Shown: one piece after another, positions 1 to 64,000 of the stretch
How the letters are laid out: every line of letters starts with the position of its first letter
How positions within the stretch are numbered: the first letter of the stretch is position 1
NCBI GenBank assembly: GCA_037355855.1
Contig: CM074763.1
Coordinates: forward strand, 4,030,001-4,094,000
DNA from: Pseudo-nitzschia pungens
Lineage: Eukaryota > Bacillariophyta > Bacillariophyceae > Bacillariales > Bacillariaceae
DNA length: 64,000 bases
Reading direction: 5' to 3'
Program-made: the position numbers and the translations under genes
Notes under the pieces: generated by a model
Database searches by the model: none
The model's input: only the letters and a program-made list of their open reading frames with translations
Told to the model about the DNA's origin: nothing

Positions 1-509
1 AGCCGGTTGTGTCATCCAATTATTCACTGTGCCCTGACAGCAGAAGCTATTGCAGGGAGATAGGAGGATGGATAAATGCTCTGGCCCTTCTGAACCCTGG
101 TGAGAAGATCCACAATGGCAGCCACCAAAGATGGATCAGTCTGCTCAACCTCAAGCCTCTGCTGCAGGGGACCCTTGAAGGCAGACACACTGTGGTTGAC
201 AGCCCCAGGGTCCTTGCAGGAGAGCACATGAGAGACCTTTTTGTTGTCTGCATCACACAGAGGGCACCTGGACTGATCCTGATGCTGCTGGTAGTGAAGT
301 AGCTGGTTGCCAACACCAATGCAGCCAGAAGCAACCTTGACAAACCACCTTTGCATACCAGGAGGGAGACGCTTGAAGGCAGACTGATGGACACATCAAT
401 GGATGGAACTCAAAAGAGGTTGGGGAAGAGGTATATCATGGTGGGTCTGCCAGTATTGGAGAAGAGGAGGGCCAGAAGTAGCAACATGCAAAGCATCCTT
501 ATCAAACCG
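1..509 (-). pseudogene. LINE ORF2 C-terminal fragment (degenerate copy)
   Basis: This is the remnant of the C-terminal part of the LINE ORF2 protein, read on the minus strand. The conserved MQRWFVK...SGCIGVGNQLLHY block and the CPLC...HVLSC finger are readable between about 24 and 356. Compared with the other copies it carries many substitutions and an in-frame insertion near the finger (QQHQDQ in place of QYQDH), so it is an old copy. It is cut by the window edge on the left, and homology to the LINE stops near 509, inside the RNase H-finger linker. No 3' tail is visible. It encodes no intact domain and is probably inert. Confidence 0.85.
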
Positions 510-540
510 ATGTTAAGATATCCAAGATGCTATGGACTGT

Positions 541-640
541 GCTAAGGCTAGTAGGAAAGTGTACTGAGGCTACATGCGCTAGAATCCAGTAACTATCTAC
601 AAGGTGCTGGGCTGAGTGCTAGAGCTCTGGGCCATCCGAT
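541..640. repeat. Dispersed repeat shared, inverted, with about 37880-37957
   Basis: The block containing GGCTACATGCGCTAG, CTATCTACAAGGT and GCTGAGTGCTAGAGCT is found again in reverse orientation near 37.9 kb. The same family uses the word GCTAAGCCTGTAT, which is also tandem near 9.04-9.2 kb. It has no coding potential and its origin is unknown. Confidence 0.6.
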
Positions 641-1253
641 GGTTTTATTTTCGCGCAGTTTTTGAGGACCGCGCGAAAAGTTATAACCGTTAAAAACCGT
701 TAATGACCGTTAACTTTAGACGCATAACTATGCATCTAAAAAAGTTTTTAGACGCATAACTACGATTAACGGGACATGGGTCAAAACCACACTTCTGAAA
801 AGTGCGAATATCGTCCTAAAACTGTTTTGCGACCAATCGCGACCAATTGCAACCCGATTGCAACCCAATCGCGACTTTTCCCAGAAAAACGCGACCCAAT
901 TTTTTTATTTCACAACCTTTTTTCCATTATTTCACAACCTTATTTCTCCTTTTTCTCATTCCCCCCAACCTTTTCAGGAAATGTTCTGATCTAGACCCTG
1001 ATATTCAGTCCCTCGTCACCTTTTCATCCCATTTTACACATTTGACACGTTTGACTCAATATAACAAATAATTTTAATCAGATCTTCTTCAATCACAGAA
1101 AAGTGTTACTGTACGTCGCGCACCATTTTCATTTTGCTTTTTTCAGTGGTGTCACGTCACATACCCTGGCTTTGAAGCCCCCCTTCTTTGCATCGTATCA
1201 CAACAAAAAATATTTTTTTATCCAACACATGTTTGTATTTCACGCACACCACC
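641..1253. other. Non-coding AT-rich spacer; contains an empty paralogous site of the 29.5-kb TIR element
   Basis: No gene is seen. An 8-bp inverted repeat, TTTCGCGC at 649-656 and GCGCGAAA at 671-678, matches the E2F consensus half-site, though function is unproven. A 16-bp direct repeat (TTTAGACGCATAACTA) occurs near 715 and 747. Positions 776-850 match, inverted, the sequence flanking the TIR element at 29526-30070 but lack the element, so the AT at about 808-811 is the unoccupied target. The part after 1000 probably holds the promoter and leader of the gene starting at 1254. Confidence 0.55.
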
Positions 1254-3860
1254 ATGCCGAAAGCTTCCTCCGACCCAAGGCACTTTGCCAATGATCCCAG
1301 AATACCCAGGACATTCTATTGTCGCAACTGCATTGCCACTGGACGAAGCAAAAAACCAAAATCCTTCAAGGGGTACAAACAAGAATCAAGCTACAATTCC
1401 ACCTACCGATATGTCTGTAGAGGACTTTCATTTCATCTCAAGTCCAACAGTGATTGCCGGACCTATCATCGAGAGAACAATCTTATGGATTTCATTTCTT
1501 CTGTGAAAGAAGAAGTCACCCTTCCTTCGGTTCGACACACACCATCACAGTATGGATTGACAATGACACAGAATGGACCACGAATCCCCCCGTCCCTTGC
1601 CCCGATTGACACCACTCCGACAACAAATTCCAATATTCACTCCTCACTCAACCCTCAGGTTATTGCCAATGTACTCATCCCACCCATGGACCGGCAGGCA
1701 ATTGAATCACAAATGGCTGCAAACGAACCAACTTCAACCATCGGTTCCGATGCTGCTGCCTCTGACAATTTCAATGCCAGTTCCGACACTGACATCTCTG
1801 ATTCTGAAATCACTAGAAGCACCACCATTTCCATAAACGAAAGAGAGGAAACATTTCGGAATCGCACTCTGTTCCCACCCCGTCCCAAACCCATTGCTGA
1901 AATCAACCTCCTCAACATTATATTATTATTATACGTATTTAAATAACTTTAATCACCAAAGGTGAAACTAAATTACTCAGTCTGTAACCAGACTTTAACG
2001 TCGCCTCCATCAGAGAGTCAGGACCCCAAGTGGCAGAACGACAAATTTTCAAACAAACCTTGAACATCAAGCAGGGAAAGGAACAAAACAAGTCCCACAA
2101 AATAGGGACTTGAGAGAAAGTTAGATGGGAATGTGGATATTGGGATAAGATCCAGTATCAAAAGTTATATGACAGGATGAGAAACAGGAACAGAAGACAA
2201 AACCAAAGTACAAAGTGGAAGCACCCTAAGGTCCAGTAAGCCAGGCTCTTAAGAGAGCAGCCTCTCGTTGGTATGGCTGCACAGGTTGGACAGGTGCTGC
2301 ATACTGCTTCCTGGCAAGGTGGATGGTTGCAAGCCACTGCCTCTTGGCAGTCAGGGTGTAACCTTGTAGGACTTGGAAAGGGGTTTGTAAAAGGGAGTGT
2401 GACTGGGGAAGTGCACCAGCTGCACCAATGGCCAATTCAGAGGTAATGGAAGCATCAAGAGATTGGTGTTGTTCAGCATCAAGGGTACCCCCAGGACCAT
2501 GGAGTCGTTCATTCCTATAGGTCCAAAGATCCCAGGAGGTAAGAAAGAACTGATGGATGATAGCTGTAGCCCAACGTTTGGGAGAGCGCTTGCTTCCAAT
2601 GTGGGAGTAGTAGTCAGCCTGGATTTGATACCAGCGAGGAGACCACCTACCCAGAAGCCAGTTGTGCCAGCCAATAGTCCTCTGTGCCCTGACAGCAGAC
2701 GCAATTGCAAGTGAGTAGGATGATGGATAAATTCTCTGACCCTTCCGAACTCTGGTGAGAAGATCCACAATGGCAGCAACCAATGATGGATCAGTTTGTT
2801 CAACTTCAAGCCTCTTCTGCAGTGGTCCCGTGAAGGCAGACACACTATGCCTGACAGCCCCAGTATCCTTGCAGGAGAGCACATGAGAAACCTTCTCGTT
2901 GTCTGCATCACACAAGGGACACCTGGAGTGATCCTGATACTGGTAGTGAAGGAGTTGGTTGCCAACACCAATGCATCCAGAAGCAAACTTGACAAACCAC
3001 CTTTGCATGCCAGGAGGTAAACGCTTGAAGGCAGACAGATGGGCACACCAATGGATGGAACTCAAAACAGGCTGTGGAATGGGGATATCATGGTGGGTCT
3101 GCCAATATTGAAGAAGAGGAGGACCAGAAATGGCAACATGCAAAGCATTTTGATCAAACCTTGAACACTTGCATCCATTGAGAGAAAAAGCCCAAGGCTC
3201 AAACACAAGTCTGGGATAGTGATGGGCAGAAGCTCTATGGACAGAGAGAAATGCCTTGGCCATGCTGTCAACCTGATGATTGCGAAGGGCCCACCAATCA
3301 AGAAAGATTCCAGCTTGATGGCCCTGAACCCACTGAAAGTGCACAGAGATTGGCAGGGCAGAAATCATGTTTCTGATGACATAAACATAATCAAAAGACT
3401 TCTGGGAAATAACCAATGGCCATGATCCCTGAGCCTGTTTGAGAGCTGTGTCACCATCCAGAGCAATGGTGATAGAGCCAGAAGCAATATCAAAAAGACT
3501 CACCAGAGCAGTGCAACAGGTGAGAACCCCAAGGATGCCTGCCAGCTCACTCCTATAGGATGATTGGTCCTCAGGGGATCCACTGACAAAATTACAGCCA
3601 GTGAGGGACAATGAAGCAGACTTGGTGGAGGTATTGGGTGACAAAATGAAAGCAGAAGTTCCTCTGAGAAGGTCCGGATCAAATGAACCATCACATACAG
3701 CACTGGCAGTACCACTCTCAATAGCATCAACAAGGTGCTGGAATTTTTTGAAAAGAGTAACAATTCAATGGCAAGCACTACCTATGACAGCCTATACTCG
3801 GCTTGTCCACTACAACAGGGTGATGACCCCGATTCTGACAGCACCGACGGTGCTGAATGA
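1254..3860 (+). pseudogene. Small Cys/His-rich hypothetical gene split by a LINE
   Basis: An open frame starts at an ATG in a good context (CACCACCATG) at 1254 and runs to about 1917, where the tail of a minus-strand LINE interrupts it. The same phase resumes after the LINE at 3741 and continues for 39 codons (EFFEKSNNSMASTTY..., Ser/Asp-rich end) to TGA at 3858-3860. The N-terminal ~70 residues contain CRNC and then C-x5-H-x6-C-x3-H (VCRGLSFH...DCRTYH), a plausible zinc-binding module that resembles DNA-binding fingers of some transposon proteins. The rest is low-complexity Ser/Thr/Pro. I cannot name the family. The parent protein would be about 260 residues. No target-site duplication is visible around the LINE, so a few codons may have been lost. 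Confidence 0.5.
1918..3740 (-). mobile_element. 5'-truncated LINE (copy 2): ORF2 C-terminus plus 3'UTR
   Basis: On the minus strand this copy keeps the RNase H domain (DGSF, SYRSELAG, ALDGDTAL, WVQGHQ...NHQVDSMAK), the downstream CPLC...HVLSC finger and the ORF2 stop at 2226-2228. The 3'UTR is at about 1918-2225, with the two conserved hairpins and an (ATT)-rich tail. It is truncated at its 5' end at about 3739, just upstream of the RNase H domain, as is usual for LINE insertions. The remaining ORF is open. It interrupts the Cys/His-rich gene at 1254-3860. Confidence 0.88.
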
Positions 3861-3899
3861 ACCACTCTACACTAAACATAAAATCAAATAAAATGAAAT

Positions 3900-4746
3900 A
3901 CAAGTTGATTGTTGTCTCTCCCTCTGCGTCATTGTGATCGGTATTCGTCTTGTAATTCGTCGTCTCTCCCACCTTCGTCTTGTAATTGGTCGTCGTCGGT
4001 GCCTGCTCTGATCGGTATTCGTCGTCATTCGTTCCGATCTGAATTTGTCTTGTAATTCGTCGTCTCTCCCACCTTCGTCTTGTAATTGGTCGTCGTCTCT
4101 CCCACCTTCGTCTTGTAATTGGTCGTCGTCGGTGCCTGCTCTGATTGGTATTCGTCGTCGTTCGTTCCGATCGGAATTCATCTTGTATTTCGTCGTTGTC
4201 TTCTAATTCGTCGTCGTCTCTCCTTACTTCGATCGTTCGTCTTGTAATTTGTTGTTGGTCTGATTGGTATCCATCGTCCTTGCCTGCTCCAATGTAGTTG
4301 GTTGTCTCTCCTACCTTCGTCTTGTAATTCGTCGATCGGAATTTGTTCAATCCGATCGGTATTCGTCGTTGTTCAATCCGATCGGTATCCGTCGTCGTTG
4401 CCTGCTCCAATCGGTATTCGTCGTCGTGCCCGGTTCCGATCGGTATTCGATCACCCTGCTCCGATCGGTATTCGTCGTTCGCTTTTCGTCGTTCGTCGTT
4501 CCGTTTGGTATCCGTCATCGTTCCCTGCTCCAATTGGTATCCGTCGTCGTTCCCTGTTCCGATCGGTATTCGTCGTTCGTCGTTCCATTTGGTATCCTTC
4601 GTTGTTGCCTGCTCCAATTGGTATCCGTCGTCGTTGCCTGCTCCAATTGGTATTTGTCTTGGAATTCGTCGTCGTCTCTCCTAGCTTCGATCGTTCCAAT
4701 CCGTATCCGTCGTCCCTCCCTGTTCCCACTATCTGCCTTATGTCAA
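3900..4746. repeat. Minisatellite of TTCGTCGTC / GATCGGTATTCGTCGTC units
   Basis: Imperfect units built from TTCGTCGTC, CCGATCGGTATTC and TCTCTCCTACCTTCGTC repeat throughout. Long open frames on both strands here are repetitive (RRIPIG..., IGIRRR...) and are by-products of the repeat. The array abuts the stop of the 723-residue gene at 4748. A related array lies beyond that gene's 5' end. Confidence 0.85.
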
Positions 4747-4747
4747 G

Positions 4748-6919
4748 TTAGACCGCAATTGACCCATCCGAATCTGAATACCATTCCGAATCCCAATCTG
4801 CTAACAAATCGGATACCAAATCCGGGTCGTCTGGCTCATACAAATCCGGGTCATACAAATCCTCATCAGAATCTGAGCCCGAATCCGCATCCCCAACCCA
4901 ATCCTCACCTGAATCGGAGTCGGAACCTGCATCATTGTTATCAGCAGGAGGAGCATTGTCTGCAGCTTCAGCCTGTGCAAGAGCAGCATTTGCTTCCTCC
5001 AAAGCGGCATTGGCAGCATTTCTGGCTGCCTGGGCTTCATCGCGAGCAGCTTGGGTTGCAAGTTCCTGCGCATGTGCCTCGTTCTGCTCATCCTGAGTGG
5101 CATTTTGATTGGCATCAACTTCCACCCAGTGGTCATACGCGGCTTGCCACTCTTGCTGTCTCTGTGTAAGCTCGGCTTTGACTGCCTCCAAGTTAACTTG
5201 TGCGGCTCGTCTTGTTCTTCTGTATTTGCCCCAATCAAGCAAGCAGAACACAAATGTTTGTGGACCACGACCTCCCCTTCCCATTCCGTACTTCATATAA
5301 AATTCAGGGTTCTTAGTGGCAAAACCAATCTTATTCTCCAGACTGAAAACAGTACCTTCCTCATCTGTACCAAATTTGTCATAATGAACACCAACCGGGT
5401 GTTGCACAAGTGTTGTTGAATTAAGGGAACAAAACTGATACAATATTTCAGCAACGTCCGTCGTCCTGGCACGGGTTATGGCTTTCTTGTGGTTTCTCAA
5501 CTCCCGCTCCACAGCAAGAGGCACCACATTCAGCCCGTTGCCAACTTTGATCAGTTCTCTCAGAAGCAATGCAGTCACTATCTTGGACTGTGTGAATGGT
5601 TGAAAGAATTTGTATCGAGAAAACAATTCCTTGGGAACAGGCCCTATCTGCCCCCCAAACTGGGGGTTGGAATATGCCCAGTGAATGGGTCTTCCTTTCC
5701 TGTTGATGTAAAACACACGTATTTTGTGCCCATCTGGAACAACGAAGGTTGCATTTCCTTTCCTCGGTGTAACACTCGGGTTTTCAAGCATTTGGAAGAG
5801 TGCCAGAGTCGGTCCTCTGTAAACTCCACTGCTGCCCCCAGTACGACTCCTTTCTATGTGGTTATTCTTTGTCATTTTCTGAAGTTCTTGAAACAACGAT
5901 CGGACCCGCTTTTGGTTCATTTGAAGGGCATCACTTCCATGATAGAACCGAGCCAGGAGTAGGTTCTGTTTCTGTCCCAAGTCAGGTGATGTAGAAAAAC
6001 TTCCAACAATGATGGTAGCATCACACTTGTCCCCACGATCCTGAACTGAGAACACCCTCGAGTTGCTGAGTGATTGCACTGTATATTCTGGAACCTCGTT
6101 GATGCTTTGGGTACACGGTGTACCGCGCACCACAATGAGTTGCACCCTGTACAACCTCTGTTTAGTAGGATCGACAATCCCTGGACACATGACATGCACC
6201 ACACTTGTTTTCACGGTCTCGGACCTGCTGGTAAGTTTGCTTGGTCTACCATCAAATGCTGCAGCTTCTCTAGCAAGATTGTATCCCACGACAAAATGTT
6301 TGACTCCTGTAAGGTTTGGCTCCTTTCCAAAACCATGACAATCAATTACATTTTGTGAGATAAGAGGTGTGTCGATTATCACATTGTACTCTGGTAGCAC
6401 GATGTAACCATCATACCTAAGCTGCACTTGTCTGCTTTCGACATTAATGAAATGATAGTGGGACCTCATAACCTCCTCCTTTTGGTTATCATAATTGTAC
6501 CCGTGACAAGCTGATACCTCCCTCTGGTTATTAACCAATGCGTTTTTCATCTGTCTCATCCCATCTGGCAGATCGATGCTATCACCTGTCTTTTTTTCAA
6601 TGAGTCTAAAAATAGACCTGAGGCATTTCCTGCAAGAAAATTTGTTACACTTTGTGCAAACAATTCCATCAGAAGTGCGACGACAGCTTCTAGTGCCCTT
6701 CTTCCGCCTTGTACTTTCCTGAGTCAATGTCAATGTGGAACCCAGATTGCACTGGCACACGTTGTCCTTACTTTTCTGGTCCTGTTTCCGGGTCGACCTG
6801 TCTTGCCTAATTAGTCTGTTTTTCACATGGTCCATGCCAATTTTTTTTTTCCTCCTGGAAGATGTGGTGGATCGTGTCATTCTTGGATAATCCGATGTCT
6901 CTCCTAGCTTCGATCGCAA
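4748..6919 (-). CDS. Hypothetical 723-residue protein with Cys cluster, Ala-rich coiled coil and acidic tail
   Basis: A single uninterrupted frame on the minus strand. The first ~13 residues derive from the flanking minisatellite, so the true start may be the second Met (about 6880, MTRSTTSSRRKKK) or a later one. The N-terminus is basic. A cysteine cluster (CTKCNKFSCRKC) near residue 95 could bind zinc. The middle ~400 residues look globular and unrepetitive but match no family I know. Around residues 595-670 there is an Ala/Glu/Gln-rich helix that should form a coiled coil, followed by an Asp/Ser/Glu-rich tail. The complex sequence and full-length open frame argue for a real gene. Its position inside a repeat array, with TCTCTCCTAGCTTCGATCG on both sides, is unusual. 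Function is unknown. Confidence 0.7.
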   Translation of the reverse strand: MRSKLGETSDYPRMTRSTTSSRRKKKIGMDHVKNRLIRQDRSTRKQDQKSKDNVCQCNLGSTLTLTQESTRRKKGTRSCRRTSDGIVCTKCNKFSCRKCLRSIFRLIEKKTGDSIDLPDGMRQMKNALVNNQREVSACHGYNYDNQKEEVMRSHYHFINVESRQVQLRYDGYIVLPEYNVIIDTPLISQNVIDCHGFGKEPNLTGVKHFVVGYNLAREAAAFDGRPSKLTSRSETVKTSVVHVMCPGIVDPTKQRLYRVQLIVVRGTPCTQSINEVPEYTVQSLSNSRVFSVQDRGDKCDATIIVGSFSTSPDLGQKQNLLLARFYHGSDALQMNQKRVRSLFQELQKMTKNNHIERSRTGGSSGVYRGPTLALFQMLENPSVTPRKGNATFVVPDGHKIRVFYINRKGRPIHWAYSNPQFGGQIGPVPKELFSRYKFFQPFTQSKIVTALLLRELIKVGNGLNVVPLAVERELRNHKKAITRARTTDVAEILYQFCSLNSTTLVQHPVGVHYDKFGTDEEGTVFSLENKIGFATKNPEFYMKYGMGRGGRGPQTFVFCLLDWGKYRRTRRAAQVNLEAVKAELTQRQQEWQAAYDHWVEVDANQNATQDEQNEAHAQELATQAARDEAQAARNAANAALEEANAALAQAEAADNAPPADNNDAGSDSDSGEDWVGDADSGSDSDEDLYDPDLYEPDDPDLVSDLLADWDSEWYSDSDGSIAV

Positions 6920-7372
6920 TTCGTGTCGTAATTTGGTATTCGTCGTCTCTCCTACCTTCGATCGCGAATTCGTCGTCTCTCCTAGATTGAATCGTAATTC
7001 GTTGTCTCTCCTAGATGCGATCGGAATTCGTGTCGTAATTTGTCGTCTCTCCTAGATGCGATCGGAATTCGTAGTCTCTTGTACATTCGATGGGTGTTCG
7101 TCGTCTCTCCTACCTTCGATCGATTCGTCGTTTCTCCTACCTTCGATCGCGAATTCGTCGTCTCTCCTAGATTCGATCGTAATTCGTCGTCTCTCCTATC
7201 TTCGATCGTAATTCGTGTCGTAATTCGTCGTCTCCTGTGTCGTAATTCGTCGTCTCTCCTAGATGCGATCGTAATTCCTCGTCTCTCCTAATTCGTCGTC
7301 TCTCGTAGATTCGATCGGTAGTCGTCGTCTCTCGTAGATGCGATCGGTAGTCGTCTCTCCTAGCTACGAAAG
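6896..7372. repeat. Minisatellite of TCGTCGTCTCTCCTAGATTCGATCG units
   Basis: Around fifteen imperfect units of roughly 25-35 bp share the cores TCGTCTCTCCTAG and GATCGTAATTCG. The array is related to that at 3900-4746. Its first unit overlaps the 5' end of the minus-strand gene, so it may also hold that gene's promoter. Confidence 0.85.
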
Positions 7373-7480
7373 CACTATTGGCAAGGAGTGGTTCGATTTC
7401 AAAAAATGTTAGGAATAATTCTAGATCACCAAACAGGCACGATACACCTACGTCTTAAAAGCCAAAAATACGAGAATATT

Positions 7481-8020
7481 TTTACATAACTACGCATACC
7501 TCTTTGTTCCGATCGTCGTCGATCGTCGTCGTTGTCTTTGTCGCTCGCTTTGTTCCGATCGTCCCTCTTTGCTCCGATCGTCTTCGTCGTCCCTCCCTGA
7601 TTCGATATACAAAATAAACAACAAAAGACCGATCGTCGTCGTCAGCCCTCTTTGCTCCGATCTCTGTGTGAACGTCCAAAAAAAAAACAGGCGGTTAGTT
7701 CTGGTGGGTGTCGTCGTTGTTGTCGTCCCGCTCATCGTTGTTCCGATCGTACCTTTCGTCCCTCCTTGTTCCGATCGTCGTTGTTCCGAATCGTCGTCCC
7801 TGCCTGCTGTGATAGTACAAAACAAACAACAGAGTGTTAGTTCCCTCCTCTTTACGTTCCCTCGTCGTCCCTCATTGTTCCGCTTGTCGTCGTCGTCCCT
7901 CTCGTTGTCGTCGTCCCTCGCGTTGTCGTTGTCCCGCTTGTCGTCGTCCCACCTTGTTCCGATCGTACCTTTCGTCCCTCCTTGTTCCGATTGTCGTCGT
8001 ATTTGATTTTCGTCGCGCGT
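7481..8020. repeat. GTCGTCGTC / TTGTTCCGATCGTC-rich repeat region
   Basis: This is a looser relative of the arrays to its left, built of TTGTTCCGATCG, GTCGTCGTCCCTC and similar words. Long frames on both strands are Arg/Asp/Thr or Ser/Leu/Val repeats and are judged spurious. About 110 bp of unique AT-rich sequence separates it from the previous array. Confidence 0.75.
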
Positions 8021-8519
8021 CGTACTCGTAGATATCTGGGTAAGCCAGGTGACCCAAGGTCTGCAGCCCACCCGATCTTGATAGCAAAAGAAAACAGCAA
8101 GGATTTCAAGAATGGCCAGTTCCTTACTTTCTTTGCCATTAACTCTCCAAGATGGTACCAAGCGCCTTGATCCCACTTTCAACTGGTCCGGCCAGAAAAT
8201 TCCAACGAAAATTATGAAAATTATGACACATACTGTAGGAGGGAAATGTGGGGCGGAAAATCAATTTTGTGACGAACCACAAAATTCACCGCGATGTTGC
8301 ACGTAATGTACGTAGCTAACAGTACTGTTTGTACAGGGCAAGAAAAAAATGACAGCAATGTACGTAGGTTATGGTACTAAGTCTACAGGCTGAGTAAGAG
8401 GAAAAAAATGACAGATGTACCTCGTGGTACGTACCAACCATACCTATACAATGGGATGTGTAGGTTTCCAGTAGGGTGTATACTGTACATACGGTACTGG
8501 TACAAATCTTTTGGCGCGA
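8021..8519. other. Spacer with no supported gene
   Basis: Short frames exist at 8110-8170 but none has a convincing start or length. Two imperfect direct copies of an AATGTACGTAG...AAAAAAATGACAG segment lie at about 8307-8361 and 8359-8415. Confidence 0.45.
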
Positions 8520-9200
8520 AGTGGTGGACAGGTCTGCATACGCATGTAGCTAGTAATATTATTTGCTAGCATCATAGTAGTGCCCACTGTATGATGCTAT
8601 CATAAGGCTGTAATATTATTTGCTAGCATCATAGTAGTGCCCACTGCATGTTGCTAGCATCCGGCTGTAATATGATGCTATCATAAGGCTGTAATATTAT
8701 TTGCTAGCATCATAGTAGTGCCCACTGCATGTTGCTATCATCCAGCTGTAATATTATTTGCTAGTAGCATCATTGTAGTGCCACTGGCCAGTATAGCCCA
8801 CTGTGTGTTGCTAGCATTAGGCTGTAATCCTAATTGCTAGCACCACCGTAATAATGCCCACTGCATGATATTTGCTAGCATCATAATAATGCCCAGTTGG
8901 GGTTGTATGAGTACATACTATCATACAGTGCTACTATCATACAATGCTACTACATTCAACTCTAGCATCGTAGCAGTGCCCAATGTATTAGCATCATAGT
9001 AGTGCCCACTGTATGATGCTGGCATTAGTTCCATGCTAAGCCTGTATGCTAAGCCTGTACTGTGCAACCCTCCTGTATGCTAAGCCTGTATGCTAAGCCT
9101 GTAGTGTATGCTAAGGCTGTATGCTAAGCCTGTATGCTAAGCCTGTATGCTCTATGCCTGTATGCTAAGCCTGTATGCTCTAAGGCTGTATGCTAAGCCA
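8520..9200. repeat. Tandem and interspersed repeats (GCTAGCATCATAGTAGTGCCCACTG; ATGCTAAGCCTGT)
   Basis: About eight copies of a ~55-bp unit containing TGCTAGCATCATAGTAGTGCC, many paired with GGCTGTAATATTATTTG, run from 8540 to 9020. They are followed by roughly ten copies of ATGCTAAGCCTGT up to 9200. The second word recurs near 37860. No coding potential. 9200-9560 is unique spacer leading into the next gene. Confidence 0.8.
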
Positions 9201-9561
9201 CGATGCCTACATCAAGTGGTGGGAGTAACATTGATTTGTTTGCAAACCCATACGTTACTCCTATTCTTATTATTAGTCCCTAAACAAAACCATGCCCAAC
9301 GACACATGACCACCCCCTGACTGTTAATGCCTATGGACAACGGTTTTTTTTCAGTTTCCAAATTGTTCAGTTCAAAATTGTTTTGTTCCACGGTGCGAAA
9401 AGGATCATATCGTGTTTACATTTTAAACCTATCCAGCGTCTTTACATCTTTTCAACCAAAAGACACACCAGCAATTCCTTGTAAAAAGATGCTTTTGGAG
9501 CTTTTAAGATGAAGAAACATAATTTTGATTTTGGAACCACATCGATCTACTGTGATACATC

Positions 9562-11907
9562 ATGGCAAGGCACAAAAGGCAAAGAGGTTCAGCATCGCGA
9601 CGGTCGGGAACCCCACCTAGATCAAGAAGGCGCCGAAGCACTGCAAATTCTCCTAGGAGAAGATCACCCCAATTCCCCCCCGACCGAGACTATCGGGAGG
9701 ATCCCCCTAGTGATGATGCTGGTGCTGAACCAGCACCTGTTGAACCATATGAACCATCATCATCAGAGAATGAGGAGGAACTTGAGCAGGATTCCTCCGA
9801 CGCTGAAGAATCTTCTGAGGAAGAATCCGAAACAGAGAACGAAGACAGTGAGAATGAAGACAACGACCGCAACTTGGAAACTGACACCCATCCGCAAATG
9901 CCCTTATTCCCTTGGGAAAGAGAGGACGATAACACCGAAACTAATCCTGCCCCCTGGGGTAAGGGTGACGACGATTCTCCAGTCAGGGCTAGAGGCAACG
10001 ACGACCGAACGTCCAACAATTCCGTCGGGAACAATTCCGTCGGGGATAGCGAGGACGAAGTCCAGGACCAAAAAGCAAATAATTCCGTCGATCCCAAGGA
10101 AACCGAAGTCAAGGACCAAAACGACGATTCGAGTGAGGACGAAAATTTGAGCGAGGACAAAAATTCGAGCGAGGACCAAGACAAGGACCAAAACGAAACG
10201 AATTCGGACCGAAACAAAAACAATCCCAAGAAGAATGACGATACTCCCGTCGGGGAGAAGAGCAACGACGGCCCAAAGACAAACAATGCCGTCGGGGGTC
10301 AGGGTGATGTCAATTGGAGCGATGACCGAGCCTTCGAGGAGTCAGAAAGAGAAAGTGAGAGGACAAATTTCACTTTGCTTGATGTTCTTCGCAATGGCAC
10401 TCCACCCGTCGGGGCCAAGGACAACGACGACCAGGGTAACGACGATTCAAGCGAGGACGAAGACAATCCGAGCGATAACAAAGACAAGGACCGAAACGAA
10501 ACGAATTCCAAGCAGGATGACAATCCTCCGGTTGGGGCTAAGGGCAACGACGACCAAATGACCAACAATTCTGTCGGGCCTCAGGCTAACGACGATTCGA
10601 GCAAGGACGACGACAAGGACCAAAATGAAAACAATTCCAAGGAGAATGACGATTCGGTCGGGGCTCCAAGGGACAACGATTCAGGCGAGGACGATTCGAG
10701 CAAGAACAATTCGAGCAAGAACAATTCGAGCGAGAACAAAGACGATGTCGACTATAACAATCCAAAGGTTCGGAAGGATCGCAGGCTGGGCCGCACCCAA
10801 GATACAAGGCCAGAAAATGTCAAGCACATGAAAGACAAATGCGTTAGAGACAAGGTGAAAATGGTTGCAAAACACACCGAAAAACTTCATTTTTGCAGCA
10901 CATACGGAGATAAAGAAAAGCATAAGGAATGTCCCGGCTTTATTCACTTTTTTGGTTCCTACGACGACATCATTCCAAAAACAAGTTCTAAATTAAATTA
11001 TGAGACCGATTGGGAGTTTCAGAGAAAGAAAGGACCAAAACTCACATTTCTGGTTGATCCCGCGTTCAAAATATATAGAGAAAGAATCGGTGATCAATTA
11101 ATCAATGCTGGCAATTGGTTTAAGGAGAACCCGTGTGGAGAGAGAGGACCGTATCACACACAAACTGCGACAGATTATTTCAATCGGTGCTTCCGTGATG
11201 ATTCGAAGACAGAGCAAGAGATGGAAAAAATCGTTCAGAAGGAGACTGAGGGTATGACAACAGAAGAAAAAGTGTTGTTCCGACGCTCCGTGAATGCTGT
11301 GATGGGCAAGCAGCAGTGCGAACGCTACAAGAAGAAAGAAGGGACGAGTGGTTCAGTGTGTGAGAACAGGGACAATTGTTTCGAAATTGCACACCAAAAA
11401 GTAAGGGAATATAGGGAAGAGCATAACAAGAAGAAGTTAGCTAGTAACGCGGATGACAGTGTCCAAAATCTGGAAACTGTAGGAGCTTCGAATGCCCACA
11501 TGGAAGAATCAGCTGCAGGTGAAAGGGCGAACCGACCACTGACAGAGGAAGAAATAGAAAATATTATTGCTGGTGCAGAAACTACTGGTATGCCAGTGGA
11601 GCAAAGATTCCACTTCCGTTGTTTGCTGTATAGTCGGATCTCAGAGGACCAAAAGAATGGTTCTGCGGCGTTGGAAAGGAGCTTAGAAGTGCACATCCGA
11701 AATGTGAAACAAGCCATTCGTCGCATGAAGAAGAAGAAGAAGAAAAAAAAGGGGGGAAGGGCTCAACATCAAACCTTCCCTCTGATCAGAAGAAGAATCC
11801 ACCACCAGGATCGAATCCAGGAGGGAAGTCACCACCATAACGGCGCCCTCACTAAGACACAGGAAGGGTACCGGAGCATTTTGGAACAGACTGAAATTAG
11901 TAAATAG
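9562..11907 (+). CDS. Hypothetical acidic low-complexity protein; likely frame error near its C-terminus
   Basis: ATG at 9562 follows a short spacer and opens a 781-codon frame. Residues 1-35 are Arg/Ser-rich and basic. About 50-415 are Asp/Asn/Ser/Glu-rich, with recurring NDDSSEDE, PVGAKGNDD and NNSVG words, and are probably disordered. About 430-720 are complex, with conserved-looking Cys/His residues (FCSTYGDKEKHKECPGF, NPCGERG, QQCERYKK), and end in helical charged sequence. A lysine run coincides with A8G6 at 11743-11756. Beyond it this frame gives His/Arg-rich text unlike the rest, whereas the frame one base back reads GSTSNLPSDQKKNPPPG... to TAA at 11838-11840, a more natural end. Family and function are unknown. 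Confidence 0.65.
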   Translation: MARHKRQRGSASRRSGTPPRSRRRRSTANSPRRRSPQFPPDRDYREDPPSDDAGAEPAPVEPYEPSSSENEEELEQDSSDAEESSEEESETENEDSENEDNDRNLETDTHPQMPLFPWEREDDNTETNPAPWGKGDDDSPVRARGNDDRTSNNSVGNNSVGDSEDEVQDQKANNSVDPKETEVKDQNDDSSEDENLSEDKNSSEDQDKDQNETNSDRNKNNPKKNDDTPVGEKSNDGPKTNNAVGGQGDVNWSDDRAFEESERESERTNFTLLDVLRNGTPPVGAKDNDDQGNDDSSEDEDNPSDNKDKDRNETNSKQDDNPPVGAKGNDDQMTNNSVGPQANDDSSKDDDKDQNENNSKENDDSVGAPRDNDSGEDDSSKNNSSKNNSSENKDDVDYNNPKVRKDRRLGRTQDTRPENVKHMKDKCVRDKVKMVAKHTEKLHFCSTYGDKEKHKECPGFIHFFGSYDDIIPKTSSKLNYETDWEFQRKKGPKLTFLVDPAFKIYRERIGDQLINAGNWFKENPCGERGPYHTQTATDYFNRCFRDDSKTEQEMEKIVQKETEGMTTEEKVLFRRSVNAVMGKQQCERYKKKEGTSGSVCENRDNCFEIAHQKVREYREEHNKKKLASNADDSVQNLETVGASNAHMEESAAGERANRPLTEEEIENIIAGAETTGMPVEQRFHFRCLLYSRISEDQKNGSAALERSLEVHIRNVKQAIRRMKKKKKKKKGGRAQHQTFPLIRRRIHHQDRIQEGSHHHNGALTKTQEGYRSILEQTEISK

Positions 11908-11949
11908 TAGTATTAATAATTATCATAATAGTAGTATAATAAACAGATT

Positions 11950-12297
11950 CTGTTACAACCCAGAAAAGGAATGAACTTGATAGCAGTACTATTATGGATG
12001 TCAGTTCTGATTTCACAGAAATATTCTCAGTATCATCCCAAAAGACACCACAAAATGTGCTTATTTCCTGTACAGGGGTCAAAACTGTCACTGTCCTACA
12101 TTTTTTGTTTTCCACAGTGAATAATGGTCAGTATATGCATCTGTTAGGATACTGAAAAGGAATAAACTGGGTACCAATTATATTTTGGATGTGACACATG
12201 ATTTCTGAGAAAAATCCTCAGTACCACAGTTTACACATGTGCATATTTCCTGTGTGTGGGTCACATTATCCTACATTTTTTTGGGTTCCAGTGCTAA
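11950..12297. repeat. Imperfect tandem duplication, two ~150-bp copies
   Basis: Copy one (about 11958-12117) and copy two (about 12152-12297) share, in order, GAAAAGGAAT, ATTTTGGATGT-like, TTTC..GAGAAA..CTCAGTA, CATATTTCCTGT, GGGTCA and ATCCTACATTTTTT. The copies have diverged considerably. They lie in the 3' flank of the acidic-protein gene. Confidence 0.65.
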
Positions 12298-13050
12298 AAA
12301 AGAACAGATACACCATTGACTATGTAACATAATGGTGATGGTTTGGTTCCTAGTGGTATGTCCAAGATTATGAAAAAAGAAAAAACATGGTTGAATACTT
12401 GACAAAATAAGTAGTAATCCGGCCAAACAGAAAATGTATTTCTTGTCAAGGATTCCATCCCATCACATTCGACCCTGATGACTTTAATGCAACCACAGAG
12501 ACTGCATGATCATTTTCTGCTACCAATCAATATTATCATTATAAATGTAAGTTTATCAATGATGCGAGCGCTCGTAGTAGTTGAACTGCTACTGCTGGTG
12601 GTATACTTATGTAGTATTACTACTAGTAATGTTTGTTGCCTACTGTACACCAGCAGGGAATAATAGTGCCAGCAATACATTCAGTGGTGAATATGGGTAC
12701 AGTAGAGAATGTACAGAGATGTGCACAGGTGGATAGAAAAAAATTATGGCGCGGGTGGGAATGCTCTTAAACATTTGGCCACGTCACCTCTAATTTCCAT
12801 AGTGAAGTGTACACATTATTGATGTTTCTACTAATAGTAGTACTAGTAGTAGTGGTAATGCCATTGGGGGCGGGAACAACAATTTGTAACAAACAGTACT
12901 ACTAATGGTTGCGGGTGGGTGAAAAATCATTAAGAGATGTTTTGTTAGTAGTGCAAAAACTGTGTTCACAATTTTATGGCTTCAGGTATTTTTTCCACTT
13001 CCGACGCATGAAATTATTACAACTTCGATCGGAGAAAAAATTTGAACAAA
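12298..13050. other. Intergenic region upstream of the interrupted host gene
   Basis: No gene is supported. Short runs of AGTAGT/ACTACT triplets (12560-12620, 12825-12860) are present. The last ~100 bp directly precede the ATG at 13051 and probably contain that gene's leader. Confidence 0.45.
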
Positions 13051-13178
13051 ATGGCTACGGAATATGAAGAGTATCAGGAAATAACAAGCAAGGCACCCAC
13101 CGATCTCAATGCACCAAGAAAGAATCGAAGTGGAAAAATTGTATCGAATGGTACTAGTACACATGCTGATACTACTAC
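13051..13178 (+). pseudogene. Interrupted host gene, first coding segment
   Basis: ATG at 13051 (context AACAAAATGG) opens MATEYEEYQEITSKAPTDLN..., which runs in phase to the Gypsy LTR at 13179. Removing the Gypsy, its nested LINE and one copy of the 5-bp ACTAC duplication joins codon ACT at 13177/25262 and the frame continues as ...TTTTRKSNPK. Together with the segments at 25262-26333 and 28473-28884 it would encode about 490 residues. The N-terminal part is polar and probably disordered. The gene belongs to no family I recognise. This allele is broken by two insertion events totalling about 14.2 kb, and an uninterrupted allele or paralogue is expected elsewhere. Confidence 0.7.
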
Positions 13179-13369
13179 TGCCATACCCCGGGTTTACTAG
13201 TGATTAGAATAGTAGTGATATGCAAATTGTGAGCTCTATCAATTAGTCTATTGCTATCGGATTGAGAGACCGTCTCCCTGTTGGCGATACGGACGCTCGC
13301 TAATCGTAATTCATCCTTATCCTTAATCCAGTCCCGAGTGGACTCGTGACTGTATTCCGGTGCACGGCA
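13179..13369 (-). repeat. Gypsy 1 LTR (3' LTR in element orientation)
   Basis: 191 bp, TGCC...GGCA on either strand. In element orientation it is preceded by a short purine tract (GGAGGAG) that serves as polypurine tract. It contains the small hairpin CGAGT-CC-ACTCG, which is also present in the Gypsy 2 LTR. Confidence 0.95.
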
Positions 13370-13393
13370 TGCTCCTCCATGGTACTGTAATAA

Positions 13394-16300
13394 TTACTTC
13401 TCTGGTTCAGGGCTACCCCTGCAATAATAGGGGTGGACTCTCCTGATGTTAACCCGATCAGTCACAAAAGGAGCAGTTTCAATAGTTACAGTTCCATTAT
13501 CATGGGCCTTGAGCACCTTGTAAGGTCCTTGCCGTGGGAAGGATAGTTTTGGAATAATGCCCTTCCTTTCCAGGGTGACATAGTCGCCTTCTTTATAGAC
13601 ATGGGGGATCCTCTTCTGGTTTTCCCTGATGTTGCTCTTGTGGATGCTTTTCTGCTTCCTAGCTTGGATTGCTTCCCAATCCACTGGGAAGTTCACCGGC
13701 ATGAACATGTCTCGACCAAACACCAGTTGCGCTGGGGAGTACCCCAGGGTAGTATGGATGGCGCTTCTGATAGCATATGCTGCCTTGGTGGTGAATTCCT
13801 CAAAAGGGTCCTTCTCGTGGAGGTCCCTATTTTCCAGGTTGAAGGACAACAGACAGTCCTTTAATACCTGATGAATCCTTTCCAACACCGAGTTGGATTG
13901 TGGGTTCCAAGCCCCACTGGGCTTTCTTTTCATCCCCATGTTCTCGCAGAGCTCTTGGAACTCTGCTTTGAACTCACTCCCGCCATCAAAGCCAATTTCC
14001 TTTGGGCGCGGATACCTTGCCAGCCAGGTGCTGTCCAACAATCGTTGAGTTTCTGCTGCATTTGGGGAGTCCTTCAGGTGAGCCAGTTCAAACCATCCGG
14101 TCACTGGGTCCACCATGGTGAGGACATGGATTTGGTAGTCTTTACCATTTTTGTTGTGGACAGTTGCAGGTCCCCAGAGGTCCACATTGACCCTCTGCCA
14201 TTTGGTGACCTCAGCTGCTTTTTCCGGTAGTAGTCCATACTTCTTCCGGCCACTCTTCTTAAACATCTGACACGTGTGGCAGTGCTTACAAAGGTCCTGG
14301 ACGTCCTTCCGTAGGCCTTTCCAGGTGAAGACTGAGCGTATGCTCTGTTCCATTCTCTTTTCTCCGGGATGGACCAACATGCTGTGGTACCATTCCATAA
14401 CTCTATCCTTGAGTTTATCGGGAATCAGAATCTTTCCTTCTTTATGGATTAGGTTGTAACCTTCCACCATTTTGGTGGTCAGTCGGTTGTCTTTTTCCAG
14501 AGCACTCATGATTCCTGTGTCCTTTTGCTGGTAGAACTGAATCATGTCCGGGGCAAGTGGGAATGCACTATTGCCCTGGAATTCTTCCGGAGCTTCTTCT
14601 CCAAGTGGGAATAGGAGTTGCCGGAGGTGCTCTTCCTCATCCGCGTAGGTGAGGGGCTTATTTGGTGGTAGCCATTCCACTGTGTCCGCTGGATCATCAG
14701 TAATGTCCAGGCGAGACAGTGCGTCTGCTGCATCATTGTCTTTGCCCGCAACATGCTTGACTACTGGATGGAACTCCTCCATAAGGAGTCTCCACCGGAC
14801 CATTCTCTGCGTCGGCATCTGCTGATACAGTAGGTTTAGGTGGTCTGTGTGGATAATCACATCTTGTCCTCGTAGGATTCCTTCAAACGCTTTTAGCCCT
14901 TCTACTATGCCCAGGAGTTCTTTCTCTCCAACCGTGTAGTTGAGCTGCGCAGAGTTCAGCTTCCGGGTGTAGAAACCAAGGGGCTTGCCATCTTGGCATA
15001 CAGTTGCTCCCAGTTGCCTGTCACTGGCGTCTGAGTAGAGATGAAATGGTTTCGTAAAGTCTGGGAATGCAAGCTTTGCTTCATCTGCGAGCATTCTTTT
15101 CGCCTCCATGAAAGCTTTCTGCTCTGCTGGACCCCAGTACCAATTCATTTTGCCCTTTTTCCCTGCTAGTTTGTTTAGAGGGGCTAGGATGTGGGAGCGG
15201 CGCTTCCACATGTCCCGGTAGAAATTCACCATACCAAGGAACATTTTGAGTTGCTTGGTGTTCTTGGGGGCTTCCAGGCGCTTCATCGCCTCCAGTTTCT
15301 TTGGTTGGGGCTGAATGCCTTCTGTTGTTAACAGAAATCCCAGATATTCCACTTCTTTTTGCATGAAAAAGGATTTTCTGAGGTTGGCTCGGAAGCCAGC
15401 ATCGTCCAGTCTCTGTAGGACTGTATCTATCTTGTTGAGGTGATCCTGTTCGGATTCCCCTTCTCGCTGGATGATGAGAATATCATCAATATAGACCAGC
15501 ACATAGTCCAGGTCACCGAGTAGGTTCATCATGACGGATTGGAAGATATCCGGTGCGCATGCAATTCCCATTGCCAATCGTTTGTAGGCATATTTTCCCC
15601 ATGGTAAAATGGTCGAGCAGATCTTTTGGCTCTCCTTGCAAATGGGGATGGTATAGTATCCTTGGGACAAGTCCAGTGCCGTAGCTGATTTGAACTTTTG
15701 TAGTCTCTGGATTGTTTCCCCTATTCGTGGTAGTGGGAACGGTTTCCTCTGGATTGCTGCATTCATTTTCCGGAAGTCTGTAAGGACTCGGATATCGCCT
15801 GTCTTCTTTGGTTGACAGAATGTGGGAGATGCCCATGGGGAGTCATCATCATGGGGGAGTTTTTCCAGCACTCCAATATCACAGAGCCTGGTGATCTCCT
15901 TCCGGAGGGCTTGTTCGAACGCATGGGGTACCGAATAATACCGCTGCCGGACCGGTTTGACCCCTGGTTGGAGTTCAATGGACACCGGTTCTATGTTCCT
16001 CAGTAGTCCCAGACCTCCTCCAAAGAGCGTTGGGAATTTCTTTAGTGTTTTCTTCAAGGCTTCCTTGGACTCGTCTGTGATCTCCAGGTCGTTGACCATA
16101 GCGTCGATATCTACCTTGGAGTAGTCTGCATCCAGAATTTTGGCTTGCCTCTCTTCCTCCTGTTGGAGGATTGGACTTTGTGTGTTGGCAAAGAATACTG
16201 CCTCACATTTGTCCGGGTCCGAGAGCTCCCCCATCCCTTTCATGGGAATGGAGTCGCCCTGCCATTCAATTGTCCGGGAGCTGTATTTTATATCCAGTCC

Positions 16301-16669
16301 CAGTTGTGCCATTAGGTCGGATCCTATAATCATGTCATAGGGTACTTCTTCGTGGTGATGGTATTCATCCACTTGAAAGGTCCACTTGATGGTCTTGGAG
16401 TTTGAAAATTCTATCAGCCTTAGTCCCACTGAAGCCGCAGACTTGGTTCTGAACTTGCCCCCATATGTGTTGTAGGTGACAGATCTTCGGTCTCGGTTCG
16501 TTAGTTGACTTCGGTCGACAAAGTGCCTTAGTATGATGGATTTGGAGCACCCGGAGTCGAGTAGGCCCCGGAGCATCCTCCCCCTTCCCTTGTGGTCCAA
16601 TACCTCCACACAGACGTCTGCGAATCGGTTGATTACGCGCGGTCCGGTGTGGATGGTATCAGAAGCCAT
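13394..16669 (-). CDS. pol: Gypsy 1 pol polyprotein (PR-RT-RNaseH-IN)
   Basis: A 1091-residue frame beginning at the ATG directly after the gag stop. In order it has an aspartic protease (LLDSGCSKS, about residue 38), reverse transcriptase with LVYIDDIL (about 393), RNase H (YSDASDRQLG; VGEKELLGI; HTDHLNLLY; DAADALSR), and integrase with an HHCC finger (HSMLVH...HCHTC). The integrase core has NVDLWGP, GFDGGSEF and VLERIH as the DDE residues, followed by a GPY/F-like module (RQGPYKVLKAHDNG). There is no chromodomain. It differs from the Gypsy 2 protein at only a few dozen positions at most, including one extra Glu near 690 and a different C-terminus (GSPEPEK). It has no stop or frameshift, so it is probably functional. 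Confidence 0.95.
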   Translation of the reverse strand: MASDTIHTGPRVINRFADVCVEVLDHKGRGRMLRGLLDSGCSKSIILRHFVDRSQLTNRDRRSVTYNTYGGKFRTKSAASVGLRLIEFSNSKTIKWTFQVDEYHHHEEVPYDMIIGSDLMAQLGLDIKYSSRTIEWQGDSIPMKGMGELSDPDKCEAVFFANTQSPILQQEEERQAKILDADYSKVDIDAMVNDLEITDESKEALKKTLKKFPTLFGGGLGLLRNIEPVSIELQPGVKPVRQRYYSVPHAFEQALRKEITRLCDIGVLEKLPHDDDSPWASPTFCQPKKTGDIRVLTDFRKMNAAIQRKPFPLPRIGETIQRLQKFKSATALDLSQGYYTIPICKESQKICSTILPWGKYAYKRLAMGIACAPDIFQSVMMNLLGDLDYVLVYIDDILIIQREGESEQDHLNKIDTVLQRLDDAGFRANLRKSFFMQKEVEYLGFLLTTEGIQPQPKKLEAMKRLEAPKNTKQLKMFLGMVNFYRDMWKRRSHILAPLNKLAGKKGKMNWYWGPAEQKAFMEAKRMLADEAKLAFPDFTKPFHLYSDASDRQLGATVCQDGKPLGFYTRKLNSAQLNYTVGEKELLGIVEGLKAFEGILRGQDVIIHTDHLNLLYQQMPTQRMVRWRLLMEEFHPVVKHVAGKDNDAADALSRLDITDDPADTVEWLPPNKPLTYADEEEHLRQLLFPLGEEAPEEFQGNSAFPLAPDMIQFYQQKDTGIMSALEKDNRLTTKMVEGYNLIHKEGKILIPDKLKDRVMEWYHSMLVHPGEKRMEQSIRSVFTWKGLRKDVQDLCKHCHTCQMFKKSGRKKYGLLPEKAAEVTKWQRVNVDLWGPATVHNKNGKDYQIHVLTMVDPVTGWFELAHLKDSPNAAETQRLLDSTWLARYPRPKEIGFDGGSEFKAEFQELCENMGMKRKPSGAWNPQSNSVLERIHQVLKDCLLSFNLENRDLHEKDPFEEFTTKAAYAIRSAIHTTLGYSPAQLVFGRDMFMPVNFPVDWEAIQARKQKSIHKSNIRENQKRIPHVYKEGDYVTLERKGIIPKLSFPRQGPYKVLKAHDNGTVTIETAPFVTDRVNIRRVHPYYCRGSPEPEK

Positions 16670-18109
16670 TCAGTTGTGGGATCCTTTCTTTTTAAAGGTC
16701 TTCCTGTACTTTCTTCTGTACTCTTTGAGTTCCCGTTCGGAGATGTCGATCTCGTCATCGGAGACTTCGTGGTCAGCTTGGGCCGTGGCCAGTACATAAG
16801 AGTACTCGTGGTTCGATAGGTTCCTTCCCCAGTGGGGTTTGGAGTGTTGCTCAGTGTCTGAGTCTTGTTCTTTTGCCACAAAATGCTCCTTGAGCAGGTT
16901 GATGGTTTCCCGGTCGAACTTCCCCTTCTTGTGGGGACCACCGGTTAGTTTCCAGCATTTGCCGGCATGGACCTTGCCACAGGTCTTGCATAGCTGTTTG
17001 TTGCTGTTATCCACAGGGCGCTTCTTTTTGCCAGGGGATTTCCCGTGATGGGTTCCTCCCCCAGATGCGGCCTTGGGGGTCTTCTTGGTGACACCGGTCT
17101 GCTTTTCGAGGTCGGTGATGCGTTGTTGCATTAGTGCTTCCTTCCGGATGGTGATTTCCAGGTTTTCGAGCTTGTCGATAGTGGTGTTAAAGGAGTGGGT
17201 GTAGAGGTCCCAACTAATGTGCTCCAGCTTCTCGCGTTGGGAGTGGGTCATGTTGGCATCTAGGATTTCCTTCATTTCTCCTTGGGTGAAACTTCTTGGT
17301 GTTTCCATTTGGTCACTGCCACATTCCCAGAGGCAATCTGGGAGGTAGCTTTGGAGTTCGGCCATTCGGTTGGCCCAGGCTCTAATGCCATGTTTGAGGT
17401 CCACGCGCATGCCTCGCATGAATCGGCGGAGGACGATATACGAGCGCTTGCCGTGTTGGTCATTGCCAAAGATTTTGAGCTTGAGGGCATGCATGCATTC
17501 CTCGATGACATCCTTTCTGTACTCCTGGGATTGGTAGTACTGGATGAGGGCGCTTGCGACCTTTTTCTTTGGGATTGGAGACTCGAGGTTGTCGGTCTCT
17601 GATTCCTTGTCCGATCTCGCCGTGGCTGTGTCGGTTTTGTCGGCGGTTGGAGATTTCTCCTTTGCTGTCTCCTTGGAGGCTCCCGTGGGAGTTTCGGTGG
17701 CGTCTTGCCCCAGTGATAGCAGGATGTTTGCTTGGTCCCTTTGCTCGATCTCTTGGATCTTTTTCTGTACTTGTCTGGTGTGATGGACCTTGTGGGTCGG
17801 TTCGGCCAAGTAGGTCCGCGCGAGCGTTCGCTGGACAAGTCCGAGTGCCTCAATAGAGAGGATTCTCTGTAGAACCTCCAATTTCTGGTCCCCGTTGAGT
17901 TTGTCATTGCCAGCAATTTTCTGGTCAAAGTCTCTCTTCCAGATAAGGAAGAGTTCTGGTCTTTCAGTACCATTGAGAACCTTCAGGTAGTCGCTGAATG
18001 CGATTCCACCTTGTTCGCTGTCTACATTCATCTTTACGGTGGTGGCGTCTTCCGGCCAGTCCTCCCGTGCGATGTTGAAGGGTTTCAATTTGGTTCCTTT
18101 GGTCGCCAT
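16670..18109 (-). CDS. gag: Gypsy 1 gag
   Basis: A 479-residue frame starting MATKGTKLKPFN. It forms the capsid/nucleocapsid that packages element RNA. The N-terminal two thirds are helical capsid-like sequence with an unstructured Thr/Ala/Lys linker in the middle. Near the C-terminus a short zinc knuckle reads CKTCGKVHAGKC, that is C-x2-C-x3-H-x3-C, tighter than the usual C-x2-C-x4-H-x4-C. It ends KKKGSHN then TGA, and pol follows at once in the same reading frame, so pol expression needs stop readthrough or reinitiation. Confidence 0.92.
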   Translation of the reverse strand: MATKGTKLKPFNIAREDWPEDATTVKMNVDSEQGGIAFSDYLKVLNGTERPELFLIWKRDFDQKIAGNDKLNGDQKLEVLQRILSIEALGLVQRTLARTYLAEPTHKVHHTRQVQKKIQEIEQRDQANILLSLGQDATETPTGASKETAKEKSPTADKTDTATARSDKESETDNLESPIPKKKVASALIQYYQSQEYRKDVIEECMHALKLKIFGNDQHGKRSYIVLRRFMRGMRVDLKHGIRAWANRMAELQSYLPDCLWECGSDQMETPRSFTQGEMKEILDANMTHSQREKLEHISWDLYTHSFNTTIDKLENLEITIRKEALMQQRITDLEKQTGVTKKTPKAASGGGTHHGKSPGKKKRPVDNSNKQLCKTCGKVHAGKCWKLTGGPHKKGKFDRETINLLKEHFVAKEQDSDTEQHSKPHWGRNLSNHEYSYVLATAQADHEVSDDEIDISERELKEYRRKYRKTFKKKGSHN

Positions 18110-18844
18110 GGTTAATCAGTTTTATTTATTTTATTTGGTTTAGTTACTTTATTTTTGTTATCTGCTAATTTTAGTGTGGAAATGAGCAAGAGTGACTGCT
18201 CCAGATTTTGCAGTTTTTGCTACTAGATTTGATTTCCACGCGATAACTCGTGTTGTAACTGATTTTGTTTCCAACCATCGTGATGGTGGGAGTTGTTTCT
18301 CTCTTTGGTTCCCGGGAATCCTGTGGTTCTCCGGAGTTGTTTCTGTTTTTATTTCGTGGGATTCGATTCCCGTGGTTCTCCGGCGTTGCTTCCCTATTAA
18401 GCAATCACCGGGCCGGTCCCACTTCCCGTTTCCCGTGGGATTGGTGGTGTTTGGGTATTCATTATATACCTTTCCAGATATCCGTATATTTCGGTTGTGG
18501 TTGGCATCCCTGTTCGGTCTGTCCATCCACTCAGTGTTGGTCCAATTAGTCCACTCACTGGATTATGTGTCACTTTTTCGACACTCATTTTATTCGATTA
18601 TTTCTTTTGTCGACCATGGTCCTGTTCAGGTACTTAGGTGTCTCTGTTGCTGCTGTTGCTCCCTTCTTTGGGCGCCAACAGTTGCTGGGGTCGGTCTTCC
18701 TTGTGCTGCAGACACTGGATATCCTTCTCCCTGTTTTGCTTCTCTGCGCCTCCATTTTTGGCAGTCTTTCGGTCCCGTCGGCGCCTTGGTCGATCGGTAC
18801 CTTTCTGCTCATGGTCATCAGCGCTCAGCTTGATTTTAAAATCA
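18110..18844 (-). promoter_or_regulatory. Gypsy 1 leader with atypical primer-binding region
   Basis: 735 bp separate the LTR from the gag ATG. In element orientation the first bases after the LTR are TGATTTTAAAATCA, a perfect 14-bp palindrome, followed by AGCTGAGCGC. A normal tRNA 3'-end primer site would begin TGG. The remaining leader probably contains packaging signals, and no ORF in it is conserved as protein. Confidence 0.7.
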
Positions 18845-18996
18845 TGCCATACCCCGGGTTTACTAGTGATTAGAATAGTAGTGATATGCAAATTGTGAGC
18901 TCTATCAATTAGTCTATTGCTATCGGATTGAGAGACCGTCTCCCTGTTGGCGATACGGACGCTCGCTAATCGTAATTCATCCTTATCCTTAATCCA
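18845..18996 (-). repeat. Gypsy 1 5' LTR, first 152 bp (split by LINE)
   Basis: Identical to 13179-13330. The LINE at 18997-25195 follows directly. Confidence 0.95.
18975..18996. repeat. 22-bp LINE target-site duplication, left copy
   Basis: The same 22 bases recur at 25196-25217 immediately after the LINE's (ATT)n tail. The first three (ATT) are ambiguous with the tail, so the duplication is 19-22 bp. It is wholly within the Gypsy LTR. Confidence 0.92.
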
Positions 18997-20910
18997 CAAT
19001 TTTGCGACGCGCGATTTTGTCCGACGTTCCGATGTTCCAGTACTTAAAACACGTAGATTTCTACACAACTTTCCCCTTTGATATCTCACTCACTTCTAAA
19101 GCTCCTACAACAAAACCAAGCACTACACCTATCAACAGAGACCTTCCCTGTCTGATTCTGCTGTTTGTTTGCCTGCTCCTTGCTCCCTTTGGTTGCTTTG
19201 GTTGCTTGTTTCCTGTCGGTCGGTCGATCGGCAACAACAAGCTTCGGCAGCAAAACAACACATAATTTTCTACAGCAACACCAGTACTAATTTCTACAGC
19301 TGAATCTGTTTCGGTTTCGCTTTGTCTCCGAGCTCGGTTTGTTTTTTTCGATCTGTTTTCAAGCTACCTTATTATTTAACGCTGTACAGTCTTTCAAGCC
19401 CCTTAAGTGATATCCACTTAACGTTCTACATTCTTCAAGGTTCCTTGCTGAGTTCCCTAAGTCTTTTCAAGTTGAAGTTGTCGAACGCATACATACCCCC
19501 CCTTTCTAGAAGGTTCCTCGCAAGCATATCTTCTAGTTCCCTCCCTGTTTTCAAGTCAATAGCCTCCCTGCTTCTTAAGTACCTTTCACTTAAGTGCTAC
19601 CCTGTTTCCTAGCCAAGCCCCCCAGTCCCTAAGTGTTTTCGCTTAAGGCTCCCCCTACTACATCTGTTTTCAAGCCAAGACCAACCGATCCCTAAGTACC
19701 TCCTACTTAGTGCACTCTTGTTTCCAAGACTACAGCTACTATCGCCCCTTGTTTCCAAGACTACAGTTTCTCTGGTCCCTAAGTGTTCGCGGGTTCCCTG
19801 ATCCCTAAGTGTTTTCGCTATTAAGCAACCCCAACTTGAACTTCAAGTTCGACACTGTTTTCAAGACACAAGCCTCCCCCTGGTCCCTAGGTTTTTCTAC
19901 TAAAGCCCCTGTTTTCAAGCAAGCAGCTTCCCTGGTCCCTAAGTGTCTCGCTCAAGGTACCTGTTTTCAAGCCAATTGCCCCTGGATACTGTTTCCATTT
20001 CCCCCCTTCTACGTAACTTCTACAGGGCCAAAAGTGGTACTTCTATTCCATTTGCCCGCAACTCTGGACAGAACTACCAGAATTTTCCCTGTAGAATTCT
20101 ACAGCAGCTCTGTTCCGTGATATCCCCCTAACGTTCTACGTTCTTCAAGGTTAAGTCTTTTCAAGTTGAAGTTGTCGAACACATACAATACTACAGTTTC
20201 CCTGGTCCCTGTTCCAAGCAGCTTCCCTGGTCCCTAGGTCCCTAAGTGTCTCGCTCAAGGTCCCTGTTCTCAAGCCAATTGCCCTGGCCAATTGCCCCTG
20301 GATACTGTTTCCACTTATAAGTACTCGCGAGTTTGAACTTCAAGTTCCCTCCTGAGCCTTTTAAGTGTGCCCTGCCATTGCTATCCCCCGGTCCCTAAGT
20401 GTTCCTACTAAAGCCCCTGTTTACAAGGTCCAAGCTTCCCTGGGGCTGCTGTATTTCAATTCGAACTGTATCCGATTTGAATTTGCAAGCCTACAAGCCT
20501 ACACGATTTGCAGTAGTTGCAAAATTGTTCAAATTTGCACAATTTTCAGGCTCGGAGTACAGTACGAGTACAAGCCTACACGATTTGCAGAGTACAATTT
20601 GCAGAGTACAAGCCTACACGATTTGCAGAGCTCTTCCGCGCACAGAGTTTTTGTGCTCCAAGTGTGAGACAAATTTTGCTCGTTTTTTAGCACAAATTTC
20701 TGAGTTCCCCGGTGACTTTTGTGGGTGTGCTCCAGTATATTTTTTTGGATCCCCAGGGACCTTTTCCTTGTCCAGACCAAGGTTACCCTTGTTGTTGCTG
20801 CTGTACCCTGTTTCCAGGCTACGCCCATCTGTATATATCCATACAGGTTACCACTGACAGCCTACCAGCGCCCGAGCCAACACGCCTATTCAGACGATCC
20901 TAGTTCCACC
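18997..20910 (+). promoter_or_regulatory. LINE 5'UTR with multiple TAAGTG...CACTTA hairpins
   Basis: The first ~350 bp match the 5' ends of the ORF-less elements. From about 19380 to 20420 the sequence repeats CCCTAAGTG, TTTTCAAG and CACTTAAG words, with inverted pairs such as TTAAGTG-ATATC-CACTTAA near 19407-19425 and CTAAGTGTTTTCGCTTAAGG near 19635. A LINE needs an internal promoter here. The hairpins could be binding sites in DNA or structured leader RNA. Near 20540-20630 there are direct copies of CAAGCCTACACGATTTGCAG. Confidence 0.7.
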
Positions 20911-23868
20911 ATGCCTCCCCCCCCGCCAGCTTCCAGGCGAAAAAGGTCTACCTTGGCTAACACTCCTTCCAACAAACGCGCCTTTACGGGGACCCCTTCC
21001 CGCCGACTACCTGCTGGTTCCGTTCTTCAGGCTACTCCCTCCCCCCCCCCCTCTCCCCGTCCATCTAGGGATTCACTCCCTTCTGATGATGATATGTCCT
21101 TCACTTCTGCTGTGTCTACTGGTGCACTAGATGATGTTGATATGAGCACTGAGCAGTCAGGCACTGGGCATTCGGACACAGGGCATTCAGGCAGTGGGCA
21201 GTCCGACAGTGGGACGTCTGATAGTGGGAAGTCCAACAGTGGGAAGTCCAACAGTGGAAATTCCAACAGTGGGACGTCCAACAGTGGGAAGCCCAACAGT
21301 GGAAAGTCCAACAGTGCCACGTCTAGGGATGGCCAGCCAGGCTCTGAGCACTCAGACTCTAAGCACCCTCCTTCCAAGGTCTCTCCTTCCAAGTCTAGTC
21401 TGAAACAAGCTACTCTTGCATTTCTTTCTGACACACCGTCTGCAGAGCGACATGCCCTGCGCAAGAAAGCCCTGGCTGCTGCCAACAAAGCTCACTCAGA
21501 TTCCTTCCTCTGGTGCTTCTACGGTAAGGGGCCTTTTACTGGTCGTGCTTCCATTCCCACCCCTATCCACACTCTTCGTAAAACTCCAGCAGGATCCCGG
21601 CTATGGACTGGGTGTCCTAGCCCCACTCACTTCTTCAGCAAGAAAGATGGGAATGACAAGAAATCCATCCATGATGTCTGTCAGTCTGCCATCCCTCCAG
21701 CATATGCTCAAGCTTTTCCTGACAACCCTGAGTGGAGAACTGCTTCTGTGGAGTCCCTGGTTTCCCTTGCTTCTCTCTGTTTTCAAGCCTCTGCAGACTG
21801 GACCAAGCAACCTTCAGGCCATGCTCTGAAGAGATGTCTTATTGGTTTGGCCAAGATGTCTCCTGAGTGTTTTGATGACCTGTATTGTGAAGGTAACCTT
21901 TTGCCCAGCACTGAAGGAAGAGTTTGGTTGGCAGCCAATCAGGTGCTTGGCTCCCACTGGTATTTCAAGAAGCGTCCTCCTACACCTGCGCCAACTGCAG
22001 TTGATGATGCTTCCATTTCCAAATCAGTGTCCTTTCTTCCTGGTGGAGGTGATGCTACTGTCTTGTCCTCCTCTGCTGGGCATTTCCTCCAACGCCGAGG
22101 GGTTTGCTCCAGTGATTCTAGAGCTCCAGTGGATGTCACTGCTGGCACCAAGTGTTCTCATCGTTCTTATGTCACTCTGTCCCTTCCAAGGTTGATGTCA
22201 CAACACCCTGGGGAACTATATGATGAGCTGCTCAAGTCTCTCAAGGAAGCTTTGGATCTTCTATGGACTGTTGACAAGCGCCTGGTGTTGTATGTTTTTC
22301 CCTCCAGAGCCAGGCTCAACCCCAAGGCCAAGCCTGTTACCAAGTTTTGGACGACACTTCCTGACAGGAAGACCTTGGAATTGTATGTTGCTCAGCTCTG
22401 GCTTCGCAGTAGAACTGCTCCTCATCTACGCTTCTTTGTGGGCCACAGTGCTTCCCTGGAGAAACTCTTTTCAGCACAATTGCTCCAGAGGCTCAGAGAC
22501 CGTGACATGGACCTGAAATATGACCACATACAGGCCCCAGTTATTGTCACATGTGGCTTTCTCCTTGGATCTTACATGCAGAGTTTTGATCTTGACCACT
22601 ACAACGAATTGCTTCAGACTCATCCCAGGTTTCAGGCATGTCCTATTGCTGTTATCAGGAAGAATATCAGCCTTGACAACTCCAGAACTCCTGATCCCAA
22701 TCCTGTTCAGGCTGCACATGTTTTGTGTGATGCTACAAAGCGCGCCCAAACTGTTAAGCTCCTCAAAGCCCAGTTCAATCGGTGCAAACCTTCAGACATT
22801 GCCTCTCTCCCTGATGGTAAATTCTACAAGTTTATTGAGACAGCTACCAATCCTTCTGACAGACCTCTTCCCCCCTCCAAGCTCAAGACTGTTCGCCAGG
22901 CTAAGCACCGCCAAGCTAAATTTATTGAGAGCCATGAAACTGCTCCTGTTCTGGGGGTAGTTGATCTTGATCTTCCAGTTGACCTGGGCCAAGGGCTTGG
23001 TTTGAAGACACTGCGCAGTGTGCTTCTGGGTATCAGAACCCGTGACAATTGGTCATGGCCTCTTTTTCTTTCTGTCGATACCAGTTCATACCGAGGCGAG
23101 ATCCTTGCATTGTACAATATCACTACCAAGGCTGAAGCAATGGCCATGTTGTCTTTCCTGCCTATTATACTGGAAGCTCATTATGGTTCTTGTGTTCGAC
23201 AATGGTTCTCTTCTGAGTGCCTGACTGAAATGGAAGCCTACCATTGGGATGCTGCTGTCAATTGTGTTGTGGAAACTGAACCTGCTGCAGATCCAATGCA
23301 GGATAACTCTCTTCCCTTTTTTGGTGATGGGGATGCAAGAGATTGGGAACTTGTTGATGATGACTTGTCAGTTGACCTTGCCCCAGACCTCACCTTTGAT
23401 CTAGATCTGCACTTTAACCTCCAAGCCCGTGCTGACAGTGGTGGTGGAGGATTTGATGATTCTCAATCCATGGATACTTTAGCAACCGGTACTTCCAATC
23501 TCACTGATGTCCAGGCTTCAGCGCCTGCAGGTGGTGTTCCTACTGGAGGTGATCCTACCCATGTGGCCAAGGCTGATGCCTCTCCTGGTATTCCTCCTGA
23601 AGTTCCCCCTGCAGTTCCTGACCCTCCCCATAATGCCATGGCTGGTGACCTCCCTGTGGCCTCTCCTGATTCCTCAACTGCAGTTCCTGCTGCCGGTGGT
23701 GGGGAAGATGCAGCCTCTGCATTGAGGCTTGGAGTTGCTGCAATTGCATTCTCTTCCAGTCATGATGCTAGTGTCAGTGATTTGAGCCATGCCAATGTCT
23801 CCACCAAATCAGCTCCGGCAACTCTTTCTTCCGTGCGACAGACTCGGTTTCCTTCTGATCATGGTTAG
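20911..23868 (+). CDS. LINE ORF1 protein (copy 3, intact)
   Basis: I choose the ATG at 20911 (TTCCACCATGCC, MPPPPPASRRKR), giving 985 residues, although the frame is open from 20719. LINE ORF1 products bind element RNA in the ribonucleoprotein. The N-terminus is basic and Pro/Ser-rich. A 15-bp minisatellite at about 21190-21330 encodes SNSGK/SNSGT-type repeats that are absent in copy 4. From the FLWCFYGKGPFTGR block onwards the sequence is nearly identical to copy 4 (about 800 residues), with globular segments such as LDLLWTVDKRLVLYVFPSRA and WSWPLFLSVDTSSYRGE. No CCHC knuckle or clear RRM is visible. The C-terminus is Ala/Pro/Asp-rich. Its stop overlaps the ORF2 start by 8 nt. Confidence 0.85.
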   Translation: MPPPPPASRRKRSTLANTPSNKRAFTGTPSRRLPAGSVLQATPSPPPSPRPSRDSLPSDDDMSFTSAVSTGALDDVDMSTEQSGTGHSDTGHSGSGQSDSGTSDSGKSNSGKSNSGNSNSGTSNSGKPNSGKSNSATSRDGQPGSEHSDSKHPPSKVSPSKSSLKQATLAFLSDTPSAERHALRKKALAAANKAHSDSFLWCFYGKGPFTGRASIPTPIHTLRKTPAGSRLWTGCPSPTHFFSKKDGNDKKSIHDVCQSAIPPAYAQAFPDNPEWRTASVESLVSLASLCFQASADWTKQPSGHALKRCLIGLAKMSPECFDDLYCEGNLLPSTEGRVWLAANQVLGSHWYFKKRPPTPAPTAVDDASISKSVSFLPGGGDATVLSSSAGHFLQRRGVCSSDSRAPVDVTAGTKCSHRSYVTLSLPRLMSQHPGELYDELLKSLKEALDLLWTVDKRLVLYVFPSRARLNPKAKPVTKFWTTLPDRKTLELYVAQLWLRSRTAPHLRFFVGHSASLEKLFSAQLLQRLRDRDMDLKYDHIQAPVIVTCGFLLGSYMQSFDLDHYNELLQTHPRFQACPIAVIRKNISLDNSRTPDPNPVQAAHVLCDATKRAQTVKLLKAQFNRCKPSDIASLPDGKFYKFIETATNPSDRPLPPSKLKTVRQAKHRQAKFIESHETAPVLGVVDLDLPVDLGQGLGLKTLRSVLLGIRTRDNWSWPLFLSVDTSSYRGEILALYNITTKAEAMAMLSFLPIILEAHYGSCVRQWFSSECLTEMEAYHWDAAVNCVVETEPAADPMQDNSLPFFGDGDARDWELVDDDLSVDLAPDLTFDLDLHFNLQARADSGGGGFDDSQSMDTLATGTSNLTDVQASAPAGGVPTGGDPTHVAKADASPGIPPEVPPAVPDPPHNAMAGDLPVASPDSSTAVPAAGGGEDAASALRLGVAAIAFSSSHDASVSDLSHANVSTKSAPATLSSVRQTRFPSDHG

Positions 23869-24894
23869 CTCTTCTGATATGAGGTGTGATGGGATGCCTT
23901 CCAATCCAAATCCCATCAAAGCTTCTCCTGTTTCTCCCTTTTCCCCCTCCGACTCTTCCCCTGTCCCTCATTTTGTCCAATTAACTCTTCATGGAGAATC
24001 TCTTGCTGCTAAGGATTCTGACACTTTTGGTCATTCCTTCCCTCAAGCTCCATCCTCTAACTCCACCATCATCACATTCCAAAACATTGGACCACAGCGC
24101 AGAGCTGCCTTTATGTCCATGTCCAAGCACAACGCCCGTCAATTTGTCAAGAGCAATGACTACTTCACTACCAGTATCAGGATCACTCCCGGTGCCCATT
24201 GTGTGATGCAGACAACGAGAAGGTCTCTCATGTGCTCTCCTGCAAGGACCCTGGGGCAGTACAGCACAGTGTGTCAGCTTTCAAGGGACCACTGCAGAAG
24301 AGGCTTGAAGTTGAACAAACTGATCCATCATTGGTTGTTGCCATTGTGGATCTTCTCACCAGAGTTCGGAAGGGCCAGAACATTTATCCATCATCCTACT
24401 CACTTGCAATTGCGTCTGCTGTCAGGGCACAGAGGACTATTGGCTGGCACAACTGGCTTCTTGGTAGGTGGTCTCCTCGCTGGTACCAAATTCAGGCTGA
24501 CTACTACTCCCACATTGGAAGCAAGCGCTCTCCCAAACGTTGGGCTACAGCTATCATCCATCAGTTCTTTCTTACCTCCTGGGATCTTTGGACTTATAGG
24601 AATGAACGACTCCATGGTCCTGGGGGTACCCTGGATGCTGAACAACACCAATCTCTTGATGCTTCCATCACTTCAGAATTGGCAATTGGTGCAGCTGGTG
24701 CACTTCCCCAGTCACACTCCCTGTTACAAACCCCTTTCCACGTCCTACAAGGTTACACCCTGACTGCCAAGCGGCAGTGGCTTGCAACCATCCACCTTGC
24801 AAGGAAGCAGTATGCAGCGCCTGTCCCACCAGTGCAGCCATACCAACAGGAGGCTGCTCTTCTCAGAGCCTGGCTTACTGGACCTCAGGGTTGA
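23861..24894 (+). pseudogene. LINE ORF2 remnant (copy 3, internally deleted)
   Basis: ATG at 23861 overlaps the ORF1 stop (ATGGTTAG). About 100 codons are collinear with copy 4 up to ARQFVKSN, including the start of the endonuclease (ITFQNIGP). At about 24160 the sequence jumps into the C-terminal finger region. The original frame of that region is one base off and is read from about 24199 (CDADNEKVSHVLSCKD...) to TGA at 24892-24894. All catalytic domains are absent. Confidence 0.88.
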
Positions 24895-25069
24895 TTACAC
24901 TTTGTACCTTGGTTTTGTCTTCTGTTCCTGCTTCTTATCCTGTCCCATCCCTTTTGATACTGGATCTTATCCCAATATCTTCATTCCCATTTCACTTTCT
25001 CTCAAGTCCCTCTTTTGTGGGACTTGTTTGTCCTTTCCCCTGCTTGATGTTCAAGGTTTGTTTGAAAAT

Positions 25070-25195
25070 TTGTCGTTCTGCCACTTGGGGTCCTGACTCT
25101 ATGATGGAGGCGACGTTAAAGTCTGGTTACAGACTGAGTAATTTAGTTTCACCTTTGGTGATTAAAGTTATTTAAATACGTATATTATTATTATT
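25070..25195 (+). promoter_or_regulatory. LINE structured 3' module and (ATT)n tail
   Basis: The module begins TGTCGTTCTGCCACTTGG and holds three inverted repeats: outer GTCG...CGAC; then GTCTG-GTTA-CAGAC; then TCACC-TTT-GGTGA. It ends TTTAAATACGTATATT(ATT)n. It is present in every 3'-complete LINE copy here and, with compensating changes, in the ORF-less elements. By analogy with LINE/SINE pairs this is the likely RT recognition site for target-primed reverse transcription. Confidence 0.75.
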
Positions 25196-25256
25196 ATTCA
25201 TCCTTATCCTTAATCCAGTCCCGAGTGGACTCGTGACTGTATTCCGGTGCACGGCA
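25196..25256 (-). repeat. LINE target duplication (right copy) and last 39 bp of Gypsy 1 5' LTR
   Basis: 25196-25217 repeats 18975-18996. 25218-25256 completes the LTR to exactly 191 bp and ends GGCA. ACTAC at 25257-25261 is the Gypsy target duplication. Confidence 0.93.
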
Positions 25257-25261
25257 ACTAC

Positions 25262-26333
25262 TACTACTAGGAAATCGAACCCAAAGACAAGTCGAAAACT
25301 ACCACCCACCTCAGGCGGTGGTGGTAGGGAGAAAAATAAAAGAACCAAGAACAACCCCACCGAGGTTTTGGTTGGTACCACACCACCAAACAACAAACCC
25401 GCCGCAACGGGTTTTGTTACACCAAGAAGTAGTAGTAATACCGGTGCCAAGATACCACCAAGACCCACCTACGAAGCCTTGCTACAACAGCTAGAAGCGA
25501 GCCAGCAGAAAGTTGCTTCTTTAGAGAGGGATGTGACAATACTGCGGGAGGATACACAAAAAGGAGAGCCCACACCGAAGGCAACTAAGCCAAAGCAGCA
25601 GATGGTACGAACCGTAAGTGAAACAAAATTAGAGATAACACAGCTGCAGTTCAATAAACTCTCTGAACACAGGAACGACGCGGGGTTGGAAGGGCAGTTG
25701 ACACGGCACATAAAGACTAGGTGGTTTCATGAATTGAAGTTTATTGTGGATGAAGATCGTGTCAAATCAGTTTTGAAGAGAGCGATTGAGTCAAAAGCTG
25801 TGATTCCGCCCCATGGTATTCCATTTCAAGTTTTTTATGAGTTTAACAGAAGGTTGGTGTACAAGGGTGTTGCCACGCTGCGGCATAATGCTCAAACTTT
25901 GGCTAGAAAACATTATCTCGGTACGTGCTTACTAAGTGGATGAATTGGATACTATTACTGCTTGGTGGTGATTGAAACTATCGTATGCATTCCAAGCTAC
26001 TCTAATGTCATAACTTTTCTACTGCTGTGTACTCCTAGAGGACACACTTGAACAAGAGGATGCTGGCATTGTGCCAAATTCATTTCGGGGTAAAGTGGAA
26101 ATTGTTGTGAAGGAGGTTGCTAGTAGTGCTGGTAGAAGAAAGAAAATGGGACTGCATCCAGAGTACAGAAGGTATGATGGCAGTGAAAATGAGGATTTTT
26201 ATTACTTTGTGACTCGGATTCTGTCAAGTGTCTGTCCAATACAGAGGGACTACAAAACCAGAAGGAAGACATGTTTGATAAGTATAATTTTCACAGTTAC
26301 GGATGAAGCATTTGCATTGATGATGATTCATAA
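25262..26333 (+). pseudogene. Interrupted host gene, middle segments (with intron)
   Basis: Coding resumes in phase at 25262 (TTTTRKSNPKTSRK...) after the Gypsy. It is Lys/Thr/Pro-rich, then forms a predicted coiled coil (YEALLQQLEASQQKVASLERD) and a globular stretch (TRHIKTRWFHELKF...VLKRAIESK). A phase-1 intron of 118 bp is inferred at 25921-26038 (GTACGT...CCTAG); it joins G and AG into a Glu codon and leads to DTLEQEDAG. The second part (KVEIVVKEV...GLHPEYRRYDGS) continues to ALMMIH at 26333, where the ORF-less element begins. No Pfam-type family is recognised. Confidence 0.7.
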
Positions 26334-28456
26334 ATACAATTTGCGCGACGCGCATTTTGTCCGACGTTCCGATGTTCCAGTACTAAAAATACGTAGATTT
26401 CTACACAACTTTACCATGCGATATCTCGCTCCCTTTTACACCCCCAATCACAACCCCAGGACCTACATGTATTAACCAAGACCTGCGCTCTTCGTTTCTG
26501 CTATCGGTTCAGTTGCTGGCTGCTTTGTTTGGTTGCTTTGGTTGCCAATTCACCACTCGGCCAAGGATCGAGCAGCAGCAGCACACCAAACCAAAAACGA
26601 CACATAATTTTCTACAGCAATTCCAGTACAGATTCTACCGTACAGCAACAGCAACACCCACAACGTACATGCCTATTGCTTCGATCTGTTTCCCAGCTCC
26701 ATTCCAAGGCACCTAAGTATATCTTATACTTACTGTTCTACACTGTTTCCAAGCTGCTTAAGTGATACTCACTTAAAGTTCTTCCACTGTAGGAATATTT
26801 CTACAAGAAATTCCAGATGTCATCTGTTTCCAAGTCTACTGCCCTGCTGGACCATAAGTGTTTTCGCTTATGGTCCTACTGTTTTCTGACCCAAGCCCCA
26901 AAGCCGCTAAGTACAGTTCGCTTAAGGCCCTACCATCTACATGTACCTCTCAGGTGTACAGTATAAATGTCATCTGTTTCCAAGTCTACTGCCCTGATGG
27001 ACGATAAGTGTTTTCGCTTATGGTCCTACTGTTTTCTGACCCAAGCCCCAAAGCCGCTAAGTACAGTTCGTTTAAGGCTCCACCACCTACATATACCTCT
27101 CAGATGCATTCTTCAACTGTCATCTGTTTTCAAGTCTACTGCCCTGCTGGACCATAAGTGTTTTCGCTTAAGGTCCTACTGTTTTCTGACCCAAGCCCCA
27201 AAGCCGCTAAGTACAGTTTGCTTAAGGCTCTCCTACCTACATAACTTTCTCAGGTGCATTCTTCAACTGTCATCTGTTTTCAAGTCTACTGCCCTGCTGG
27301 ACCATAAGTGTTTTCGCTTATGGTCCTACTGTTTTCTGACCCAAGCCCCAAAGCCGCTAAGTACAGTTCGTTTAAGGCTCCACCACCTACATAACCCTCT
27401 CAGGTGCACACTTCAACTGTCATCTGTTTTCAAGTCTACTGCCCTGCTGGACCATAAGTGTTTTCGCTTAAGGTCCTACTGTTTTTCTGACCCAAGCCCC
27501 AAAGTCGCTAAGTACAGCTTGCTTAAGGCTCTCCTACCTACATAACCCTCTCAGGTGCACACTTCAACTGTCATCTGTTTTCAAGTCTACTGCCCTTCTG
27601 GACCATAAGTGTTTTCGATTATGGACCTACTGTTTTTCTGACCCAAGCCCCAAAGTCGCGAAGTACCCTTTACTTAACGCTCTACCACCTACTTATACCC
27701 CTTCAGTTCACAGTACAGCTGTCACCTGTTTCCAAGACTACAGGCCTGCTGGTATTAAGTGTTCTCACTTAGAGCCCTTGTTTCCAAGCTACTACGACGT
27801 TCTAACAGGAGGACAGCAGCTGTTTTGAATTTCGTAGTAGGCTCCACCGCCTCTATGTGTTATACCTAGGTACCAGCAGGTACCACTAAGATGGCAGGTA
27901 CTGAATGTACGAGCATTACCTGGGAAATTTTGCTCGTGTTCTTTTGATGTACCATACGGTAAGGTTACGGGAATGTGTTTGGGGATGACTACTCGCATTA
28001 CTGGTGATGCTGCACTCCAGCATTCAGAGAGGAGTTTTGCTTTTGTACGCTGACCACTAGCATTACAGATACCATGTATCTAGTCAGGGTTTTGCTTGTG
28101 TCAGCTGACCACTAGCATTACGGATGCTGCACACCAGCATTGGAGGGACAGTTTTGCTTGTGTCTTTCCCTTTCACGTTCTTGTTACCCCGTTTCCTGTA
28201 CGCTTTGCAACAGCAGTGTCTGTTGTGCTCTGGACTGGTTCGTTTTTTTCCTGTTTCTTACCAAGGTTTGTTTGCAAAATAGTCGTCTTTACAACCTGGG
28301 GACCAAATCCCCCATGGTTGAGGCGACGCGTCGTTCTACAACTTGGGGCCTAAACTCTCTTCGATTGAGGGGACGATAAAGTCTGGTTACAGACTGAGTA
28401 GCTTTTAACCACCTTCGGTGGATTTTCCTACTTAAATAAGTATATTATTATTATTA
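26334..28456 (+). mobile_element. ORF-less LINE-like element 1 (RIME-like non-autonomous partner)
   Basis: 2.1 kb with a perfect 16-bp target duplication at 26318-26333 and 28457-28472. The first ~350 bp are homologous to the LINE 5'UTR (GCGACGCGC, TTTTGTCCGACGTTCCGATG, GATTTCTACACAACTTT, ACACATAATTTTCTACAGCA). The body has six 150-bp tandem units carrying a long hairpin. The 3' end contains two copies of the CGTCGTTCTACAACTTGGGG...GGCGACG domain, the GTCTG-GTTA-CAGAC hairpin, CCACC-TTC-GGTGG, and a TACTTAAATAAGTATATT(ATT)n tail. There is no ORF of note. It interrupts the host gene exon. Confidence 0.9.
26819..27870 (+). repeat. 150-bp tandem repeats with perfect hairpins (6 units plus partial)
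   Basis: Units start GTCATCTGTTT at 26819, 26969, 27119, 27269, 27419 and 27570; a diverged seventh starts at 27721. The spacing is 150-151 bp. The best-conserved units contain arms GGACCATAAGTG and CGCTTATGGTCC around TTTT, a 12-bp stem with one T-G wobble. A weaker second hairpin (CTAAGTACAGTTCGCTTAAG) follows about 60 bp later. Open frames through the array are artefacts of a period divisible by three. Confidence 0.88.
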
Positions 28457-28472
28457 TGATGATGATTCATAA

Positions 28473-28884
28473 TGAGTATGATGTTTGGGTGAATCATGTT
28501 GAGCAAAAAATGAAGGGCAGCAGTGGCGGCCGGATTGTGAGAAGGAAGAAGAAAAAGAAATTTTGTGATCAGTACAGTGGAGAGCAGCAATCATGGTCGA
28601 AGGAAGGTCTAGCACTGTTCAATAACTTGTGCAGGGAGATTGAGGTGCTGAGGAAAGACCAGCAGACGGGTAAAGAATGTGAGGAAAGGTTGAGAGTGAG
28701 GATCCGTCGCGAGGCTGCTGATGAGAACAATCAAAACAACAACAGTCCGTTGGATGAGGACTGGGGGCCAGAGGAAGAAGTTGCTGAATACATTAGTCCG
28801 GAGCTAAAAGCTTTGCTAGATGTAAAGGAAGAGGGGGAGAACTTTACTGGTGGTGACAATACGGGTGAAGGAGTTATGGATTGA
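28473..28884 (+). pseudogene. Interrupted host gene, last coding segment
   Basis: After the right target duplication the frame continues as NEYDVWVNHVEQKMKG, then a basic run (RRKKKKKFCD), a charged helical part (LFNNLCREIEVLRKDQQTGK) and an acidic C-terminus, ending at TGA 28882-28884. Codon phase is exactly restored when the element and one duplication copy are removed (ALMMIH-NEYDVW). The gene was therefore intact when the element arrived, or has been only recently silenced. Confidence 0.7.
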
Positions 28885-29525
28885 ATTACGGCGATAGCAA
28901 CTGTTTAAAAATTGTTGGTAGTAAATTTGTGTGGTGTGCATGAGAACAATCGAATCGAGAACAAAAATTGTTACTGTAAATTTTAAAAATTTGTTGAAAG
29001 ATTGACTTCAATTTTGCATCACAGTATTTCAAAATTTATTAGCTGGGGTAGTGATTCTTGTGAGGAGAGGGGTTGCGATTTCTGGAGGAGTCGATAATTT
29101 TTTGTGAAGAATTTTTTGAATATATTTGAAATTCTTGAGGGGTGGGCCGGGAAATAATTTGTGTCGTCGTGAAAAAAAAAATATGGGAGTGAATTTTGAG
29201 TGAGTCACATTTAAAAAAAAATAGGGGGAGAGGGGAATTTTTCTAAGAAAATAACTTAATTTTTTTGAAAAAGGCACGAGAAAATTAGAATGGGGTTGAT
29301 TAATTTGATTAAGTGACTGAAGAAAATATTTGAGTCTTACAAAAAATTTGGGTCGCGTTCGATTTGTTTCTCTTTTTCTCAGAGTTGGGGTAGTAACTCG
29401 GTCGCAATTGAGGTTGCGAATCGGGAAGGGGGTACGGATGGAGCTACATCAATTTAACCAGGAAATAAATTGTGACCCCCCCAAATAAATTCTTGAGAGC
29501 GGTCGCAAAACAGTTTTCGGACGAT
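28885..29525. other. AT-rich intergenic region, partly paralogous to 780-960
   Basis: No gene. Poly-A and poly-T runs are frequent. Words such as GGGTCGCGTT, CGGTCGCAATTGAGGTTGCG and GGTCGCAAAACAGTTTT correspond, inverted, to GCGACCAATTGCAACC and AAACTGTTTTGCGACC at 820-900. This marks an old duplicated intergenic repeat. Confidence 0.55.
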
Positions 29526-30070
29526 ACACTTTTTTAACTTTGCTACTAATACCGTACTTACACTCCTACCCACGGAAACTACCAACAACAATCCCAACAA
29601 TCCCAACAATCCCAACAATCCCCTTGCGGTAGGTGCCCCCCGTAGGAAGGGTACGGCATTATGACCCCTGGGGTACGGCACGTACCCTTTGGGGGTACGG
29701 GGAGGGCGTGCATGAATTCCAGTACTCATGCCACGTAAAAAAGAAGGGTACCCGTTCGTTCACACACTTATTTTAGGTCTAATCCATACTTTTTTCCCAC
29801 ACTTTTAAACTACCGGTACATACATTACCCATGTTCTTCTTCTCCAGCAATCAAATCACCAAAACATTTGCACCTCGACCACCACGCCACTCTTAACACT
29901 GTTGGGGTTGTTGGGGTTGTTGGGGTTGTTGGGGTTGTTGGGGTTGTTGGGATTGTTGGGATTGTTGGGATTGTTGGGGTTGTTGGGTTGTTGGGTTGTT
30001 GGGGTTGTTGTTGGTAGTTTCCGTGGGTAGGAGTGTAAGTACGGTATTAGTAGCAAAGTTAAAAAAGTGT
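29526..30070. mobile_element. MITE-like terminal-inverted-repeat element, 545 bp
   Basis: The ends ACACTTTTTTAACTTTGC and the inverse form perfect 66-bp inverted repeats (29526-29591 and 30005-30070). Internally both sides lead into (CAACAATCC)n / (GTTGGGGTT)n tandem repeats. The flanking dinucleotide AT (or TA if the boundary is shifted) is duplicated. Comparison with the empty paralogous site at about 776-850 shows exactly this sequence added. A TA/AT duplication suggests a Tc1/mariner-type transposase acting in trans. No ORF is carried. Confidence 0.88.
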
Positions 30071-30611
30071 ATATTCGCACTTTTCAGAAGTGTGGTTTCG
30101 ACCCATGTCCCCGTAAGGGTACATCCGACCCAAGGCACTACCGGTACCGTAGGGGACCATTTTTCTTCGTAATCTTAATTTTTTCCATCGCGCATTCGCG
30201 CACCCCCTTATTATATATATATTATCACCCCTGGAGTAAACGACATTTTAAATTCTCGGGGGGCTCAGCTAATAAGAATGACGTAGTAGGAACTGTTTTA
30301 GTTTTTCATGTGGCAGTGGCCTTTCAAACGTTAAAAACCGTTAATCAGTCCCCATTTATGGTGCCCGAGTAGTAGTAAGAATACCGGTACCGTACGTACA
30401 CCGACCACCAGCAACCAGCGACCATCGACCATCATCACCCGAAAACGCGAATACAGTAGATAATCAATAATCACCTCTCTCGAGAATGAAGTAAGGTTAC
30501 AAGAGGACAAGAACGGTAGATTGCTCCAGTCCCAATGAAGGTGGCACATCAGTTGAAATCGATTATCAGATGCACCCAGAGCTCCTATAACGATCGACAA
30601 GAATACTAATA
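30071..30611. other. Intergenic region upstream of mrps6
   Basis: No gene is seen. The first ~50 bp match 776-808 inverted, and CGTTAAAAACCGTTAAT near 30330 matches 690-705. The rest is unique and presumably contains the mrps6 promoter. Confidence 0.4.
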
Positions 30612-31333
30612 ATGGTCTTTTACGAGTGTGTTCTGTCGACAAAACATACCACCCGTGAGTAAAGAATAGACTGTTGCATCTAGATTCGTGCGGTCGCAGT
30701 TGTCTGATAGGCAACAAATGTTGATGCAAAGAAACGAAACGAAACCATCATCCGATAGTTTTTGTTTTGATTCGGTCATTCATTTGGGATTGTTTGCTTA
30801 CAGTACTCTTTTCGTGTTTGGTCATATTTGAATTTGTTTGATCTTTCCTCCCATTCGGGACTGTTGTCTTTCAACATGTTTTCTCGACATTTCTGATTAA
30901 CGATGATATTTTGACGACAACGCCTTTCATTGGGGTTCAAAATGCTATTTGTCACTCGTTTGTCAACGTAGACTTCAAAGCGTTGACGGCTTTGATCAAA
31001 GAAGTGTCGTTAAAGGTGGTAGAAAATGGCGGGATTGTTCGAAGCATTCAAAATCATGGCTTGAGAACATTTCCGCATCGGTTCAAGGCGAAATATCCTG
31101 ATTATTTGACGCAACAAAGATACTACGAGCAGGGGCGATTCATAAGTGTATATTACGATGCCAATCCGACGACGTTGAAAAAGGTAGAAAATATTTTGAA
31201 CATGAATGATCAGGTCTTAAGGGTCACACATTTGAAATCGCGATCGAAACTGGATTGGATCAATTATAGACAAGACAAAAATCCATATGTGCAAAAGGTA
31301 TCGAAGCAAGATCGCGATGCATTAGAGCATTAA
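30612..31333 (+). CDS. mrps6: Mitochondrial small-subunit ribosomal protein bS6m (two exons)
   Basis: Exon 1 (30612-30654) starts at ATG and reads MVFYECVLSTKHTT, the typical bS6 N-terminus (M-x2-YE-x-V). A GTGAGT donor at 30655 and a TAG acceptor ending at 30971 define a 317-bp intron. Exon 2 joins as HFKALTALIKEVSLKVVENGG and continues through IVRSIQNHGLR, YYEQGRFISVYYDANP and NDQVLRVTHLK to TAA at 31331-31333, giving 134 residues. The pattern (GG-x-V-x2-I-x-N-x-G, G-x-F/Y strand, NDQVLR-x3-LK) fits bS6, which binds 18S-like mitochondrial rRNA next to bS18m. Mature bS6m often lacks a cleaved presequence. No competing reading is plausible. The splice sites are inferred. Confidence 0.85.
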
Positions 31334-34300
31334 AAGTGGAGAATACAACATCATCGGAAGATGCTATCACCGAGTACGTTGGAGCAAAAAGCATGACATT
31401 TTCTTTCAGAAGATTGGTTAGTGAATCGTACATCTACGACCATTTTCAGATTATGTGTGCAGTGCTGTTCAACGGGAGTTCACTTTAGTGAGCGATCTTG
31501 CGTTGTTACGTTCAGAGCACTTGGAAGCTTGCGAACTCGAACGGATCCCTTCTATCGATTGGTAAAGTGGTATCTGTCTTTTTGCTTTTCCTCGATGACC
31601 CAAAATTTGGCTTTCATATCATAATCCCGTGTGTCCAAAGTTGTTGCTCGTCTACGAGCAAGGTCATGTCGCAAGATCATCCGCAAAAAACTGCCAAACG
31701 CTGAGGCTATCTCATACTTTCCGTTAACAATGATTGAAGATATCAATGGTGACGGGTGCGTCAACAAGGTTGCAAGTGAGCAACCTACGTGTATTATTTT
31801 TCGCGTACCGGTATTGTAGTAATACCTCTATGGTGTAGAGACTCATTGTTCGTATCCCGGATGACATGTGATAGTATTAAGTGTGTTTTCGATGTTATCA
31901 AAGTCGCAACCTGGTTGCATTTTAAGGGGTACCCGTCATTCAAGATATCAACGTACCTCAGCTATCCCTTGAGAACTTGGGGTGCATGGCAGATTTCTCA
32001 CAATGTAAAAACTGAACCATAGGCCACCACTGGTTCATCCACCTTCGTTGTATCTCTGTAAGTGTACTCCTCAGCAGTTACTGCGTATCGCGAAAGAGTT
32101 GAAATGGATGATTGTTTGTTGCAAATCAACAGAAATGAACAGCAAATAAGCAGGAATAAGGGTATTCGCTGGACATCAATGCTGCAGAAACATTGGAGTT
32201 GATGACTTTTTCCTTCGTTTCATTCTCCCTTCACCTCAGAATTCATCTTCGTTTGTACTCGAACGGATTATAGTACAATTCTCGTAGTAATGGGATATGA
32301 ACCAAACCTCCCCTTTCTTTCGTATTTATTTCTACTCTTTTCCGAGAAAGAAGAAAAAATTTCAATTATCTTATCACGGTAGTTTATGTCTATTTTGACA
32401 AAAGCAAAAGTGTGGATAGTATCGTCAAAGATGACAAAGAAAGTTTTCGGAAACATTACATCAATATAATGAGATGTTGTAGGTCCCTACCCTGTAATTG
32501 ATAAAAGGATTCTCATATGTTACAGCAGTACGTTGGGGCTGTATGTGAAGTAAAAAGTTCTAATGGGCAACAAAGCCTCATCACCAGGTGAATTGAGTGT
32601 CACCTGCCGCGAGGTAAACTGCGCTGTGACTTTCGATAAGAGCTTCACAATCAAAAGAGCATTGCACTTAAATACTTTCTCAGCAACAATCGTGAGATTG
32701 CCTCCTATTTTCAATCATTGCGTAACATGAGAAGATACAGATCATTGAATCACCATCGAAACCAGCTTTAATATAAAGTGAATAAGAGCGCTCGAAACCT
32801 TCTTTTGTTAAATAATTTCGTCGATGAACGAATTACTCTCTGGAATGAGACATTTAAGTACGATGATCTAAACAAAGCAAAAGAACAAATCCAAAACAAA
32901 GAACGAAAAGCTCGCATACCTCCCGAAAAAGACAGCAAAAGGGTTGAATTTACAGAACGAAACAAATCAATACGCAGAACGTCCTCGCCGAAAATATAAA
33001 GTGAGTGATTGCGATTTTTTTCTGAAAATTGTAGCGATATAATAAAATTTTTCTACTGTCAGAATGAATTTGGAATCATTTCGCTCACAAACACGAGGTC
33101 ATGTCGCAATGCAGTCGAAGTAGGATACTTCAAACGTTACAAATGATCTACATGCGCTGCAGTGGTTCGCTTACGGTTAATATCTTTAATATCTCTCCCA
33201 TTTGAAAGTTGGGGATTGATCATCCAATTACTTTTTCATCATCGACTTAATTTTTCACCAATTATAGCATCCGAAAGAAATAGAATTGAATATGGCACTG
33301 CTTCCTAATTCGGAAGTGGCGGAAGGGAACAACTCTCTATTTGGACCATGTCTTTGACACAGGCTGAAAGCGAAGCCTCCACTTGCGGACCAACCATATA
33401 TGTCCTCCAGGTTTCGCAATGAAGCATGATACAAAGATCCGTTTATGATGAACAGCAGAAATTTTCTCCCAATGATTTTCAAGCTAAGGATAACAAAGAA
33501 GCCGTTGATACTTTGAGACCTCTACCAAGAATTCCCAATGCCACACTTTGCCTTCTCTGCTAGATTTTAATCATGCAAAATATCATAGAAGTATGGAGGT
33601 AGGGCTCATTCATCTACATTGTTATATAATCCAGAGACATCCTGTTCCTTTAAAGAGAGAGTTCCTGTTTCGCATGCAATGGCATCTGATCGACTCTGTT
33701 ATTTAAAATCTTTCCACTTTCGTACGAAATGAGCTTCGCTGGCAAATTTTTTTTCACTCAAATGACTCATACGTCGCCAAAACGTCTTGTTTTGCAAAGA
33801 GTACTTTCTCCCTACATCACGTTTGGATTGAGCTTTGTTGTACGATAGTCATAACCATGTGCTCTCTCAATGTCTCATAACTGGTGACAATTTTTCCATC
33901 TTTTCACCTGATGGTTTCGGCAACGTTGCAACAGAAAGAAATTGAAAGCGTCTCCGCCGAATTGGAAAACTTAAAGTACACAGTTACTTCCATCCTTTCG
34001 AAAACTCCAAAAATCGTTTCCCATGAATAAATGCTTCGACCAGCAGAACTGAATAAGATCTAAGCTCAGCACTGAGTGTTTAACACGTTTTTCGCGGCGT
34101 TTGACACGATACGGAAATCGAAGTCGACGATGAATTTCAAGGAGAATAGAACGCGAACCTGAAACATCACAAGAAAAGTCTCACTTTTTTGTTTCTGTAC
34201 CGATCAGTGAACTTCACCAATAGCAAGTCGAAAGTTATTATCAATATTTCCCCTTATATTGTGAAAGAATTGTCGTAAAATCGAGTCGACGAGAGTGAGA

Positions 34301-36190
34301 AGAATGAAGATTCAGCTCTTTCCGCTTTAACGTTACACGGACCTACCACATGTCATTGATTTAAGGTTTTAAAGATTGTTTTGCGTATTTCGTATTTGTC
34401 ACTGAAGTAGTTCAACGTCATTTTGCCGAAGGTAACAGAATGGTGATCGTCAGATACATGGGAGTGTGTCGTCAGATTAGGATGCATTTTTACTGTTTTG
34501 GCTCAACTTCAAGCTCACGTCGGAAGAAATTTTCTTGAACTTACTTTTTTGTTTTGGAAGCAAAAAGGATTGAAAAATCTTCGTTGGTCCGTCAAAGATA
34601 TTGAGAGCTTCATTGCTAATCTCTCATTTTCGTCCTGTGATGTTATCACCTTGTCCTCGGATCAAAAGGTCCCGGGAGATTTTTGGCGAAAGCTGATTGA
34701 AGCTCCATCGCTTTCTCCCTGCGTGAAAGCTATGTGCTCTATTGTTTTCGGTTCTTGCTGAAATTGCGTTTGTTCACAGTTGGCACGAACGGGCAAAATA
34801 GCTGTGACTCATAATCAAAAGATATCATATGCGCTTCCGTAATAGATAGAGCCCAAAATGGATATTGGAAAGTAAAAGACGATTGTTGTTGATGGATGCC
34901 ATGGACTGAGAAGCAGACAGAAAATAAGAATTAGCTGCAAATGCTTGACTTTGAACGCGATTGAATTCAGAAATCCAATAATTTTCGAAGGATAACAAGG
35001 ACGAACTCGACGAAATCAATTTTTTATTTCATGTACCGCAGACATTTCGCTGTTGAAAAGGTTGAGTTGACTGTTCAAAATTGATGTTGCTTCTCAGATT
35101 CCAACGTCTGGACAAGATAGGGGTATCATTTACAAACAGACCCTATCAAAGATATGAAATAAGACAAAAACAGCAACAAAAAATTTCGAATAACATTAAA
35201 GCAGCATGAAACTATTTAACAACGCTCAACCGCTTGCTCACGTAACAGACTCTGTCGTGAAGAATCTAAAAAGTTCTTGCGCGTTATTGATTGTTGCCAA
35301 AGAAGCGCTAAGAACCATGAAAGCAACAGGGTGTCGACTCCGCAAACTCAACAAAGGTTGAAAGTATAGTTATTTCAACAACTGCGGCTTCGGAGTGAAA
35401 CCAAAGAACCCGATTTGCTTGGATTTAGAGTGTGATAGTTACAAAGCTGCTTGTTCTGAAGACCACTTAGACCAGCTTGTTACCAAGAAATTTGTCACAG
35501 TGGAGGCTTACCTGATACAAAATGTTGCAATGTAAAAGTAAAAATTCTAAAACACCACAGAAAGCGGAACAGTAGAGGCAGCTATAGCTGAATCGTAATT
35601 GGAGCTATGTTGAGTTCCTATCAGACCCATTGAAAAGAGCTCTGCCATGGAATATTGGTTGAATAGGGCATGTTTCCAACTGGTTTAGTACACAAAATCT
35701 AAATTTTCTCGTTCCTTTCGAGTGCACATAAACAAATTTATGAATTTTATTATGTCAAGTTCATTAAAGGCATCAATCCGAGCTCCCTACGTGTTTCTAG
35801 GAGCTTTCATTTCTTCCAACTCTGAACAGCTGTTAGGAGAAGAATGTCTTCAACGTCCGTTCAAATAAGAGCTAGTAGTATTCAGACTGATGGTTGCTGA
35901 TACTTTAGTCGATTATTAGCTACTTCATGTCCAATTGGGTGAAGAGGCCGACAAACAACGCTAAGCTTAGCAGTTTTGATGGTGGATATCGCGTCATCAT
36001 TGCACAGAAGCTCAGTGATGTATGATTAGCAAGGACACCGCAATCCTGGAACTTGATTATTTCCTTCTAAGTCTTTTGACAATGTTTATTGCATCGAAAG
36101 TATAATATTTGCTCTTGGTCTCTCTGTCAAGTTCACATGGATTCAGAATGATCGAAAGATTATCTTTTTCGACTAGTATGATGTTTGCAC
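31334..36190. other. Five kb without a recognisable gene
   Basis: Composition is fairly even and not tandemly repeated. Only short frames exist. The more protein-like ones are 32778-32999 (+, charged, LNKAKEQIQNKERKARIPPEKD), 34498-34761 (+, FLELTFLFWKQKGLKNLRW) and 32520-32714 (-). None has a convincing start, splice sites or known domain. It could be a decayed gene or region, a long non-coding RNA, or ordinary intergenic DNA. Confidence 0.4.
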
Positions 36191-36310
36191 ATTATAATAT
36201 ACTTATTCAAGTAACTTCGATCACCAAAAATCGACCTAATTTACTCAGTCCATCACCACATTTATCTTAGCCTCCATCAAAGAGTAAAGAATCTAAGTAG
36301 TAGAACAACA
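36191..36310 (-). mobile_element. LINE 3' module only, diverged copy
   Basis: On the minus strand this ~115-bp piece runs from TTGTTGTTCTACTACTT to the tail and carries degenerate versions of both hairpins. It starts at the same module boundary as the short copy at 40709-40834 and directly follows the tail of the next LINE fragment. Confidence 0.75.
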
Positions 36311-37205
36311 AATAATAGTAATATACGTAGTTAAGTAACTTCAACTACCAAAGGTGGAACTAAATTACTCAGTCTGTGACCAGACTTTCACGTCGCCGCC
36401 ATCAAAGAATCAGGACCCCAAGTGGTAGAACGACAATTTTTCAAACAAACCTTGAACAACAAGCAGGTAAAGAAACAAAACCAAGGCCCACCAAAAAGGG
36501 ACTCGAGAGAAAGTAGAGTTAGAAGGAAGACAGTGGGAGAATTCCAAAGATCAAAAGGCAAGAGACATAATAAGAAGCAGACAGAGTAGAAAACACCAGG
36601 TCTCAAGGTGGAAGCACTCTTAGGATCCACTAAGCCAAGCGCGCAGTAGAACAGCTTCCTGTTGGTATGGATGTACAGGTTGGACAGGTACTGCAAACTG
36701 TCTCCTGGCAAGGTGGATGGTTGCAAGCCACTGCCTCTTGGCAGTCAGGGTCTAACCTTGTAGGACTTGGAAAGGGGTTTGTAAAAGGGAGTGTGACTGG
36801 GGAAGTGCACCAGCTGCACCAATGGCCAATTCAGAGGAAATGGAAGCATAAGGAGATTGGTGTTGTTCAGCCTCAAGTGTTCCCCTGGGACCATGGAGTT
36901 GTTCATTCCTGTAAGTCCAAAGATCTCAGCTAGTTAGAAAGAACTGATGGGTGATAGCTGTAGCCCAGCGTCTGGGAGAGCGCTTGCTGCCAATTTGGGA
37001 CTAGTAATCAGCCTGGATGCAATGCCAGAGAGGAGACCACCTATGAAGAAGCCAGTTGCGCCATCCAATTGTCCTCTGAACCCTGACAGCAAAAGCAGTT
37101 GTAGGGGGATAGGATGATGGATAAATGTTCTGGCCCTTCCAAACCCTGGTGAGAAGATCCACAATGGCAGCAACAAAAGATAGATCAGTCTGTTCTACCT
37201 CAAGC
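36311..37205 (-). mobile_element. Old 5'-truncated LINE fragment
   Basis: This has a tail and hairpins (CCACC-TTT-GGTAG variant) at 36311-36390, the 3'UTR, and ORF2 C-terminal sequence on the minus strand up to about 37205. There it stops in the finger-to-end region. Many substitutions, a premature stop (CTAG at about 36928) and frameshifts show it is much older than the other copies. Confidence 0.85.
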
Positions 37206-37964
37206 CTTGTAGTGATATTCGCTCGTCAGCGAATAAGGGAAAACATTAACAAAAGAGCAGCATGGAGTGCTGGCAAATAGTGAGACTACAGAGGATACTG
37301 TTGGAACGCTATTGCATATACTTAGTTACTACAAGATACTTCCCTAGAGGTACAAAGGGATCATCAAAAGGGGAGAGCATGACAGTTGTCTTATTTTAGG
37401 TGGAAAAGAAAGAGTGGAGGGAGCTGAGCTGTCTTGTATCATAGTAATAACACTTAGCACTGTACAGCCCTGTACAGGATTGTACAGTTCTGTAGGATCA
37501 GTATTGTAGTCTACGGAGTAGCACTTGGAGTTGCTTTATTGAGTGGTTTGTTCTTGTGCTATGCTAGCTCGCCTATGCTAGCTTGCTTGCTTGCTAGCGC
37601 TCGCTTTATAACTGTCTGGGTCATGGCATCGGATTATAATACATATTGTACACTCGTACCCATACCCTGGCAATAGCATACTATGATAGCATAGTATATA
37701 CCAACTATCTCGTAACAGTAGCAACCTTAACCTTGTAGCTACAGTGTGCTAGTGCCGGTGCTATACCCGGGGCTTGTGTGACTGGTACAAATCCTACATG
37801 AGGACCCTGGTATCCTGTGGTTAGCACCCTATAGCAGCTTGTAATAAGCCTGTTGCTAAGCCTATATGCTAAGCCTGTTGCTCTCAGCTCTAGCACTCAG
37901 CTCTAGCACTCAGCTTAGTACCTTGTAGATAATTACTGGAGGCTAGCGCATGTAGCCCCATTAC
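37206..37964. other. Repeat-like non-coding segment, possible LTR remnant
   Basis: No gene. TGTTGGAACG at 37300 resembles the start of a Copia-type LTR, but I could not find a matching end or target duplication. Short palindromic words (CTGTACAGCCCTGTACAGG, TATGCTAGC...GCTAGC) are common. From 37855 on it matches the repeat at 541-640 (inverted) and carries GCTAAGCCTGT words. Confidence 0.4.
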
Positions 37965-38606
37965 AATAATAATAATATACGTATTTAAATAACTTTAATC
38001 ACCAAAGGTGAAACTAAATTACTCAGTCTGTAACCAGACTTTAACGTCACCTCCATCATAGAGTCAGGACCCCAAGTGGTAGAACGACAAATTTTTCAAA
38101 CAAACCTTGAACATCAGACAGGGAAAGGAACAAAACAAGTCCCACAAAATAGGGACTTGAGAGAAAGTGAGATGGGAAGGAAGATAGTGGGATAAGATCC
38201 AGTATCAAAAGGTATATGACAGGATGAGAAACAGGAACAGAAGACAAAACCAAGGTACAAAGTGTAATCAACCCTGAGGTCCAGCAAGCCAGGCTCTGAG
38301 GAGAGCAGCCTCTCGTTGGTATGGCTGCACAGGTTGGACAGGTGCTGCATACTGCTTCCTGGCAAGGTGGATGGTTGCAAGCCACTGCCTCTTGGCAGTC
38401 AGGGTGTAACCTTGTAGGACTTGGAAAGGGGTTTGCAAAAGGGAGTGTGACTGGGGGAGTGCACCAGCTGCACCAATGGCCAATTCAGAGGTGATGGAAG
38501 CATCAAGAGATTGGTGTTGTTCAGCATCAAGGGTACCCCCAGGACCATGGAGTCGTTCATTCCTATAGGTCCAAAGATCCCAGGAGGTAAGAAAGAACTG
38601 ATGGAT
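37965..38606 (-). mobile_element. LINE copy 6, 3' part (interrupted by ORF-less element 2)
   Basis: A 3' tail, both hairpins, the 3'UTR and the ORF2 C-terminus on the minus strand. The LINE reading stops at 38606 and resumes at 40570 after the inserted element and its 18-bp target duplication. It ends at about 40708. The copy is thus 5'-truncated within the region between finger and C-terminus. Confidence 0.88.
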
Positions 38607-40551
38607 ACAATTTGCGCGACGCGCATTTTGTCCGACGTTCCGATGTTCCAGTACTAAAAAATACGTAGATTTCTACACAACTTTACCATGCGATATCTCG
38701 CTCCCTTATACACCCCCAATCACAACCCCAGGACCTACATGTATTAACCAAGACCTGAGCTCTTCGTTTCTGCTATCGGTTCAGTTGCTGGATGCTTCCT
38801 TTCGTTGAGTTTGTTGCCAATTCACTGCTCGACCGAGGGATCAGCAACAGCAGCAGCACCAAAACCAAGATCGACACATAATTTTCTACAGCACTTCCAG
38901 TACAGATTCTACAGCAATTCACCAATAATTTTCGTTGTATTTCTGCTTCGATCTGTTTCCCAGCTCCATCCCCCAAGGCCCCTAAGTATATCTTGTACTT
39001 AATGTTCTACACTGTTTCCAAGCTGCTTAAGTGATTCTCACTTAAAGTTCTTCCACTGTAGGAATATTTCTACACGAAATTCCAGATGTCATCTGTTTCC
39101 AAGTCTACTGCCCTGCTGGACCATAAGTGTTTTCGCTTATGGTCCTACTGTTTTCTGACCCAAGCCCCAAAGCCGCTAAGTACAGTTCGCTTAAGGCCCT
39201 ACCATCTACATATACCTCTCAGGTGTACAGTATAAATGTCATCTGTTTCCAAGTCTACTGCCCTGCTGGACGATAAGTGTTTTCGCTTATGGTCCTACTG
39301 TTTTTCTGACCCAAGCCCCAAAGCCGCTAAGTACAGCTTGCTTAAGGCTCTCCTACCTACATATACCTCTCAGATGCATTCTTCAACTGTCATCTGTTTT
39401 CAAGTCTACTGCCCTGCTGGACCATAAGTGTTTTCGCTTAAGGTCCTACTGTTTTCTGACCCAAGCCCCAAAGCCGCTAAGTACAGCTTGCTTAAGGCTC
39501 TCCTACCTACATAACTTTCTCAGGTGCACACTTCAACTGTCATCTGTTTTCAAGTCTACTGCCCTGCTGGACCATAAGTGTTTTCGATTATGGACCTACT
39601 GTTTTTCTGACCCAAGCCCCAAAGTCGCTAAGTACAGTTTGCCAAAGGCTCTCCTACCTACATAACCCTCTCAGGTGCACACTTCAACTGTCATCTGTTT
39701 TCAAGTCTACTGCCCTGCTGGACCATAAGTGTTTTCGATTGTGGACCTACTGTTTTTCTGACCAAAGCCCCAAAGTCGCTAAGTATCCTTTACTTAACGC
39801 TCTACCACCTACATATACCCCTTCAGTTCACAGTACAGCTGCCACCTGTTTCCAAGACTACAGGCCTGCTGGTATTAAGTGTTCTCACTTAGAGCCCTTG
39901 TTTCCAAGCTACTACGACGTTCTAACAGGAGGACAGCAGCTGTTTTGAATTTCGTAGTAGGCTCCACCGCCTCTATGTGTTATACCTAGGTACCAGCAGG
40001 TACCACTACGACGGCAGGTACTGAATGTACGAGCATTACCTGGGAAATTTTGGGTTACGGGAATGTGTTTGGGGATGACTACTTGCATTACTGGTGATGC
40101 TGCACTCCAGCATTCAGAGAGGAGTTTTGCTTTTGTACGCTGACCACTAGCATTACAGATACCATGTATCTAGTCAGGGTTTTGCTTGTGTCAGCTGACC
40201 ACTAGCATTACGGATGCTGCACACCAGCATTGGAGGGACAGTTTTGCTTGTGTCTTTCCCTTTCACGTTCTTGTTACCCCGTTTCCTGTACGCTTTGCAA
40301 CAGCAGTGTCTGTTGTGCTCTGGACTGGTTCGTTTTATTTTTTCCTGTTTCTTACCAAGGTTCGTTTGCAAAATAGTCGTCTTTACAACCTGGGGACCAA
40401 ATCCCCCATGGTTGAGGCGACGCGTCGTTCTACAACTTGGGGCCTAAACTCTCTTCGATTGAGGCGACGATAAAGTCTGGTTACAGACTGAGTAGCTTTT
40501 AACCACCTTCGGTGGATTCTCCTACTTAAATAAGTATATTATTATTATTAA
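38607..40551 (+). mobile_element. ORF-less LINE-like element 2
   Basis: 1.95 kb, flanked by a perfect 18-bp target duplication (38589-38606 and 40552-40569) inside a LINE. The organisation matches element 1: 5' end ACAATTTGCGCGACGCGC, a LINE-5'UTR-like start, 150-bp hairpin units (five rather than six), doubled 3' domain, hairpins and (ATT)n. Its near-identity to element 1 implies recent activity. No ORF. Confidence 0.92.
39088..39990 (+). repeat. 150-bp hairpin tandem repeats of element 2 (5 units plus partial)
   Basis: Units begin GTCATCTGTTT at 39088, 39238, 39389, 39539 and 39690; a diverged one begins near 39840. The unit number differs from element 1 by one, so the array expands or contracts in whole units. 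Confidence 0.88.
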
Positions 40552-40569
40552 AAGAAAGAACTGATGGAT

Positions 40570-40708
40570 GATAGCTGTAGCCCAACGTTTGGGAGAGCGC
40601 TTGCTTCCAATGTGGGAGTAGTAGTCAGCCTGGATTTGGTACCAGCGAGGAGACCACCTACCAAGGATCCAGTTTTGCCAACCAATAGTCCTCTGTGCTC
40701 TGACAGCA
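40570..40708 (-). mobile_element. LINE copy 6, remaining 5' part
   Basis: This continues the ORF2 C-terminal sequence from 38606 (GATAGCTGTAGCCCAACG...) to GCTCTGACAGCA, where the tail of the next copy begins. Confidence 0.85.
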
Positions 40709-40834
40709 TAATAATAATAATATACGTATTTAAATAACTTTAATCACCAAAGGTGAAACTAAATTACTCAGTCTGTAACCAGACTTTAACGTCGCCTCCA
40801 TCGAAGAGTCAGGACCCCAAGTGGCAGAACGACA
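40709..40834 (-). mobile_element. LINE 3' module only (short copy)
   Basis: About 125 bp consisting solely of the structured 3' module and tail. It begins, in element orientation, at TTGTCGTTCTGCCACTTGG directly after the (ATT)n tail of copy 5. The same boundary is seen at 36310. Confidence 0.85.
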
Positions 40835-43800
40835 ATAATAATAATAATATACGTATTTAAATAACTTTAATCACCAAAGGTGAAACTAAATTACTCAGTC
40901 TGTAACCAGACTTTAACGTCGCCTCCATCATAGAGTCAGGACCCCAAGTGGCAGAACGACAAATTTTCAAACAAACCTTGAACATCAAGCAGGGAAAAAG
41001 ACATACAAGTCCCACAAAATAGGGACTTGAGAGAAAGTGAGATGGGAATGTGGATATTGGGATAAGATCCAGTATCAAAAGTTATATGACAGGATGAGAA
41101 ACAGGAACAGAAGACAAACCAAAGTACAAAGTGGAAGCACCCTAAGGTCCAGTAAGCCAGGCTCTTAAGAGAGCAGCCTCTCGTTGGTATGGCTGCACAG
41201 GTTGGACAGGTGCTGCATACTGCTTCCTGGCAAGGTGGATGGTTGCAAGCCACTGCCTCTTGGCAGTCAGGGTGTAACCTTGTAGGACTTGGAAAGGGGT
41301 TTGTAAAAGGGAGTGTGACTGGGGAAGTGCACCAGCTGCACCAATGGCCAATTCAGAGGTAATGGAAGCATCAAGAGATTGGTGTTGTTCAGCATCAAGG
41401 GTACCCCCAGGACCATGGAGTCGTTCATTCCTATAGGTCCAAAGATCCCAGGAGGTAAGAAAGAACTGATGGATGATAGCTGTAGCCCAGCGTCTGGGAG
41501 AGCGCTTGCTTCCAATGTGAGAGTAGTAGTCAGCCTGGATTTGATACCAGCGAGGAGACCACCTACCAAGAAGCCAGTTGTGCCAGCCAATAGTCCTCTG
41601 TGCCCTGACAGCAGACGCAATTGCAAGTGAGTAGGATGATGGATAAATGTTCTGGCCCTTCCGAACTCTGGTGAGGAGATCCACAATGGCAACAACCAAT
41701 GATGGATCAGTTTGTTCAACTTCAAGCCTCTTCTGCAGTGGTCCCGTGAAGGCAGACACACTATGCCTGACAGCCCCAGGGTCCTTGCAGGAGAGCACAT
41801 GAGAAACCTTCTCGTTGTCTGCATCACACAATGGGCACCTGGAGTGATCCTGATACTGGTAGTGAAGGAGTTGGTTGCCAACACCAATGCATCCAGAAGC
41901 AAACTTGACAAACCACCTTTGCATGCCAGGAGGTAGACGCTTGAAGGCAGACAGATGGGCACACCAATGGATGGAACCCAAAACAGGTTGTGGAATGGGG
42001 ATATCATGGTGGGTCTGCCAATATTTAAGAAGAGGAGGACCAGAAATGGCAACATGCAAAGCATTTTGATCAAACCTTGAACACTTGCATCCATTGAGAG
42101 AAAATGCCCAAGGCTCAAACACAAGTCTGGGATAGTGATGGGCAGAAGCTCTATGGACAGAGAGAAATGCCTTTGCCATGCTGTCAACCTGATGATTGCG
42201 AAGGTCCCACCAATCAAGAAAGATTCCAGCTTGATGGCCCTGAACCCACTGAAAGTGCACAGAGATTGGCAGGGCAGAAATCATGTTTCTGATGACATAA
42301 ACATAATCAAAAGACTTCTGGGAAATAACCAAGGGCCAGGATCCCTCAGCCTGTTTGAGAGCTGTGTCACCATCCAGAGCAATGGTGATAGAGCCAGAAG
42401 CAATATCAAAAAGACTCACCAGAGCAGTGCAACAGGTGAGAACCCCAAGGATGCCTGCCAGCTCACTCCTATAGGATGATTGGTCCTCAGGGGATCCACT
42501 GACAAAATTACAGCCAGTGAGGAACAATGAAGCAGACTTGGTGGAGGTATTGGGTGACAAAATGAAAGCAGAAGTTCCTCTGACAAGGTCCGGATCAAAT
42601 GAACCATCACATACAGCACTGGCAGTACCACTCTCAATAGCATCAACAAGGTGCTGACAGCCAGCCTGTGGTAGGGAATATTTGTGGAGAAGTACCCTTG
42701 GAGACGCACAGAGTGCATCAAAGGCATCTACTGGGGAGTCTGGAAGAGAATCAAATGGATTGTACACCAGAGGATCCATGTCAGGAGGCTCAGAAACAAA
42801 AGCAGAGGACCCAACAACGCGTACAACTTGTCCACAAATAACAGGGCAGACAAGCACATCAGCACAGGCTGGTTTGTCAGAAATGAGTTCAGAAGTGACC
42901 CTGTATCTGCCCCTGCCTTGGGAGGTGCTCACAATCCAGCCAGTAGAAGTTTTGAAGAATATTCTGTTGGTGGATGGAGACAAAAACCAAGGCCAAAGAG
43001 AAGCTGTCTGGGGAGAGAGCCAATGCCCAAGATGAAAAGAAGGAGCCAGTGCCCTGGCTGCAGGGGGTGGACAGGGGGGAAGAAAACAGGTCTGAAGAGC
43101 CTTAGTCCATAAGCGCTGTGCTGCTGGAGGCCAAGATGGAGGACATCTCGGTCAGTCAAGATGATCCCTCAAGTGATTGGAGGATGTCAGCTGGAAAGCC
43201 ATGGGAGAGAGTCTTTTCCCATCTGGAGTACAAATGTCAGCAAGGGAGATAGCCTTGAGTGACATGCGCATGTGATTCAAGAGGGACAAGTCAGCACCTC
43301 TGAAGCCAGCGTTGACAAAGGCTTGCATGAGATAGCAGTCATTGGAACGTAACAGTGGAAGATCTGGGAAGTCTTCAAACAAGCTCACAGGGTGAACAGA
43401 GAAAAACTTCCACACATGTTTGTACCAGCAAGGAGTGACGTAGGAAGCAAAAGGATGATATGGGGTGACACCAAGATGGAGAGGAATGCCAAGTTCGAGC
43501 CGTAGAGACTCAGCAGTTAGCCTGAGAATCCGACCAGTTTGGGAGGACCTGACAGATTCCTGAAAGAGAGTGGCAATATGACTGAACTCTTGGAGGAGGT
43601 AGGGATGAACGAAACCAAAGCCTTGATAGAGGGAAGGACCATAGAATACATGTCTGGGAAATGTCCGTGACATCCCTGCTTTATGCAGCACAGGAACAAG
43701 TGCTGGGTGAATGATCTTCGTCCAGGTGGCCTCATCAAGTTGCGTGACAGGCATGGGGTATTCAACAGACTTCATGAAAGAATACTTGAATGTGTAGAGG

Positions 43801-45227
43801 GATGCCCTCTTCTCACACTTGGAAGCTTTGAGCTGAGAGCCAAAAGACTGAGACTGGGACTTCATGTGAGCAATCTGTGCTTCCTCATTGCCATCCATGG
43901 AGATAAAAACCCCAAGGGTCTTGTCAGCATGATCAACTTCAAACCGATCCAGGGTAGCTCGATTGCCATTCTTGTCAGCAACAGAGAAGTCACCGGGCAT
44001 GTCAGCAATGGAGCGATAGTCCCAACCGGATCCATTCCATTTGAAATCAATCAAATAACAGAAGGATTTGGCAGGTTCAATCGCACCACCAGTGGCAATA
44101 ATCCCTCCAGCCCATCGGTCAAGAGCTGCCTGAAAATCAACAGCCAATTCCTCACCAGATGTTGAGGAATCAGAGCCAGCACAAAACAAATCTGTGTCAT
44201 CCACAAAGGCAAAACCCACAAGAGAAACCAGTTGCAGTGACAATGAAGTGAGAAGATGGACACCATGCCCAGCCTGTTGCATCATTCGGAAGACAATTGT
44301 TGACACCAAGGCCCAAAGAGTTGGACCAATACCATTGCCTTGGCCACAACCACTGAGAGGAACAGGTTCATCACCATACACAGGGCCGGACCGACCAAAA
44401 CCAGTTTTGATGTGATGCTTAGCATGTTGCAGAGTAGACAGAAGAACTTCACACACATGGGCAGGAACCCCAAAGCTCTGGAGAGTGAGCCCTGCAATGG
44501 GATGAGAGATTCTATCATAACAGCCCTTGGCATCATTCATAGCAACAGCACCGGATCTGCGCTTCTGCCGCAACACATCACAGATGAGCTTCTTGTTCAG
44601 GCAGGTGTTGATGGCCTTGTGGTGTTTCCTGCTTCCATGTTGATCAACAGCCACAGCATTGGCACGTTCAGCATAGGCAAGAATGCGTCTACCAATCATC
44701 TTGTTGTTGATTTGGAACTCAGGAGACATCAGCTGAATAAGCCTCATCTTATCCACTCTATATTCACCAGGTTTCTTGAAGATCTCAACATCAGTGATGA
44801 CCTGCCAAGCAGAAGGAGAGAAGCCAACAATCAATGGGACGGATCTCAGGAGAGTGTCAAACTTGTTCAGCTGGGGATCCAGGGCAAATGCCTTGTGGTG
44901 GGCAAAACTCAAACAAGAAGGTTCACTTGCTGTGCGTTCCCTCTGGCGTTTCCAGGCAGCAGCATTGTCAGCTGGACACACTGAATAGTCAAAGGGGGGC
45001 AAACTCAGTATAGAGTCAGGGACTTTGAGACAGGAAAGAAATTCAGAAAGGTATTTGTCAGTGGCAGGAGGAGGATTATATGTGCCATCAAGAACATGAG
45101 TCGCAGCCTGGGCAGTGCCTAGGTAGCCGAAATCTTGAATGAAGGAGGGAGTCATGGAAGGAGTGCCAATACACTGCTGTTGACGCCGGACATTGGATTC
45201 AGCCATAGCTGGTACCATAGTAGTCTA
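40835..45227 (-). mobile_element. LINE copy 5 (5'-truncated in ORF2)
   Basis: A minus-strand copy with tail, 3'UTR and the RT, RNase H and finger part of ORF2. It stops at about 45227, upstream of the RT domain, where a plus-strand LINE begins. Sequence identity to copy 4 is very high, so it forms the left arm of a large inverted repeat with 49850-54233. See the ORF2 entry for its single disabling change. Confidence 0.92.
41142..45218 (-). pseudogene. LINE ORF2 (copy 5): RT, RNase H, finger; one nonsense codon
   Basis: From 45218 down to 43152 the frame encodes the RT region: MNDAKGCYDRI, LSGCGQGNGIGPT and FAFVDDTDLF. There TGA replaces a Trp codon (HLD*PRC against HLDWPRC in copies 4 and 7). 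The same frame then runs on to the stop at 41142-41144. It includes RNase H residues (CDGSFDPD, SYRSELAG, ALDGDTALK, NHQVDSMA) and CPLC...HVLSC. No frameshift is present, so the copy decayed by a single visible nonsense change besides 5' truncation. Confidence 0.9.
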
Positions 45228-45277
45228 CTGGAGTTTCTAAATTCTGTAACTCCAGAGCACCTCTGTGGGTTTCGAGC

Positions 45278-48100
45278 GTGACTCTTCTGGTAGTGCTCCA
45301 GTCTTTTCTTTTGGTTCCCCTGGAGCTTTTCCTTGTCCAGACCAACGTTGGACCTGTTGTTGCTGCTGTACCCTGTTTCCCAGCCTACAACCTATCAACC
45401 TATCAACTGGCATTTGCCCGCAACCGGTGCTTCTCCTGCCCCGGCCTTTGCCCTCAACCGGTGCTTGGCTCCCAGCAGCAGGGCTCCCAGCAGTCTGGAC
45501 CCCGGCCCCCAGTCTCCCAGCAGCCAGGATCCAACCCGGCAGGCTCCCAGCTGCCAAAGGGCTCTGGAACCTCAGGCAAGGTCCCTGCTTCATCCATCCT
45601 CAAGCAATCTACTCTTGCCTTTTCCTCTGCCCAGAAAGCTGATCCCTCTCAGCAGCAAGCACGCCAATCCCAACGCCAGGAGGCTCTGGCTGCTGCCAAC
45701 AGGGCTCATTCCGCTTCCTTCTTCTGGTGTTTTTATGGTAAGGGTCCCTGTTCTGGCAAGTCTCCTATCCCATCTGCAATTCATGCCTTTCGAAAATCTC
45801 CAACTGGTAACCGGTTATGGGCTGGGTGTCCAAGCCCCACACACTTTTTCAGCAAGAAGGAGGGTAAAGACAAAAAATCCATCCATGATATTTGCCGGAC
45901 TGCCATCCCTCCTGTTTATGCTCAGGTTTTTCCGGACACTCCAGACTGGCGCAATGCCTCTGTAGCTTCCTTGGCTTCTATTGCCTCTGCTTGCTTTCAA
46001 GACTCTGCCCCTGCCTGGACCAAGCAACCACCTGGCCAGGCTCTGAAGCAATGTCTTATTGGTTTGGTCAAGATGTCTCCTGAGTGTTTTGATGACCTGT
46101 ATTGTGAAGGCAACCTTTTGCCTAGCACTGAAGGCAAAGTATGGTGGGCAGCCAATCAGGTGCTTGGTTCTCACTGGCATTTCAAGAAGCGCCCTCCTAC
46201 ACCTGCGCCACCAGTGGCTGATGATGCTTCCACTTCCAAATCTTCCACTTCCAAATCAGTGTCCTTTCTTCCTGGTGGTGGTGATGCTACTGTCTTGTCC
46301 TCCTCTGCTGGGCATTTCCTCCAACGCCGAGGGGTTTGCTCCAGTGATTCTAGAGCTCCAGTGGATGTCACTGCTGGCACCAAGTGTTCTCATAGTTCTT
46401 ATGTCACTCTGTCCCTTCCAAGGTTGATGTCACAACGCCCTGGGGAACTGTATGATAAGCTGCTCAAGTCTCTCAAGGAAGCTTTGGATCTTCTATGGAC
46501 TGTTGACAAGCGCCTGGTGTTGTATGTTTTTCCCTCAAGAGCCAGGCTCAACCCCAAGGCCAAGCCTGTTACCAAGTTTTGGGCGACACTTCCTGACAGG
46601 AAGACCTTGGAATTGTATGTTGCTCAGCTATGGCTTCGCAGTAGAACTGCTCCTCATCTACGATTCTTTGTGGGACACAGTGCTTCCCTGGAGAAACTCT
46701 TTTCAGCACAATTGCTCCAGAGGCTCAGAGACCGTGACATGGACCTGAAATATGACCACATACAGGCCCCAGTTATTGTCACCTGTGGCTTTCTCCTTGG
46801 ATCTTACATGCAGAGTTTTGATCTTGACCACTACAACGAATTGCTTCAGACTCATCCCAGGTTTCAGGCATGTCCTATTGCTGTTATCAGGAAGAATATC
46901 AGCCTTGACAACTCCAGAACTCCTGATCCCAATCCGGTTCTGGCTGCTCATGTTTTATGTGATGCAACAAAGCGCGCCCAAACTGTTAAGCTCCTCAAAG
47001 CCCAGTTCAACCGTTGCAAACCTTCAGACATTGCCTCTTTACCTGATGGTAAATTCTACAAGTTTATTGAGACAGCTACCAATCCTTCTGACAGACCTCT
47101 TCCCCCCTCCAAGCTCAAGACTGTTCGCCAGGCTAAGCACCGCCAAGCCAAATTTATTGAGAGCCATGAAACTGCTCCTGTTCTGGGGGTAGTTGATCTT
47201 GATCTTCCAGTTGACTTGGGCCAAGGGCTGGGTTTGAAGACACTGCGCAGTGTGCTTCTGGGTATCAGAACCCGTGACAATTGGTCATGGCCTCTTTTTC
47301 TTTCTGTCGATACCAGTTCATACCGAGGCGAGATCCTTGCTTTGTACAACATCACTACCAAGGCTGAAGCAATGGCCATGTTGTCTTTCCTGCCTATTAT
47401 ACTGGAAGCTCAGTATGGTTCTTGTGTTAGACAATGGTTCTCTTCTGAGTGCTTGACTGAAATGGAAGCTTACCATTGGGATGATGCAGTCAATTGTGTT
47501 GTGGAAACTGCACCTGCTGCAGATCCAATGCAGGATAACTCTCTTCCCTTTTTTGGTGATGGGGATGCACGAGATTGGGAACTTGTTGATGATGACTTGT
47601 CCGTTGACCTTGCTCCTGATCTCACTTTTGATCTGGATTTGCACTTTAACCTCCAAGCCCGTGCTGACAGTGGTGGTGGAGGCTTTGATGATTCTCAATC
47701 CATGGATACTTTAGCGACTGGCACTTCCAATCTTACTGCTGTCCAGGCCTCAGCGCCTGCATGTGCTGTTCCTCCTGGCGGTGATCCTACCCATGTGGCC
47801 AAGGCTGATGCCTCCCCTGGTATCTCTCCTGAAGTTCCCCCTGAAGTTCCTGACCCTCCCCATGATGCCATGGCTGGTGACCTCCCTGTGGCCTCTCCTG
47901 AGTCCTCAACTGCAGTTCCTGCTGCCGGTGGTGGGGAAGATGCAGCCTCTGCATTGAGGCTTGGAGTTGCTGCAATTGCATTCTCTTCCAGTCATGATGC
48001 TAGTGTCAGTGATTTGAGCCATGCCAATGTCTCCACCAAATCAGCTCCGGCAACTCTTCCTTCCGTGCGACAGACTCGGTTTCCTTCTGATCATGGTTAG
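45278..48100 (+). CDS. LINE ORF1 protein (copy 4)
   Basis: The frame is open for 940 codons. The MPPPPPASRRKR start of copy 3 is absent, so the start used here is uncertain and the N-terminus may be truncated. The N-terminal region is Gln/Pro/Ser-rich (GSQQQGSQQSG) in place of the SNSGK repeats. From FFWCFYGKGPCSGK on it is collinear with copy 3, with scattered substitutions and a few residues of length difference (SKSSTSKSVSF). It lacks recognisable zinc knuckles. The role, by analogy with other LINEs, is RNA binding and chaperone activity. It overlaps ORF2 by ATGGTTAG at 48093-48100. Confidence 0.82.
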   Translation: MTLLVVLQSFLLVPLELFLVQTNVGPVVAAVPCFPAYNLSTYQLAFARNRCFSCPGLCPQPVLGSQQQGSQQSGPRPPVSQQPGSNPAGSQLPKGSGTSGKVPASSILKQSTLAFSSAQKADPSQQQARQSQRQEALAAANRAHSASFFWCFYGKGPCSGKSPIPSAIHAFRKSPTGNRLWAGCPSPTHFFSKKEGKDKKSIHDICRTAIPPVYAQVFPDTPDWRNASVASLASIASACFQDSAPAWTKQPPGQALKQCLIGLVKMSPECFDDLYCEGNLLPSTEGKVWWAANQVLGSHWHFKKRPPTPAPPVADDASTSKSSTSKSVSFLPGGGDATVLSSSAGHFLQRRGVCSSDSRAPVDVTAGTKCSHSSYVTLSLPRLMSQRPGELYDKLLKSLKEALDLLWTVDKRLVLYVFPSRARLNPKAKPVTKFWATLPDRKTLELYVAQLWLRSRTAPHLRFFVGHSASLEKLFSAQLLQRLRDRDMDLKYDHIQAPVIVTCGFLLGSYMQSFDLDHYNELLQTHPRFQACPIAVIRKNISLDNSRTPDPNPVLAAHVLCDATKRAQTVKLLKAQFNRCKPSDIASLPDGKFYKFIETATNPSDRPLPPSKLKTVRQAKHRQAKFIESHETAPVLGVVDLDLPVDLGQGLGLKTLRSVLLGIRTRDNWSWPLFLSVDTSSYRGEILALYNITTKAEAMAMLSFLPIILEAQYGSCVRQWFSSECLTEMEAYHWDDAVNCVVETAPAADPMQDNSLPFFGDGDARDWELVDDDLSVDLAPDLTFDLDLHFNLQARADSGGGGFDDSQSMDTLATGTSNLTAVQASAPACAVPPGGDPTHVAKADASPGISPEVPPEVPDPPHDAMAGDLPVASPESSTAVPAAGGGEDAASALRLGVAAIAFSSSHDASVSDLSHANVSTKSAPATLPSVRQTRFPSDHG

Positions 48101-51100
48101 CTCTTCTGGTATGAGGTGTGATGGGATGCCTTCCAATCCAAATCCCATCAATGCTTCTCCTGTTTCTCCCTTTTCCCCCTCCGACTCTTCCCCTGTCCCT
48201 CATTTTGTCCAATTAACTCTTCATGGAGAATCTCTTGCTGCTAAGGATTCTGACAGTTTTGGTCATTCCTTCCCTCAAGCTCCATCCTCTAACTCCACCA
48301 TCATCACATTCCAAAACATTGGACCACAGCGCAGAGCTGCCTTTATGTCCATGTCCAAGCACAACGCCCGTCAATTTGTCAAGAGCAATGCCAGTGTGGC
48401 TCTTTTTGCTGAACATTGTTTGAATGAATCCAAACTCCTGCCCTGTGATCTTTTCAATCGGCGCATGAAGAATGTCAGTCCCTCAAGTTTTTCCTATCTT
48501 GCTAACAACAAGCATGAAGCTTCTGCCTGCTCTTGGCTTCAGCCTGGCGGCACAGGTTTTTCCATTGACCAGCTGTTCAGCTCACACAAGGTTGCACATG
48601 GAGCTGATCCATCTGGTCTTGGCAGATGGTCCTTTGTCAAGTTTCAGGGCAGGGATGGCTACAATGTCACCATGTTTTCTGCCTACTGCCCAGTTGAAAA
48701 TGATAGGGATCTTGGCTCAGTCTGGAATCAACAGTACCGATACTTTCAAGCCGCTGAAAATCTTTTCAGTCCCAATCCATGCATTCTCTTTCACAGGGAT
48801 TTAACTGCTGCCCTTCAAGTCTGTCTGGGTGCAGGTGATCAAGTCATTGTTGGGATTGACCAGAATGCTGATGTCAGGACTGATGGCTTGTCTTTTGAGC
48901 TCAAGGCTCTTGGTTTCAGAGATGCCATTCTTACCCTTCATAGTACGTCTTCTCCTCCTGCCACTCACAACCGCAACACTACCAGAACACCAATTGATGC
49001 CATTTGGGTCTCTGAGAATGTTGATGTTCTCAGGGCTGGGTATTGTCCCTTTGGAGGTGCCCATGGTATGGAATCTGACCATCGCATGCTCTGGATTGAG
49101 GTTTGTAATGGCAGCATCATGGGCAAACATTTGCCACCTCCTGTGAGATTCTCTCTGTCCAAACTCCAGTCCTCCCATCCTCATCTGCGACAACGGTATT
49201 TCAAGCGAGTGAGGCACTGCTTTCTCAAGGCTGGAGTGTTTTCTCTCCAAGCTAAGCTGGAGCACCTACTGGCTCAGTTTTAGTCTGGGGATATTTCTGT
49301 GCGCACTGATCTCATCACCACATATGAAGTACTCCATGAAACCTCTACCTCTCTCAGGCTCTCTGTTGAACAAAACCTCTGCCACACTAGAGCTGGTTTG
49401 GTTCCATGGTCACCTAAGCTGCAAGTCTATCGTGATACCATTGACTTTTGGCGGCGTGTTGTTAAGTTGAGACAGGGTGTGTCCACCAGTCATACTGTTT
49501 TGAAAAGGTTGGCCTGCAAGCTTTCTCTCTACAAAGGAGAATACAGTGACCTTTCCAGTGCTCTCCTCCATCTGAAACAAGCTTACAAGCAATACCGGGC
49601 AGTGAAGAAATTGGCCCCCTCATGGAGAGACTCCTTCAATCAAGGCCTGGTGGATGCACTTCTTGCTGAAGGCAAGCCTCACAACCAGCATGCTTCTCAG
49701 ATTCGTGCCAGGATGCGCAGGGAACGTCTTCAACGAGAGCTTGGTCTCGCTGCTCGGTCTATTCGGGGACGTGTCAACAAGTCAGCAGTCTTGCGCGCTA
49801 TTGCAGTTGGCCATGATGGTGTTGAACAGGTCTTGGAGTCTCAGTCTACTATGGTACCAGCTATGGCTGAATCCAATGTCCGGCGTCAACAGCAGTGTCT
49901 TGGCACTCCTTCCATGACTCCCTCCTTCATTCAAGATTTTGGATACCTAGGCACAGCCCATGCTGCTCCCCAAGTCCTTGATGGCACATACATTCCTCCT
50001 CCTGCCACTGACAAATACCTTTCTGAATTTCTTTCCTGTCTCAAAGTCCCTGACTCTATTCTGAGTTTGCCCCCCTTTGACTATTCAGTGTGTCCAGCTG
50101 ACAATGCTGCTGCCTGGAAACGCCAGAGGGAACGCACAGCAAGTGAACCTTCTTGTTTGAGTTTTGCCCACCACAAGGCATTTGCCCTGGATCCCCAGCT
50201 GAACAAGTTTGACACTCTCCTGAGATCCGTCCCTTTGATTGTTGGCTTCTCTCCTTCTGCTTGGCAGGTCATCACTGATGTTGAGATCTTCAAGAAACCT
50301 GGTGAATATAGAGTGGATAAGATGAGACTCATCCAGTTGATGTCTCCTGAGTTCCAAATCAACAACAAGATGATTGGCAGACGAATTCTTGCCCATGCTG
50401 AACGTGCCAATGCCGTGGCTGTTGATCAACATGGAAGCAGGAAACACCACAAGGCAATCAACACCTGCCTGAACAAGAAGCTCATATGTGATGTGTTGCG
50501 GCAGAAGCGCAGATCCGGTGCTGTTGCTATGAATGATGCCAAGGGCTGCTATGATAGGATCTCTCATCCCATTGCAGGTCTCACTCTCCAGAGCTTTGGG
50601 GTTCCTGCACATGTGTGTGAGGTTCTTTTGTCTACTTTGCAACTTGCCAAGCACCACATCAAAACTGGTTTTGGTCGGTCAGGTCCTGTGTATGGTGATG
50701 AACCTGTTCCTCTCAGCGGTTGTGGCCAAGGCAATGGTATTGGTCCAACTCTTTGGGCTTTGGTGTCAACAATTGTCTTCCGAATGATGCAACAGGCTGG
50801 GCATGGTGTCCATCTTCTCACTTCATTGTCACTGCAACTGGTTTCTCTTGTGGGTTTTGCCTTTGTGGATGACACAGATTTGTTTTGTGCTGGCTCTGAT
50901 TCCTCCACATCTGGTGAGGAATTGGCTGTTGACTTTCAGGCAGCTCTTGACCGATGGGCTGGTGGGATTATTGCCACTGGTGGTGCTATTGAACCTGCCA
51001 AATCCTTCTGTTATTTGATTGATTTCAAATGGAATGGATCCGGTTGGGACTATCGCTCCATTGCTGACATGCCTGGTGACTTCTCAGTTGCTGACAAGAA

Positions 51101-53933
51101 TGGCAATCGAGCTACCCTGGATCGTTTTGAAGTTGACCATGCTGACAAGACTCTTGGGGTTTTTATCTCCATGGATGGCAATGAGGAAGCACAGATTGCT
51201 CACATGAAGTCACAGTCTCAATCTTTTGGCTCTCAGCTCAAGGCTTCCAAGTGTGAGAAGCGCGCATCCCTCTACACCTTCAAGTATTCTTTCATGAAGT
51301 CTGTTGAATACCCCATGCCTGTCACGCAACTTGATGAGGCCACTTGGACTAAGATAATTCACCCAGCTCTTGTTCCTGTGCTGAATAAAGCAGGGATGTC
51401 ACGGACATTTCCCAGACATGTGTTCTATGGTCCTTCCCTCTATCAAGGCTTTGGATTCATCCATCCATACCTCCTCCAAGAGTTCAGTCATATTGCCACC
51501 CTCTTTCAGGAATCTGTCAGGTCCTCACAAACTGGTAGGATTCTCAGGCTAACTGCTGAGTCTCTACGGCTCGAACTTGGCATTCCTCTCCATCTTGGTG
51601 TCACACCCTATCATCCCTTTGCTTCATACGTCACTCCCTGCTGGTACAAACATGTGTGGAAGTTTTTCTCTGTTCACCCTGTGAGCTTGTTTGAAGACTT
51701 CCCAGACCTACCACTGTTACGTTCCAATGACTGTTATCTCATGCAAGCCTTTGTCAACTCTGGCTTCAGAGGTGCTGACTTGTCCCTCTTGAATCACATG
51801 CGCATGTCCCTCAAGGCTATTTCCCTTGCTGACATTTGTACTCCAGATGGAAAAAGACTCTCTCCCATGGCTTTCCAGCTGACCTCCTCCAATCACTTGA
51901 GGGATCATCTTGACTGGCCGAGATGTCCGCCATCTTGGCCTCCAGCAGCAAAGCGCTTATGGACTAAGGCTCTTCAGACCTGTTTTCTTCCCCCCTGTCC
52001 ACCCCCTGCAGCCAGGGCACTGGCTCCTTCTTTTCATCTTGGGCATTGGCTCTCTCCCCAGACAGCTTCTCTCTGGCCTTGGTTTTTGTCTCCATCCACC
52101 AACAGAATATTCTTCAAAACTTCTACTGGCTGGATTGTGAGCACCTCCCAGGGCAGGGGCAGATACAGGGTCACTTCTGAACTCATTTCTGACAAACCAG
52201 CCTGTGCTGATGTGCTTGTCTGCCCTGTTATTTGCGGACAAGTTGTACGCGTGGTTGGGTCCTCAGCCTTTGTTTCCGAACCTCCTGACATGGATCCTCT
52301 GGTGTACAATCCATTTGATTCTCTTCCAGACTCCCCTGCAGATGCCTTTGATTCACTCTGTGCGTCTCCAAGAGTACTTCTCCACAAATATTCCCTACCA
52401 CAGGCTGGCTGTCAGCACCTTGTTGATGCTATTGAGAGTGGTACTGCCAGTGCTGTATGTGATGGTTCATTTGATCCGGACCTTGTCAGAGGAACTTCTG
52501 CTTTCATTTTGTCACCCAATACCTCCACCAAGACTGCTTCATTGTTCCTCACTGGCTGTAATTTTGTCAGTGGATCCCCTGAGGATCAATCTTCTTACAG
52601 GAGTGAACTGGCAGGAATCATTGGGGTTCTCACCTGTTGCACTGCTCTGGTAAGTCTTTTTGATATTGCTTCTGGCTCTATCACCATTGCCCTGGATGGT
52701 GACACAGCTCTCAAACAGGCTGAGGGATCATGGCCCTTGGTTATTTCCCAGAAGTCTTTTGATTATGTTTATGTCATCAGAAACATGATTTCTGCCCTGC
52801 CAATCTCTGTGCACTTTCAGTGGGTTCAGGGCCATCAAGCTGGAATCTTTCTTGATTGGTGGGCCCTTCGCAATCATCAGGTTGACAGCATGGCAAAGGC
52901 ATTTCTCTCTGTCCATAGAGCTTCTGCCCATCACTATCCCAGACTTGTGTTTGAGCCTTGGGCATTTTCTCTCAATGGATGCAAGTGTTCAAGGTTTGAT
53001 CAAAATGCTTTGCATGTTGCCATTTCTGGTCCTCCTCTTCTTCAATATTGGCAGACCCACCATGACATTCCCATTCCACAACCTGTTTTGAGTTCCATCC
53101 ATTGGTGTGCCCATCTGAATGCCTTCAAGCGTTTACCTCCTGGCATGCAAAGGTGGTTTGTCAAGTTTGCTTCTGGATGCATTGGTGTTGGCAACCAACT
53201 ACTTTACTACCAGTATCAGGATCACTCCAGGTGCCCATTGTGTGATGCAGACAACGAGAAGGTTTCTCATGTGCTCTCCTGCAAGGACCCTGGGGCAGTA
53301 CAGCACAGTGTGTCAGCTTTCAAGGGACCACTGCAGAAGAGGCTTGAAGTTGAACAAACTGATCCATCATTGGTTGTTGCCATTGTGGATCTTCTCACCA
53401 GAGTTCGGAAGGGCCAGAACATTTATCCATCATCCTACTCATTTGCAATAGCTTCTGCTGTCAGGGCACAGAGGACTATTGGCTGGCACAACTGGCTTCT
53501 TGGTAGGTGGTCTCCTTGCTGGTATCAAATCCAGGCTGACTACTACTCCCACATTGGAAGCAAGCGCTCTCCCAAACGTTGGGCTACAGCTATCATCCAT
53601 CAGTTCTTTCTCACCTCCTGGGATCTTTGGACCTACAGAAATGAACGACTCCATGGTCCTGGGGGTACCCTTGATGCTGAACAACACCAATCTCTTGATG
53701 CTTCCATCACCTCAGAATTGGCAATTGGTGCAGCTGGTGCACTTCCCCAGTCACACTCCCTGTTACAAACCCCTTTCCAAGTCCTACAAGGCTACACCCT
53801 GACTGCCAAGCGGCAGTGGCTTGCAACCATCCACCTTGCAAGGAAGCAGTATGCAGCGCCTGTCCCACCAGTGCAGCCATACCAACGAGAGGCTGCTCTC
53901 CTCAGAGCCTGGCTTACTGGACCTCAGGGTTGA
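48093..53933 (+). pseudogene. LINE ORF2 polyprotein (EN-RT-RNaseH-CCHC) with one in-frame TAG
   Basis: 1946 codons nominally, with a single TAG at 49281-49283 (codon 397) between endonuclease and RT. The APE-like endonuclease covers about residues 70-370 (ITFQNIGP, GTGFSI, VIVGIDQNAD, PIDAIWVSE, SDHRMLWIE). The RT covers about 750-1000, with FVDD at 924-927. A long connector follows. RNase H runs from D1457 (CDGSF) through E1505 (SYRSELAG) and ALDGDTAL to NHQVDSMA. A C-x2-C-x8-H-x3-C finger starts near 1714 (CPLC...HVLSC). An RNase H domain after RT is known in several APE-type LINE clades; I do not assign the clade. Everything except the TAG looks intact. Confidence 0.9.
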
Positions 53934-54109
53934 TTACACTTTGTACCTTGGTCTTGTCTTCTGTTCTTGCTTCTTATCTTGTCATTTACCTTTTGATACT
54001 GGATCTTATCCCAATATCTCCATTCCCATCTCACTTTCTCTCAAGTCCCTATTTTGTGGGACTTGTTTGTCTTTTTCCCTGCTTGATCTTCAAGGTTTGT
54101 TTGAAAAAT

Positions 54110-54233
54110 TTGTCGTTCTACCACTTGGGGTCCTGACTCTTTGATGGAGGCGACGTTAAAGTCTGGTTACAGACTGAGTAATTTAGTTTCACCTTTGGTG
54201 ATTAAAGTTATTTAAATACGTATATTATTATTA
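54110..54233 (+). promoter_or_regulatory. LINE copy 4 3' module and tail
   Basis: 124 bp with the same organisation as 25070-25195. It starts TTGTCGTTCTACCACTTGG and contains GTCTG-GTTA-CAGAC and TCACC-TTT-GGTGA before TTTAAATACGTATATT(ATT)n. Confidence 0.75.
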
Positions 54234-55766
54234 GGAATATTTCTACACGAAATTCCAGATGTCATCTGTTTTCAAGTCTACTGCCCTGCTGGACCATAAG
54301 TGTTTTCGCTTATGGTCCTACAGTTTTCTGACCCAAGCCCCAAAGCCGCTAAGTACAGTTCACTTAAGGCTCTACCATCTACATATACCTCTCAGGTGTA
54401 CTGTATAAATGTCATCTGTTTCCAAGTCTACTGCCCTGATGGACCCTAAGTGTTTTCGCTTATGGTCCTACTGTTTCCTGACCCAAGCCCCAAAGCCACT
54501 AAGTACAGTTTGCTTAAGGATCCACTACCTACATAACCCTCTCAGGTGTACAGTATAAATGTCATCTGTTTTCAAGTCTACTGCCCTGCTGGACCATAAG
54601 TGTTTTCGCTTAAGGTCCTACTGTTTCCTTCCCCAGCCCCAAAGCCACTAAGTACAGCTCGCTTAAGGCTCTCCTACCTACATATACCTCTCAGATGCAT
54701 TCTTCAACTGTCATCTGTTTTCAAGACTACTGCCCTGCTGGACCATAAGTGTTCTCACTTACGGTCCCACTATTTCCTGACCCAAGCCCCAAAGCCTTTA
54801 AGTACAGCTTGCTTAAGGCTCTCCTACCTACATAACCCTCTCAGGTGCACACTTCAACTGTCATCTGTTTTCAAGTCTACTGCCCTGATAGTCCATTTAA
54901 ATACGTATATTATTATTATTATTAAGTGTTTTCGATAATGGACCTACTGTTTTTATGACCCAAGCCCCAAAGCTGCTAAGTACATGCTACTTAACGCTTC
55001 ACCACCATTATATACCCCTCCAGTTCACAGTACAGCAGAGACCTGTTTTCAAGCCTACAGCCCTGATGGTCCATAAGTGTTTTCACTTAGAGCCCCTGTT
55101 TCCAAGCTACTACAGGAGAGCAAGTTCAAGTTCGAACAGAAGGCCAGCTGTTACGAATTTGAATTTGGTAGTAGGCTCCACTGCCTCTACGTGTTTTGTG
55201 CTACTACAAAGTTAGTTCGAACAGGAGGACAGCTGTTACGAATTTGGTAGTAGGCTCCGTACTATATGTACCATACAGTGGTAAGGAATGTGTTTGGGGC
55301 ACTCGCATTACTGATGCTGCAATACAGCATGCTGAGACCAGTTTCGCTTGCGTCAGCTGACCACTTGCATTACTGATACTATGTATCTGAGGAAGGGTTT
55401 TGCTTGTGTCAGCTGACCACTCCAAGCATCACTGATGCTGTACAGCGGCATTCAAGGGACAGTTTTGCTTGTGTTTTCCCTTTCACGTTCTTGTTACCCC
55501 GTCTCCTGTACGCTTTGCAACAGCTGTGTCTGTTGTGCTCTGGACTGGTTCGTTTTTTTCCTGTTTCTTACCAAGGTTCGTTTGCAAAATAGCCGTCTTT
55601 ACAACCTGGGGCCTATTCCCCATGGTTGAGGCGGCGCGTCGTTCTACAACTTGGGGCCTAACCTCTCTTCGATTGAGGCGACGATAAAGTCTGGTTACAG
55701 ACTGAGTAGCTTTTAACCACCTTCGGTGGATTTTCCTACTTAAATAAGTATATTATTATTATTATT
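54234..55766 (+). mobile_element. ORF-less LINE-like element 3 (5'-truncated)
   Basis: It begins inside the element (GGAATATTTCTACACGAAATTCC, equivalent to 39060) directly after the LINE copy 4 tail. It runs through 150-bp hairpin units (starts at 54261, 54411, 54561, 54710 and 54860) to the doubled 3' domain and (ATT)n tail at 55766. It is more diverged than elements 1 and 2. The right neighbour is a LINE piece lacking its 3'UTR, so the junctions do not look like a simple target-primed insertion. Confidence 0.85.
54897..54923 (+). mobile_element. 27-bp insertion of a LINE tail
   Basis: Between GTCCAT and AAGTG of a 150-bp unit lies TTAAATACGTATATT(ATT)4, the last 27 bp of the autonomous LINE rather than the ORF-less element's own tail. 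It looks like an extremely short LINE insertion, or the filler left by end joining of tail cDNA. Confidence 0.75.
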
Positions 55767-55796
55767 GTAACCTTGTAGGACTTGGAAAGGGGTTTG
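55767..55796 (-). mobile_element. LINE copy 7, 30-bp piece left of Gypsy 2
   Basis: GTAACCTTGTAGGACTTGG... is ORF2 C-terminal coding sequence on the minus strand. It is continuous with 61636 onwards once Gypsy 2 and one GTTTG are removed. The last ~40 codons and the 3'UTR are missing on the left. Confidence 0.85.
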
Positions 55797-55984
55797 TGCC
55801 GTGCACCAAAATACAGTCACGAGTCCACTCGGGACTGAATTAAGGATAAGGATAAAAGAATCAGCGAGCCGACAGAATCGCTGATTCGGAGGGCTCTTAG
55901 AACTGTAGTAAATAGACTAACCAATAGGGCTCACAATTTGCATATCACTACTATTCTAATCACTAGTAGACCCGGGGTATGGCA
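55797..55984 (+). repeat. Gypsy 2 5' LTR
   Basis: 188 bp, TGCC...GGCA. It contains a 9-bp inverted repeat GAATCAGCG (55858) / CGCTGATTC (55879) and the CGAGT-CC-ACTCG hairpin shared with Gypsy 1. Confidence 0.95.
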
Positions 55985-56717
55985 TGATTTTAAAATCAAG
56001 CTGAGCGCTGATGACCATGAGCAGAAAGGTACCGATCGACCAAGGCGCCGACGGGACCGAAAGACTGCCAAAAATGGAGGCGCAGAGAAGCAAAACAGGG
56101 AGAAGGATATCCAGTGTCTGCAGCACAAGGAAGACCGACCCCAGCAACTGTTGGCGCCCAAAGAAGGGAGCAACAGCAGCAACAGAGACACCTAAGTACC
56201 TGAACAGGACCATGGTCGACAACAAAGAAATAATCGAAAATAATGAGTGTCGAAAAAGTGACACATAATCGAGTGAGTGGACTAATCGGACCAACACTGA
56301 ATGGATGGACAGACCGAATAGGGGATGCCAACCAAAACCGAAGTATACGGATATCCGGAAAGGTATATAATGAATACCTAAACACCACCAATCCCACGGG
56401 AAACGGGAAGTGGGACCGGCCCGGTGATTGCTTAATAGGGAAGCAACGCCGGAGAACCACGGGAATCGAATCCCACGAAATAAAAACAGAAACAACTCCG
56501 GAGAACCACAGGATTCCCGGGAGCTAAAGAGAGAAACAACTCCCACCACCAAGATGGATGAGAGCAAATCTCAGCAAAATCAGCTACTACACGAGTTATC
56601 GCGTGGAAACCAAAATTAGAAGCAAAAACTGGAACAACCACTCCTGCTCATTTCCACAGCAAAATTAACAGATAACAAACTAAAGTAACTAATTTAACTA
56701 AATAAAACTGATTAACC
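55985..56717 (+). promoter_or_regulatory. Gypsy 2 leader with palindromic primer-binding region
   Basis: 733 bp from LTR to the gag ATG. The first 14 bases are the palindrome TGATTTTAAAATCA, exactly as in Gypsy 1, then AGCTGAGCGC. No TGG-type tRNA primer site is seen. Confidence 0.7.
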
Positions 56718-58157
56718 ATGGCGACCAAAGGAACCAAACTGAAACCCTTCAACGTCACACGGGAGGACTGGCCGGAAGACGCCACCACCGTAAAGATGAA
56801 TGTAGACAGCGAACAAGGTGGAATCGCATTCAGCGACTACCTGAAGGTTCTCAATGGTACTGAAAGACCAGAACTCTTCCTTATCTGGAAGAGAGACTTT
56901 GACCAGAAAATTGCTGGCAATGACAAACTCAACGGGGACCAGAAATTGGAGGTTCTACAGAGAATCCTCTCTATTGAGGCACTCGGACTTGTCCAGCGAA
57001 CGCTCGCGCGGACCTACTTGGCCGAACCGACCCACAAGGTCCATCACACCAGGCACGTACAGAAAAAGATCCAAGAGATCGAACAAAGGGACCAAGCAAA
57101 CATCCTGCTATCAATGGGGCAAGACGCCACCGAAACTCCCACGGGAGCCTCCAAGGAGACGGCAAAGGAGCAAGCTCCAAACGCCGACAAAGCCGACACA
57201 GCCAAGGCGAGCTCGGACAAAGAATCGGAGACCGACAACCTCGAGTCTCCAATCCCAAAGAAAAAGGTCGCAAGCGCCCTCATCCAGTACTACCAATCCC
57301 AGGAGTACAGAAAGGATGTCATCGAGGAATGCATGCATGCCCTCAAACTCAAAATCTTTGGCAATGACCAACACGGCAAGCGCTCATATATCGTCCTCCG
57401 CCGATTCATGCGAGGCATGCGCGTGGACCTCAAACATGGCATTAGAGCCTGGGCCAACCGAATGGCCGAACTCCAAAGCTACCTCCCAGATTGCCTCTGG
57501 GAATGTGGCAGTGACCAAATGGAAACACCAAGAAGTTTCACCCAAGGAGAAATGAAGGAAATCCTAGATGCCAACATGACCCACTCCCAACGCGAGAAGC
57601 TGGAGCACATCAGTTGGGACCTCTACACCCACTCCTTTAACACCACTATCGACAAGCTCGAAAACCTGGAAATCACCATCCGGAAGGAAGCACTAATGCA
57701 ACAACGCATCACCGACCTCGAAAAGCAGACCGGCGTCACCAAGAAGACCCCCAAGGCCGCATCTGGGGGAGGAACCCACCACGGGAAATCCCCTGGCAAA
57801 AAGAAGCGCCCTGTGGACAACAGCAACAAACAGCTATGCAAGACCTGTGGCAAGGTCCATGCCGGCAAATGCTGGAAACTAACCGGTGGTCCCCACAAGA
57901 AGGGGAAGTTCGACCGGGAAACCATCAACCTGCTCAAGGAGCACTTTGTGGCAAAAGAACAAGACTCAGACACTGAGCAACACTCCAAACCCCACTGGGG
58001 AAGGAACCTATCGAACCACGAGTACTCTTATGTACTGGCTACGGCCCAAGCTGACCACGAAGTCTCCGATGACGAGATCGACATCTCCGAACGGGAACTC
58101 AAAGAGTACAGAAGAAAGTACAGAAAGACCTTTAAAAAGAAAGGATCCCACAACTGA
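56718..58157 (+). CDS. gag: Gypsy 2 gag
   Basis: 479 residues, collinear with Gypsy 1 gag (start MATKGTKLKPFNVT, end KKKGSHN) with a few substitutions in the Ala/Lys/Thr linker. It keeps the short knuckle C-x2-C-x3-H-x3-C (CKTCGKVHAGKC). The TGA at 58155-58157 is followed at once by the pol ATG in the same frame. It packages element RNA into cytoplasmic particles. Confidence 0.93.
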   Translation: MATKGTKLKPFNVTREDWPEDATTVKMNVDSEQGGIAFSDYLKVLNGTERPELFLIWKRDFDQKIAGNDKLNGDQKLEVLQRILSIEALGLVQRTLARTYLAEPTHKVHHTRHVQKKIQEIEQRDQANILLSMGQDATETPTGASKETAKEQAPNADKADTAKASSDKESETDNLESPIPKKKVASALIQYYQSQEYRKDVIEECMHALKLKIFGNDQHGKRSYIVLRRFMRGMRVDLKHGIRAWANRMAELQSYLPDCLWECGSDQMETPRSFTQGEMKEILDANMTHSQREKLEHISWDLYTHSFNTTIDKLENLEITIRKEALMQQRITDLEKQTGVTKKTPKAASGGGTHHGKSPGKKKRPVDNSNKQLCKTCGKVHAGKCWKLTGGPHKKGKFDRETINLLKEHFVAKEQDSDTEQHSKPHWGRNLSNHEYSYVLATAQADHEVSDDEIDISERELKEYRRKYRKTFKKKGSHN

Positions 58158-61100
58158 ATGGCTCCTGATACCATCCACACCGGACCGCGCGTAATCAACC
58201 GATTCGCAGACGTCTGTGTGGAGGTATTGGACCACAAGGGAAGGGGGAGGATGCTCCGGGGCCTACTCGACTCCGGGTGCTCCAAATCCATCATACTAAG
58301 GCACTTTGTCAACCGAAGTCAACTAACGAACCGAGACCAAAGATCTGTCACCTACAACACATATGGAGGCAAGTTCAGAACCAAGTCTGCGGCTTCAGTG
58401 GGACTAAGGCTGATAGAATTTTCAAACTCCAAGACCATCAACTGGACCTTCCAAGTGGATGAGTATCATCACCACGAGGAAGTACCCTATGACATGATTA
58501 TAGGATCCGATCTAATGGCACAACTGGGACTGGATATAAAATACAGCTCCCGTACGATCGAATGGCAGGGTGACTCTATTCCCATGAAGGGGATGGGGGA
58601 GCTCTCTGACCCGGACAAATGTGAGGCAGTATTCTTTGCCAATACACAAAGTCCAATCCTCCAACAAGAGGAAGAAAGGCAAGCCAAAATCCTGGACGCC
58701 GACTACTCCAAAGTCGATATAGATGCTATGGTCAATGACCTGGAGATTACAGACGCGTCCAAGGAAGCGCTGAAGAAAACACTGAAGAAATTCCCAACAC
58801 TCTTTGGAGGAGGATTGGGTCTGCTCAAAAATATAGACCCGGTGTCCATTGAACTCCAACCAGGGGTCAAACCGGTCCGGCAGAGGTACTATTCTGTACC
58901 CCATGCCTTTGAACAAGCACTCCGAAAGGAGATCACCAGGCTCTGTGATATTGGAGTCCTGGAAAAACTCCCCCACGATGACGACTCACCGTGGGCATCC
59001 CCTACCTTCTGTCAACCCAAGAAGACAGGGGACATTCGCGTCCTAACCGACTTTCGAAAGATGAACGCAGCCATCCAAAGGAAACCATTCCCACTACCAC
59101 GAATAGGGGAAACGATCCAAAGACTACAAAAGTTCAAGTCAGCTACGGCGCTCGACTTGTCCCAGGGATATTATACCATTCCCATTTGCAAGGAGAGCCA
59201 GAAGATCTGCTCGACCATTTTACCATGGGGAAAATATGCCTACAAACGATTGGCAATGGGAATTGCATGTGCGCCCGATATCTTCCAGTCAGTCATGATG
59301 AACCTACTAGGGGACCTGGACTATGTCCTCGTCTATATCGACGACATCCTAATCATACAGAGGGAAGGCGAGTCCGAACAGGATCACCTCCACAAAATCG
59401 ATACAGTCCTACGGAGACTGGACGATGCTGGCTTCCGAGCCAACCTCAGAAAATCCTTTTTCATGCAAAAAGAAGTGGAATATCTGGGATTTCTGTTAAC
59501 AACGGAAGGCATTCAGCCCCAGCCAAAGAAACTGGAGGCGATGAAGCGACTAGAAGCCCCCAAGAACACCAAGCAACTCAAGATGTTTCTTGGAATGGTA
59601 AACTTTTACAGGGACATGTGGAAGCGCCGCTCCCACATCCTAGCCCCTCTGAACAAACTCGCAGGGAAAAAGGGCAAAATGAACTGGTACTGGGGCCCAG
59701 CAGAGCAGAAAGCTTTCATGGAGGCGAAGAGGATGCTCGCAGATGAAGCTAAGCTTGCATTCCCGGACTTTACGAAACCATTTCATCTCTACTCAGACGC
59801 CAGCGATAGGCAACTGGGAGCAACTGTATGCCAAGATGGCAAGCCCCTTGGTTTCTACACCCGGAAGCTGAACTCGGCGCAGCTCAACTACACCGTTGGA
59901 GAAAAAGAACTCCTGGGCATAGTAGAAGGCCTGAAGGCATTCGAAGGAATCCTACGAGGACAAGATGTGATTATTCACACAGACCACCTTAACCTGCTCT
60001 ATCAGCAGATGCCCACCCAAAGGATGGTCCGGTGGAGACTCCTCATGGAGGAGTTCCACCCGGTAGTCAAGCATGTGGCTGGCAAAGACAACGATGCAGC
60101 AGATGCACTATCACGACTGGATATTACGGATGACCCAGCAGATACGGTGGAATGGCTACCACCAAATAAGCCCCTCACCTACGCGGATGAGGAAGAGCAC
60201 CTCCGGCAACTCCTATTCCCGCTTGGAGAAGCGCCGGAAGAATTCCAGGGCAATAGTGCATTCCCACTTGCCCCGGACATGATTCAGTTCTACCAGCAAC
60301 AGGACACAGGAATCGTGAACGCTCTGGAAAAAGACAATCGACTAACCACCAAAATGGTGGAAGGTTACAACCTAATCCATAAAGAAGGAAAGATCCTGAT
60401 TCCCGATAAACTCAAGGATAGAGTTATGGAATGGTACCACAGCATGTTGGTCCATCCCGGAGAAAAGAGAATGGAACAGAGCATACGCTCAGTCTTCACC
60501 TGGAAAGGCCTACGGAAGGACGTCCAGGACCTTTGTAAGCACTGCCACACGTGTCAGATGTTTAAGAAGAGTGGCCGGAAGAAGTATGGACTACTACCGG
60601 AAAAAGCAGCTGAGGTCACCAAATGGCAGAGGGTCAATGTGGACCTCTGGGGACCTGCAACTGTCCACAACAAAAATGGTAAAGACTACCAAATCCATGT
60701 CCTCACCATGGTGGACCCAGTGACCGGATGGTTTGAACTGGCTCACCTGAAGGACTCCCCAAATGCAGCAGAAACTCAACGATTGTTGGACAGTACCTGG
60801 CTGGCAAGATATCCTCGCCCAAAGGAAATTGGCTTTGATGGCGGGAGTGAGTTCAAAGCAGAGTTCCAAGAGCTCTGCGAGAACATGGGGATGAAAAGAA
60901 AGCCCAGCGGGGCTTGGAACCCACAATCCAACCCGGTGTTGGAAAGGATCCACCAGGTATTAAAGGACTGTCTGTTGTCCTTCAACCTGGAAAACAGGGA
61001 CCTCCACGAGGAGGACCCTTTTGAGGAATTCACCACCAAGGCAGCATATGCTATCAGAAGCGCCATCCATACCACCCTGGGGTACTCCCCAGCGCAACTG

Positions 61101-61424
61101 GTGTTTGGTCGAGACATGTTCATGCCGGTGAACTTCCCAGTGGATTGGGAAGCAATCCAAGAAAGGAAGCAGAAAAGCATCCACAAGAGCAACATCAGGG
61201 AAAACCAGAAAAGGATCCCCCATGTCTATAAAGAAGGAGACTATGTCACCCTGGAAAGGAAGGGCATTATTCCAAAACTATCCTTCCCACGGCAAGGACC
61301 TTACAAGGTGCTCAAGGCCCATGATAATGGAACTGTAACTATTGAAACTGCTCCCTTTGTAACCGACCGGGTTAACATTAGGAGAGTACACCCCTATTAT
61401 TGCAGGGATCCTATTAAATCGTAA
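58158..61424 (+). CDS. pol: Gypsy 2 pol polyprotein (PR-RT-RNaseH-IN)
   Basis: 1088 residues. The aspartic protease DSG is at 38-40. RT has DLSQGYYTIP and YIDD at 393-396. RNase H has D547 (YSDAS), GEKELLGI, HTDH at 607-610 and DAADALSR. The integrase finger has H761, H766, C796 and C799, and the catalytic D829, D894 and E929 fit a DDE core. A GPY/F-like module is near 1045 (RQGPYKVLKA). No chromodomain is seen. A purine tract (GGAGGAG, 61434-61440) between its stop and the 3' LTR is the likely plus-strand primer site. All catalytic residues expected for an active element are visible. Confidence 0.96.
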   Translation: MAPDTIHTGPRVINRFADVCVEVLDHKGRGRMLRGLLDSGCSKSIILRHFVNRSQLTNRDQRSVTYNTYGGKFRTKSAASVGLRLIEFSNSKTINWTFQVDEYHHHEEVPYDMIIGSDLMAQLGLDIKYSSRTIEWQGDSIPMKGMGELSDPDKCEAVFFANTQSPILQQEEERQAKILDADYSKVDIDAMVNDLEITDASKEALKKTLKKFPTLFGGGLGLLKNIDPVSIELQPGVKPVRQRYYSVPHAFEQALRKEITRLCDIGVLEKLPHDDDSPWASPTFCQPKKTGDIRVLTDFRKMNAAIQRKPFPLPRIGETIQRLQKFKSATALDLSQGYYTIPICKESQKICSTILPWGKYAYKRLAMGIACAPDIFQSVMMNLLGDLDYVLVYIDDILIIQREGESEQDHLHKIDTVLRRLDDAGFRANLRKSFFMQKEVEYLGFLLTTEGIQPQPKKLEAMKRLEAPKNTKQLKMFLGMVNFYRDMWKRRSHILAPLNKLAGKKGKMNWYWGPAEQKAFMEAKRMLADEAKLAFPDFTKPFHLYSDASDRQLGATVCQDGKPLGFYTRKLNSAQLNYTVGEKELLGIVEGLKAFEGILRGQDVIIHTDHLNLLYQQMPTQRMVRWRLLMEEFHPVVKHVAGKDNDAADALSRLDITDDPADTVEWLPPNKPLTYADEEEHLRQLLFPLGEAPEEFQGNSAFPLAPDMIQFYQQQDTGIVNALEKDNRLTTKMVEGYNLIHKEGKILIPDKLKDRVMEWYHSMLVHPGEKRMEQSIRSVFTWKGLRKDVQDLCKHCHTCQMFKKSGRKKYGLLPEKAAEVTKWQRVNVDLWGPATVHNKNGKDYQIHVLTMVDPVTGWFELAHLKDSPNAAETQRLLDSTWLARYPRPKEIGFDGGSEFKAEFQELCENMGMKRKPSGAWNPQSNPVLERIHQVLKDCLLSFNLENRDLHEEDPFEEFTTKAAYAIRSAIHTTLGYSPAQLVFGRDMFMPVNFPVDWEAIQERKQKSIHKSNIRENQKRIPHVYKEGDYVTLERKGIIPKLSFPRQGPYKVLKAHDNGTVTIETAPFVTDRVNIRRVHPYYCRDPIKS

Positions 61425-61442
61425 CAGTACCATGGAGGAGTA

Positions 61443-61630
61443 TGCCGTGCACCAAAATACAGTCACGAGTCCACTCGGGACTGAATTAAGGATAAGGATA
61501 AAAGAATCAGCGAGCCGACAGAATCGCTGATTCGGAGGGCTCTTAGAACTGTAGTAAATAGACTAACCAATAGGGCTCACAATTTGCATATCACTACTAT
61601 TCTAATCACTAGTAGACCCGGGGTATGGCA
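61443..61630 (+). repeat. Gypsy 2 3' LTR
   Basis: Identical to 55797-55984 by eye over 188 bp, which indicates very recent insertion. Confidence 0.95.
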
Positions 61631-61635
61631 GTTTG

Positions 61636-64000
61636 TAAAAGGGAGTGTGACTGGGGAAGTGCACCAGCTGCACCAATGGCCAATTCAGAGGTAATGGAAG
61701 CATCAAGAGATTGGTGTTGTTCAGCATCAAGGGTACCCCCAGGACCATGGAGTCGTTCATTCCTATAGGTCCAAAGATCCCAGGAGGTAAGAAAGAACTG
61801 ATGGATGATAGCTGTAGCCCAACGTTTGGGAGAGCGCTTGCTTCCAATGTGGGAGTAGTAGTCAGCCTGGATTTGATACCAGCGAGGAGACCACCTACCC
61901 AGAAGCCAGTTGTGCCAGCCAATAGTCCTCTGTGCCCTGACAGCAGACGCAATTGCAAGTGAGTAGGATGATGGATAAATTCTCTGACCCTTCCGAACTC
62001 TGGTGAGAAGATCCACAATGGCAGCAACCAATGATGGATCAGTTTGTTCAACTTCAAGCCTCTTCTGCAGTGGTCCCGTGAAGGCAGACACACTATGCGT
62101 GACAGCCCCAGTATCCTTGCAGGAGAGCACATGAGAAACCTTCTTGTTGTCTGCATCACACAAGGGACACCTGGAGTGATCCTGATACTGGTAGTGAAGG
62201 AGTTGGTTGCCAACACCAATGCATCCAGAAGCAAACTTGACAAACCACCTTTGCATGCCAGGAGGTAGACGCTTGAAGGCAGACAGATGGGCACACCAAT
62301 GGATGGAACTCAAAACAGGCTGTGGAATGGGGATATCATGGTGGGTCTGCCAATATTGAAGAAGAGGAGGACCAGAAATGGCAACATGCAAAGCATTTTG
62401 ATCAAACCTTGAACACTTGCATCCATTGAGAGAAAATGCCCAAGGCTCAAACACAAGTCTGGGATAGTGATGGGCAGAAGCTCTATGGACAGAGAGAAAT
62501 GCCTTTGCCATGCTGTCAACCTGATGATTGCGAAGGGCCCACCAATCAAGAAAGATTCCAGCTTGATGGCCCTGAACCCACTGAAAGTGCACAGAGATTG
62601 GCAGGGCAGAAATCATGTTTCTGATGACATAAACATAATCAAAAGACTTCTGGGAAATAACCAATGGCCATGATCCCTCAGCCTGTTTGAGAGCTGTGTC
62701 ACCATCCAGAGCAATGGTGATAGAGCCAGAAGCAATATCAAAAAGACTCACCAGAGCAGTGCAACAGGTGAGAACCCCAAGGATGCCTGCCAGCTCACTC
62801 CTATAGGATGATTGGTCCTCAGGGGATCCACTGACAAAATTACAGCCAGTGAGGGACAATGAAGCAGACTTGGTGGAGGTATTGGGTGACAAAATGAAAG
62901 CAGAAGTTCCTCTGACAAGGTCCGGATCAAATGAACCATCACATACAGCACTGGCAGTACCACTCTCAATAGCATCAACAAGGTGCTGACAGCCAGCCTG
63001 TGGTAGGGAATATTTGTGGAGAAGTACTCTTGGAGACGCACAGAGTGCATCAAAGGCATCTACTGGGGAGTCTGGAAGAGAATCAAAATGGATTGTACAC
63101 CAGAGGATCCATGTCAGGAGGCTCAGAAACAAAAGCAGAGGACCCAACAACGCGTACAACTTGTCCACAAATAACAGGGCAGACAAGCACATCAGCACAG
63201 GCTGGTTTGTCAGAAATGAGTTCAGAAGTGACCCTGTATCTGCCCCTGCCCTGGGAGGTGCTCACAATCCAGCCAGTAGAAGTTTTGAAGAATATTCTGT
63301 TGGTGGATGGAGACAAAAATCAAGGCCAAAGAGAAGCTGTCTGGGGAGAGAGCCAATGCCCAAGATGAAAAGAAGGAGCCAGTGCCCTGGCTGCAGGGGG
63401 TGGACAGGGGGGAAGAAAACTGGTCTGAAGAGCCTTAGTCCATAAGCGCTGTGCTGCTGGAGGCCAAGATGGAGGACATCTAGGCCAGTCAAGATGATCC
63501 CTCAAGTGATTGGAGGATGTCAGCTGGAAGGCCATGGGAGAGAGTCTTTTCCCATCTGGAGTACAAATGTCAGCAAGGGAGATAGCCTTGAGGGACATAC
63601 GCATGTGATTCAAGAGGGACAAGTCAGCACCTCTGAAGCCAGAGTTGACAAAGGCTTGCATGAGATAGCAGTCATTGGAACGTAGCAGGGGAAGATCTGG
63701 GAAGTCTTCAAACAAGCTCACAGGGTGAACAGAGAAAAACTTCCACACATGTTTGTACCAGCAAGGAGTGATGTAGGAAGCAAAAGGATGATATGGTGTG
63801 ACACCAAGATGGAGAGGAATGCCAAGTTCGAGCCGTAGAGACTCAGCAGTTAGCCTGAGAATCCGACCAGTTTGGGAGGATCTGACAGATTCCTGAAAGA
63901 GAGTGGCAATATGACTGAACTCTTGGAGGAGGTATGGATGAACGAAACCAAAGCCTTGATAGAGGGAAGGACCATAGAACACATGTCTGGGAAATGTCCG
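61636..64000 (-). pseudogene. LINE copy 7 ORF2 (RT end, RNase H, finger), disabled and cut by window edge
   Basis: Minus-strand ORF2 sequence from the post-RT connector (FYGPSLYQGFGF) at the window edge to the C-terminal region, where Gypsy 2 is inserted. Relative to copy 4 it has a Trp-to-TGA change at 63320-63322 (SLWP then stop) and an extra A in the run near 63086-63089 (CAAAATGG against CAAATGG), which shifts the frame. The RNase H (CDGSFDPD...SYRSELAG) and the finger (CPLC...HVLSC) are otherwise readable from about 63059 down to 61636. Confidence 0.9.

Follow-up and report, generated by a model that had tools for sequence, protein, structure and literature searches.

A Non-coding Element Family in Pseudo-nitzschia pungens Has Both Ends in Common with a LINE of the Same Genome and Carries a Multiplied Segment of the LINE 5' UTR

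The genome of the diatom Pseudo-nitzschia pungens contains several hundred copies of an element of about 2 kb, here called N, which has no convincing gene of its own and has both ends in common with a LINE of the same genome. Between these ends lies a tandem array that originates from the 5' UTR of the LINE. N copies are flanked by target duplications, and near-identical copies occur at separate sites. Judged by this anatomy, N is most likely mobilised in trans by LINE proteins. We assign a probability of about 0.84 to the reading of N as a non-autonomous retrotransposon that descends from this LINE or from one closely related to it, and that is moved in trans by the LINE ORF2 protein. The window analysed is a stretch of 64,000 nucleotides (assembly GCA_037355855.1, contig CM074763.1, positions 4,030,001 to 4,094,000, forward strand). 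It contains three N copies, all within 30 kb of one another, together with LINE sequences (Table 1).

Table 1. Features of the N copies and of the LINE in the window (positions are those of the window)
Feature	Position	Strand	Remark
LINE copy, left and right target duplication	18975-18995 / 25196-25216		21 bp, read by eye
LINE copy, both ends	18996..25195	+	Internal deletion taking most of ORF2
LINE 5' UTR segment homologous to N repeat unit	19545..19664	+	E 6.5e-11
N copy 1, left target duplication	26318..26333	.	16 bp, perfect match to right one
N copy 1, both ends	26336..28456	+	2,121 bp, (TTA)n tail
N copy 1, 5'-terminal stem-loop	26336..26360	+	Shape as in LINE
N copy 1, 5' region aligned to LINE 5' end	26336..26638	+	74-76% for this copy
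N copy 1, 150-bp tandem array	26818..27752	+	6.2 copies, homologous to LINE 5' UTR segment
N copy 1, N-specific stretch	27775..28261	+	No significant LINE match, best E 0.057
N copy 1, 3' end resembling LINE 3' end	28262..28456	+	Hairpins, then (TTA)n tail
N copy 1, right target duplication	28457..28472	.
N copy 2, left target duplication	38589..38606	.	18 bp, perfect match to right one
N copy 2, both ends	38607..40550	+	1,944 bp
N copy 2, 150-bp tandem array	39087..39872	+	5.2 copies
N copy 2, right target duplication	40552..40569	.
LINE ORF1 frame	45278..48100	+	940 aa, no Pfam domain
LINE ORF2 region	48021..53933	+	Two pieces
LINE ORF2, first piece	48021-49283	+	Below-cut-off endonuclease match
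LINE ORF2, second piece	49299-53933	+	Reverse transcriptase and below-cut-off RNase H match
LINE 3' UTR and tail	53934..54233	+
N copy 3	54234..55766	+	5'-truncated, directly joined to LINE tail; array of 4.2 copies

The first-pass annotation had described copies 1 and 2 as elements with perfect target duplications, and both are real. They are 92-94% alike. The bounds proposed for them (26334-28456 and 38607-40551) required correction. The first bases of the element are ACAATTT, which places the start of copy 1 at 26336, after two extra bases (26334-26335). Copy 2 ends at 40550. Copy 3 is truncated as claimed: its 5' end is missing, and it adjoins a LINE tail that ends at 54233. A simple duplication around this copy was sought and none was found; its right flank recurs at 2358, 38406, and 41274. 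Tail junctions occur in both orders, LINE followed by N (54233/54234) and N followed by LINE (L045). Such mixed junctions are no more than suggestive of mobilisation by LINE proteins, and they also fit insertion into old tails.

The LINE has a length of about 12 kb. LINE copies beyond the window have duplications of 18 bp (determined by script) and about 20 bp (by eye). For its reverse transcriptase, a sequence search of the PDB was empty, and a profile search yielded chance-level matches only, none of them to a reverse transcriptase. A LINE family with deleted ORF2 was considered as an intermediate and rejected, the deletion junction of the copy at 18996-25195 being found once in the genome.

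Genome-wide pattern scans detected 371 starts and 356 ends of N; for the LINE, the counts were 243 and 602, respectively. The reversed-pattern control returned 0 each time. The claim of a family rather than a set of local copies was thereby borne out. Perfect target duplications of 13-22 bp, some of these lengths including up to 5 tail bases, were present in 26 of the 27 N copies for which both flanks were compared, the sole exception being L049. Among mismatched flank pairs, used as a control, a duplication of at least 11 bp appeared in 1 of 702. The 27 copies were those with both ends recognised by the script; L057 (altered tail), L075, L077, L078, and loci cut at one end were excluded. Nearest-neighbour identity among 28 N copies reached a median of 99.3% and a maximum of 99.9%, in a sample skewed towards the window copy because 24 of the 28 had been found by searching for its close relatives. 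The near-identical copies sit at different sites, and N shows signs of recent movement. No long ORF-bearing version of N was encountered in the sample. For 32 N starts listed on contig C1, the nearest N end among the matches listed lay within 1.7-3.2 kb in 26 cases and at 15.5 kb in one, and for five there was none within 30 kb; one mismatch was allowed for the N starts and none in the other three lists.

The 5' end, claimed to be shared over about 350 bp, was recovered as an alignment of 303-309 bp of N with four LINE copies at 72.7-75.6%. N copy L074 could be aligned with LINE nt 1-668 at 70.6%. Both elements begin with a 25-nt stem-loop, in which at least four of the five inner stem pairs are kept in all 14 distinct 5' 25-mers. 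In a tree of 23 N and 21 LINE 5' ends, the two groups are about 25% apart, and N forms one long separate branch with a support of 1.0 (one of the 24 sampled N copies, L052, was left out because its start is not ACAATTT; these 24 were skewed towards close relatives of the window copy). This position indicates that none of the LINE copies read gave rise to N by a recent deletion, and that a LINE outside the sample could be the true partner. A 5' ribozyme was dropped as a candidate, since the region 26300-28500 gave no Rfam ribozyme match up to E 5 and the whole window gave none that reached gathering score.

At the 3' end, the proposed common hairpin and tail architecture was confirmed: 126 bp match one LINE copy at 77-78%, and in both elements the hairpins are alike and a (TTA)n tail is present. 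Across 20 distinct 3' ends, 99.7% of the hairpin cells are paired. Two pairs have changed on both sides, both on the single split between N and LINE. This is no excess over the shuffle control (mean 1.5; 298 of 500 shuffles had at least two), and a changed pair likewise appears in one slid control. Only by cells is there an excess, 17 compared with 6.5 in the shuffles, which reached this value in 0 of 500. The ends of N and LINE differ in sequence yet keep the same folds.

The interior of N had been described as a body of about 1 kb of structured tandem repeats replacing the ORFs. The 150-bp repeats are real, but they are not a new module. The body consists of LINE 5' UTR, one segment of which has been multiplied, and of about 480 bp of its own without a match among the LINE sequences compared. 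The repeat unit is homologous to nt 549-690 of the LINE 5' UTR in four of four LINE copies (profile E 5.8e-13 to 1.7e-10), and reversed LINE sequence gave a best E of 0.45. The four LINE copies contain one clear unit and weaker related stretches. By homology, the array is a multiplied piece of the LINE's own 5' UTR and not foreign sequence. The description as structured was weakened: in folding, a single unit has a modest advantage over its shuffles (z -1.25), 22 of 200 being equally good. Its main hairpin is retained in 90% of the cells, and cells with double changes numbered 14 compared with 7 to 22 in slid controls. RNA structure of the repeat unit was rejected, there being no covariation above the slid controls.

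The earlier statement that N has no ORF proved too strong, as the longest ATG frames of 24 copies span 77-291 aa, most of them running through the repeats. The repeats might encode a small protein with 50 aa per 150-bp unit; the unit length is divisible by three, and many copies have an open frame across the repeats, 291 aa at the longest. However, 87 distinct units, compared over their first 66 nt, carry no codon-position signal. Variable columns number 12, 13, and 11 for positions 1-3, and pairwise differences 5809, 6678, and 3839, with the fewest at position 3. In N copies with good duplications (L042, L044, L003, L058, and L063), moreover, the longest frames measure merely 77-120 aa. As far as the sequence goes, a coding role of the repeat frame is refuted and can be regarded as very improbable; on this evidence N has no coding sequence of its own. 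Hardly any weight falls to an ordinary SINE with a pol III head (tRNA, 5S, or 7SL) and a LINE-derived tail. N is short, non-coding, high in copy number, and LINE-like at its 3' end, but its head is LINE 5' UTR and its length is 1.5-2.1 kb. ARAGORN detected no tRNA in the window, and Rfam at E 5 on N copy 1 returned only two chance-level matches (E 0.97 and 3.1), so a SINE origin is refuted on the head. Local gene conversion or segmental duplication as the source of the shared ends would fit the proximity of the window copies and the similarity of copies 1 and 2. It is contradicted by hundreds of N copies on many contigs and by the unrelated sequences of the duplicated targets, and we consider it refuted, with a negligible residual probability.

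An unlikely alternative of more substance is that N is mobilised by another LINE family with ends nearer to its own, the LINE of the window being a mere cousin of the true partner. The divergence of the 5' ends and the separate clade of N speak for it, and the LINE sample favoured close relatives of the window copy. On the other hand, a nearest N end at a distance of 9-13 kb is seen for none of the 32 N starts listed on C1. Among the matches listed there, two LINE starts are followed by an N end, at 9.7 and 12.2 kb, but these ends belong to N elements with starts of their own (7616495 and L078). Eight of the 41 matches to the N 5' end were read, and all eight are N copies. Twenty N ends on C1 were chosen by eye from the listed matches; of the six whose sequences were read, five are long N elements, and of one (L077) a remnant of about 105 bp is left. 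LINE and N have the type of tail, the length of the duplications, and the 3' hairpins in common.

To our knowledge, it is mainly in trypanosomatids that non-coding elements retaining the two ends of their LINE have been described. RIME copies have target duplications, as do those of N. Of what characterises a RIME-type element, N shows the lack of a coding sequence, 5' and 3' ends shared with an autonomous element, and target duplications with a 3' tail; mobilisation by the partner's proteins is presumed. According to PMC2323293, RIME of Trypanosoma brucei is 0.5 kb long and a plain deletion of ingi. Like N, it is non-coding through loss of the coding part, has its two ends in common with an autonomous non-LTR element of the same genome, and has a copy number comparable to that of its partner. 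N differs from RIME in its greater length, its distance from the LINE at the 5' end, its multiplied 5' UTR segment, and its own stretch. It is also without an Rfam ribozyme match, unlike the ingi/L1Tc pairs (RIME, NARTc) with their 5' Pr77/79-bp signature and HDV-like ribozyme, a comparison that for N covers the Rfam ribozyme searches. The ingi/RIME-type relationship proposed in the first-pass annotation thus holds for a non-coding element with target duplications and both ends in common with a co-resident LINE, but not for a body made of a new module. N appears to work like RIME, as a LINE derivative without ORFs. This likeness is one of organisation and is not taken to mean membership of the ingi/RIME family.

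UnaL2 and UnaSINE1 have a common 3' stem-loop. N is like UnaSINE1-type SINEs in its 3' hairpin common with the partner LINE and unlike them in its head, which is LINE 5' UTR; PMC2323293 names UnaL2/UnaSINE1 as a LINE/SINE pair and derives SINE heads from tRNA, 5S, or 7SL. Mouse and rat L1, according to PMC8191783, likewise have a tandemly repeated 5' UTR segment whose number varies between copies and which acts as a promoter. There the array is in the autonomous LINE, whereas in N it sits in the dependent element and its promoter role is putative. SVA and LAVA of hominoids are described in PMC4432496 as composites of Alu-like and other modules with units of 30-50 bp; like N, they are non-autonomous, have a central variable-number tandem repeat, and are LINE-mobilised in trans, as is presumed for N. 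Unlike them, N has both ends in common with its LINE, an array from the LINE leader, and no composite of Alu-like or SINE-type modules. The design of N combines the known themes of RIME, rodent L1 monomers, and VNTR composites.

For N as a LINE-derived element moved in trans, we propose the following course. N has retained the LINE 5' UTR, taken to carry an internal promoter and beginning with the stem-loop, and the LINE 3' end, whose hairpins and TTA tail would be recognised by the LINE reverse transcriptase. ORF1 and ORF2 are lacking, and a 5' UTR segment (about LINE nt 550-690) is multiplied into the 150-bp array. The LINE ORF2 protein would act in trans on the RNA of N and insert copies of it at new sites through target-primed reverse transcription. 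By analogy with mouse L1, the array most likely represents repeated promoter or leader monomers. A further, rather doubtful possibility is that N escalates against the LINE through its multiplied leader module. The monomers of the array might serve as promoters or bind protein, with the effect that more N RNA is made or more LINE protein captured. The 5' stem-loop and the hairpins at the 3' end, preserved while their sequence turned over, might form a two-ended recognition system for the LINE machinery that favours full-length insertion.

A search of open-licence papers, PMC12803021 among them, which in part yielded mostly off-topic ones, turned up no account of an element of this kind from a diatom; this is weak evidence of novelty. 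N represents such an element in a diatom, a dependent element of several hundred copies with a multiplied piece of the LINE leader. Because the ends of N and LINE differ in sequence and keep their folds, what the LINE machinery requires at each RNA end becomes directly testable. N has about as many starts as ends and the LINE far fewer starts than ends, which allows the completeness of inserts to be compared with template length. If the leader-module reading is true, an escalation in the arms race between a LINE and its parasite would be recorded in a diatom genome.

All three copies of the short non-autonomous family (N) that the first-pass annotation had described in the window were located, and the target duplications claimed for copies 1 and 2 are both present (see table). 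The genome that holds the window (66.9 Mb, 28 contigs) was scanned with terminal patterns of N and of the co-resident LINE at ≤3 mismatches. The scans returned 371 N starts and 356 N ends, against 243 LINE starts versus 602 LINE ends; reversed patterns gave 0 matches in each of the four scans. A 3' remnant of about 105 bp was found in one fetched locus (L077:2455-2560), and some of the counted N ends are therefore short remnants. Starts and ends were paired on contig C1 among the matches listed. The nearest N end lay at 1,749-3,211 bp for 26 of 32 N starts; one of the other six had an N end at 15.5 kb and five had none within 30 kb. For the LINE, 15 of 30 starts had an end at 9.6-12.8 kb, eight at 14.9-28.4 kb and seven none. 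N ends also followed two LINE starts, at distances of 9.7 and 12.2 kb, each part of an N element with its own start (one is locus L078). Thus no long, ORF-bearing version of N was encountered among the C1 matches listed.

Features of the window and of selected genomic loci (window positions unless a contig, C, or fetched locus, L, is named)
Feature	Position	Details
N copy 1	26336-28456	16-bp target duplication
N copy 2	38607-40550	18-bp target duplication
N copy 3	54234-55766	5'-truncated; adjoins a LINE tail
Insert in the N copy 3 array, within one unit	54896-54922	27 nt; LINE 3' tail alone, TTTAAATACGTA + TTA repeats; an extremely short insertion; no clear target duplication
LINE-to-N tail junction	54233/54234	
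Tandem LINE 3' ends	40708-40962	127-bp unit, twice
LINE ends on same strand	C1:4117656-4118097	spaced about 170 and 270 bp (among the matches listed)
LINE	18996-25195	both ends and open ORF1 frame; ORF2 largely deleted; insertion site is the end of an LTR
LTR retrotransposon	13179-18996	identical 152-bp terminal repeats; reverse transcriptase, RNase H and integrase matches
LTR retrotransposon	55797-61640	about 94% like that at 13179-18996; opposite orientation
Further open frames 5' of ORF1 in a long LINE copy	L069:1511-3828	low-complexity, Extensin-like matches below cut-off
Silicon-transporter frame	C3:7803825-7808126	one 1,696-aa open frame; about three consecutive domains

The original observation is real and was for the most part rightly interpreted; the correction that matters concerns the body of N. 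Sharing of the LINE 5' end, put at ~350 bp, was recovered as 72.7-75.6% identity over 303-309 bp from the start of copies 1 and 2, and sharing of the 3' architecture as 77-78% over the final 126 bp, within a LINE-like 3' part of the last 195 bp or so. The tandem repeats said to stand in place of the ORFs are present; judged by sequence comparison, they are derived from the LINE itself. All four LINE copies compared have a 5' UTR segment that matches a profile of the 150-bp repeat unit (E 5.8e-13, 1.2e-12, 6.5e-11 and 1.7e-10), with weaker unit-related stretches further downstream; LINE sequence read in reverse gave E 0.45 at best. The first 658 bp of another N copy, L074, aligned to LINE nucleotides 1-668 at 70.6%. 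Because of the profile match and this alignment, N is read as a LINE leader with one segment multiplied. Arrays held 3-6 strong units in 28 N copies and nine in copy L075. The roughly 480 bp between the array and the 3' end gave no significant LINE match (best E 0.057).

Insertion was assessed from the flanks. Perfect target duplications of 13-22 bp, some of which take in up to 5 tail bases, were found in 26 of 27 N copies with both ends recognised, the exception being L049; mismatched flanks gave at least 11 bp in 1 of 702 comparisons. By coordinates, two LINE copies are about 12.6 and 11.9 kb long, the middles having been read in part. The longer has an 18-bp duplication by script; the shorter has one of about 20 bp just 3' of the tail by eye, the script's 30-bp match having fallen elsewhere (L073:1195). 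The internally deleted window LINE has a 21-bp duplication, read by eye from its flanks. Nearest-neighbour identity among 28 N copies, 24 of them from searches favouring close relatives of the window copy, had a median of 99.3% and reached 99.9%, which speaks for recent movement. In a tree, 23 N 5' ends grouped together apart from 21 LINE 5' ends (support 1.0, branch 0.33). This suggests that N is an old lineage that has formed subfamilies of its own, and not the product of fresh deletions arising repeatedly from the LINEs sampled. In contrast to N, the internal-deletion junction of the window LINE occurs once in the genome.

Both ends were examined as RNA. A 5' terminal stem-loop of one shape was found in 14 distinct 25-nt ends of N and LINE copies. 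Its outer stem is largely set by the search pattern, so that only the inner stem is informative; this has five pairs in 10 of the 14 and four pairs in the rest, and when the inner 13 bases of two N-type sequences were shuffled, all five pairs formed in 0.7% and 0.2% of trials. For the 3' end, 92-nt sequences were compared, 20 of them distinct; of their 340 pair cells, 99.7% stayed paired, compared with 20-41% in slid controls. Between N and LINE, columns 46-73 change from G-C to A-U and columns 54-66 from C-G to U-A; since both double-sided changes fall on one N-versus-LINE split, they represent about two events. Counted as changed pairs, the signal (2) does not exceed that of shuffles (mean 1.5; 298/500), and the +3 slide control also has one changed pair. 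Changed cells (17 versus 6.5 in shuffles) and the covariation score each exceed all 500 shuffles. Single-sequence folds were modest, with z values for N of -1.70 (5' end), -1.52 (3' end) and -1.25 (unit), and for the LINE of -1.38 (3' end), -0.71 (unit-homologous segment) and -0.10 (5' end).

LINE ORF2 matched reverse transcriptase (E 8.7e-12), with endonuclease (E 4.5e-4), RNase H (E 0.017) and zf-RVT (E 0.016) below the cut-off; ORF1 had no Pfam domain at E 0.01. When the window ORF2 piece was aligned with 22 of the 93 relatives (23 sequences), domains at E 0.1 were reverse transcriptase (14), zf-RVT (10), endonuclease (9) and RNase H (6). Cylindrotheca closterium supplied 2 of the 93 relatives, at 35-37% identity. 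Silicon-transporter matches were strong at several places in the genome (best E 4e-232), and 14 control genomes gave a single match, below cut-off. These matches and the Cylindrotheca relatives make a diatom the very probable host.

N RNA would most likely begin at ACAATTT, from a putative internal promoter retained from the LINE leader. Its 3' hairpins and tail would then most likely be recognised and bound by LINE ORF2 which, presumably supplied in trans, would nick the target, and N would be copied by target-primed reverse transcription. Both N and LINE terminate in a (TTA)n tail. That N starts about equal N ends, while LINE ends exceed LINE starts, would be explained by the shorter template of N (2 kb, against 12 kb for the LINE). 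By analogy with mouse L1, whose 5' UTR monomers are reported as promoter (PMC8191783), the array may serve as promoter monomers. Besides the LINE-to-N tail junction of the window, fetched loci contain an N-to-LINE junction (L045), N-N junctions (L045, L048, L067) and LINE-LINE junctions (L042, L068 and others). Such junctions fit template jumping and insertion into tails alike.

A literature search of open-licence papers, with results partly off-topic, found no such diatom element. VNTR composites, as described in PMC4432496, share with N a central array and mobilisation in trans, which for N is an inference, but not the LINE ends. RIME is presented in PMC2323293 as ingi minus its central 4.7 kb, probably mobilised by ingi protein. 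Set against that account, N differs: one segment of the leader is multiplied, a further stretch of roughly 480 bp is its own, it has diverged more from its LINE, and no ribozyme match was obtained; in its mode of working it resembles RIME.
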